Shown one piece after another: positions 1 through 36,109 of a DNA stretch of 36,109 bases. The stretch is taken from positions 1 through 36,109 of the forward strand of contig CALDVW010000111.1 of NCBI GenBank assembly GCA_937924405.1. Reading direction: 5' to 3'. Within the stretch, counting starts at the first letter, position 1. Every line of letters begins with the position of its first letter. The translations under genes and the position numbers were made by a program. Under the pieces are notes generated by a model. That model ran no database searches. It saw only the letters and a list, made by a program, of their open reading frames with translations, and had not been told where the DNA came from. Source of the DNA: an uncultured Lysobacterales bacterium (GTDB lineage: Bacteria; Pseudomonadota; Gammaproteobacteria; Xanthomonadales; SZUA-36).

Positions 1-2
1 AA

Positions 3-92
3 CGTTGTAAGGGCAACATTACCAAGGCCGCGGTAACGCTGGGAGTCAGTCCATCTACTTTGTATCGAAAGCGGTCATCCTGGCAGGGATGA
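3..92 (+). CDS. C-terminal end of a Fis-type helix-turn-helix regulator (5' truncated by window edge)
   Basis: The frame opening at base 3 reads 29 residues to a TGA and contains GNITKAAVTLGVSPSTLYRK, the classic Fis-family DNA-recognition helix-turn-helix. This helix ends sigma-54-dependent (NtrC-type) response regulators and Fis-like activators. The gene must start left of the window, so which regulator it belongs to cannot be decided. Nothing downstream on the same strand is close enough to share its transcript. The reading is below normal ORF length cut-offs but the motif is distinctive. Confidence 0.75.
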   Translation, partial: RCKGNITKAAVTLGVSPSTLYRKRSSWQG

Positions 93-231
93 AACAGTCT
101 CTAATCCGATGTGCACAGTCGTCTGCACGTCGCAACGAAAATCCAGTTAATTAGTTGAATCGTATAGAATTCTTTACACTTTAACCAAGTTGGTGCCCGC
201 TCACCCCGTTGCTAGCAAATTCGCAAACATA

Positions 232-339
232 AGCCCCAGCCTCAAGCACAAAGGGATGCCCCGCTTTGCCCACCTGACGGAGGATCAACTGTTGGCTATC
301 AGGCACTATATTCGTCAACAGGCGGAGGCTGCCCGCTAG
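232..339 (+). pseudogene. Remnant of a quinohemoprotein/cytochrome c C-terminus
   Basis: An open frame with no credible start ends at a TAG at 337-339. It reads SLKHKGMPRFAHLTEDQLLA followed by IRHYIRQQAEAAR. That is the usual C-terminus of the cytochrome c domain of PQQ-dependent alcohol dehydrogenases: the KGMP(R/S)F stretch carries the Met axial ligand, and the AIRHYI helix follows. The CxxCH heme site and the whole propeller domain are absent upstream, and the frame is closed at 148-150. I read it as a 3' relic of a deleted gene. Its last four bases overlap the 3' end of the opposing FAD oxidoreductase. Confidence 0.55.
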
Positions 340-1880
340 AAGATCCGGTCTCCCGACAGCTTTTGGTAGAGCGTGGCGCCCGTCCAGAAGGTGCCGGCAA
401 ACCCGGCGAATCCGGCCGATGCATTGCAGAAATACAGGCCCTGCAGTGAGCTGTCGGATTTCAGCCTGCCGATACCGATATTCTGTGGGGTCATGTTGGA
501 GCCATAGGAATTGCCCTGTGGAGACCAGCAGAAATGAGCGTTGGTGGTGGGGGTGCCACCGGTCTTGAACACCAGGTGCTGCCTGAATCCGGGTATGTAA
601 TGTTGTTCCACCACGTCGAGGATCGAGTTGATGATTTCCTTTTTCTTCTTCCGGTAGAGCGCTTTGTTCTCCTGCAGCAGGGCGGCGAAATAGTCGTGGT
701 CGGCGACGGTCAGCAATTCCACAATGCTTTGTCCCGCCGGTCGGTCGCTGGTATCACGCGTCATAAATCCCGGCGTGGTTATTGCGAAGCTTGGATTCGA
801 GTAGTCGTGATCGTAGTACATGGCGTTGAACGCGGTGTTCAGATTATCGTGTCCACTGTGAAAAGTATTCCATTTGCCGAACCCATAATCGCCCAGATCA
901 AGCCCCGCTACCGTGCAGTAGATCATGAAGTTGGACGGTGAATAGTCATAATCCAGCCGGCGCCGGATGGACTTCCCGAAACGTCCCGGGCCAATCAGTT
1001 CGGCCGCCCTGCGCGGATCCATGTTGCAGATGACCGTGTCTGCGCGCTGTGTCTCGACCTGGCCGGATACGAGGTTCCTGACTTCCACCCCGGTCACTGC
1101 CTCGGATTCAATCAAGAAGCCGGTGACCTCATTCTGCAACAACATATCGCCACCGTTCACCGTGATGGTTTCAACCAGCGAATCGATAACGTGCTCAAAA
1201 TGCCTTGTCGGGTAATATGCCCCCCGCTGATAACCCGTAAACAGCATGACCCATGCGTAAAAAGACAGTTTTTCCGGAGGTAGCAGAAAATCCGGCCACT
1301 GGGAGGCCAGCAGGCTTTGGGCTGGCAGCGGAAGATCGAACTTGTCGAACACATCCTGCAAAGTGCTATTGTGAAAGGTCAGGGCTTGCAGGGTAGCCAG
1401 GCCATCCCGCGCCAGGCCTGAAAGGGTTGGCCGCGATGCCAGGACATCCAGGCCGCGCGCAACTTTGTTGACGGCGGCAATAAATTTTTCTATCGCCCGT
1501 CGGTGCCCGGGGAATAACTTCACGAGCCGGCGAATAAGTTCTTCGGAATTGGCCGGTATTTTCAGGCTGTAACCGGGTATGACCATGTGGTCAAAGCCAT
1601 CCGGGTCCATCAGTTCGAACGTGACCTTTTCTTCGAGCCGAAGCTTCTTCAGAACCTGGTATACGGTCTGACCTTCACCGCAGTTCCATACGTAATGCAG
1701 CTGGGCATTGAATTTGGCCGACCTTCCCATCTGGAAAGTATGTCCGTAGCCGCCGGCATGTTCATGCGCTTCCAGCACCACGACTTTTTTACCCCTGTTT
1801 GCCATCAGGGCCGCAAAGACCAGGCCGGAGATGCCACTGCCTACAACCAGGAAATCCGTTTTATTGCTGGCTAAGTTCAT
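336..1880 (-). CDS. CrtI/retinol-saturase-like FAD oxidoreductase (phytoene desaturase family)
   Basis: A 514-residue flavoprotein. The N-terminal dinucleotide-binding motif GSGISG at residues 14-19 is followed by the ExxxxxGG signature (LEAHEHAGGYGHTF) typical of the CrtI/CrtISO/RetSat family. The C-terminal FAD-contacting segment GFAGTFWTGATLYQKL matches the family ending. Family members desaturate, saturate or isomerise polyenes such as carotenoids and retinol. No other carotenoid gene is present, so the substrate is unknown, and a lipid or polyene role is inference. Length fits the family (about 500). It is transcribed towards the window start, divergent from the next oxidoreductase with only 81 bases between them, so the two probably share a promoter region. 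It is probably cytoplasmic or membrane-associated; no signal peptide is visible. Confidence 0.8.
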   Translation of the reverse strand: MNLASNKTDFLVVGSGISGLVFAALMANRGKKVVVLEAHEHAGGYGHTFQMGRSAKFNAQLHYVWNCGEGQTVYQVLKKLRLEEKVTFELMDPDGFDHMVIPGYSLKIPANSEELIRRLVKLFPGHRRAIEKFIAAVNKVARGLDVLASRPTLSGLARDGLATLQALTFHNSTLQDVFDKFDLPLPAQSLLASQWPDFLLPPEKLSFYAWVMLFTGYQRGAYYPTRHFEHVIDSLVETITVNGGDMLLQNEVTGFLIESEAVTGVEVRNLVSGQVETQRADTVICNMDPRRAAELIGPGRFGKSIRRRLDYDYSPSNFMIYCTVAGLDLGDYGFGKWNTFHSGHDNLNTAFNAMYYDHDYSNPSFAITTPGFMTRDTSDRPAGQSIVELLTVADHDYFAALLQENKALYRKKKKEIINSILDVVEQHYIPGFRQHLVFKTGGTPTTNAHFCWSPQGNSYGSNMTPQNIGIGRLKSDSSLQGLYFCNASAGFAGFAGTFWTGATLYQKLSGDRIF

Positions 1881-1961
1881 ACGTCCCGCACTATACCCTG
1901 CCTGAAGCTGGGGCTAAACTTCATCAACGCTCCCGCTCACAATGGATAGATTGAATCCACA

Positions 1962-3191
1962 ATGCATGTCGTAGTTATCGGCGGTGGCGCGGCCGGAATG
2001 GCCAGCGCCCATTACCTTGCCCAGGCCCATCAGGTGACCGTACTGGAGGCGCAGCCACGGCTCGGGGGAAATATTCGCACGCTGAACCGGAACGTTGAAG
2101 CAAAAAGCCTGCCTGCCGGTATCTTCATCGACAATGGGGTGATCGAATTTCACCGTAAGCACAGTCCCGGTCTGCGTGCCCTCGCCAGGGAGTTAGGACT
2201 GGAACTGGAGAATTTTTCCGGTGGATCGACCGGTATTTACCTGGAAGGTGGCCGCAGCTTTCACATGCCGGGCGCCATAAGAGACCAACAACGAGGTCCG
2301 GTGACCAGGGCCCTGCAACACCTGAAACTGGCCTGGCTGATGCGTCAACTGGTCCCCATCGGCATGCGCATGTACAAGTCGCGATCAAACCAGGCTGATT
2401 CTGTTACCGCTTTCCTCGGTGCAGATACCATGTCCCGCTGGCTGAGGATGCTGCTGATGTATGGTTACTCGATCCCCTACGCGCAGATTGGCGACTTTCC
2501 CGCCAGCCTGGCGATTCCCACGCTGCTGCAGGGTTCCATCGGTACACAGTGGGTCCGGCTTGCAGGCGGGACTTATCGCTACATAGAAGAAATCATCAGG
2601 CGGGCCGGCAACCAACTGACGGTAAAACCCGGGCAGAAGATACTTGTTGTCCAGCGCAACACAACCGGTGTCTGCATTGAATGCTCCGATGGTGTGATCC
2701 GGGCAGATCGGCTGGTATTTGCAACCCCGCCCGATCAAGTGCTGAGATTACTGGAAGACGCCAGTGAAGAGGAGCATATCTGGTTTTCCAACTGGCATGC
2801 CAACTACGCTGAGACCGTCATTCATACGGATGAATCCCTGTATGCTAACTGGAAGATTCACGGCTTTACAGAATTTGATGTATTTGAAAAACAGGGCGGC
2901 AGGGATGCGGGTTACAACGCCTGGCTCAATCGTTTGTGCGGGCTGCCGGACGGTCATGGCACCAACTATTTCCTGGCCTTCAACCTGGAAGACAGAATCG
3001 ATCCGCGAAAGATACTGGACCGGCAACGCCACCACACGCCTCTCTACACAGCTCAGGCCGTGGCGTCTGTCAATGAAATCAAAGCTGCCAATGGCAGAAA
3101 CCATACTTATTATGCGGGCGCATATTTATATAACGGGTTGCATGAAGGAGCTATCCAGTCGGCCCTGGCGATTAAATCCCTGTTCTCCTGA
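1962..3191 (+). CDS. NAD(P)/FAD-binding amine-oxidase-like oxidoreductase
   Basis: A 409-residue protein beginning with a Rossmann nucleotide-binding loop (VVVIGGGAAGMASAHYL, residues 3-19) and an ExxxRLGGN motif (LEAQPRLGGNIRTL). The C-terminal YAGAYLYNGLHEGAIQSAL is the FAD-closing segment seen in protoporphyrinogen-oxidase/amine-oxidase-like flavoproteins and in the COG2907 group, whose version reads roughly GYGFHEDGL. The substrate is unknown. In many bacteria COG2907 proteins sit with cyclopropane-fatty-acid synthases, but no such partner is present here. No good Shine-Dalgarno precedes the ATG. Divergent from the CrtI-like gene. The general class is secure, the reaction is not. Confidence 0.75.
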   Translation: MHVVVIGGGAAGMASAHYLAQAHQVTVLEAQPRLGGNIRTLNRNVEAKSLPAGIFIDNGVIEFHRKHSPGLRALARELGLELENFSGGSTGIYLEGGRSFHMPGAIRDQQRGPVTRALQHLKLAWLMRQLVPIGMRMYKSRSNQADSVTAFLGADTMSRWLRMLLMYGYSIPYAQIGDFPASLAIPTLLQGSIGTQWVRLAGGTYRYIEEIIRRAGNQLTVKPGQKILVVQRNTTGVCIECSDGVIRADRLVFATPPDQVLRLLEDASEEEHIWFSNWHANYAETVIHTDESLYANWKIHGFTEFDVFEKQGGRDAGYNAWLNRLCGLPDGHGTNYFLAFNLEDRIDPRKILDRQRHHTPLYTAQAVASVNEIKAANGRNHTYYAGAYLYNGLHEGAIQSALAIKSLFS

Positions 3192-3215
3192 ACTTGCGCC
3201 CCCGCCGGCTGACAG

Positions 3216-3776
3216 TCATAGCAACTCGTACAGCAATGCCAGGCAGCTTCCCCCCACACCGAACAGCAAGGAAAGGTAGCTCCACCTGAGGTAGCGAAAT
3301 TTTTTCAGCCGTAACACCAGCCCGGCGTAATAGATATCCTGGCTCAGGTGCTGGTAGAGTTCCTGGGGATCTCTCACCACCCGCTCAATTTCACGCTCAA
3401 ACCGATCGATCGGCAAACGCGTGAAGTGCATAAAAAACAAAGGATTGAAATGAGATAATTTTTCGTTGTTCTTGATCGGTTCGGCGCGCACGGCGGCCGA
3501 GGGCATGACGCACAAAATGGCAAAAACCAGGGCCGGGACGCAAGCAGCCGCCACTGCAATGCTGGGGATCAGGAGTGTCCCCTGCTCAATTTTCGCCACG
3601 GCCAGGGTCAACAGGATGGAACTGACCGTGATCATGATATTGGCCTTCGAATCAGCCATGTGACTGAATTCGACCTGGCTCATCTGAATGGTCGCCAGGG
3701 CGATGTCGATGCTTTCATTGAAGTCCTGATCGGCGAAGCCGTTCTGGCCGGTATCATCAAATGGCTCGGAATCCAT
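3216..3776 (-). CDS. DUF5706/PycTM-type membrane protein, orphan Pycsar-effector homologue
   Basis: About 186 residues from the ATG at 3776, which has a strong purine-rich GGAAGAGGG ribosome binding site seven bases upstream. An in-frame ATG at 3812 has none, so the shorter form is preferred. The segment MADSKANIMITVSSILLTLA is the hallmark of the PycTM/DUF5706 family: an acidic-Lys-Ala-Asn turn leading into the first membrane helix. A second helix (IPSIAVAAACVPALVFAILC), a cytoplasmic middle and a third C-terminal helix (YLSLLFGVGGSCLALLYELL) complete the usual topology. In Pycsar antiphage systems such proteins permeabilise the membrane on binding a cyclic pyrimidine nucleotide. No PycC cyclase is adjacent; the neighbours are an oxidoreductase and a catalase-like gene. 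A defence role is therefore not established. Confidence 0.7.
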   Translation of the reverse strand: MDSEPFDDTGQNGFADQDFNESIDIALATIQMSQVEFSHMADSKANIMITVSSILLTLAVAKIEQGTLLIPSIAVAAACVPALVFAILCVMPSAAVRAEPIKNNEKLSHFNPLFFMHFTRLPIDRFEREIERVVRDPQELYQHLSQDIYYAGLVLRLKKFRYLRWSYLSLLFGVGGSCLALLYELL

Positions 3777-3931
3777 AATGCAACCCTCTTCCCTCTCGGC
3801 AATGGTCTGCATTCTAAGCGAAGGCGGATGACATCGTCGACCATGGCGGCCACTTTCTCGTATCGAATAGACGAATAAAACTACTCTTCAAGCCAAGAGT
3901 GGGTTAATTTAATTAGCGCGGAGGTATTCGA

Positions 3932-5044
3932 ATGATTGAACATAAAATCCTGATGGCGATTATTGCTGTGTATCGGCGCATCATCCTGGCATTGGTCACC
4001 TTCTTCGTCACGCTTCTGGTTATCGCCAACAGCCTGTTCGGGCGCGTGCGGATGTCGCATGAAAACGGCATCCTGTTGCGCGGCAAGTTACGCATTGTCG
4101 ATAACCCGGAATTTCCGGAGCATGATTTCTTTGAACCCGGCAAAGAATTTACCTGCCGGCTCAGGCACGCCGCTGCTTCGTACAAGGACGACGCCAAGCT
4201 GGTGGTGCGCAGCGCGTCCATCAAGTTTGCAGATTCGCGCATAAAATCGCCGATGGACATCCTGATGAACTCGGGCGAGGTGCCGCTGTTCTGGGACGCA
4301 CGAACGTTTGTTCAATTCATGAAAGTCTCGTCAAAAGGCAAAGGCAAGCATTACGTACCTTACCTGAGGGCTCACCCGCAAGCAGCTTACGGCGGCGGCG
4401 ACAGTGTCCGGCGCAACCCCGACTCGCCCGACCAAATGGTATACCGGACCAAGAGCGCATTCGGATTCCGTGGCCGCGATGGAATTAATCGCTATGTCCG
4501 CTATCGTCTGGTGCCGGATTCCTTTGACGGCCACGAAAGCGGCGCCCCGGATGACTGGGATCGGAATCACGCCTGGTTGCAAAATCCCTACCGGGATGAA
4601 ACCCGCAACCGCAACTACCTGAAAGACGCCATCATCAAGGACATGGAAGATGGCAAGGTATACCGTTACAAGCTGCAGCTGCAGCTGCGCCTGCCACCAC
4701 CAAATGATGATGTGCAGCCGGAGTGGCTATCCTGCGCCGTCCCCTGGGATGAATCAAAGTTCCCATACCAGGACCTGGCCGAAGTCGAAATCAACGAAGC
4801 ACTTGATTACGAAGAGAGCCAGATGACCTGGTTCGACATGAGCAATCACCCGCCAAGCCTGCCCATACCCAAGGCGCGGTCGATCGATGATCCGCATTCA
4901 CTGAATCACCTTCGATTGGCATCAATCTGGGCGCGCCGTGCGCGCTTGTGGTCTTACCGTCTGTTTGGCATGCCGGCGAAGTTTTCTGACTCCCGGGACG
5001 CCAAGGACTGGGAAGGCGTTCCGCCCCTTCGCAATCCGCCGTAG
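3932..5044 (+). CDS. Catalase-related protein resembling coral allene oxide synthase
   Basis: A 370-residue protein with a ribosome binding site (GGAGG, eight bases before the ATG) and an N-terminal membrane helix (about residues 13-33). The body follows the catalase-related allene oxide synthase domain of the coral AOS-lipoxygenase fusion as I recall it. Shared blocks include VDNPEFPEHDFFEPG, RLRHAAASYKDDA, SIKFADS, the MNSGEVPLFW stretch and SNHPPSLPIPKARS. The expected distal heme pair appears as Ser42-His43, where coral AOS has Thr-His. The proximal RxxxY motif is not where it should be: the aligned segment is Arg328-Leu-Ala-Ser-Ile332, so Ile replaces the heme-ligating Tyr. A second RLWSY motif (Arg338-Tyr342) lies ten residues downstream. 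Family members convert lipoxygenase-made fatty acid hydroperoxides to allene oxides or epoxides. The convergent lipoxygenase 33 bases away supports that pathway. Whether this copy binds heme is open. Confidence 0.8.
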   Translation: MIEHKILMAIIAVYRRIILALVTFFVTLLVIANSLFGRVRMSHENGILLRGKLRIVDNPEFPEHDFFEPGKEFTCRLRHAAASYKDDAKLVVRSASIKFADSRIKSPMDILMNSGEVPLFWDARTFVQFMKVSSKGKGKHYVPYLRAHPQAAYGGGDSVRRNPDSPDQMVYRTKSAFGFRGRDGINRYVRYRLVPDSFDGHESGAPDDWDRNHAWLQNPYRDETRNRNYLKDAIIKDMEDGKVYRYKLQLQLRLPPPNDDVQPEWLSCAVPWDESKFPYQDLAEVEINEALDYEESQMTWFDMSNHPPSLPIPKARSIDDPHSLNHLRLASIWARRARLWSYRLFGMPAKFSDSRDAKDWEGVPPLRNPP

Positions 5045-5077
5045 GGGCTTGTACGGGTAAAACCCAGGATTGCTGTC

Positions 5078-6730
5078 TCAGATCGCTATGGATCTACCGA
5101 TGTTCCAGGGCTGGAGGTACAGATAGGGAACTTCCAGATCCTTGTTCCTCTGCTCAATCTCACGTCCGATGTCGTCCAGCCGCCCGCGGAAGCGGTCAAT
5201 TGCATTACGAGCCGGCATCACACCATTGAAAAAGTCCGGCGGATACATACCCAGCGGAGTCAGCGTTTTCGAACTCAACAAATGAACCAGCGTCAGCTGT
5301 TGGCCAACGGCGTGCGCGCCGGGTAATGCGTAGACCAGGTTAGCCTCATCGCGGGGTGAGTGATCCGTAGGTGGCGGCAAGTACATGGCGCCCGGAGTAT
5401 TCGGAATCCAGCCCAATTGCGCATACTGGCCATTGTTCACCGCGGAATGTTCGACACTGCAGATAAATATCACCTGTGCGACGATTGCATGGAGCGCGTC
5501 GAACGTCTCGATACTTCCGTTTTTTCCAACCGGCAGGCCCTTGACCCGGCCACCCTTCTTGCTGACCAGTTCCCGTCCCCAACTCTGCAGCTCGATGTCC
5601 GATTTCACGGTTTCATCATCAGGATAGTAGACGCGCAGCAGGTCATTCACGTACTGCTTGATCGCGGTGAACAGTTTCAGTGCATCCTCACGATAGTGGT
5701 ATCCCGGCAACACTTCCTCGCTGAGCAGGCCACGATTTTCGAGGTCCGTCACCGGATTGGTGTTGGCAAACGTCCAGCGGTCGTATTCGAGCCCTACCGC
5801 CGTCAGCGACCCTTCAGCACCGATCGCGATGGTTTCATCTATCGGCCCTCCGGGTGCGATCAGGGTTTTACGCGCCTCGTGATTGATTTCCACGGTACCG
5901 GTAAAATGCGGCTTCAGCAGTACGTGCAAGGGGTGCTGAGGCGCAAATGCCCGGCAGGCAGCCACCCAGAAAGTTTCCATCGCGAGGTGTGTACGCGTGA
6001 GGTGGGCAACGACCTCGTGATAAGTGCCATCGGCCGACTGCACGAAAGAACGCGCCATAAGCCAGGTCCACTTTTCATCCTTGGGAGTAAATATGACCGG
6101 GGCTTCGGCAGGCGATTGGCCCAGCTGAATGGCCAGCGGCATCAACTGACCGAGATCGTTCTTCCAAAACAAGGCAATTGGCGCAACGCAAAAACGGCCC
6201 AGCAGGGGCTGCAAACCGTTCAGAATCTCGTAGTCAAGCAGGAACAGGCGCTGTTCAGCGAGCAAATGCTCGAGGTTAAAGCATTCCGGAATAATACCCT
6301 TGACGTCCTCGTCGGTGACCGGAAATTTCTCCGGAATCTCAGTGGCCAGTCTGATCAGGACAGGATTGATTCCGTCCAGCCGTTGCCGGGCAAACTCCTC
6401 GTCCTCCATCCAGCGGCCCGCCACGGCCGGAATTTGTCGCAACGGGTAATAACGCTTGAAACTCGCCACGGTGTCGTTGTGCTTGAACAAGCGAATGATG
6501 CTCGCCAGCGCCAGATCCGCGACACTCTCGACAAAGTCCATGGCCATGTAGGCGCTCTTGGTCTTGGTGAATTCCTCACCGGGCGGGAGTCCTTTACAAA
6601 ATGCCGGCTGACCGGGCGCATGAACCCAGGTGTAGTCCTGCTGCTGCGCGAACAGGTAGCGATCGCGCTCAGCTTTTTCAAACCTGTTTGCTGAATCTGG
6701 CAGGCAAATTCGCATATTCTTATTCTCCAT
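5078..6730 (-). CDS. Bacterial lipoxygenase
   Basis: A 550-residue catalytic-domain-only lipoxygenase, a non-heme iron dioxygenase that inserts O2 into polyunsaturated fatty acids. All five iron-site positions are visible: His243 and His248 (HLTRTH), His428 and Asn432 (EHSAVN) and the C-terminal Ile550 (GRSIAI). The block DRFRGRLDDIGREIEQRNKD followed by LEVPYLYLQPWNIG is close to the coral 8R-lipoxygenase ending. No PLAT beta-barrel domain and no clear signal peptide are present. Start: the ATG at 6730 has no obvious ribosome binding site, while the in-frame ATG at 6715 has GGAG nine bases upstream, so the protein may be five residues shorter. It lies downstream of a small membrane-protein gene on the same strand and converges with the catalase-related gene, its probable hydroperoxide-consuming partner. 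Confidence 0.92.
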   Translation of the reverse strand: MENKNMRICLPDSANRFEKAERDRYLFAQQQDYTWVHAPGQPAFCKGLPPGEEFTKTKSAYMAMDFVESVADLALASIIRLFKHNDTVASFKRYYPLRQIPAVAGRWMEDEEFARQRLDGINPVLIRLATEIPEKFPVTDEDVKGIIPECFNLEHLLAEQRLFLLDYEILNGLQPLLGRFCVAPIALFWKNDLGQLMPLAIQLGQSPAEAPVIFTPKDEKWTWLMARSFVQSADGTYHEVVAHLTRTHLAMETFWVAACRAFAPQHPLHVLLKPHFTGTVEINHEARKTLIAPGGPIDETIAIGAEGSLTAVGLEYDRWTFANTNPVTDLENRGLLSEEVLPGYHYREDALKLFTAIKQYVNDLLRVYYPDDETVKSDIELQSWGRELVSKKGGRVKGLPVGKNGSIETFDALHAIVAQVIFICSVEHSAVNNGQYAQLGWIPNTPGAMYLPPPTDHSPRDEANLVYALPGAHAVGQQLTLVHLLSSKTLTPLGMYPPDFFNGVMPARNAIDRFRGRLDDIGREIEQRNKDLEVPYLYLQPWNIGRSIAI

Positions 6731-6804
6731 TCACGCGCCGGGCGTTTACTCACTGCGAGGGGAGCAATTCTGTCGCCGCAGGTACAAACCTGTTTGTCGT
6801 TAAT

Positions 6805-7209
6805 CTACGGTTTCGGGCCAAAGAAACCGTAGGTCAGGTGTGAACTCATCTGAAAGAACCTTGCGGGAATATAGAACGCATAAACGTACCACTGCCATGC
6901 GCCGGTCACAATTTGATCCCACCAGAAAATCCACCATACGAAGTACATGATTCCAGCCAACTTTGCGAACAGCCGACGGCTGGCAATGTCATTATTTTTG
7001 AGCATCACGTAGTTCGGGATGGCCCATACGCCAGACCACCAGCCGTAGCCCGTCGCCATGAATACCCCGAATAGGGTCAGGTTCTGCGCATCGGGCATGG
7101 TGATCCACAACGGGACCAGGTTGACCCATTGCGCCAGGGCAGCAGAGAAAGCAACCGTGCACTCGGCCACGGTGAGCCATAGGCAAATCTGATAATATCT
7201 GGGTTTCAT
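6805..7209 (-). CDS. Small tryptophan-rich four-helix membrane protein of unknown function
   Basis: About 134 residues from the ATG at 7209, chosen because AGG lies six bases upstream; the in-frame ATG that lies 12 bases further upstream has no ribosome binding site. I do not recognise the family. Four hydrophobic segments are visible (CLWLTVAECTVAFSAAL, LTLFGVFMATGYGWWSGVW, LAGIMYFVWWIFWWDQIV, WQWYVYAFYIPARFF). The protein is unusually rich in Trp, including WW pairs in GWWSGVW and FWWDQ. It ends in SHLTYGFFGPKP. It sits 74 bases upstream of the lipoxygenase on the same strand, so co-transcription is likely. A role in presenting lipid substrate or product is a guess from position only. Confidence 0.6.
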   Translation of the reverse strand: MKPRYYQICLWLTVAECTVAFSAALAQWVNLVPLWITMPDAQNLTLFGVFMATGYGWWSGVWAIPNYVMLKNNDIASRRLFAKLAGIMYFVWWIFWWDQIVTGAWQWYVYAFYIPARFFQMSSHLTYGFFGPKP

Positions 7210-7392
7210 AGGGGACCTCATTTTGTCTGTTTCTTGTTGCGAATCATCACCCCGTCCCAATCAGGGACAACGCCACATTAAAGCAAAAACGCATCCAGTA
7301 TAGCGGAAAGGGCACCGCGTTCGGTATCGGGTCGCACGCAACGGTGGCTATCGCAACAGGGCGTCTGGGCGACCACGCCGCAAGCCGCATAC

Positions 7393-10300
7393 TCAAGCAG
7401 GTTCATGGGCAGATTTTTCCTGCGTAAGCTCTTCAGCGGCAACTCGAAGTTCAGGCAGTGCGATCAAATACCCCATTCGTTCTCCCAGAGCAATCGTTTC
7501 CGACGCCTCCTTCACCAGCTCGGCCCCTCTCAATCCCTGACCCACTGCTGCCAGCAGGCGTCCGCGGCGTGCGAAGAAGTCCGCCCAGGGGGTGCGTTCC
7601 TGGAGATTGAACTGGTCCAGTCTGTCGGCAAACTTTATCGCGTCATCCCACTCCTGGAAGCGTAGCGCCGTGTCGATGGAATGTCGTCGAAAGTCATAGT
7701 GATTATGCACGGTTGCACCTTTCGTCAACAATTCCTCCCCGCGCGACAGAGCGGCTAAAGCATCCTCATAGTTCGAGGAAGTCTGGGCGATCAGTCCAAA
7801 CACGCTGGCAATCAAATGTCCGCCGCCGGTTGCTTCGTAAATTTCCCGCGCACGATTTGCGTAGGTGGCCGCCAGCTGACGATCTTCCCGATAGATGAAG
7901 AGATAGGCGAGAGCCGTGTTCACCATTGCGACCAATCGAGGCGCCTCCATTCGCTCAAATTCGGCCTGCAGTTCCGGAAGCAGCGTGGCTGCCTCATCCA
8001 GGCGGCACAACAACATATAAAAAATCGCCAACATGCTCTGTCCAAACCATGTGCTGCGCCACAACCCGACCTCCCGGGCCTGGGACAGGCCCAACTGGAG
8101 CTCCTCGAGGGCCTCAGCCGTACCTTCCAGGTAGTGCTGGCTCCATCCCTTTGCTACCCGGTTTGCGGCCGCGATTCGAAACAGCCCGTTTTGCTCCGCC
8201 AATGTCACGCATTCGCACAGCATTTCGTAGCCGTCCCGAATCCGGCCAACGGCATAGTAGCCGTCGGCCAACCCACCCAAAGCACGCAATTCGATTTCAA
8301 TCGAACCGGATTGATTGGCGCGCTTTTTTGCCTTCTGGTAGGCGTCAAGACAGGCATCAACGTGTCCGGTACCGAAGAAAATACAACCTCGAAGATAGTG
8401 GATTTCGGCCATCAGAGCCGGCCGGGCCAGGGATTCGGCCAGCGGCTGCGCCTGGTCCAGGATCTCAAGGCATGGCTCAAAGTCATCGGATAACCGCATT
8501 CCCTCTGCTATGCCGATCAGGCTCGAGCAGCGATCCCGATCATTTTGTGCAGCCGCAACCCCTTTTTCGAAAGTACTGATCGATTCCTTGACCTGACCCA
8601 GTTCCCGCTCCAACCGGCCCTTCTCCAAAAGCAATTCACAAAATTTTGCGGGATCCTCGATCAGGGCGACACCACGCTCGACCAGGCGCAGTGCGCGATC
8701 CAGATGCAGTGCTTTTGCCTCGGCTCTTGCAGCGGCAAGAAACGCTTGCGCAGCCCCGGGGTCATTTGCCGCCTCCAGATGCTCGGCATATAAAATCGGG
8801 TCGCGTCGACTGAACCACTCCGCGGCGCGTGTGTGGTAGTCGCGGCGCGTTGCGTGCAACAGCGACTCGTATATCCCATCGCGGACCAGCGCATGGACAA
8901 ACTTGTAGCCGCCTTCATGCAGCTGGATCAGTCCCTGGCTGGAAATCGTGCCGAAATCCGGCAAGGGCACCCCGGCCAGTTGACCAACCGCTCTCGGATC
9001 GAATCGCTGCCCGAAAACAGAGGCCGCTTGCAGCAAGGTCTTGTCCCGGGGGTGTAGCTGGTCGACACGCGTCAGAACCAGACTTTGAATGGAGCCAAGT
9101 ACCGCACCTGTTTCGATTTGATCGGGATTCATTAACAATTGTTCGAGGAACAGCGGATGGCCGCCAGCACGTTGAATACAACGCTCGGCCGCGGCAGCGT
9201 CAACGTCCCCGAACGTGTCAGCCAGGGTGCGCGCGTCATCAAGCCGTAGAGGACTGAGATCTATGGCCGACACTGCGGCGCCACTGTCCAACGCGGACAA
9301 AAGAGAGCCCAGGGAATCTTCGGCGGTACGGGTCGTCAGGATAAGCAGGGCAGAGCATTCCGAAGCCACGGCCGCCATTGCTGAGAGCTGCGTCAATGTC
9401 AGGGCATCTGCCCAGTGAATATCCTCGATAAGGAAAAACCTGGGCCGCTCCGCCGCGGCCGAGCGAAGCAATGTGGCAACTGTTTCACGCTTGTTCTGGT
9501 TGCGAAACTCGTTTTCCATCGCGTCATACTTTGCACGCAGCCGATCCGGTAGCGGCACATTGAGCAGGTCGAGCAGAAACGGTTCCTGTTGCGCTGCCAC
9601 GCGGCCGCCGCTGATGCATTGCCGGCAAACTTCCTGCCGTTCACGTTCATCCGAATCACGATCCAGGCCGAGCATCGATTTCACCAGGCTGCGGACCGGA
9701 TCGGCGCCGGAACCACCACCAAAATCCAGTACTTCGGCGGAGTGGCACTCGAATCCCCGCTCCGATGCAAGATGCCGGGCCTCTCTCGCCAGGCGGGTCT
9801 TGCCGATGCCGGGTTCTCCGCTCACGATCAAAATCTGACCCGCTTTGTTCTCGAGGCAGTCATCGATTGCGCCACCGATTTGTCGCAGTTCCGCACGTCG
9901 CCCGACAAATGGAAAAGTGGCCGTACTGGAATCCGCTACCGCGCGCACCACCCGGTAGGGCGTGATGCTGTGCTCCTTACCTTTCAGCCGGGTGTCCTCG
10001 CTGGCGCTCAGTTCAAATGAGCCTTGAGCAGCACGCTGGGTTTCCGGACAAACGAGCACAGTATCCTCATCCGCGAGCGACTTGAGTCGTGCGCCGACGT
10101 TCACCGTGTCGCCGGTAATGCCAACGCGACCGTCACGGTCGTCGGAAAGGTGCGTGACCACAAGCCCCGTGGCGACGCCGCTGTGCATTCGAATCGGCCG
10201 CCCCACCTTGCCTTCGACTTCAGGAGAGATCTGTCTCACATAGTCGTGCAGTTCAATAGCGGCGCTGATAGCCCTGACGGGGTCATCTTTATGGGCCGTC

Positions 10301-10704
10301 GGAATGCCAAACAGAGCGAGAACCTCATCCCCCACAAACTGGTTCACCGAACCACCGAACGCCTCGACGATCCGTACCGCTTCGGTTTTGACGCGGGCCA
10401 TGATGGCGCGAACGTCTTCCGGGTCCAAACACTCGTTCATTGCCGTGTAACCCGACAAATCAGAGAACAAGACTGTTGCGTGCCGCCTTTCCCCCGGAAC
10501 GGCGGCTGCGTTCAATTCTGTTTTTTCGAGAGCCGAAATTGCGCGTCGTATGCGCAATCGATGACCAACACTGTTGACTCCGATCTCTTTGAGGACCTGG
10601 TCATCCAGTTCCTGCAGCAACGACATGTCTATATCGTTAGCTTCAAAAGCATCCACGTACTGGCCAAGAGCCATGTCCTCGAGCCACTCGCGAACCGTTG
10701 TCAC
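7393..10704 (-). CDS. SAM-domain, class III nucleotidyl cyclase, AAA/NTPase and TPR signalling protein
   Basis: An 1103-residue multidomain protein. Order: SAM domain (about residues 3-57), class III cyclase (about 72-255), NTPase with Walker A SGEPGIGKT (295-303) and a Walker B-like FFLIEDIHWAD near 430, then a long TPR-like helical tail. This is the soluble-adenylyl-cyclase-like architecture. Cyclase metal ligands are present (Asp82 in FSDLSG, Asp126 in GDE), as are transition-state residues Asn202 and Arg206 (DTVNVGARL). The purine-specifying positions are unusual: Gln122 where adenylyl cyclases have Lys, and Gly195 where they have Asp or Thr. ATP versus GTP use therefore cannot be predicted. 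The start is a GTG with AAGGAG eight bases upstream, and that site overlaps the stop of the MAPEG gene, implying co-translation. Confidence 0.88.
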   Translation of the reverse strand: MTTVREWLEDMALGQYVDAFEANDIDMSLLQELDDQVLKEIGVNSVGHRLRIRRAISALEKTELNAAAVPGERRHATVLFSDLSGYTAMNECLDPEDVRAIMARVKTEAVRIVEAFGGSVNQFVGDEVLALFGIPTAHKDDPVRAISAAIELHDYVRQISPEVEGKVGRPIRMHSGVATGLVVTHLSDDRDGRVGITGDTVNVGARLKSLADEDTVLVCPETQRAAQGSFELSASEDTRLKGKEHSITPYRVVRAVADSSTATFPFVGRRAELRQIGGAIDDCLENKAGQILIVSGEPGIGKTRLAREARHLASERGFECHSAEVLDFGGGSGADPVRSLVKSMLGLDRDSDERERQEVCRQCISGGRVAAQQEPFLLDLLNVPLPDRLRAKYDAMENEFRNQNKRETVATLLRSAAAERPRFFLIEDIHWADALTLTQLSAMAAVASECSALLILTTRTAEDSLGSLLSALDSGAAVSAIDLSPLRLDDARTLADTFGDVDAAAAERCIQRAGGHPLFLEQLLMNPDQIETGAVLGSIQSLVLTRVDQLHPRDKTLLQAASVFGQRFDPRAVGQLAGVPLPDFGTISSQGLIQLHEGGYKFVHALVRDGIYESLLHATRRDYHTRAAEWFSRRDPILYAEHLEAANDPGAAQAFLAAARAEAKALHLDRALRLVERGVALIEDPAKFCELLLEKGRLERELGQVKESISTFEKGVAAAQNDRDRCSSLIGIAEGMRLSDDFEPCLEILDQAQPLAESLARPALMAEIHYLRGCIFFGTGHVDACLDAYQKAKKRANQSGSIEIELRALGGLADGYYAVGRIRDGYEMLCECVTLAEQNGLFRIAAANRVAKGWSQHYLEGTAEALEELQLGLSQAREVGLWRSTWFGQSMLAIFYMLLCRLDEAATLLPELQAEFERMEAPRLVAMVNTALAYLFIYREDRQLAATYANRAREIYEATGGGHLIASVFGLIAQTSSNYEDALAALSRGEELLTKGATVHNHYDFRRHSIDTALRFQEWDDAIKFADRLDQFNLQERTPWADFFARRGRLLAAVGQGLRGAELVKEASETIALGERMGYLIALPELRVAAEELTQEKSAHEPA

Positions 10705-10716
10705 GCCGGCATCTCC

Positions 10717-11112
10717 TTAAAATATCTGGAAGGCGACCATGCCCATGCCGACCACGCCAATTAGATAAACAATGGTACGGATAATTTTCACACCAGCTAA
10801 ATACAAAAGCCAAAAAGCGATGCGCGACACCAGGAATATTTGAGCGCCTAGAGCACTCCAGAACCCGACATTGCCAGACACGTGAGCAATTAGAACCAGA
10901 CAGGCAAATGGTAATAAATTTTCCGCCATATTTGCCTGCGCACGACGGGCTCTGTTTACCCACCCTGGCAATTCAGGCTGGGTATCGTGATTACCGACAG
11001 CCCAGGCGATCCCATTATTTGCATCTGCGCCAACTGCAGCAACAAGTATATGTAATAAATAAAGAATCGTAGACCACAGCAATATATTTAATTCAATGGC
11101 TAATTCGTTCAT
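10717..11112 (-). CDS. MAPEG-family membrane protein
   Basis: A 131-residue, four-helix integral membrane protein. The MAPEG (eicosanoid and glutathione metabolism) signature is clear in PGWVNRARRAQANMAENLLP, followed by the second helix FACLVLIAHVSG. Eukaryotic members include microsomal glutathione transferase, FLAP and leukotriene C4 synthase. Most bacterial members have no assigned substrate. Its stop codon abuts the Shine-Dalgarno of the following cyclase gene (12 bases between the CDSs), so the two form a transcription unit. Further down the same strand is a lipoxygenase, which makes an oxylipin-related or glutathione-conjugating role attractive but unproven, since MAPEG proteins are common in proteobacteria. 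Confidence 0.85.
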   Translation of the reverse strand: MNELAIELNILLWSTILYLLHILVAAVGADANNGIAWAVGNHDTQPELPGWVNRARRAQANMAENLLPFACLVLIAHVSGNVGFWSALGAQIFLVSRIAFWLLYLAGVKIIRTIVYLIGVVGMGMVAFQIF

Positions 11113-11306
11113 ATGTTGCCTTTGGGATGATGAGCAATACCAATCGTCTGAACCCGATCAGCCCCTTTCCCAAACATCGGGTCCGGTTCGATTAAAACGT
11201 AGCAAGTATAGGCAGCTTAGACGCCGAATTGCCAGAAATCCCGGTGTACTGGATGGCCCTTCATGTCGGGTCCCCGGTCAGATCGCAGAATACCCGGCCA
11301 GTTGAT

Positions 11307-12008
11307 TCACTGGGACGCTTCCAGAGCAACATGCGTGATCAACAGCAGTCCCATGCCGGCGAGAAAAGCCCGGTAATGGGCATCGCGAAATTCTGGAAGT
11401 TCGTTGTGAAAAACCTTGAACAGCATGGAACCGGCGAGCAAGGCCGTGAGCACATCAACAATCGCGACGCTGGAGGGCAAGCGGTTTGCACTGACCAGGC
11501 CGACAAGCACTGCACCCATCAGCACAAACCGCCCGTAACGCCTAAACCGGGCAGAATCTACTTCCAGCAAGCTGAAATCACCACTCAACAGGTGCAAGCC
11601 AATCATCAGGGCGAATGCCATGCTCAACGCGGGTGATCCAGGTAACTGCTCACCCAGCGTATAGACCAGCATAAAACTGTAAATAGCAGACAGGAACAGG
11701 TTGAGGTTCAGGTAACTGCTGTTGTCTCCGGTTCTTTCCCTTTGCCGAGTGCTTAATATGGCCGCCCCATAATACAGTGCAAAGCCAATCATCATGATGA
11801 AATAGATGCGCTGTCCCAGTGCATGACTGCCTTCATCTATTTCCGGGATCAGGTGAAGACAGACATAGGCAGCAGCCAGGCCGCCCGAAAATGATGAAGC
11901 GATGCGCCGCCATCGTGACCTCGCCTGAAACGCCCGGTATGAGAAAAAATGAAAGGCCGCAAAGATGATTGCTACAAAAATCTCGATCTGGTGAAAGTCC
12001 GTTGTCAT
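11307..12008 (-). CDS. Polytopic membrane protein of unknown function with a HLIPE motif
   Basis: About 233 residues from an ATG at 12008. A longer frame upstream begins only with TTG and adds 26 residues of non-hydrophobic sequence, so the ATG is preferred although its ribosome binding site is weak. At least seven hydrophobic helices are visible, including IFVAIIFAAFHFFSY, IYFIMMIGFALYYGAAIL, LSAIYSFMLVYTLG and FVLMGAVLVGLVSA. The stretch GGLAAAYVCLHLIPE resembles the His-Pro-Glu helix of ZIP-type metal transporters, but the second ZIP metal-binding helix is not evident, so I do not call it a transporter. It is on the same strand as the MAPEG gene, 194 bases upstream of it. That gap shows no recognisable gene. 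Confidence 0.6.
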   Translation of the reverse strand: MTTDFHQIEIFVAIIFAAFHFFSYRAFQARSRWRRIASSFSGGLAAAYVCLHLIPEIDEGSHALGQRIYFIMMIGFALYYGAAILSTRQRERTGDNSSYLNLNLFLSAIYSFMLVYTLGEQLPGSPALSMAFALMIGLHLLSGDFSLLEVDSARFRRYGRFVLMGAVLVGLVSANRLPSSVAIVDVLTALLAGSMLFKVFHNELPEFRDAHYRAFLAGMGLLLITHVALEASQ

Positions 12009-12183
12009 GCCTGTTTCATGTATCGCCCGAAAAGGCAGTGAGTATAGAACGCCATTGAATCCGTTGCATGGCTTGAACGTCAGCAAAGGCTCGAATCGGC
12101 CGCATAGGCTGAAATGGAATTCTACACGCAGCAGGAAGTCAACACGGCAATGGATTTATCGCCGTTAGAATCCTCAGATTTCT

Positions 12184-12207
12184 GGGGTCAGATTAATAAC
12201 TGACCCT
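12184..12207. repeat. GGGTCAG/CTGACCC hairpin at the 3' end of a dehydrogenase gene
   Basis: GGGTCAG (12185-12191) pairs perfectly with CTGACCC (12200-12206) across an eight-base A/T loop. No T-run follows on either strand, so it is a poor intrinsic terminator. A GGGGTCAG core also occurs at 19573-19580. Such palindromes resemble REP-type elements that accompany Y1 (RAYT) transposases, but no transposase is in the window. Confidence 0.35.
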
Positions 12208-12913
12208 AAAAATCAATGCCGGCATAGTCCTGTGCCGGGAAAAGCTTTCCTTTTGGCGCTTCGGGTTCGAGCTTGCCCAGGAGTGCTGGAACCAGGGCGC
12301 CGGGTAATACCGTCGTGACGTCGTTGTCTGCGCTTTCACCGCCCAGGTCCGTGCGGCACCAACCGGGGTCCATCATGTTGGCCAGCACATTACTGCCTTC
12401 GAGTTCAATCGCAAGATCCCGGGTGTACTTGTCCAGCGCCGCCTTGCTGATACTGTAGGCATCCAGTTGTGGTGTGTCTTTGATGCCGGAAGTGACATTG
12501 ACAATGCGGCCGAAACCCCTGGATACCATTCGCGGAGCGAAGAAGCTGCAGATCCGGATTATGCTGTAGACATTGACCTGGAAACTTCTTTCGTAGTCGG
12601 CTTGAGGCGTGTCGAACAAGGGCGTTCCCGGCGTCATCAGAGCCGCGTTGTTGTAGAGAATATCAATGCCGCCGCTAAGGGTTTCGGCCTGTTCAACAAA
12701 AGCGTCGATGGAGTCCGGCTTCTCGAGATTGCCGGCAACACTGTGTATCTCGATGCCTTGGTTTGCCAGCAAGGCGCGGGTGGCTGACTGGTTGCCGGTA
12801 TTCGAGGAGTGCAGCACCAGGTTGACGCCGCGGCCCGCCAGACCCAGCGCAATCTGTTGGCCGACACCCCGGCTGGCGCCGGTAACCAGGGCCCATTTGT
12901 TCGCGATATTCAC
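12206..12913 (-). CDS. Short-chain dehydrogenase/reductase (SDR)
   Basis: A 235-residue classical SDR. The cofactor loop TGASRGVGQQIA (residues 11-22) is followed by NNAAL, the catalytic Ser in VTSG and YSISK with the active-site Tyr and Lys. These are cytoplasmic NAD(P)-dependent oxidoreductases acting on alcohol/ketone substrates; the actual substrate is unknown. The apparent first codon is GTG, with AAGGAGA about eleven bases upstream. The C-terminus is polar and carries no membrane signal. It stands alone, divergent from the next SDR across a 325-base gap. The two are not close paralogues, since their C-terminal halves differ. Confidence 0.82.
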   Translation of the reverse strand: MNIANKWALVTGASRGVGQQIALGLAGRGVNLVLHSSNTGNQSATRALLANQGIEIHSVAGNLEKPDSIDAFVEQAETLSGGIDILYNNAALMTPGTPLFDTPQADYERSFQVNVYSIIRICSFFAPRMVSRGFGRIVNVTSGIKDTPQLDAYSISKAALDKYTRDLAIELEGSNVLANMMDPGWCRTDLGGESADNDVTTVLPGALVPALLGKLEPEAPKGKLFPAQDYAGIDF

Positions 12914-13238
12914 CTTGGAAATGTTCTCCTTTGTTTTTCAGTTCCGGCCGGGTTCAGCAGGCTGGAGTGCATGGCAGCTCCATGCCTTCGAGGGATTTAC
13001 TGTCCGGCACAGTTTACATGGATGGGTCGTTTCTGCCATTCTGCCCCCGGGTCGGCCGACCCGCTTCACATTCGCCGGGCCACCGTCTGGTTCAGGTTTC
13101 AAGTTAGTATTTTCAACTGACAGGAGAACTGGATCACGACAGAGAAACGAGATACCCCGGCATCAATAACACGCTTTCATCAAAGCCGCCCAGGGAATAC
13201 CATGGGTTGAGTTCAACGATCAGGATGACAGACAGAAA
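12914..13238. other. Intergenic region between divergent dehydrogenase genes
   Basis: 325 bases without a gene. The left end carries the ribosome binding site of the leftward dehydrogenase (AAGGAGA on the minus strand). A small inverted repeat, GGCAGCTCCATGCC-like with GGAGTGCATGGCAGCTCC nearby, is visible around 12970. No coding frame with a start and ribosome binding site, no RNA gene and no convincing promoter pair was found. Confidence 0.4.
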
Positions 13239-14000
13239 ATGAAATCGGTATTCATCACGGGCGCCGCCGCGGGAATCGGCCTGGCGACGGCCCGGAGATT
13301 AGCTTCCGAGGGTTGGTTCGTGGGTTTATACGATATCGACGCCGAAGCCATCAGGAATCTTTTGCTGGGCGAGGAGTTCAACGCAGCCTGTGGCGGGTAT
13401 TGTGACGTCGGCAGCTTCGATTCGGTGAGCCAGGCGATAGCGCAGTTCGCCAAGGCGACCGAGGGCCATATGGATGTGCTGATCAACAACGCCGGCGTTA
13501 TCACGCCCGGTCACTTTGAATCCGTTGACCCTGAAGACATCGACGCCATGATTCGGGTAAACATTTCCGGCCTGACCAACGTGGCTCAACTGGCCTTTCC
13601 CTTGTTGAAAGACACGCCTCAGTCAACATTGCTGAACCTGTGTTCGGTGTCGTCCGTTTACGGCATACCCCTGCTTGCGGTTTACAGTGCCTCTAAATTC
13701 TATGTCAACGGGCTGACCCAGGCCCTCTCTATCGAGTGGGCGGAGCATGACATTCGGGTGCTGTCTATCAAACCCCCGTTCGTAAGAACGGCGATGCTCG
13801 AAGGCATGCCCTCACAACTCATGAAATCGTTCACCGTGGATTTCTCACCGGAACAGGTCGCCGATGCGATCATGCATGCTCTGGCTGGTTCGGGCCGAAG
13901 TTACCTGCTGGGGCGGAAAGCCAAGGCCCTGGCCTTCCTGTCCAAGGTGCTGCCGGAGTCGCTGGGCCGCCGCATCGTCATGCACGTGACGGGCTATTAA
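13239..14000 (+). CDS. Short-chain dehydrogenase/reductase (SDR)
   Basis: A 253-residue SDR. It has the cofactor-binding loop TGAAAGIGLATA near residue 7, the NNAGV motif, catalytic Ser in LCSVSSVYG and YSASK with catalytic Tyr and Lys. Asp-Ile-Asp after the second strand (GLYDIDAEA) suggests NAD preference over NADP, because an acidic residue there binds the adenosine ribose. The C-terminal basic, amphipathic GRKAKALAFLSKVLPESLGRR may associate with a membrane or partner, as in SDRs acting on lipids. Substrate unknown. Start chosen at ATG 13239, preceded by a weak AGGA. Convergent with the spermidine dehydrogenase-like gene. Confidence 0.82.
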   Translation: MKSVFITGAAAGIGLATARRLASEGWFVGLYDIDAEAIRNLLLGEEFNAACGGYCDVGSFDSVSQAIAQFAKATEGHMDVLINNAGVITPGHFESVDPEDIDAMIRVNISGLTNVAQLAFPLLKDTPQSTLLNLCSVSSVYGIPLLAVYSASKFYVNGLTQALSIEWAEHDIRVLSIKPPFVRTAMLEGMPSQLMKSFTVDFSPEQVADAIMHALAGSGRSYLLGRKAKALAFLSKVLPESLGRRIVMHVTGY

Positions 14001-14093
14001 AGCGCGGACCGGATCTCCCCCGGTTCATCGGGCTGGTCTGCGTGAGATGAGTATTCCGAGTTCAAACCCAACGTCCCGCGCCTGTCCTTTCGA

Positions 14094-15953
14094 TTACGAT
14101 AACTCCTGAACCGCCCTGAAAGCCTCATCAATGGCCACGTGCGTGTAGGCATCGGCACCGGCGTCCGAATTGGCCATGGTGATATTGCCAAACGGCCGCC
14201 TGGCGATCAGGTGCGGGGCTTCGCCTTCGGGCCAGTCCGGATCCCAAAGGTCCAGGTAATCATGTGCATAGCCATGAGGCCAGCGGTTCACCGTGATGGC
14301 CAGCACGTCATTTTCAACGTCAAAGCCAGCCGGCCCCAGCATGTTCCTGAGCACAATCCGGACTTCGCGCTCATAGTCCTCGAAATTCAATGCCAGCATC
14401 TTCGCCTGTGCGGCGCGCATTTGTTCGTTCAGCTCAATCGCCTCTGCCGGCGGTGCAATGGTGCCCCAAAACGTCAGTGCCACAGGGCCGTCATCGGCAA
14501 ATTTGTGTTCGAAACCACCGGTGTTGATGCCTTTGAACATTAAAACATAGTTGTGCATACGACCCGGGCAGCGCGCGCCGGTGATGCCCAGCTTGTCCAT
14601 GGCTGCACTGGAACGGATCAGCACATTGGTCAATAGCAGCGGGCGCTTAACCTGGTATTTCTGGGCTTCTTTCTGCGCTGCCGGCAGATCAGGACACAGG
14701 TGCGGAATGATGACGTGATAGCAGGCCATTACACAGTGCCTGGCTTCTAACCGTAATGCTCTGTCATCGTTGATGTAGGTAACGCTTACACCGCTGCCGG
14801 TATTGGCGGCGTTGACGACGGTAGAATTCAGGCGAAGGCGTACCGTGTTCTCTGCCCGGTCCAGCTGATCGTAGTCAAATTCCGCTACTGCAACATTATG
14901 GGCATTGGTGCCCGGTGCTACATTGGGAATCAGCGCATGGACCTGCAGCCTGGCCAGGCTGGCGTTGCCATCCGGAAACATCGCCGGGCTGTAGTCCCAT
15001 GCTTTACAGACCAGGTCCTCACCCAACAACTGCCTGCCCGGCAGGCGTTCCCAAGCGCATTCCGCCACCGACAGGTTACGGGTTTGAACACCCCATGAGC
15101 CATCGTTGGCAGAGTCGAAAAACTGGATGGCTTCATCACCCAGGCCACCGTGCTCACGCAGGAAATCGAAGTAGCGGGTGCCATGAACATAGGCTTCAGC
15201 ATCGGCTTCACTCATGCCTTCCAGCACATTGGTTCGCATGGCAACAAAACGCTTCAGTTGCTCACGGGCCTCCACGCTGAGCGGGAATTCATCGATCCAG
15301 GCGGCCAGCTTTTCCGGATCCGGCTCACTGAAATCAACCCCGGTCAATAACTTGTTCTGTCCATAGGTCTCGGCATCGAACCAGACAGCAGGACCATTCT
15401 CGCCGTTTCTGCCGTAGCCGAATTCCTTGTGGCGCAGCAGGTGCTCGATATCAATGCCCAACTCATCCATCATGGCGTTGACCGTGTCGCTGAACTGCCA
15501 GTACTCCAGGTTGTGGGTGCCACCCAGCGCCAGGCGCATCTGTCCACCCTGGTGGAATTCATTACGCTTGGCATGCCCGCCGAAATCATCATGATTTTCC
15601 AGGATCAGGATGCGGGCATTCTGCCCAAATTTCTTCTGGTAGTACTGAGCTGCGGCGAGACCGGAAATGCCACCGCCCACCACCACAAGGTCATACGTTT
15701 CGTCCAGATCCCTGGGTGCCGGGAATGGCTTGCCCGCACGCGCCAGGGCATGCGCTGATTCAAAGGCGCCCGGATGCGAACCTCTCATGCCGGTTCGGGT
15801 CGGCGGGTAGTATCGCCCTGCCTGACCGGGGCCAGCTGAAGCAAATGCACCAAGAGGCAAGCACAGGCCCAGTGCGGCAAGACCTGTATCGTGGATGAAA
15901 TCCCGCCGGGTGATGTCCTGGCCCATGCCCAGTTCAAGGTCCGTTTTCTTCAT
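14094..15953 (-). CDS. Tat-exported FAD oxidoreductase, spermidine dehydrogenase-like
   Basis: About 619 residues from the ATG at 15953, which has AAGGAAA five to six bases upstream. A longer frame to 16028 lacks such a site. The N-terminus carries a twin-arginine signal (ITRRDFIHD, then GLAALGLCLPLGAFASA), so the folded flavoprotein goes to the periplasm. The FAD-binding loop VVGGGISGLAAAQYY starts near residue 91, with an ExxxxFGGHAKRNEF motif typical of the spermidine dehydrogenase/NAD(P)-binding FAD group. Late motifs RRPFGNITMANSDAGADAYT and HVAIDEAFRAVQEL close the FAD site. Family members oxidise polyamines with electron transfer to ferricyanide or quinone-type acceptors in vitro. Exact substrate is inferred. 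A monocistronic unit. Confidence 0.72.
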   Translation of the reverse strand: MKKTDLELGMGQDITRRDFIHDTGLAALGLCLPLGAFASAGPGQAGRYYPPTRTGMRGSHPGAFESAHALARAGKPFPAPRDLDETYDLVVVGGGISGLAAAQYYQKKFGQNARILILENHDDFGGHAKRNEFHQGGQMRLALGGTHNLEYWQFSDTVNAMMDELGIDIEHLLRHKEFGYGRNGENGPAVWFDAETYGQNKLLTGVDFSEPDPEKLAAWIDEFPLSVEAREQLKRFVAMRTNVLEGMSEADAEAYVHGTRYFDFLREHGGLGDEAIQFFDSANDGSWGVQTRNLSVAECAWERLPGRQLLGEDLVCKAWDYSPAMFPDGNASLARLQVHALIPNVAPGTNAHNVAVAEFDYDQLDRAENTVRLRLNSTVVNAANTGSGVSVTYINDDRALRLEARHCVMACYHVIIPHLCPDLPAAQKEAQKYQVKRPLLLTNVLIRSSAAMDKLGITGARCPGRMHNYVLMFKGINTGGFEHKFADDGPVALTFWGTIAPPAEAIELNEQMRAAQAKMLALNFEDYEREVRIVLRNMLGPAGFDVENDVLAITVNRWPHGYAHDYLDLWDPDWPEGEAPHLIARRPFGNITMANSDAGADAYTHVAIDEAFRAVQELS

Positions 15954-16208
15954 TTTATTTCCTTCGAATGTTTCGTGGCTCCATACCCTGAGGATTACTT
16001 TGCTATTTCTTGATCCGGGACCATTCAATCATGTAGCGAGCGACCACCGAAGCCCCATGGTAGCTCAGCAATTTAACGGGATTCCCGGTTGCATAAATTC
16101 TGAAAATCTCGTCGCAGAATCCTGGCCCGCCTTCATCTACATTTTTGCAATTAAGATTATATACATTCGATGTATAAGATCAGGTTAAGACTGATGGTGC
16201 AAAGTTAT

Positions 16209-17339
16209 TCAGGCATATTGCGAGAGTTTTGCGGTCAGGACAGATGCCTTGGCACGACACTCATCGAATTCGTCTGCGGCAACAGAATCCCAGACAATGC
16301 CGCTGCCCACGCCAAAATCAGCGCGGTGATTTATTTTGTCGACGACTACGGTACGAATCGCAACATTGAATTGCGCCTTCCGGTGCGGCGCGATGATACC
16401 GATGGAACCTGTGTAAAGCCCCCGCGCTTCTGCTTCGAGTTCATGAATGATTTGCATCGTGCGTACTTTTGGCGCCCCGGTAATCGACGCACATGGAAAC
16501 ATGGCGGCGATGATGTCTGTTATCGAGCGGTTTGTTTTGGCAGTAACCGTCGATGTCATTTGCAGCAGGGTGGGGTAGCGTTCGACCTCGAACATGTTGC
16601 TCACTTCCACCGAGCCTGTTTCGGCAATTTGACCCATGTCGTTGCGAATCATGTCCACGATCATGATATTTTCAGCGCGATTTTTTTCACTTTGGTTCAG
16701 CGCAGCGATGTTGGAATCGTCTTCTGCTGAAGTGCGGCCGCGAGCAGCCGTTCCTTTCATGGGCTTGCTGGTGATGATATTGCCGTCCAGGGAAAAAAAC
16801 AGTTCCGGCGAAGCTGAACACATCGCAAAATCGCCAATATCCAGATAGGCCATGTATCTCGCCTGCTGCGTTTGCGCCAACTTCTGGAAAAAGTGGTAGG
16901 GATCGTCGTGAAAATCACGCCGCAAATGAAAAGTGTAGTTAACCTGGTAAGTGTTCCCTTGCTCCATTTGGGACTTGATTGAACGAATATTGGCACGGTA
17001 TTGGCTCTGTGAAAGATTGGGTTGCCAATTCTGCCTGCCAAAAGAGGTATGACTGTCAACGAGGGCGGAATTCTCCGCCCAGTCCCAATCCTGCAGTTTC
17101 TCGAATAGCCCAAATGCAATTAATGGCAGTACACCTTTTTCATGAGTGGAGAGATCGAGTGCGGCTGATGCTTCATAGGTCATGAAACCGACCGCATAAA
17201 GATTCTCCTTGTTGACAGCCGTTTCTATTTCTTCAAGTGCGGGGATGAGTTCTTCAGGGGAAATGGCCGTAATGACTCGAACCGGATCCCGCACCCGGAC
17301 CCATCGACCTTCGAATTGAATCAAACCTGAGAATTTCAT
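16209..17339 (-). CDS. pabB: Aminodeoxychorismate synthase component I
   Basis: A 376-residue chorismate-utilising enzyme. The Lys in ITSKPMKGTAARGRT marks PabB: the equivalent position in anthranilate and isochorismate synthases is usually Ala. SITGAPKVRTMQIIHELE and the C-terminal DFGVGSGIVWDS are the magnesium- and chorismate-binding segments. PabB aminates chorismate to 4-amino-4-deoxychorismate using ammonia from the PabA glutaminase, the branch into p-aminobenzoate and folate. It is shorter than E. coli PabB (about 450), lacking part of the N-terminal regulatory region, as in the compact PabB forms common in bacteria. PabA and PabC are not in the window. The ATG has GAAGGT about six bases upstream. 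It is a single gene reading leftwards. Confidence 0.87.
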   Translation of the reverse strand: MKFSGLIQFEGRWVRVRDPVRVITAISPEELIPALEEIETAVNKENLYAVGFMTYEASAALDLSTHEKGVLPLIAFGLFEKLQDWDWAENSALVDSHTSFGRQNWQPNLSQSQYRANIRSIKSQMEQGNTYQVNYTFHLRRDFHDDPYHFFQKLAQTQQARYMAYLDIGDFAMCSASPELFFSLDGNIITSKPMKGTAARGRTSAEDDSNIAALNQSEKNRAENIMIVDMIRNDMGQIAETGSVEVSNMFEVERYPTLLQMTSTVTAKTNRSITDIIAAMFPCASITGAPKVRTMQIIHELEAEARGLYTGSIGIIAPHRKAQFNVAIRTVVVDKINHRADFGVGSGIVWDSVAADEFDECRAKASVLTAKLSQYA

Positions 17340-17455
17340 TTTAGACCTTCACTATCCAGGTGCCCCGGCCAACCACGTTTTGCATACTCTTTTCTACACA
17401 CGACTAAGGTGAGGAGTATAGGTCTCATTGCCGGGCTTTTCCCAAATATTTGCAG

Positions 17456-17551
17456 CGATATATTGCAATGATTAACGGGCAATCCCAATGAAATTGGCAA
17501 GATGACTGTCTATACTTTTGAGTGCCGGGTGAGATAATCCGCAATATATCG
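17456..17551. repeat. Perfect 11-bp inverted repeat (CGATATATTGC / GCAATATATCG)
   Basis: CGATATATTGC at 17456-17466 and its exact reverse complement at 17541-17551 flank 74 bases just upstream of the truncated esterase start. A GATTA continues weakly on the inner side of both arms. It could be a pair of operator half-sites or the termini of a decayed small mobile element. Nothing decides between these. Confidence 0.4.
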
Positions 17552-17576
17552 TTTGGTGCTTACAAGGGGGAAAATC

Positions 17577-17849
17577 ATGACCGTCAGAACGACCATGATC
17601 ACGCTGGCAGGCCTGTTTCTCAGCCTGGTACAACCCGACGCTTTGGCTGAGACCGTCTCTCCGCCAGACGACCGGTTCCAATACAGCGGCCGCTGGAATT
17701 TTGATAACCCTGCGCAACCCCGGGTCAGCTGGCAAGGCTCAACCATGCGGTTCGCCTTTGACGGCACGGCCTTTGGAAATTCGTATGCCTGCCAGGTTTG
17801 TGAAACCGGAGGTGGTGACTGTTCGGAAGAGCAAACAGTCAACCCCTGA
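17577..17849 (+). pseudogene. N-terminal fragment of a secreted CE2/SGNH-type esterase
   Basis: A 90-residue frame with a very good ribosome binding site (AAGGGGGA) and a signal peptide ending at DALA. The mature part, RFQYSGRWNFDNPAQPRVSW then QGSTMRFAFDGTAF, matches the N-terminal jelly-roll domain found before the SGNH hydrolase domain of carbohydrate esterase family 2-like proteins. The sequence then departs into a short Cys-containing tail (CQVCETGGGDCSEEQ) and stops. The catalytic SGNH domain is absent: the convergent racemase-family gene begins 4 bases on. I read it as a 3'-deleted gene. A functional short secreted protein cannot be excluded because start signals are intact. Confidence 0.5.
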
Positions 17850-17852
17850 CGA

Positions 17853-18890
17853 TCAATGGATGTCGGGCCAGGTGTCGCTGAGCCGATAGCCGCCGGGCCA
17901 GGGATCCTGGGGGTCCAGGGTGAGGCGGCTTTTACCCGTTATCCAGGCCCTGCCGGATATCGAAGGCCGGATGGCGGTTCGGTTGCCGAGCATCACTTCT
18001 TCATCGATTCGCCCGAGGAATTCCGAATCGATAATCGACCTGGCCAGCAGCGTATCGCCGACCTGGGCCTCGCCCCTGGCATACAGCACCGCGAGCCTTG
18101 CAGACAAGCCTGTCCCGGTCGGGGACCGGTCGAGTTTCCCCGGCCTGATCACCACGGTGTTCTTGCCGATCCGCTGTCCGGATTCTGTAACGACCGGATG
18201 AGTGAACTGGCAAAAAGAGATGGCTGAAATGAGTGGGTTTTCCGGATGGTGAAAACCGAGTTGTTCATTGGCGGCGGCAGTGATCCGGACGCCCAGTTCG
18301 CACAGCTCACGTGCTTCGTCAGGGCGTAAGTCAAAGCCGGTACTGGCTGCGTCCACGATCACGAAAGTGTCACCGCCAAACGCAGTATCCACGGCCAGTG
18401 TCCCCAGGCCTTCAATCTCGAGGCTTGCGTCGAGTTTGTCCGCAAAAGAGGCGACATTTCGAACCGATACGCGCTCGGCTTTTCCATTCCGGCATGACGC
18501 CGTGACATTGACCAGGCCACCCGGCGCCTCGAGCACAAAACGGGTTTCCGGCTCGGTCATGGGAATAATGCCGGATTCCAGCAGCACCGTTGACACACAA
18601 ATCGAGTTCGAACCCGACATGGGTGGGGTATCCTCTGGCTCCATTATGATGAAACCCATTTCCGCCTTCGGGTGTTTCGCGGGAACCAGCAAATTCACGT
18701 GACGAAATACACCGCCACGTGGTTCATTCAATACGAAGTTCCGAAGTAGGCCGTCATTGGCAATCCATAAAGCCTGGTCCCACACCGTATCGCCGGGGGG
18801 CGGCTCGACGCCGCTGATAATTACGTCTCCGACTTCCCCTTCCGCATGGCAACCGATCACTTCAATTGCGTTCATCGTTATCGGTCGCAT
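17853..18890 (-). CDS. Proline racemase-superfamily protein with Ser/Thr catalytic pair
   Basis: A 345-residue member of the proline racemase/4-hydroxyproline epimerase/trans-3-hydroxyproline dehydratase superfamily. CHAEGE near residue 14, the DTAFGGDTF strand (168-176) and DRSPTGTG (254-261) are family landmarks. In racemases two Cys act as acid and base, in MCGH and SPCGTG. Here they are Ser92 (PPMSGSN) and Thr258. Cys/Thr is the known dehydratase arrangement, so this protein is more likely a hydroxyproline-type dehydratase or another lyase than a racemase. With Ser at the first site even that is uncertain. No hydroxyproline catabolic neighbours (pyrroline carboxylate reductase, transporter) are beside it. 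The start at 18890 lacks a clear ribosome binding site; ATG 18875 is an alternative. Confidence 0.75.
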
Positions 18891-19063
18891 GAAGTAAGCC
18901 CGCTTTTAGGTTGTTGTTGTGACTTTACTGAGTATATGACGAACGAAGGGAGCAGGCCCGCTGTCCGGATTATTCCGGCAAGCCCCGCCAATCAAACCGG
19001 GGTTTTTCTCAACTCCCGGTGGGAATTATGCTGCAAGCTGTTTTTCTTCGCCCAACTTCTTGA

Positions 19064-19342
19064 TTAACCAGCCATTTTCTCAGATGACTCGAACTCGATA
19101 GTGGCCATCGCAGGTTCATGGGCTTCCGGATCCGCCTCGTCCGGATTACCGCCTTTTACAGGTTTGATGATGACTGGCCATATCATGTCTTCTTCGCATG
19201 AGACAGCTTCCTTTCGCTGCTTTTGCTTTTGCTCGATGGCATTCCGCCGGGCCAGGGCTGCCTCGGCGTCGGATTTCCGCATTCTCCAAACGACTACGGC
19301 AACAACCACGGCTGTAACTGCCAGAAAGATGAACGTCTTCAT
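19064..19342 (-). CDS. Small single-pass membrane protein of unknown function
   Basis: About 92 residues from the ATG at 19342, chosen because GGAGG lies eight bases upstream. A longer frame would add a basic, unlikely leader. One N-terminal membrane helix (FIFLAVTAVVVAVVVW) is followed by a charged Lys/Arg/Gln-rich segment (RRNAIEQKQKQRKEA), and then an acidic tail with HEPAMATIEFE. I do not recognise a family. Predicted to sit in the inner membrane with a cytoplasmic tail. Its own transcription unit, upstream of the racemase-family gene on the same strand but 173 bases away. Confidence 0.5.
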   Translation of the reverse strand: MKTFIFLAVTAVVVAVVVWRMRKSDAEAALARRNAIEQKQKQRKEAVSCEEDMIWPVIIKPVKGGNPDEADPEAHEPAMATIEFESSEKMAG

Positions 19343-19526
19343 TTTGAAGGCCTCCCGACTTTCGGAGAATTTCCATTTTTTCCCGCGAAATCTGGTCTTC
19401 TTGCCGGCGCACATTATCGTGCTCAGGCAATAACAACATTCACTTCCATTTGATCCCTGTCAGATACCCGGCGCTCGTTCCTTATGTGCCGGTTATTTCA
19501 ATTCTTGATAAAAGTTTACATTAACC

Positions 19527-19580
19527 GGGGGCAGAGTAAAAATGTCCCAATTCGGTAATCAAATCAGTGATTGGGGTCAG
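19527..19580. repeat. Degenerate GGGG(A/T/G)CAG palindromes, REP-like
   Basis: Within the gene-free 19343-19809 stretch, GGGGGCA (19527-19533) faces TGTCCC (19543-19548) across AGAGTAAAAA. GGGGTCAG follows at 19573-19580, matching the hairpin core near 12185. These look like decayed REP/RAYT-associated elements. The rest of the stretch shows no start codon with a ribosome binding site apart from the DUF885 gene start and no RNA gene. Confidence 0.35.
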
Positions 19581-19809
19581 GATAAGACTTTACGACGCTC
19601 GGAAAGCGGATGAAGCTGCCGATATCCGAACCATTGGCTGTTTTAGGTCCCGGCGTTCAATGATGAAGGTCAAACCCGATTTTCTTCTTTTTGTGCCGCA
19701 AAAATGGGCTTGAGTCGGCAACTGCAAGTAGCCTCGCTTTCCACCTGCTGGTGGTTTCGGTCACGCAAAGCGGTTAACCTCCATGATTTTTAGCGCAGAG
19801 CATCAAATC

Positions 19810-21672
19810 ATGGTGAGACAGATTGGCATTTTACTTTTCAGTGGTGTGGCCCTGTGGGCCTGTACCGAGGAAAAATCACCGATTCTTCCTGTCGAAGAGC
19901 CAGCCGTGGTCACACCCGGCCCGGTCCCTGATTTTGACGCCCGCATGCAACAGTTATCGCAGGATTATTTTGCTTTGCGGCCGGAAATAGCCACCTATTT
20001 TGGCGTACCGGATAAAAAAGCCGGTGCCGGTGTTTCGAGCCAGTTGGGTGAATACTCATCTGCCGGGGAAAAAAGGAGGCGAGCGGGCCTGAAGTCGATA
20101 CTTGACGAATTGGCTGGTATCGACAGAGCTTCGCTGACAGCCCGTCAGAAGATCAGCCTGCAACTGGTCGAAATCGAGGCTGGTAACGCCTATGCTCCAG
20201 CCACGCTGGTCGATTATGGATCGGTGCTCGGTGAATACGGCGTGTGGTTCGTTCCCTGGGTAGTCTCCCACCTGACCGGCCCACATATAGAAATCCCCGC
20301 GATACTCGAGGACAAAATGGCCATAGGAACCAGGGCGGATGCCGTTGCCTACCTCAGCCGCCTGAACCGTTATGCCGGCGTACTCGATGAGGTAATCGAG
20401 AAAATGCATCACGACCGTGATCTGGGTGTTGTACCACCGGACTTCAGCATCGACAAGGCAATCGCCAACCTGGCTGTCAACGTGGACATGCCGGCGGCGG
20501 AGAACTCCCTGGTGGTCCGTTTTGGCGAAAAACTGACCGATTCGGGTATCGCAGATGCGGATGAGTTCATGGAGCAGGCCGTAGCGCTGGTCGACGAACA
20601 GGTTTACCCGGCAAGCAGGCGATTGATCGAGGCTTTGACCGCACTGCGCCCTTTGGCAACCCACGAGCCGGGTGTCGGGCGTTTGCCCAATGGTGAGGCA
20701 TTTTACCAGGCGATGATCACCCACATGACCGACACGACCCTGGCAGCCGAAGAAATCCATGCGGTCGGGCTGGTCGAGGTGAAGCGCATCCATGCCGAGA
20801 TGGATCAGCTGCTCAACACCATTGGTTATACCGAGGGCACCGTGGGTGCGCGGATGAGTGAGATGCTGCAGGATCCCGAATACCTCTACGCCAACACGGA
20901 TGAAGGCAAGGCGCAGCTGATGGCTGACATGGCGGCCGACCTGGCGTTGGCCGACGCCAAACTGCCGCAATGGTTTGGCAAACTGCCCGAACAGGAAGTC
21001 GCGATCAGGGCTGTCCCGCCTCATCGAGAGCAAGCCACCAGCGGCGCTTTCTATGACTCCCCGTCTCTGGATGGCAGCCGCCCCGGCACCTTCTGGATCA
21101 GCCTGGCGGACACGGCGGTCCTGCCCTCGTACTCCCTGCAGACGCTGACTTATCACGAAGCCAACCCGGGACATCACTTGCAGACTGTATTATCGATGGA
21201 CCCTTCACTGCCCATCCTCAATACCATTTTCTATTCCAACGCGGCCGGGGAGGGCTGGGGCCTCTATGCGGAATACCTGGCCAGTGAAATGGGGCTTTAT
21301 GAAAACGATCCGGTTGATGACCTTGGCCGCCTGCAGCAGGAGCTGCATCGTGCGGTCAGGCTGGTGGTTGACACGGGAATGCATGCGTTGGGATGGAGCC
21401 GGGAACAGGCTATTGAATATTCAGTAGCCACCGAGGGCATTCATCTGGATGAAGCCACCGCGGAAGTTGAGCGCTACGCGGTATGGCCCGGCCAGGCGCT
21501 CGGCTACAAGCTGGGTATGTTGAAAATACTGGAGTTGCGCAAGCGGGCCCAGCAGCAGTTGGGTGACGGGTTTGATATTCGTACATTCCACGATCGTGTT
21601 CTTGAGGATGGTGCGTTACCGCTGAACCTGATGGAGGCGAAGATAGACGCCTGGATAGCAGAGCAGCTCTAG
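19810..21672 (+). CDS. DUF885-family lipoprotein, predicted zinc-dependent hydrolase
   Basis: About 620 residues from the ATG at 19810, chosen because it gives a compact lipoprotein signal (VRQIGILLFSGVALWAC, lipobox Cys). An ATG at 19783 would add nine residues. DUF885 proteins are predicted metallopeptidases, and the motif HEANPGH (residues 449-455) provides the two His and Glu of an HExxxGH-type zinc site. GEGWGLYAEYLASEMGLYE is the other conserved block, with a likely third ligand Glu. The protein is expected on the periplasmic face of a membrane. The following two SDR genes are on the same strand; the first starts 69 bases on. Substrate unknown. Confidence 0.85.
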   Translation: MVRQIGILLFSGVALWACTEEKSPILPVEEPAVVTPGPVPDFDARMQQLSQDYFALRPEIATYFGVPDKKAGAGVSSQLGEYSSAGEKRRRAGLKSILDELAGIDRASLTARQKISLQLVEIEAGNAYAPATLVDYGSVLGEYGVWFVPWVVSHLTGPHIEIPAILEDKMAIGTRADAVAYLSRLNRYAGVLDEVIEKMHHDRDLGVVPPDFSIDKAIANLAVNVDMPAAENSLVVRFGEKLTDSGIADADEFMEQAVALVDEQVYPASRRLIEALTALRPLATHEPGVGRLPNGEAFYQAMITHMTDTTLAAEEIHAVGLVEVKRIHAEMDQLLNTIGYTEGTVGARMSEMLQDPEYLYANTDEGKAQLMADMAADLALADAKLPQWFGKLPEQEVAIRAVPPHREQATSGAFYDSPSLDGSRPGTFWISLADTAVLPSYSLQTLTYHEANPGHHLQTVLSMDPSLPILNTIFYSNAAGEGWGLYAEYLASEMGLYENDPVDDLGRLQQELHRAVRLVVDTGMHALGWSREQAIEYSVATEGIHLDEATAEVERYAVWPGQALGYKLGMLKILELRKRAQQQLGDGFDIRTFHDRVLEDGALPLNLMEAKIDAWIAEQL

Positions 21673-21741
21673 CGTTTTTTCCGGGCGATTGGATTTATAC
21701 TTATTGTTCATTCGAGAAAAACGAGTATCTGGAGGCGGCCC

Positions 21742-22506
21742 ATGCGTGGTTTGAGCGGTAAGAACGTCCTGGTGACTGGTGGCGCCAGTGGAATTGGCCA
21801 GGCCACCGCGGAGCGCTTTGTGCAAGAAGGCTGTGCCGTTTGCGTGATGGATCGCAGCGCCGGTGCGCGGGATCGGGTTAGCGAAGAACTGCCGGGCCTG
21901 ACCGCCGTACTGGATGCGGACGTATCCAGGCTGGATCAGGTACAGGCAGCAGTCGCCGAGGCCATAGATCGAATGGGATCGGTCGACATACTGATCAACA
22001 ACGCAGGCATCAGCATCCGTCACGACTTCCTCGATATCACGCCCGAGGAGTGGGACGAAGTGCTGGGCGTCAACCTCAAGGGTATTTTCAACGTCGCACA
22101 GACCGCCGCACGGCACATGATGGACAGCGGCTCCGGCGTGATTCTCAATACTGCATCCACGGCGGGCTCCACCGGGTATCCGCATTATGCTGACTACAGC
22201 GCCAGCAAGGGAGGCGTGATCGCCCTGACCTATGCCATGGCGCTGGAACTGGCGCCTGTCATTCGCGTGAACGCGATCTCTCCCGGCTATGTACTCACAC
22301 CGATGCAGCGCGCAGAGTATTCAGATTCGATGCTGGCTGCGGTGAACCGCAAAATCCCCCTGGGGCGGCACGCGAAACCCAGCGAAATAGCAGCATTGTT
22401 TGCCTTTCTGGCTTCCGAGGACGCCGCGTTTGCCACTGGCCAGGTTTACGTGATGGACGGTGCGGAAACCACCGGGGGGCTCTGCAGCCAGTGGGCTCAC
22501 GACTAG
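21742..22506 (+). CDS. SDR-family oxidoreductase
   Basis: A 254-residue classical SDR with GGAGG before the ATG. Motifs: TGGASGIGQATA (11-22), NNAGIS, catalytic Ser in NTASTAGS, YSASKGG with catalytic Tyr and Lys, and the C-terminal GQVYVMDGAETTGG typical of FabG-like dehydrogenases. Asp after the second strand (VMDRSAG) favours NAD. It acts in the cytoplasm as a tetramer in most relatives. Substrate not determinable. It is followed at 60 bases by another SDR of similar length on the same strand, so the two may perform consecutive or opposite steps on one substrate. Confidence 0.87.
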   Translation: MRGLSGKNVLVTGGASGIGQATAERFVQEGCAVCVMDRSAGARDRVSEELPGLTAVLDADVSRLDQVQAAVAEAIDRMGSVDILINNAGISIRHDFLDITPEEWDEVLGVNLKGIFNVAQTAARHMMDSGSGVILNTASTAGSTGYPHYADYSASKGGVIALTYAMALELAPVIRVNAISPGYVLTPMQRAEYSDSMLAAVNRKIPLGRHAKPSEIAALFAFLASEDAAFATGQVYVMDGAETTGGLCSQWAHD

Positions 22507-22566
22507 CCTGCCGTGTATTGCCCGCAATGATCTTGTCACCGCAAATAGAATCGAAAGGATAAAGCC

Positions 22567-23328
22567 ATGAGACTGGAAGGAAAGGTCGCACTCATCACGG
22601 GAGGCACCTCCGGGATCGGCAGCGCAACTGCCGTGCGTTTCGCAGGCGAGGGAGCAGCAGTCGCCTTCACCGGGCGCGACTCCGGGCGCGGGGAACAACT
22701 GGTCGAGACCATCGCGGCGAAAGGTGGCAAGACCCTGTTCATCCGGTCCGATGTGCGCTTCGCCGACGAGTGCCGCCGGGCAGTCGAACAAACCCTGGAG
22801 CACTTTGGCAAGATCGATGTTTTGTTCAACAATGCCGGTGTGTTTCATCCCAAATCCCTTCCGGAATGTACCGAGGAGGAGTGGGATGAAACCATTGATT
22901 CCAGCCTCAAGGGCGCCTTTCTGATGTCGAAATACGTCTTGCCGTCTATGATCGAGCGGGGCAGTGGCTCGATTATCCATACCAGTTCGGGTTGGGGCAT
23001 CCTGGGCGGCGACAAAGCGGCAGCGTATTGCGCTGCCAAGGGTGGGTTAATCGTGATGGCAAAAGCCATGGCGATCGATCATGGGCCTGATGGGATCCGG
23101 GTAAACTGTGTCTGCCCCGGCGACGTGCAGACCCCGATGCTGCCCGATGATGCGGCCAAGCGTGGCATCTCCTGGGAAGAGTACGCCGCCGGTGCCTCTG
23201 ACCGGCCCCTGGGGCGCATCGGCAAGGCCGGGGAAATTGCCGACGCTGTGTTATTCCTGGCCTCCGACGAGTCCTCATTTGTGACAGGCGAGGCACTGGT
23301 GGTAGACGGCGGGGGCGTTGCAGGCTGA
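22567..23328 (+). CDS. SDR-family oxidoreductase
   Basis: A 253-residue classical SDR with GAAAGGAT seven bases upstream of the ATG. TGGTSGIGSATA gives the cofactor loop, NNAGVF and HTSSGWG follow, and the active site is YCAAKGG, an Ala-containing variant of YxxxK. TGRDSGR after the second strand (Arg instead of Asp) suggests NADP preference, unlike the upstream neighbour. The pair could therefore work with different cofactors. The C-terminal VTGEALVVDGGGVAG is the usual FabG-like end. Substrate unknown. Probably the last gene of the transcript: the next gene starts 354 bases on. Confidence 0.87.
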   Translation: MRLEGKVALITGGTSGIGSATAVRFAGEGAAVAFTGRDSGRGEQLVETIAAKGGKTLFIRSDVRFADECRRAVEQTLEHFGKIDVLFNNAGVFHPKSLPECTEEEWDETIDSSLKGAFLMSKYVLPSMIERGSGSIIHTSSGWGILGGDKAAAYCAAKGGLIVMAKAMAIDHGPDGIRVNCVCPGDVQTPMLPDDAAKRGISWEEYAAGASDRPLGRIGKAGEIADAVLFLASDESSFVTGEALVVDGGGVAG

Positions 23329-23682
23329 CATTGGATTATCAGGGCCCTTCCTGGGTATTTGATGCCCCGGAAATGCCTCTTATTTTTGTTTAAATTCAAT
23401 AAGTTTCTGACCTTTATCAGTTAGATTGACAATCTGATAGGGGATAATTTCATGGCATAAAACAAGAACGGATTCATTGCCGATGAAGTGGACGATTGTC
23501 AACTCGCATGGGCTGGATGTTGTTCTCGGACTTCTGGCCAGAATGCGGGTTTTCCACGCTCGCGATGGGCTGCAAACCGGCAGCTCTGGATCAACACAAC
23601 CCCCAATCCCGATCTCCGGTCGCCGCCCGCCTGCCACCTGGCGACAGCACCGGCACTTCTGTCAATCCGGAGGACCTGAATC
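23329..23682. promoter_or_regulatory. Leader region of the redox-phosphorelay cluster, with overlapping palindromes
   Basis: 354 bases without a supported gene. An AT-rich part (23380-23460) holds two overlapping palindromes: TATCAG...CTGATA at 23415-23439 and AGATTGACAATCT at 23423-23435. A TTGACA-like hexamer is embedded in the second. This is a candidate promoter/operator for the downstream cluster, whose first ribosome binding site GGAGG lies just before 23683. A 70-codon frame at 23477-23689 has no ribosome binding site, is Pro/Ser-rich and is not called. Confidence 0.35.
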
Positions 23683-24858
23683 ATGGTAGTCACTTCGATT
23701 GTCCTTATTACAATCATCGTGTTTGTCCTGGTCGATATCGTGCTGCGCATACTCCTCAACAGGGCCCGTGAAGCACGCGAACTGCGGGAAAGAGAACGTG
23801 CCCTGGATATCGGCCTGAAGCTTGATGTAAGTGAGCAGGCGCTGACTCTCAAGAGGGTCGAACTGGATCGCCCAAGAGCGCGGATTCTCGCCGTGGACGA
23901 TGAACCTGTCATTCTGGACAGTTTTCGTAAAACACTCGTACTGGCGGGCTACAGCATCGACACCGTGGAGAAGGGATCCGAGGCGCTGGGACTCATTCGC
24001 AGAAACGACTACGACTTTGTTTTCACCGATCTGAAAATGCCCGGGATGGATGGGGTTGAAGTGACCAAAGCCGTCAAACACCTGCGTCCTGACATCGATG
24101 TCATCGTCATCACCGGTTACGGATCGATTGAAACCGCGGTGGAAACCGTCGGTTTTGGCGCTATGGACTATGTTCAAAAGCCTTTCACCGAGGATGAACT
24201 GATCGAAACGGTGAGAACCGCCTTGATCAAGCGGCAGGCCAGGCTTGATAGGCAAATGCGCCACCGGATTCACCTGGTCAAGCCGGGCAGCAGTGAATCG
24301 AGGTCCAGTTTTGAATTGAATGTTCCGGCAGGGGTCTTTGTTTCTCCGCAGCATACCTGGGCAACGATCAGACTGAACGGCATGGTCCGGATCGGCCTGG
24401 ATGATCTCATCAGGAAGGTTTTTGGCCATATTGACCAGGTTGACCTGCCCGAAAAAGGACGAAAAATCAAAAAGGGGGAAACGCTGTTTGCGCTGAAATA
24501 CGGTGACTACGATCTGAAAATACCCTCTCCACTCAGTGGAAAAGTCTCTTCCATCAACGCCGAACACGCCGAACATCCCGAGTGGTTGGCAATCAAGCCC
24601 TTCGAGCTGAGCTGGATGTGCGCAATCGAGCCGTCGAATCTTGCCGGAGAGTTGCCGGGCCTGAGAATCGGGTTCGATTCAGTGGATTGGTATCAACAGG
24701 AAATTGACAGATACCGGGAACTTGCAAAAAGAATTGTTGAAGATGCAGACCGGCATCAATCGAAAGAAACTGCAAAGAGTGAGCGGGACGGAGATGCGGA
24801 ACACCTGCAGCTCCTGGACGGGTTTACCAAACCATTTCTGCAGCGTGGAGAGGTCTGA
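23683..24858 (+). CDS. Membrane-tethered response regulator with degenerate GcvH-like domain (copy 1)
   Basis: 391 residues. Order: membrane helix (about 4-24), charged coiled linker (25-65), receiver domain (67-185), then a domain resembling glycine cleavage H protein (about 218-322), and a hydrophilic tail. The receiver has the full set: Asp72/Asp73, phospho-acceptor Asp116 (FTDLKMP), Thr144 and Lys166. In the GcvH-like part the hairpin IPSPLSGKV is clear, but the position of the lipoyl-Lys is Asp275, so it should not carry lipoate. There is no DNA-binding or enzymatic output. Opens the redox cluster; the pentaheme cytochrome gene starts 29 bases after its stop. Probably phosphorylated by the heme-type kinase encoded downstream. 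A close paralogue ends the cluster. Confidence 0.82.
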   Translation: MVVTSIVLITIIVFVLVDIVLRILLNRAREARELRERERALDIGLKLDVSEQALTLKRVELDRPRARILAVDDEPVILDSFRKTLVLAGYSIDTVEKGSEALGLIRRNDYDFVFTDLKMPGMDGVEVTKAVKHLRPDIDVIVITGYGSIETAVETVGFGAMDYVQKPFTEDELIETVRTALIKRQARLDRQMRHRIHLVKPGSSESRSSFELNVPAGVFVSPQHTWATIRLNGMVRIGLDDLIRKVFGHIDQVDLPEKGRKIKKGETLFALKYGDYDLKIPSPLSGKVSSINAEHAEHPEWLAIKPFELSWMCAIEPSNLAGELPGLRIGFDSVDWYQQEIDRYRELAKRIVEDADRHQSKETAKSERDGDAEHLQLLDGFTKPFLQRGEV

Positions 24859-24887
24859 ATCTGTCCGGCTTCCATTACTGGGAAAAA

Positions 24888-25358
24888 ATGAGCGTGGCAT
24901 TTATGCACAAGTATTGGGTTTTAACAGCGTTGTTCGTTCTTGCTTTTTCCCTGCCCAGTGTCGGGCAGGAAGCCGGAGCCGACAAGCCGGCTATACCGGG
25001 TGATATTTTGATTGAATCGTCGGCAGGGAACGTACTTTTCCCGCACAAGCGGCATCTGAAATTCGGTTGTAAAAAATGCCACCACCAAATTCAGGCCATG
25101 GAGCTGGATACGCCGCATCCGGACTACCTGACGTCTTCCTGGATCAATTGCCAGGACTGCCATAAGCCAACTTCGGAGAACAGCAGCAAGTATTACCAAT
25201 GCTCCGATTGTCACCACTCAGAACCTGAAAATATTTCTGACGAAACGCTCAGTTCCAAGGTGGTCGTCCATCAAAGTTGCTGGATATGCCACGAAACCGG
25301 TGCCGGTGCAAAAGCCAGCGAAGGGTGCGGCGATTGCCACGTGCAGGAGGAGAAATAG
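24888..25358 (+). CDS. Periplasmic pentaheme cytochrome c
   Basis: 156 residues with a signal peptide (HKYWVLTALFVLAFSLPSVG, cleaved near residue 27). Five CxxCH heme attachment sites are present: residues 61-65 CKKCH, 88-92 CQDCH, 105-109 CSDCH, 131-135 CWICH and 147-151 CGDCH. The first half, FPHKRHLKFGCKKCHH, resembles class III (cytochrome c3-type/c7) proteins, in which the early His provides an axial ligand. It would shuttle electrons to or from the membrane iron-sulfur module encoded directly downstream, as DsrJ or the c-type subunits of Qrc/Hme-type complexes do. ATG 24888 follows GGGAAAAA; ATG 24903 is an alternative that leaves a still adequate signal peptide. Confidence 0.88.
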   Translation: MSVAFMHKYWVLTALFVLAFSLPSVGQEAGADKPAIPGDILIESSAGNVLFPHKRHLKFGCKKCHHQIQAMELDTPHPDYLTSSWINCQDCHKPTSENSSKYYQCSDCHHSEPENISDETLSSKVVVHQSCWICHETGAGAKASEGCGDCHVQEEK

Positions 25359-25363
25359 CCAAG

Positions 25364-26251
25364 ATGGACAGACGAGGTTTCCTAAAAACAACGCTGGTTG
25401 CTGGCACTGCCGCCTTGGCGGGCAATCAGGTACAGGCCCAGGAGACACGCAACCCGGAAGAATTTGTTGGAATTCTGGTCGATACGACACGCTGTATCGG
25501 CTGCCGGGCGTGCGAAGTCGCCTGTGGTGAGGAGCATGATCTGCTGGTCCCGGATGTCATTAATGACGGTGCGCTTGAGGCGCAAAGAACAACGAGTGAC
25601 AAGCAGTGGATGGTCGTTAACAAACACGAGACTGAAAAGGGCGACGTGTACGTCAAAAGACAGTGCATGCACTGTTACCAGGCCGCTTGCGCTACTGCCT
25701 GTCCCACGATAGCGATGGAGAAAACGAAAAAGGGGCCGGTCATCTGGGACGGAGGTAAATGCCTCGGTTGCCGCTTCTGCATGGTTTCCTGCCCCTTTGA
25801 CATGCCCAAGTTCGAGTACGGCTCATGGAACCCGAAACTGCAGAAATGCACGATGTGTTTCGAGCGCCTCCAGGCGGGGCAAAAACCAGCCTGCGTCAAG
25901 GCGTGTCCCACCGATACGCTCATATTCGGCACCCGTGCAGATAACCTGGAAATCGCCAGGCATCGCATTTACAGCCATCCGGATAAATACGTGCATCAAA
26001 TCTATGGGGAGCATGAAGTCGGCGGCACGGGATACATTTACCTGTCGGCCGTACCTTTTGACCAGATAGGGTTTAGAACGGATCTCGGTAACAAGCCTTA
26101 TCCTGAATACACAAAAGAATTCCTCTATGCGGTGCCCATGGTTCTGTTCGGTGTGCCGGCCTTCCTGTTGGGGCTTAACGCGCTTGCAGGCAGCAGCAAT
26201 TCCGCAGAGGGCGAAGCGTTTGATCCCGATCGGGAAGGGGGTGAGGGATGA
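25364..26251 (+). CDS. Tat-exported ferredoxin-like subunit with four [4Fe-4S] cluster motifs (HybA/DsrO type)
   Basis: 295 residues from the ATG at 25364, just after the cytochrome stop. A longer frame from 25277 overlaps the cytochrome gene and hides the Tat signal. Twin-arginine signal MDRRGFLKTTLVAGTAALAG. Four cluster motifs: Cys44/47/50/54, Cys101/104/109/113, Cys133/136/139/143 and Cys162/165/177/181. A C-terminal membrane helix (LYAVPMVLFGVPAFLLGLNA) anchors it, as in HybA. Such subunits pass electrons between a periplasmic redox partner and an NrfD/HybB quinone subunit. The stop overlaps the start of the HybB-like gene (ATGA), so the pair is translationally coupled. No catalytic molybdopterin or NiFe subunit is encoded nearby. 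Confidence 0.9.
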   Translation: MDRRGFLKTTLVAGTAALAGNQVQAQETRNPEEFVGILVDTTRCIGCRACEVACGEEHDLLVPDVINDGALEAQRTTSDKQWMVVNKHETEKGDVYVKRQCMHCYQAACATACPTIAMEKTKKGPVIWDGGKCLGCRFCMVSCPFDMPKFEYGSWNPKLQKCTMCFERLQAGQKPACVKACPTDTLIFGTRADNLEIARHRIYSHPDKYVHQIYGEHEVGGTGYIYLSAVPFDQIGFRTDLGNKPYPEYTKEFLYAVPMVLFGVPAFLLGLNALAGSSNSAEGEAFDPDREGGEG

Positions 26252-27441
26252 GCACCGCCGTCACCAGGGAAATGGGTCACTTCTTCCAGTTCCTGATCCA
26301 GGAGATGAAACCGCGCGGACCCTGGCTCACACCATTCAATATCATCTCGGTTCCGGTCATTCTGACCGGACTGGTCATCCTGTACTTCCGCTTCGTCTAT
26401 GGTCTCGGCGCCGTGACCAACCTGTCGCAGGATTTTCCCTGGGGCTTCTGGCTCGGTTTTGACGTGGTCACCGGAATTGCTCTTGCCGGTGGGGCTTATG
26501 TCATCACTTTCGTTGTCTATGTCATGAAAGTGGACAAGTATCAATCCATTGTTCGCGTCACCGTTCTGAACGCCTTGCTGGCCTACATTTTTTATGCCGG
26601 CGCTCTGCTGTTCGATCTCGGGCGGCCGTGGCACGCCTTTAATCCCTATATCGGCAATTCGTTCGGGTTCAGTTCGGTCATGTTCCTGATTTGCTGGCAC
26701 TTCATGCTGTACATGGTCGCTGCGTTCGTCGAATTTTCTCCGGTTATTGCGGAATGGGCGCACTGGGAAAAGGCACGCAAAATACTCAAGGGGCTGACCC
26801 TCGGTACGGTTATTTTCGGGATCACATTATCGATATTGCATCAATCGGGCCTTGGGGCGCTGTTTCTCATGGCCAAACCGAAAATCCATCCTTTGTGGTG
26901 GTCGGAATTCATTCCGATCCTGTTTTTCGTTTCCAGTATCTACGCGGGATTGGCCATGATCATTTTCGAAGGAACCATCAGTCACAGGGTATTCAAAAAC
27001 CTGATCGACCCTGACAGTCATCATGCGTTCGATGACATCATTTTCGGGCTGGCGAAGGGCGCGGCCATAACCATGTTTGTCTACTATTTCATGAAAGCCC
27101 TGTTATTCGTTCATGACAAACAGTGGGGCTTACTGGGCGACGGCTGGGGTTATTGGTATCTGCTGGAAGTGCTGGGCTTCGTGCTGGTTCCGGGCTTCAT
27201 GTTCGCCTTTGGCTTCCGCAACAGAAGTCTGAATATCGTCAAGCTTGCATCCATTCTGGCTCTGCTCGGCATTGTGCTCAACCGGCTCAATGTCTCCATT
27301 ATCAGTTTCAGGTGGTATGCCGATGTTCACTACTATCCGTCCTGGCAGGAGATCGTAGTGACGCTGATGATTATTTTCACTGAAATCTGGATATTCCGCT
27401 GGATTGTAACCCGCATGCCGGTGTTCAAACCCGCCCATTAA
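26248..27441 (+). CDS. HybB/NrfD-type membrane quinone-interacting subunit
   Basis: 397 residues, about ten membrane helices. PWGFWLGFDVVTGIALAGGA is the conserved early block of HybB/DsrP/Hme-type NrfD proteins, and FDLGRPWHAF and SILHQSGLGALFLMAKPKIH are further family landmarks. These proteins exchange electrons between a periplasmic iron-sulfur subunit and the quinone pool. The four-base overlap with the ferredoxin gene shows they form one complex. The Glu and His residues used for quinone and proton handling in relatives cannot be assigned by eye. Together with the upstream cytochrome it forms a DsrJOP- or Hme-like trio without a catalytic subunit. Confidence 0.88.
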   Translation: MSTAVTREMGHFFQFLIQEMKPRGPWLTPFNIISVPVILTGLVILYFRFVYGLGAVTNLSQDFPWGFWLGFDVVTGIALAGGAYVITFVVYVMKVDKYQSIVRVTVLNALLAYIFYAGALLFDLGRPWHAFNPYIGNSFGFSSVMFLICWHFMLYMVAAFVEFSPVIAEWAHWEKARKILKGLTLGTVIFGITLSILHQSGLGALFLMAKPKIHPLWWSEFIPILFFVSSIYAGLAMIIFEGTISHRVFKNLIDPDSHHAFDDIIFGLAKGAAITMFVYYFMKALLFVHDKQWGLLGDGWGYWYLLEVLGFVLVPGFMFAFGFRNRSLNIVKLASILALLGIVLNRLNVSIISFRWYADVHYYPSWQEIVVTLMIIFTEIWIFRWIVTRMPVFKPAH

Positions 27442-27459
27442 ACTAAAGAGACAACGGCT

Positions 27460-27597
27460 ATGAATTCATTTGTTTATGTAAATATCTTTGAAACAAAAGG
27501 TCTTGAGTACCTGTTGTTACTGTGTTTTTGGGTGCTGTTCATCTACCTGGTGCGCTATCTTTCAGCGCCAGTGAAAAACCGGAAGGATTGGCCTTGA
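27460..27597 (+). CDS. 45-residue single-helix membrane peptide
   Basis: A short frame beginning 18 bases after the HybB-like stop, preceded by AAAGAG eight bases before the ATG. It encodes MNSFVYVNIFETKGLEYLLL continuing LCFWVLFIYLVRYLSAPVKN and ending RKDWP: one membrane helix with a positively charged end, so N-out/C-in topology is likely. Small single-helix subunits are common in membrane redox complexes and in sensor kinase units. The position between the quinone subunit and the heme kinase suggests a structural or coupling part. No family recognised. Confidence 0.65.
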   Translation: MNSFVYVNIFETKGLEYLLLLCFWVLFIYLVRYLSAPVKNRKDWP

Positions 27598-27641
27598 AAG
27601 CACACTTGCGCAGGACACAATCGACCCGTTACGGGTGATCA

Positions 27642-29507
27642 ATGCTGACCAACAACATAGGCTTCAAACTGACCTTCGCAGTGGTGCTGACGGTTCTTGT
27701 TGCGATCAGCATTTTCGCCTACTTCAATATCCAGTCCGAGAGAAATAGCCTGCTCAGCGAGGTAGAGCGGCATGCCAATCAACTCAGCGAAGCAGTCAAG
27801 TCGGACACCGAGTACGACATGCTGCACAACGACAGGGAACGAATTCACGAGAGTATTCGCCGGATTGGCGGGCAAGAGAGCATTGACCGCATCCGCGTTT
27901 TCAATAAGTTGGGAGCAATTATCTACTCCTCGGACTCGGCCGAGATCGGCACAATGGTCGACAAGAAAGCGGAGAGCTGTTACCGCTGCCATTCTGCCGG
28001 CCAACCCCTGGAGCACCTGGAGCAGCAGGCGCGAACCCGGGTATTCCGGCCTCATCCGGACTCGCCGCGCCTGCTGGGGATCATCAACCCGATCTACAAT
28101 TCGCAATCGTGCTGGAGCGCGGCCTGCCATGCACACCCCAGGGCGCAGACCGTACTCGGAGTGCTTGATGTCACGATACCCCTTGCCGATGTCGACCGGA
28201 ATATCCGGCGCAGCGGGGTTGTAATCGCCATTTTTGCCGTCAGCGCCATCGTCATTCTGAGCTTTCTCGTTGGGTTCATGGTCCGCTGGTGGATCGGCCG
28301 TCCGGTTCAGGAACTGCTGACGGGAATGAGGCAGGTGGCTGGCGGAAATCTGGGGCACCGGGTTACGGTGAAGCGTGACGACGAGCTGGGAATGCTGGCC
28401 CAATCTTTCAATACCATGACCGATAAGCTGGCGGAGGCGCGACTGCAGCTTTTTCAATCAGATAAGCTCGCCTCGCTGGGAAGGCTGGCGGCTGGAGTGG
28501 CGCACGAAATCAACAATCCCCTGACTGCCGTTCTCACTTACAGCAGTTATCTTCAAAAACGATCTCAGGGACGATCCGAGATGCGGGATGACCTGGATGT
28601 TATCGTTTCCGAAACAATCCGCTGCCGGGAAATAGTCAAGAGCCTGTTGGATTTTGCCCGCCAGACCGTCCCGAAGAAGCGTAAGGCCGATATTAACGAG
28701 ATCATCGGCCGAGCCGCAACCGTGATAGAGAATCAGCTTTCGCTGGGGCGCGTGAAGCTGGCCATGGAGCTGGATACCGCGCTTCCCCAGGTAACAGTGG
28801 ATGCCAATCAAATACAGCAGGTCTTCATCAATTTGATGGTCAATGCTTCGGACGCCATCGGTGAAAGTAGCGGAACCATAAAAATCAGCAGCAGAGCGAT
28901 CAGGGTGGGCGCTGACGAAATCCTTCAGATAAAACGTGCACTCTGCCGCAAGCGGCACGATCTCGTTGACAGTGAGTTCAGGATCGATGACAAACCCGCC
29001 ATCAGCATGCGTTTCCGCAAAAACGGACAGACCGGGCTCATCCATATCAATCCCATGTACGGTTCGAATCAACACCAACTGGGTGAAATGCCGGCCCTCG
29101 GGGAGGGCATCGAGCTAATGTGTCCGGAATGCTCGGTTTCACTCATCGCCGAAGGCGAACTGTGCCCGGATTGCGGCGCACCAGTCTATGCCTTCGAGGT
29201 GCCCCTGAAAGGGATCGTTCGAGGTTGTCTGCAGCAAGGCTGCGGCTGGCGGCGCTGGGACCAGGTCGATTCCGCATGGAATGACGAATTCGTGGAAATC
29301 CGGGTGGAGGACGACGGCTGCGGCATTCCCAGGGCGCAAATCCCGAAGCTTTTTGAGCCGTTTGCGACGACAAAAGGCAATAAGGGTACCGGTCTTGGTC
29401 TGGCCGTTACCTGGGGCATTCTGGATAATCATAACGGAACGATCTCCGTGGAAAGCGAAGTTGGCAAAGGGACAACTTTTATCGTGCGATTACCGGTGGA
29501 CTCATGA
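27642..29507 (+). CDS. Heme-type sensor histidine kinase with zinc-ribbon-like insert in its ATPase domain
   Basis: 621 residues. A membrane helix (about 8-29), a periplasmic sensor (30-190), a second helix (192-214), HAMP (about 215-268), HisKA with phospho-acceptor His288 (AAGVAHEINNP), then a split HATPase. The sensor has Cys113-x2-Cys-His (CYRCH) and Cys157-x4-Cys-His (CWSAACH), typical of covalent c-type heme attachment. The N-box (INLMVNASDAIG, 396-407) is separated from the G1 box (VEDDGCGIP) by about 125 residues that include Cys494/497 and Cys508/511 (CPEC, CPDC) plus Cys529/Cys534. The G2 box is GTGLGLAVTWG. A redox or gas signal sensed in the periplasm would be passed to the response regulators. 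The stop overlaps the next regulator start (ATGA). Confidence 0.88.
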   Translation: MLTNNIGFKLTFAVVLTVLVAISIFAYFNIQSERNSLLSEVERHANQLSEAVKSDTEYDMLHNDRERIHESIRRIGGQESIDRIRVFNKLGAIIYSSDSAEIGTMVDKKAESCYRCHSAGQPLEHLEQQARTRVFRPHPDSPRLLGIINPIYNSQSCWSAACHAHPRAQTVLGVLDVTIPLADVDRNIRRSGVVIAIFAVSAIVILSFLVGFMVRWWIGRPVQELLTGMRQVAGGNLGHRVTVKRDDELGMLAQSFNTMTDKLAEARLQLFQSDKLASLGRLAAGVAHEINNPLTAVLTYSSYLQKRSQGRSEMRDDLDVIVSETIRCREIVKSLLDFARQTVPKKRKADINEIIGRAATVIENQLSLGRVKLAMELDTALPQVTVDANQIQQVFINLMVNASDAIGESSGTIKISSRAIRVGADEILQIKRALCRKRHDLVDSEFRIDDKPAISMRFRKNGQTGLIHINPMYGSNQHQLGEMPALGEGIELMCPECSVSLIAEGELCPDCGAPVYAFEVPLKGIVRGCLQQGCGWRRWDQVDSAWNDEFVEIRVEDDGCGIPRAQIPKLFEPFATTKGNKGTGLGLAVTWGILDNHNGTISVESEVGKGTTFIVRLPVDS

Positions 29508-30292
29508 GCCTGACGCGAGACATCCTGGTTGTCGATGACGAACTGTCGGTTACTCAGGCCGTGGTAAAGGTTTGTGGGGCGGAAGGGATGTCGGTGACCG
29601 CTGCGAATGACGCTTCCGAGGCGCTTCGTTATCTGGAGCGGTGCACATTTCGCCTGGTACTTTGCGACATCATGATGAGCGGGCTCGACGGCTTCGAATT
29701 GCTTGCAGAACTTGCCCGGAAAGGCATTCAGACGCCCGTCGTCATGATGACCGGATACTCCACCGTTGAAAATGCAGTCAGATCCCTGTCGGCAACCGGA
29801 GCGGTGGACTATATTTCGAAACCATTCACCGCTGATGAACTGTATGCAGTCATTCGTCGCAGCCTGCGTTGCAGCATGCTCATGGACGAGGCCGAAACAG
29901 CGGGCCTGAGGCTAAACAGGTGCATGAGCTACGTGCCCTGTCCCTCGCCCTATTACAGGCTCGGTTATATCAGTTGGGTCCTGATGGAAGACGAGGGGAC
30001 TGCCAGGATTGGGGTCAGCGACCTGTTTGTAAAGGCGGTAGAGGGAATCAGGGGATTCGAACTGTCGGCACCCGGCGAAATGCTTGCACAGGGAACCCCC
30101 TGTGCGGTTGCGACATCCCCTGACGGATCTGCGCACGAAATCATGTGCCCGATGGGTGGAAAAATTCTGGAGGTCAATGAAACAGCACAATCGTCCCCTT
30201 CACTGGTCGAGAAGGATCCCTATTTCAGAGGGTGGCTGTATCGGATTTTACCCTCGAATCCGGCAAGCAATTTGCAGTGGCTGAGTTCATGA
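29504..30292 (+). CDS. Soluble response regulator with degenerate GcvH-like domain
   Basis: 262 residues, translationally coupled to the kinase by an ATGA overlap, hence its most likely cognate partner. The receiver (about 5-122) has Asp11/Asp12, phospho-acceptor Asp55 (LCDIMM), Thr83 and Lys106. Unlike the two paralogues, it has no N-terminal membrane helix. The C-terminal part (about 150-255) keeps the GcvH-like pattern GTARIGVSDLFVKAVEGI and MCPMGGKILEVNE, but the lipoyl-Lys position is Gly208. No DNA-binding region is present. A CMSYVPCPSPYY stretch with two Cys lies between the domains. The output is presumably binding to another protein of the cluster; this is inference. Confidence 0.82.
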   Translation: MSLTRDILVVDDELSVTQAVVKVCGAEGMSVTAANDASEALRYLERCTFRLVLCDIMMSGLDGFELLAELARKGIQTPVVMMTGYSTVENAVRSLSATGAVDYISKPFTADELYAVIRRSLRCSMLMDEAETAGLRLNRCMSYVPCPSPYYRLGYISWVLMEDEGTARIGVSDLFVKAVEGIRGFELSAPGEMLAQGTPCAVATSPDGSAHEIMCPMGGKILEVNETAQSSPSLVEKDPYFRGWLYRILPSNPASNLQWLSS

Positions 30293-30335
30293 AACCCCGG
30301 GCAAGCCACCACCGATTTCACTTAAGGAGGTTGTT

Positions 30336-31499
30336 ATGAAGACAACTCTGCTAACAATAGTATTACCTGCACTGATCCTGTTCTTCTTTTTGAACCTGGC
30401 GGCCAGGGAAATGTTCCTGAGGCTGCAGGAGAAGAAAAAGCGGGCTGACCGTGAAGAAGCGCTGGCCGATAGCCTGCGGCTGGATTTTACCCGCGAATCG
30501 AAAACGCTCAGACGGGTGGAGGTGAAAGACCCGGTGGCGCGGATTCTCTGCGTGGATGATGAGGAAGTGATATTGAACAGCTTCCGCAAGATTCTCGTTT
30601 TGGACGGGTACAGCGTCGATACGGTTGAGACCGGGCAGGAAGCGCTAGGCCTGGTCCGGATGCACGACTACGATTTCGTATTTACCGACCTGAAGATGCC
30701 AGCCATGTCCGGGACCGACGTGGCCAAGTCAGTGAAGCATCTCAGGCCGGATATCGATGTGGTTATCATTACAGGATTCGCGACCGTGGAGTCCGCCGTG
30801 GAGTGCATGAAGCACGGGGTCATGGATTACGTGGAGAAGCCGTTTACCGAGGACGAGTTGAGGGTGTTCGTCAGGCATGCCCTGATAAAGCGCCGCGATC
30901 GGATCGAAAAACAGCTGAAACCGAAAGTTCACGTGGCCAGCCCGGCCGAGATCGAGCGCAGTGTGGAGGGGGAATTCTCGATCCCCGGCGGCGTCCTGAT
31001 CTCCTCCGGACACTGCTGGGCCAGCCTCGCTGAAGACGGTACTGCAAGAATTGGCCTGGATGACTTCGCCAAGAAGCTGCTGGGGAGTATCGACACGATA
31101 GATTTCCCGAACATCGGAATGAAGGTCAAGGCCGGTGAGCCCCTGTTCAGCGTCAACCAGGGTCATCGACGGGCCCGGTTTCATGCCCCGCTAAGTGGCA
31201 AGGTAGTGAAGGTCAACGAAGATTTAAAGGAAAACTGGGCGATGCTGGAAGAGACGCCTTTTGGGGAAAGCTGGGTCTGTGTTATCGAAGGTGATGACCT
31301 GGATACGGAACTGCCCCAACTGAAGATCGGGAAATCCGCAGTCGCCTTTATTCAGGAGGATATAGACCGCTTCCAGGAATTTGCAAAGCAAGCCAGCAAC
31401 CAGGAGGAATTCGATCCTGCGACGCTACGCATCGGTGCGATTGAAAGTCTGGACGACGCTGGTTGGGAGGCTTCCGTGAAGCAGTTTTTCGGGCGTTGA
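30336..31499 (+). CDS. Membrane-tethered response regulator with degenerate GcvH-like domain (copy 2)
   Basis: 387 residues, a clear paralogue of the protein opening the cluster, with the same order of parts: a membrane helix (5-23), coiled linker, receiver with Asp74/Asp75, Asp118, Thr147 and Lys168, then the GcvH-like domain (about 220-325). Receiver stretches such as HDYDFVFTDLKMP and SVKHLRPDIDV are nearly identical to copy 1, so the duplication is fairly recent or both are under strong constraint. The lipoyl-Lys position is His277 (QGHRRARFHAPLSGKV). AAGGAGG precedes the ATG. The gene ends the cluster, 22 bases before the convergent nagX stop. Confidence 0.83.
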   Translation: MKTTLLTIVLPALILFFFLNLAAREMFLRLQEKKKRADREEALADSLRLDFTRESKTLRRVEVKDPVARILCVDDEEVILNSFRKILVLDGYSVDTVETGQEALGLVRMHDYDFVFTDLKMPAMSGTDVAKSVKHLRPDIDVVIITGFATVESAVECMKHGVMDYVEKPFTEDELRVFVRHALIKRRDRIEKQLKPKVHVASPAEIERSVEGEFSIPGGVLISSGHCWASLAEDGTARIGLDDFAKKLLGSIDTIDFPNIGMKVKAGEPLFSVNQGHRRARFHAPLSGKVVKVNEDLKENWAMLEETPFGESWVCVIEGDDLDTELPQLKIGKSAVAFIQEDIDRFQEFAKQASNQEEFDPATLRIGAIESLDDAGWEASVKQFFGR

Positions 31500-31522
31500 G
31501 GCAGCCCTGTTGGCCGCGCCTC
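31498..31522. terminator. Weak hairpin between convergent genes
   Basis: GAGGC (31498-31502) pairs with GCCTC (31518-31522), with GCC/GGC inside the loop region. It lies exactly between two convergent stop codons. The following bases TATAATTT are a poor T-run, so function as a bidirectional terminator is only plausible. Confidence 0.3.
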
Positions 31523-32679
31523 TATAATTTGAGGAAATATCGCCTGGAATAAAGGAACCACATCAATGGGTAAAGCAGGCAAACGAACGCGAAGGCGAAC
31601 GCCAAAGATGCCGACCGGTTATCCGGCAGGATGCCACTGAATAAGCCGTAGCCCAGATTTCTGAACGAAATGATATCTTCGCCCGTAGGGATGAACGGGA
31701 TATCAAATGTAGCAAACGTCAGGCCGGAGATTATAAAAACGAGAAGTGCATTGGAGCCGTAAACTTTCACCGGGAAGAGCAGTTTGCCGGCCAGGTCATT
31801 CCTCACGAGCAGGGAGAAACCACCCAGCAATGCGAGCGCAACGCCACTGCTGAACAGGGCGAAGCTTCCGGTCCAGATTTGTTTGATGGGGGGGTAGAAC
31901 AGGCTGGCAGCGAGTCCCGCGGCCATTAAAGCTGCACCGGTGCTGACCTGGCGTACAGGAGTGAAGTTTTGTGGGGTCCGCAGGTACAGGCTGGCCAAGA
32001 TCGCTCCGATAAGCACATTGATGCTTGCTGAGAGTGTGGACAGCAGGCCTTCAGGGTCGTAGGTCACCGCGCCGTCGGTTCGCCCCCAGATCCAAAGATG
32101 ATTTACTCCGAATACTGCCCGGTCGATTACAGCGGGCCAGCTGCCCACCGAATCGAAACGGTTCGCGCCGTAACCCGGCACAGGCACAAAGGTCAGGAGC
32201 ATCCAGTAAGCGGTCAGCATAACGATGCCACAAACGGTCAGCAGGCCCAGGCGGGGGTTCCACTCGCCGGGTTGACCGGCCCGGTTCGCCGCCAGCAGCA
32301 AGCCGCCAACAAGCAGCCAGCACACGGCGATGCTTTGTAAAATGCCCGGTAACCGAACATTCTCCCAACTGAACGTCTGGAGCAGGTTAATCAACACACC
32401 GATTCCGATCAGCGCCAGTCCGCGAGTAAGAAAATGCGTGGCCAACCGGTGATAGGATTCACCGGCCAGAATTCGTTTGCTGAGGGATAGCGGAAGTGCA
32501 AAGCCGACGCAAAACAGAAAGCCCGGAAAAATCATGTCGGCCGGCACCAGGCCTTCCCATGGCGCATGCACCAGCCAACTGTAGTTCTGCTCCCACTGAC
32601 CCGGTGTGACGACCAGCAGCATGCCGATGACGCTCAAGCCGCGCAGCAGATCCAGTTCGTCAAGTCGGCGGGTATTCAA
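31522..32679 (-). CDS. nagX: Predicted NagX-type sugar acyltransferase / transporter membrane protein
   Basis: 385 residues with about ten membrane helices, of the DUF5009/heparan-alpha-glucosaminide acetyltransferase-like family. RLDELDLLRGLSVIGMLLV near the N-terminus is the family opening. In this version PADMIFPGFLFCVGFALPLS replaces the usual LxDxxFPxFLFxVG block and is readily recognised. In gammaproteobacterial chitin and N-acetylglucosamine loci this gene is called nagX. It was proposed to move N-acetylglucosamine or its oligomers across the inner membrane or to modify them; its biochemical role is not firmly settled. Last gene of the nag operon, 30 bases after nagA. Confidence 0.8.
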   Translation of the reverse strand: MNTRRLDELDLLRGLSVIGMLLVVTPGQWEQNYSWLVHAPWEGLVPADMIFPGFLFCVGFALPLSLSKRILAGESYHRLATHFLTRGLALIGIGVLINLLQTFSWENVRLPGILQSIAVCWLLVGGLLLAANRAGQPGEWNPRLGLLTVCGIVMLTAYWMLLTFVPVPGYGANRFDSVGSWPAVIDRAVFGVNHLWIWGRTDGAVTYDPEGLLSTLSASINVLIGAILASLYLRTPQNFTPVRQVSTGAALMAAGLAASLFYPPIKQIWTGSFALFSSGVALALLGGFSLLVRNDLAGKLLFPVKVYGSNALLVFIISGLTFATFDIPFIPTGEDIISFRNLGYGLFSGILPDNRSASLAFAFAFVCLLYPLMWFLYSRRYFLKL

Positions 32680-32709
32680 TGCTTAGCTTCTCCGCAACGT
32701 TTGCGAGGG

Positions 32710-33861
32710 TCACCGTGCCCAGACTTCCCGGCCCCCGATGATGGTTCGTTGAACGCCAAGATCCGGGCTGACGACCACGAAATCGGCGTTGAAACCGACC
32801 TCGATCCGCCCCAGGCAGTTTTGCAGGCCAAGGAATTCAGCCGGGCCGTGGCTGGCCATCATGCAAGCTTCGGCCAAGGAGCACCCGGTGATGTTGATCA
32901 TGTTGCGCAGTGCAGTGGACATATCCAGTGCCGTACCCGCCAACGTCCCGTCAGAGTCTATGCATACGCCGTTCTTTACCGTGACGTGTTTGCCCAGCAG
33001 GGTAAAGTCGGTATCGGGCGAGCCCACTGGCGGCATGGCATCGGTCACCAGCATCAGTTTTTTGGGGCCTATACAGCGGTAGGCAATACGGGCGGAAGCA
33101 GGCGAAACATGGTGTTGGTCGACGATGATGCCGCACCAGGTAGTGTCACTGTCCAGAGCCGCTCCGACCACGCCGGGTTCCCGCGCGCCGAGTTGCGACA
33201 TGGCGTTGAACAGGTGTGTGAAACCACACAGGCCCTGCTCGATGGCGTTTTTGATGACCTCGTAATCTGCGTTGCTATGGCCGGCACATACCCGAAAGCC
33301 CTTGGCGGTCAGTTCGCGGATCATGCCGGGCTCCATGGTTTCAGGCGCGACGGTGAGTACCGAACAGCCATTTTCGAGGGGCTGCAAGTCAGAGATGATT
33401 TCAGCGGTCAGCTTGCGGAGTTTCCTGGCGTCATGCACGCCACGGCGTTCCTGGCTGAGAAACGGGCCTTCAATATGAATGCCCAGAACGCCGGGAACAC
33501 CGGAGTTTATGGCTTCATCGACAGCCGCTACACCCTGATGAATGACTTCCAGGTCGTCGCTGATCAATGTGGGCAGCAGACCCGTTGTACCGAATTGCTG
33601 GTGCGCCCCGGCGATGGTCCGGATGCCTTCTACATCGGGTGATTCATTGAACAGCACATTGCCGCCCCCGTTAACCTGAGTGTCAATGAAGCCGGGCAGC
33701 AGGTAGTCACCGCCGAGGTCCACGACCTGCGCGCCGGCAGCAAGATTCTCACCGGCGGTTGGCAGCCGTGTAATGAGACCTTCATGCGTGATGACGGTGA
33801 GGTCATCCTGAAACCGGCCTTCCGCCAGCACTTTGCCATTGATGTACGCGATTTCGCCCAC
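32710..33861 (-). CDS. nagA: N-acetylglucosamine-6-phosphate deacetylase
   Basis: A 383-residue amidohydrolase. The metal-binding and catalytic landmarks of NagA are present: IHIEGPFLSQERRGVHD, AGHSNADYEVI with the His ligand, HLFNAMSQLGAREPGVVG with the second His, and the catalytic Asp in LVTDAMPPVG. It converts N-acetylglucosamine-6-phosphate to glucosamine-6-phosphate and acetate in the cytoplasm. Length fits the family. It sits between the deaminase (19 bases upstream) and nagX (30 bases downstream), so the operon runs deaminase, deacetylase, NagX, as in marine gammaproteobacteria. Expression is likely under the GntR-type regulator encoded first in the operon. Confidence 0.93.
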   Translation of the reverse strand: MGEIAYINGKVLAEGRFQDDLTVITHEGLITRLPTAGENLAAGAQVVDLGGDYLLPGFIDTQVNGGGNVLFNESPDVEGIRTIAGAHQQFGTTGLLPTLISDDLEVIHQGVAAVDEAINSGVPGVLGIHIEGPFLSQERRGVHDARKLRKLTAEIISDLQPLENGCSVLTVAPETMEPGMIRELTAKGFRVCAGHSNADYEVIKNAIEQGLCGFTHLFNAMSQLGAREPGVVGAALDSDTTWCGIIVDQHHVSPASARIAYRCIGPKKLMLVTDAMPPVGSPDTDFTLLGKHVTVKNGVCIDSDGTLAGTALDMSTALRNMINITGCSLAEACMMASHGPAEFLGLQNCLGRIEVGFNADFVVVSPDLGVQRTIIGGREVWAR

Positions 33862-33880
33862 GGCTGACTCCGTTCGGCCC

Positions 33881-34915
33881 TTAAAGGGTCGATGTCACCT
33901 TGTTCAGATAGGGAGGGCTGTCCGGGTTCATACCGAGGCGAACTGAGAGCGCATTGGCCATTCGATAGAAACTCTGAATCCTCAGGATTGGTTCGATTAC
34001 CGGGTGACCTTCCGGCGAGGGCAGGTTGGTGGCGCGGTCATGGTGGATACCGGCGGTTATCAGCCTGACATCCCGTTGCGCCAGGTTATCCACCAGGTCG
34101 GAGATGCCCTGGAAGCAGGCGTCGTTTTGCGCCAGCACCAGCACCGGGAAATCACCGCGGGCAATGGTTACCGGGCCGTGCAGCACTTCAGCTGAACTGA
34201 AGGCTTCTGCATGCAGGCCGCAGACTTCCTTGAACTTGAGTGCTGCTTCATAGGCAATGCCCAGGCCCAGCCCACGGCCGAGCACGAACATGTCCCGGGT
34301 GCCGGCTATGGCCTCGACCGCTGACGACCAGTCGCAGTCCCAGGCTTTTTGCAACAACTCGGGCGCCTGCTCCAGAGCGGCAGCGAGCTTGTCGTCGCTC
34401 AGCCAGTGGCTGACAATCTGGATTACCGCGGTTAGCGAGGCAATGAACGACTTGGTCGCGGCCACGCTGGCTTCCGGACCAGCCCGCAGTTCGACCACCT
34501 CGTTCGCCAGCGAGGCCAGTGGTGAGTCGGCCACGTTGACCAGTGCCACAACGTAGGCGCCTGCCTTGCGGGCCGCCTCGGCCATGGCCAACAGGTCAGG
34601 GCTGGCGCCGGATTGCGAGATCAACAGGCACAGGCTGTCTGCGAGCTGCAGTTCGGTGTGGTAGACCGAAATCACCGAGGGGCCCGAGGATGAGGTGATT
34701 AATCCGGTATGGGTTTCCAGTAGGTACTTGGCATAACAGGCGGCGTGGTCTGAACTGCCGCGCGCTACCGTGGTGATAAAGCGCGGCTTGATTTCACGCA
34801 GCTTGCGGCCAATGCGCGCCGCGGTTTCGGCATTGAGGTCCAGCTGGCGCTGCACAGCGCTGGCGGCTTCCGCGGCTTCGGAAAACATGTGGGTGGAAGA
34901 AGGATCGATGGTCAT
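33881..34915 (-). CDS. nagB-II: Glucosamine-6-phosphate deaminase, SIS-type (NagB-II)
   Basis: 344 residues with two SIS domains, the isomerase half of a GlmS-like protein without the glutaminase domain. Sugar-phosphate-binding segments are visible: ARGSSDHAACYAKYLLE, LLISQSGASPDLL, and GLGLGIAYEAALKFKEVCGL followed by HAEAFSSAEVLHGP, which carries the catalytic Glu/His region of SIS deaminases. It converts glucosamine-6-phosphate to fructose-6-phosphate and ammonia, replacing classical NagB in Shewanella-type pathways. The gene begins 9 bases after the regulator stop. The alternative of a GlmS remnant is unlikely given its position beside nagA. Confidence 0.9.
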   Translation of the reverse strand: MTIDPSSTHMFSEAAEAASAVQRQLDLNAETAARIGRKLREIKPRFITTVARGSSDHAACYAKYLLETHTGLITSSSGPSVISVYHTELQLADSLCLLISQSGASPDLLAMAEAARKAGAYVVALVNVADSPLASLANEVVELRAGPEASVAATKSFIASLTAVIQIVSHWLSDDKLAAALEQAPELLQKAWDCDWSSAVEAIAGTRDMFVLGRGLGLGIAYEAALKFKEVCGLHAEAFSSAEVLHGPVTIARGDFPVLVLAQNDACFQGISDLVDNLAQRDVRLITAGIHHDRATNLPSPEGHPVIEPILRIQSFYRMANALSVRLGMNPDSPPYLNKVTSTL

Positions 34916-34924
34916 GGCCAGGCC

Positions 34925-35695
34925 TTAATCAGAGATGCTCAGCTCGGCGACAAAGTCATAGGTGTCGCCGCGATACCAGGATTGCGAGTATTCGATGGCC
35001 ACGCCCTTGCTGTTGAACCCGACCCGCTCTACCAAAAGCCCTGCGTCCCCCGGCTTGGCGCCCAGCATGCCGGCCTGCTCTTCATCGAGAATCAGGGCGC
35101 TGAGTCTTTGCAGGGCACGCACCGGCCGGTTGCCGGTTTTCTTGAGTGCCGCGTACAGTGAATGTTCAACCGCGTCGATCGAGGGCAGGCACTCGGCCAG
35201 GATGGTTGTATTTTCGATCGACATGGGCGAATCATCGGCCAGGCGCAATCTTTTGAAGCGAAAGACAGCCGTTCCCGGGCTGGCCCGCATCGTGAGCGCC
35301 TCTTCCGGTTGGACCATACCTTCGGACCGGCTGACCCAACGGCTGCTGGCGGTCATCCCGCGCGATGCCATTTCTTCGGTGAATGACGTCAGCTGTGCAA
35401 AGTTTTTCTCAACCTTGGAGCGCACGAAGTTACCCGACCCGTGGTGAGTGTCGAGTACGCCTTCGCTAACCAGCCCGCTGATCGCCTTGCGAACCGTAAT
35501 GCGGGAAATCATAAACAATTCGGCCAGTTCCCGTTCCGGCGGCAGGGCATCATCCGGCTTCAGCACGCGGCGGGCAATCGCATCACGAATGGCGCTTTGC
35601 ACCTGACGATACAGTGGCTGCTGCGTTTCCTGGTCCAGTGGCCGGAAGACATCGGACAAAGTTGCAGTTGGTATGGTTTTCGATTCGTCACTCAC
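34925..35695 (-). CDS. nagR: GntR/HutC-family regulator of the nag operon
   Basis: A GntR winged helix followed by a UTRA ligand-binding domain, the HutC subfamily. The DNA-binding block contains PERELAELFMISRITVRKAI; the effector part contains FAQLTSFTEEMASRGMTASS and ends with NSKGVAIEYSQSWYRGD, standard for UTRA. The ligand is likely glucosamine-6-phosphate or N-acetylglucosamine-6-phosphate. Open frame extends to a TTG at 35713, but that lies in an operator-like repeat, so I use the GTG at 35695 (about 256 residues). Neither has a strong ribosome binding site. First gene of the nag operon and divergent from the TonB receptor; repeats in the shared intergenic region are its probable targets, including autoregulation. 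Confidence 0.88.
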   Translation of the reverse strand: MSDESKTIPTATLSDVFRPLDQETQQPLYRQVQSAIRDAIARRVLKPDDALPPERELAELFMISRITVRKAISGLVSEGVLDTHHGSGNFVRSKVEKNFAQLTSFTEEMASRGMTASSRWVSRSEGMVQPEEALTMRASPGTAVFRFKRLRLADDSPMSIENTTILAECLPSIDAVEHSLYAALKKTGNRPVRALQRLSALILDEEQAGMLGAKPGDAGLLVERVGFNSKGVAIEYSQSWYRGDTYDFVAELSISD

Positions 35696-35705
35696 AAGAC
35701 ATACT

Positions 35706-35725
35706 ATAACCAATATATAACCAAT
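35706..35725. promoter_or_regulatory. Tandem ATAACCAAT operator-like direct repeats
   Basis: ATAACCAAT occurs at 35706-35714 and again at 35717-35725, 11 bases apart, so both face the same side of the helix. They are the reverse complement of the ATTGGTTAT half-sites beyond 35828, so the nag side and the receptor side carry matching elements in opposite orientation. Likely regulator binding sites next to the nagR start. Confidence 0.55.
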
Positions 35726-35828
35726 AATTCCAACATTAATTTCTCGTTAAACGAAAAATATTAAATATACGTCATAAAAACAAATAGATATAATGTTTAA
35801 TGCAATTTTTTTGATCATAACACTGGAA

Positions 35829-35877
35829 ATTGGTCTTAATTGGTTATATAGTCTCGTGTAATTGGTTATGACCAGTT
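35829..35877. promoter_or_regulatory. Cluster of ATTGGT(TAT) half-sites, with one palindrome
   Basis: ATTGGT at 35829-35834, ATTGGTTAT at 35839-35847 and again at 35861-35869. The last forms a near-palindrome AATTGGTTATGACCAGTT (35860-35877), a dyad typical of HutC-type GntR operators (TTGGT...ACCAA). Spacings of 10 and 22 bases are about one and two helical turns. They precede the TonB receptor gene by some 50 bases, in a position suitable for repression. Confidence 0.6.
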
Positions 35878-35927
35878 TTGTGATTTCAAAATAAACAAAT
35901 ATTTCCGACATCCAACAGGGCAGAGTT

Positions 35928-36109
35928 ATGAAATTAAAGACAACCACCGCATTAAGCACTGCAATCGCCATTGCGCTCTATGCCACATTCGGCACAGCAT
36001 TGGCGCAGGATGCAGACCAAACAGATGAGAGTGACGAAAGCGTTCTTGAAGAAGTTATTGTCACCGGCATTCGCGGGAGCCTGCAGCGTTCGCTGGTTAC
36101 CAAGCGTGA
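35928..36109 (+). CDS. TonB-dependent receptor, 5' end only (probable N-acetylglucosamine/chitin-oligomer receptor)
   Basis: The first 60 residues of a gene running off the window. A signal peptide (MKLKTTTALSTAIAIALYAT continuing FGTALA) is cleaved before QDADQTDESDES, and EEVIVTGIRGSLQRSL is the TonB box and plug start typical of carbohydrate-type receptors of Xanthomonadales and marine gammaproteobacteria. Divergence from nagR across the operator cluster suggests it imports N-acetylglucosamine or chitooligosaccharides across the outer membrane (NagP-like). Substrate is inferred from context. Confidence 0.82.
   Translation, partial: MKLKTTTALSTAIAIALYATFGTALAQDADQTDESDESVLEEVIVTGIRGSLQRSLVTKR

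Follow-up and report, generated by a model that had tools for sequence, protein, structure and literature searches.

A bacterial lipoxygenase gene paired with a catalase-fold gene lacking the axial haem tyrosine and accompanied by class III cyclase genes

Does a bacterium that has a homologue of each half of the coral allene oxide synthase-lipoxygenase (AOS-LOX) fusion use them as corals do, or do these genes serve another purpose? We asked this of a 36,109-nt stretch of DNA from an uncultured Lysobacterales bacterium (contig CALDVW010000111.1; hereafter the window), in which the original prediction had recognised the two halves as separate convergent genes. Bacterial lipoxygenases are rare, and the intracellular role of their products is an open question (PMC11011848). 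We found the genes to be as predicted: both are intact open reading frames separated by 33 nt, one at 3932-5044 on the plus strand (370 aa), which matches the coral allene oxide synthase (cAOS; 1u5u), and one at 5078-6730 on the minus strand (550 aa), which matches PF00305.

The 550-aa protein belongs to the lipoxygenases, lacks a PLAT domain and matches PF00305 (E 2.8e-68), human ALOX15B (E 2e-95) and coral 8R-LOX (E 7e-84). As had been claimed, its iron ligands are complete, namely His243, His248, His428, Asn432 and the C-terminal Ile550. By the Coffa-Brash rule, to which exceptions are known, alanine at one site of a lipoxygenase goes with S products and glycine with R products. We take Ala286 of the window protein to be this S/R-determining site, and coral 8R-LOX has glycine at the matching position; because of Ala286, the product of the window LOX is predicted to be S-configured. 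The genome of the window holds one fatty acid desaturase gene.

The 370-aa partner matches 1u5u over residues 25-338 (E 3.8e-52) and is 34% identical to cAOS; its match to Pfam Catalase is weak (E 0.15). An AlphaFold2 model (pLDDT 80.9, pTM 0.84) aligns with 1u5u at Z 38.9 and an rmsd of 2.1 Å over 330 residues, and true catalases score far below this, at Z about 24. Hence, the partner is homologous to cAOS in both sequence and modelled fold. Its hydrophobic N-terminal segment (residues ~17-37; 3980-4042, plus strand; 19-residue KD mean 2.56) is a probable membrane anchor, and the model has a helix at residues 2-37. This hydrophobic helix is found in all 13 members of a clade that comprises the window protein and 12 further proteins from gamma-, beta- and alphaproteobacterial and Bacteroidota genomes, and it is absent from the Plesiocystis protein; the coral sequence used here begins at residue 49.

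In cAOS, the haem residues are R64, R102 and R360, the distal residues are H67, T66 and N137, and the proximal ligand is Y353 (PMC5617202). We found that all three haem-propionate arginines have equivalents in the window protein (R40, R78 and R338), that H67 and N137 correspond to H43 and N113 (4268-4270, plus strand), and that Ser42 replaces T66; R40-M41-S42-H43 (4049-4060, plus strand) forms the start of the clade motif RMSHxNG. Y353, in contrast, is matched by nothing, since the coral R349-V-A-V-Y353 is represented by R328-L-A-S-I332 (4913-4927, plus strand), in which a one-residue deletion removes the axial tyrosine. The deletion is shared by all 12 homologues of the clade, and Tyr353 is retained in the coral, Plesiocystis (RVGVY) and y4iL proteins. 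A frameshift or sequencing error at this site was ruled out by the identical deletion in 13 genomes. We also scanned the proximal helix within the clade and found no conserved Tyr, His, Cys or Met that substitutes for Tyr353. The tyrosine of RLWSY (residues 339-343) was considered as an alternative axial ligand and rejected, as four loci (L019, L021, L065 and L066) do not have it and its position on the helix is eleven residues farther on.

The remainder of the pocket is well kept. R102, R349, R360, the distal His and the distal Asn are invariant in 13/13 clade members, Ser stands for Thr66 in every one, and R64 is Lys in two; five of the six published haem and distal residues are invariant, against a background of 48 invariant columns among 306 (p 4e-4). 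Conservation of the haem-propionate arginines suggests that the Tyr-less protein still binds haem and may thus remain an enzyme. At position 150, a site at which swapping Leu and Phe was studied in coral with regard to the difference between AOS and hydroperoxide lyase (PMC5617202), all 13 members have Phe (Phe126 in the window; 4307-4309, plus strand), as coral hydroperoxide lyase has in place of the Leu of cAOS, though here Tyr353 is absent. Lys60 and Lys107, the residues for the substrate carboxylate, are not retained in the window protein.

These residues bear directly on the earlier view that the partner is a coral-type allene oxide synthase. A canonical enzyme of this kind would fit the shared fold and the identity to cAOS, but with Tyr353 gone from the whole clade, Thr66 changed to Ser, Leu150 changed to Phe and both lysines lost in the window, we consider it very unlikely. 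Because the axial tyrosine is deleted, the AOS-like partner is unlikely to be an ordinary allene oxide synthase. When the tyrosine region was cut out of the alignment, the Tyr-less proteins still fell on one side of a branch in the resulting tree (96/95). Hence, the tyrosine was probably lost only once in this clade.

The AOS-like gene is sparsely distributed. No close homologue turned up outside the window's own genome when we searched four congeners, 32 further members of the family, ~400 genomes from the order and ~400 from the phylum. A scan of genome contigs with the single protein as query gave no match, and a three-sequence profile scan yielded nine relatives: three in proteobacterial MAGs (L015-L017; 67-71%), two in Bacteroidota (L018, L019) and two in Alphaproteobacteria (L020, L021) at about 40%, and the proteins of Plesiocystis (L022) and a rhizobial y4iL-like locus (L023) at 31-35%. 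Scanning 395 Bacteroidota genomes added five loci (L062-L066), and scanning 385 alphaproteobacterial genomes returned only the AOS-like gene of L021. No relatives were found in phages and viral contigs, and a plasmid search returned y4iL-like proteins only.

As no other genome sampled from the genus, family or order has the gene, the LOX and AOS-like genes might be chance neighbours, an outcome that the original prediction had named among its refutations. However, 12 of the 13 clade loci, including 11 of the 12 outside the window and spanning two phyla, have a LOX gene that is adjacent or fused to the AOS-like one. Since L062-L066 were found through the AOS-like protein alone, after the pattern had been seen, we treated them as a held-out test, and all five carry LOX, AOS-like and giant kinase-cyclase genes, with gaps of mostly a few bases. 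We therefore regard a chance meeting as next to impossible. LOX was also present in all eight AOS-bearing genomes first examined, compared with 0/14 control genomes. Hence, the LOX/AOS-like pair is real and functionally linked; the conserved operon indicates a joint function, not signalling as such. As the spread is patchy yet the linkage is well kept, horizontal transfer of the gene set is suggested.

The exception is L018, where the LOX gene lies on another contig and shares 4 nt with the gene of a protein that has a cNMP-binding and a HisKA domain; by eye, the start of this protein has TIR-like letters, and it has no Pfam TIR match. At L035 (4268-7647), in the Flammeovirgaceae MAG, the protein whose gene the divergent LOX overlaps by 4 nt has 455 aa with cNMP-binding and HisKA domains, and its cNMP part matches Pycsar TIR effectors in PADLOC.

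Two alphaproteobacterial loci encode the pair as a single polypeptide with the AOS part first, as in corals (L020, 7944-10847, 967 aa; L021, 7935-10673, 912 aa), and each fusion gene is followed by a kinase-STAND-GAF-cyclase gene; in the window, the genes are separate. These genuine fusions, together with the cAOS fold, the invariant arginines, distal His and Asn, and a Phe150 like that of coral hydroperoxide lyase, speak for a plain oxylipin pathway. Haem would then be bound through another ligand (e.g. the distal His43, on the opposite face), the LOX hydroperoxide would be converted by the partner, with hydroperoxide-lyase or isomerase chemistry more likely than allene oxide formation, and the cyclase would be regulatory. 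We hold this to be possible but doubtful, as no conserved ligand-type residue replaces Tyr353 on the proximal helix and the change of Thr66 to Ser runs throughout the clade.

The AOS and LOX trees concur on the groups of the window with L015-L017 and of L020 with L021, with the LOX tree not resolving the latter two beside the window group. Coral cAOS groups with the Tyr-bearing protein of Plesiocystis in the AOS tree, and coral LOX with the LOX of the Tyr-less clade in the LOX tree. Because the coral halves place differently, the coral fusion need not descend from a pair of the window type, and the idea that the window simply holds a split coral fusion does not stand. The proteobacterial LOXs of the gene set group with animal LOXs (ALOX15B, coral 8R-LOX) and not with the other sampled bacterial LOXs (100/99, from thin sampling), and this grouping might be relevant to where animal LOX came from.

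The pair has a third partner. An orthologous kinase-STAND-GAF-class III cyclase protein of ~1,700 aa is encoded beside the AOS-like gene in 11/13 loci, often within one operon. The giant neighbours in L015, L016 and L018-L021 have 1,689-1,811 aa with Pkinase, AAA_16 (STAND-like), GAF and Guanylate_cyc domains and are full-length homologues (26-39% over ~1700 aa); kinase motifs are degenerate in L016 and L020, and some of the proteins have non-canonical cyclase substrate residues. In the window, the place of the L015 giant is occupied by a SAM-class III cyclase-AAA_16-TPR protein of 1103 aa with its catalytic Asp pair present (7393-10704, minus strand), encoded upstream of LOX on the same strand. 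The window and L017, where the gene is divergently transcribed, thus have a shorter cyclase-AAA-TPR protein and no orthologous giant, and the two types are similar in kind only. Hence, a class III cyclase lies near the pair in 13/13 loci, as a different protein in two of them. In the bacterial LOX loci without AOS that we viewed, the annotated flanks contain no cyclase. Neither these cyclase genes nor the missing Tyr353 had been part of the original prediction.

A constant cyclase or kinase partner, with no reductase, also counts against lipid-hydroperoxide defence, in which the catalase-fold protein would remove or buffer toxic hydroperoxides from LOX or from stress. The catalase fold and the LOX linkage would suit such a role, but an operon with a LOX would itself generate the hydroperoxides that it is meant to clear, and the haem ligand required for catalase chemistry is absent. 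We consider defence unlikely.

Between the cyclase and LOX genes lies the gene of a small multi-pass membrane protein (6805-7260, minus strand; 151 aa) without a Pfam or NCBIfam match, for which the AF2 model was poor (pLDDT 60). The genomes of L015 and L017 have homologues and 30 relatives have none, and we saw this protein with the gene set only (window, L015 and L017). The minus-strand order of cyclase, small membrane protein and LOX, with the AOS-like gene convergent, is the same in the window and L015.

Other genes surround the set. A membrane protein of the Pycsar effector type (PycTM) is encoded at 3216-3812 on the minus strand (E 3.4e-20), and the window cyclase domain has PycC matches, with PycTM ~3.6 kb away and the genes not adjacent; PycTM is not supported as part of the set, a 54% homologue being present in a family member without the AOS-LOX genes. 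Two divergent FAD oxidoreductases, of the carotenoid desaturase/isomerase and amine oxidase types, lie beside the set at 336-3191. Farther along, three response regulators (23683-24858, 29504-30292 and 30336-31499, plus strand) have a C-terminal extension that looks lipoyl/GcvH-like by eye, and amid them we noted, also by eye, a cytochrome c3/iron-sulphur/NrfD-like redox gene set (24888-27441) and a histidine kinase (27642-29507).

We propose, with a confidence that is evenly balanced, that these genes form a rare, mobile LOX module for lipid-hydroperoxide signalling, in which the cAOS-like partner is a receptor or an unusual haem enzyme and not a canonical allene oxide synthase. The lipoxygenase would oxygenate a polyunsaturated acyl chain to an S-configured hydroperoxide, which the membrane-anchored catalase-fold partner would take into its conserved Ser-His-Asn pocket, either as a binding or receptor protein or as a haem enzyme with unusual ligation. 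The kinase-STAND-GAF-cyclase protein (in the window, SAM-cyclase-AAA-TPR) would convert the lipid state to phosphorylation or cyclic-nucleotide signals, or it would control the pathway. Binding of a fatty-acid hydroperoxide is the most likely role of the AOS-like partner. More tentatively, and with somewhat less than even confidence, the Tyr-deleted catalase-fold clade, present in at least two phyla and with its pocket under strong selection, may consist of membrane-bound receptors for LOX products (or of haem enzymes that have switched ligands, leaving the distal His as sole axial ligand) that feed the kinase-STAND-GAF-cyclase proteins, which would amount to eicosanoid-like signalling in bacteria.

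The pairing per se is not new because catalase-LOX pairs are known from cyanobacteria; the original prediction had pointed to catalase-type AOS beside LOX in this group, and a related catalase-LOX arrangement is reported in PMC11719350. Within the open-access literature searched, outside of which most subscription journals fall, we did not find the loss of the tyrosine ligand or the kinase-cyclase linkage described, nor a paper joining LOX with cyclase, kinase or GAF operons. With LOX, a defined partner and a kinase-cyclase in one conserved operon, the signalling idea can be tested directly, and the natural loss of the axial ligand from a catalase fold offers a clean case for probing what the remaining pocket can do. 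Such pairs should not be annotated as allene oxide synthase pathways.

Among known systems, the TOMM kinase/cyclase fusion proteins (TIGR03903) resemble the giant neighbour in that a single protein combines Ser/Thr kinase, AAA and cyclase domains; TIGR03903 is its best NCBIfam match, at 141-174 of 706 bits and so far under the curated cut-off. The cyanobacterial catalase-LOX fusions of Acaryochloris marina and Anabaena PCC 7120 (cited in PMC11719350 and PMC11507377) likewise link a bacterial catalase-like protein to LOX and differ from the window in being LOX-fused haem enzymes with R-configured products. The catalase-related hydroperoxide lyase of Capnella imbricata (PMC5617202) shares Phe at position 150 and, unlike the window protein, is a LOX-fused haem enzyme of an animal. 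To the Plexaura homomalla fusion (1u5u/3dy5), the window is alike in both homologous domains, the catalase fold, the distal His and Asn, the haem-propionate arginines and the LOX iron ligands; it differs in its separate, convergent genes and cyclase neighbour, in lacking Tyr353, in Ser for Thr66 and Phe for Leu150, in its hydrophobic N-terminal helix (relative to the truncated coral sequence used), and in Ala rather than Gly at the stereo-determining site. Plesiocystis pacifica, in which we found four LOX matches in the genome, also has adjacent LOX and cAOS-like genes (L022, 5839-8969; E 4.9e-71 to coral cAOS). Unlike the window, it keeps the tyrosine and has no hydrophobic N-terminal helix, no cyclase neighbour was found beside its pair, and its LOX groups with ordinary bacterial LOXs. 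The Plesiocystis protein makes a good candidate for a genuine allene oxide synthase in a bacterium.

Follow-up and report, generated by a model that had tools for sequence, protein, structure and literature searches.

The closest described relatives of the protein studied here are the allene oxide synthase of the coral Plexaura homomalla (cAOS, PDB 1u5u/3dy5) and the hydroperoxide lyase cHPL. In the coral AOS, the heme is contacted by R64, R102 and R360, with H67, T66 and N137 on the distal side and Y353 on the proximal side (PMC5617202). The window, a DNA stretch of 36,109 nucleotides from an uncultured Lysobacterales bacterium, encodes a protein, AOSx, that shares with cAOS and cHPL the catalase fold, about 35% sequence identity, the heme-contact arginines, the distal His and Asn, and the association with lipoxygenase (LOX). 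It differs from them by the deletion of the residue corresponding to Tyr353, the replacement of the distal Thr by Ser and the presence of a hydrophobic N-terminal helix. Moreover, AOSx is encoded by a separate gene without LOX fusion, and is linked to a giant signalling protein.

Tyr-bearing bacterial relatives (L016, from the plasmid pNGR234a, as well as L039 and L040) are also catalase-related and possess the equivalents of R328, R338, N113 and R78 of AOSx. However, they keep the R-x-x-x-Y motif (RAIVY, RALIY and RALVY), and their neighbors are di-heme cytochrome c peroxidase-like, catalase-like and patatin-like genes. The L016 gene (pNGR234a 411228-412157, Sinorhizobium fredii NGR234) shares part of its sequence, in a different frame, with the catalase gene upstream of it. 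This copy is split across two reading frames and is only partly annotated; a gene for a di-heme cytochrome c peroxidase and one for a patatin-like phospholipase come after it. At another locus, L061 (10042-15231), a protein of 1729 residues combines a catalase-like N-terminus with a patatin-like phospholipase domain. The chanoclavine synthase EasC (PDB 9jdc), a Foldseek match, is likewise a specialised catalase-fold protein, but it is only 14% identical to AOSx and functions in fungal alkaloid synthesis.

Overall structure of AOSx

A phmmer comparison related AOSx to the coral enzyme 1u5u with an E-value of 3.8e-52, and the two sequences are 35% identical in the alignment, while the score of AOSx against the Pfam catalase family PF00199 (11.6 bits) remains below the gathering score of 25. 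The AF2 model, for which eight family members were used as the input, has a mean pLDDT of 76.5 and a pTM of 0.82. Its best solved match is 1u5u (Foldseek E 2.8e-27, TM about 0.8), with a VIA Z score of 36.3 and an rmsd of 2.4 over 329 aligned residues, and the next matches are catalases, with Z scores of about 22-23. The model therefore displays the catalase fold characteristic of the coral-type AOS/HPL. Residues 40-44 have pLDDT values below 50, and for this reason no conclusion is drawn from the modelled distal geometry.

The initial annotation described the protein as membrane-anchored at its N-terminus, and our analysis supports a hydrophobic helix there. Besides the proximal helix (residues 323-345), the model contains an N-terminal helix, and the 19-residue hydropathy of the N-terminus is 2.56, the value for two Tyr-bearing relatives being about 0.5. 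All full-length family members have a hydrophobic N-terminal segment, with Kyte-Doolittle values of 1.3 to 2.6. This helix is likely to be a membrane anchor.

Table 1. Positions of AOSx, its key residues and the neighboring genes in the window
Feature	Position	Strand	Basis or remark
Tyr-less catalase-related protein AOSx, 370 aa	3932..5044	+	phmmer, AF2, Foldseek, VIA
N-terminal hydrophobic helix, residues 17-37, likely membrane anchor	3980..4042	+	hydropathy; AF2 helix 2-36
R40-M41-S42-H43: propionate Arg (coral R64), distal Ser-His (coral T66, H67)	4049..4060	+	alignment; PMC5617202
S42-H43	4055..4060	+	
R78 (coral R102), heme contact	4163..4165	+	invariant in 22/22 full-length members
N113 (coral N137), distal Asn	4268..4270	+	invariant in 23/23
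N325, clade-specific	4904..4906	+	Asn in 23/23; Gly in 4/4 Tyr-bearing relatives
RLASI, residues 328-332	4913..4927	+	
Proximal helix R328 to R338, ligand Tyr deleted	4913..4945	+	HMMER, MAFFT, spacing, structural alignment
RLWSY, residues 338-342	4943..4957	+	
Tyr342, proposed replacement ligand, rejected	4955..4957	+	Tyr in 12/23
Lipoxygenase, 550 aa, convergent neighbor	5078..6730	-	PF00305 E 2.8e-68
Small membrane protein	6805..7260	-	56% identical to L011 9361-9813, also near the L011 AOSx gene
SAM - class III cyclase - AAA_16 ATPase - TPR signalling protein, 1103 aa	7393..10704	-	Pfam

Deletion of the proximal heme ligand

The proximal Tyr had been reported as missing, with Ile332 of the RLASI stretch in its place. 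The loss itself is confirmed: AOSx has no counterpart of coral Tyr353, and the Tyr of the R-x-x-x-Y motif is absent from all 23 members considered (22 full-length sequences and one frameshifted copy). The motif Arg, Arg328, is present in RLASI as described, but in both the HMMER and MAFFT alignments Tyr353 faces a one-residue gap rather than Ile332. The distance between Arg328 and Arg338 is 10 residues, as compared with 11 between R349 and R360 in the coral enzyme and 11 between the same two arginines in the Tyr-bearing bacterial relatives, and therefore one residue has been deleted within the proximal helix. The structural alignment pairs AOSx residue 343 with residue 370 of human catalase, and residue 345 with coral residue 367, an offset that matches R338 and differs from that of R328. 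The aligned ends thus fit the equivalence of Arg338 with coral Arg360 and human Arg365, which again places the deletion inside the helix. On the basis of the alignments, the change is best described as a one-residue deletion, that of the ligand, inside the helix. Across the members, the position of the lost Tyr is occupied by Glu, Ile, Val, Gly, Asp or Ala.

The initial annotation also pointed out that a second motif, RLWSY, lies ten residues after RLASI, which is correct, and considered that the ligand might have shifted to its Tyr342, a proposal to be checked, among other ways, by structure prediction with heme and by an alignment of bacterial homologues at residues 328-342. Neither the structural nor the sequence alignment favors the shift. 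The same fit of the aligned ends places Tyr342 on the same helix as the ligand position but about 11 residues beyond it, too far along to be at the canonical proximal position. In the alignment, the proximal Tyr is lacking clade-wide and residue 342 is variable, with Ala, Leu, Ile, Ser, Thr or Gln in the members without Tyr. Another gained ligand was also rejected, as the clade-specific invariants M41, S42, N325 and Q217 include no plausible proximal iron ligand. The proximal helix of the 23 members contains no conserved His, Cys, Tyr or Lys.

Retention of the other pocket residues

The rest of the heme pocket is conserved. The distal pair Ser42-His43, correctly noted at the outset, is invariant in the 22 full-length sequences, and H43 extends to 23/23. 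The coral heme-contact arginines R64, R102 and R360 correspond to R40, R78 and R338; R338 is invariant in the 22 full-length members, as is Arg328, whereas R40 is replaced by Lys in two of them and kept in the other 20. The distal residues T66, H67 and N137 correspond to S42, H43 and N113, the Thr to Ser replacement being conservative. Among the 22 full sequences, six of these seven positions show no variation, which has a hypergeometric P of 2.5e-5 relative to the invariant share of the core. This value serves as a guide rather than as a strict test, since conservation in the active site is correlated with that in the core. This near-complete retention of the non-Tyr heme contacts argues against a simple loss of the cofactor site.

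It also bears on the possibility that heme has been wholly lost, and that the fold now binds lipids or serves as a scaffold without heme, as a subunit anchoring the lipoxygenase and the signalling protein at the membrane. The missing proximal ligand, the conserved hydrophobic N-terminal helix and the fusion of a lipoxygenase N-terminal piece to the Tyr-less protein at L012 would all suit such a subunit. However, it would have no need of invariant heme-propionate arginines and a distal His, and we consider this explanation unlikely.

Distribution and evolution of the Tyr-less family

For the Tyr-less family, 22 full-length members, including that of the window, were found in Pseudomonadota, Bacteroidota and Planctomycetota. 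A scan of representative genomes found seven relatives: three in Pseudomonadota (66-68% identity), three in Bacteroidota (about 43%) and one in Planctomycetota (39%). Family-alignment searches of related-genome groups (395, 248, 218, 102 and 220 genomes, some counted twice, with cyanobacterial relatives such as those in Acaryochloris outside these groups) added fourteen full-length copies and two fragments. One fragment is the frameshift-broken copy mentioned above; in the other, L041, the Tyr is also missing. No further member occurred among 60 relatives of the window's genome or among about 400 genomes drawn from its phylum, and this rarity suggests horizontal spread. A search of viral contigs gave no family match, and the plasmid search matched only the Tyr-bearing Sinorhizobium relatives.

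In the phylogenetic tree, the Tyr-less sequences lie on one side of a single branch, adjoining the coral AOS, with supports of 98/95 for all columns and 93/94 when the proximal helix is omitted. With the Tyr-bearing pNGR234a type as the outgroup, the loss of the Tyr is derived and happened once. In this sequence-based tree, the Tyr-less clade thus reads as the sister of the coral AOS, and the loss as a single event.

The dN/dS values of about 0.025, 0.10 and 0.17, in pairs with unsaturated dS, indicate purifying selection. Although the window belongs to a draft genome of 129 contigs, an origin of the Tyr loss in a sequencing error or a decaying gene of the metagenome assembly has a negligible probability, as 22 other members from unrelated assemblies show the same lack and dN is well under dS. 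A frameshift or pseudogene was rejected on the same grounds, the loss being clade-wide and the gene being under purifying selection.

Gene neighborhood

In the window, AOSx is followed by the lipoxygenase, the small membrane protein and the SAM-cyclase-AAA-TPR protein. The lipoxygenase retains its five iron ligands in the alignment (His/His/His/Asn/C-terminal Ile), the small membrane protein has no Pfam match, and the cyclase Asp, Walker A and Walker B motifs are present in the signalling protein. Two divergent genes resembling FAD-dependent amine oxidases/phytoene desaturases (336-1880, minus strand, and 1962-3191, plus strand) flank the locus.

A giant ATPase signalling protein is encoded beside or near the AOSx gene at 21 of the 23 loci, in three phyla; at the other two (L080 and L083), contig ends cut the neighborhood. 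The giants, assigned by Pfam for part of the loci and by blastp for the rest, including L078, L079, L081 and L082, are of several types: Ser/Thr kinase-AAA-GAF-cyclase proteins (L009, L010, L012-L014, L052 and L054), a cyclase-AAA-TPR protein (L011), and the kinase-AAA-TPR proteins of Planctomycetota (L015 and L057-L060). One of the latter (L057 10297-14535) has a weak, apparently degenerate cyclase domain at residues 433-547, between the kinase and AAA domains. The Pseudomonadota and Bacteroidota giants share the N-terminal kinase and GAF domains with the HstK-type Ser/Thr kinase-GAF-histidine kinase proteins (cyanobacteria; Mak2/Mak3), and L053, L055 and L056, which end in a histidine kinase, contain the full HstK domain set of Ser/Thr kinase, ATPase, GAF and histidine kinase. 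In contrast to the HstK type, the C-terminus is a class III cyclase at most loci, and the partner in the window, devoid of kinase and GAF domains, falls outside the HstK set.

The Bacteroidota cassette genes are mostly co-directional and operon-like, with some 4-base overlaps (L012 7584-7587 and L054 10296-10299). The number of full-length giants of this type is no more than one or two per genome, which makes a chance adjacency unlikely, although the loci share descent. The annotation's notion of a differently acting partner fits this neighborhood, but it overlooked that the lack of the Tyr is conserved over three phyla and that the gene is part of a cassette.

A lipoxygenase is present at 16 of the 23 loci, in all three phyla, with intact iron ligands in those aligned; that of the planctomycete L082 ends in Val, not Ile. 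Five Planctomycetota loci and one Bacteroidota locus have no full-length lipoxygenase within the stretch read. The Bacteroidota enzymes (L013 5781-7955, L014 5739-7904 and L052-L056) form a divergent group of 720-750 residues that keeps the iron ligands, and the two weakest barely reach the Pfam cut-off. At L012 (7584-9095), a piece resembling the N-termini of the Bacteroidota lipoxygenases is fused directly to the Tyr-less protein, and its neighborhood contains no lipoxygenase catalytic domain.

A PycTM-like protein (3216-3812, minus strand) adjoins the AOSx gene, near the class III cyclase, and is not conserved elsewhere. It raises the idea of a Pycsar-like anti-phage system, in which the cyclase would make a pyrimidine cyclic nucleotide for the PycTM-like protein and the other genes would be accessory. 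PF18967 (PycTM) matches it with an E-value of 3.4e-20, and the PADLOC models for PycTM and PycC both match the locus, the former well and the latter in a generic manner. However, blastp found no PycTM homologue at any related locus, the PycC models match class III cyclases generally, and the window cyclase bears a large ATPase-TPR region, so that we regard such a system as highly improbable.

Discussion

AOSx lost the one residue that defines a catalase-related AOS and is therefore not classed as such. Our preferred interpretation, to which we assign a probability of roughly 45%, is that AOSx is a membrane-tethered, non-canonical, pseudoenzyme-like binding partner or receptor for lipoxygenase products, rather than a classical catalase-related enzyme. 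The clade-wide loss of the Tyr, the kept pocket, the purifying selection, the linkage to the giants, the intact motifs and the different neighbors of the Tyr-bearing relatives are all consistent with this role. Several observations weigh against it. The Pseudomonadota genes are convergent and do not form one operon; the window partner, without kinase and GAF domains, is encoded two genes past the lipoxygenase; and six loci have no full-length lipoxygenase in the stretch read. In addition, the linkage comes entirely from one clade, and the loci are thus not independent tests.

An enzyme would likewise keep the distal His and Asn, and the main rival, nearly as likely as the receptor or pseudoenzyme but doubtful in its own right, is an active heme enzyme with altered ligation that acts on the lipoxygenase hydroperoxides. 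The three arginines would hold the heme, with water, hydroxide or no ligand on the proximal face, or with His43 as the ligand and the substrate on the emptied face, and the chemistry would be altered to that of an isomerase, a lyase or an epoxyalcohol synthase. The retained distal Ser/His/Asn and propionate arginines, the intact ligands of the neighboring lipoxygenase and the use of a LOX product by the coral sister enzyme (PMC5617202) support this possibility. On the other hand, no member retains the iron-tuning residue, the proximal helix has not acquired a conserved His, Cys, Tyr or Lys in exchange, and the linkage to signalling genes is stronger than that to lipoxygenase.

For the receptor, we tentatively envisage a lipid-peroxide signalling pathway, in which the lipoxygenase makes the signal and the ligand-stripped catalase fold is the membrane receptor that drives the giant kinase/ATPase/cyclase. 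The Tyr-less clade would have split off from the coral-type allene oxide synthase lineage. At the membrane, the neighboring lipoxygenase would supply fatty-acid hydroperoxides, and the Tyr-less protein may bind the hydroperoxide, or an oxylipin derived from it, in the old distal pocket formed by Ser42, His43 and Asn113. This pocket would contain heme if Arg40, Arg78 and Arg338 still hold it, but without tyrosinate chemistry. Ligand binding would be relayed to the giant ATPase protein of the same locus, and its cyclase, histidine-kinase or Ser/Thr-kinase domains would provide the output, in the form of a cyclic nucleotide or of phosphorylation. By analogy, the giants with a kinase-GAF-histidine kinase layout recall the fission-yeast Mak2/Mak3, which are reported to act in oxidative-stress signalling (PMC5383687).

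Our search of the open-licence literature found no description of a Tyr-less catalase-related protein or of this cassette, and within that limited literature the clade and its cassette represent a new variant on the AOS fold. The proximal Tyr is a hallmark of the catalases and of their oxylipin-making relatives. A clade that is deprived of that Tyr alone, keeps the rest of the pocket and is linked to signalling genes is therefore a natural experiment on the capacity of the fold. It also suggests that some bacteria may have a dedicated receptor for lipoxygenase products, which would make the role of bacterial lipoxygenases directly testable.
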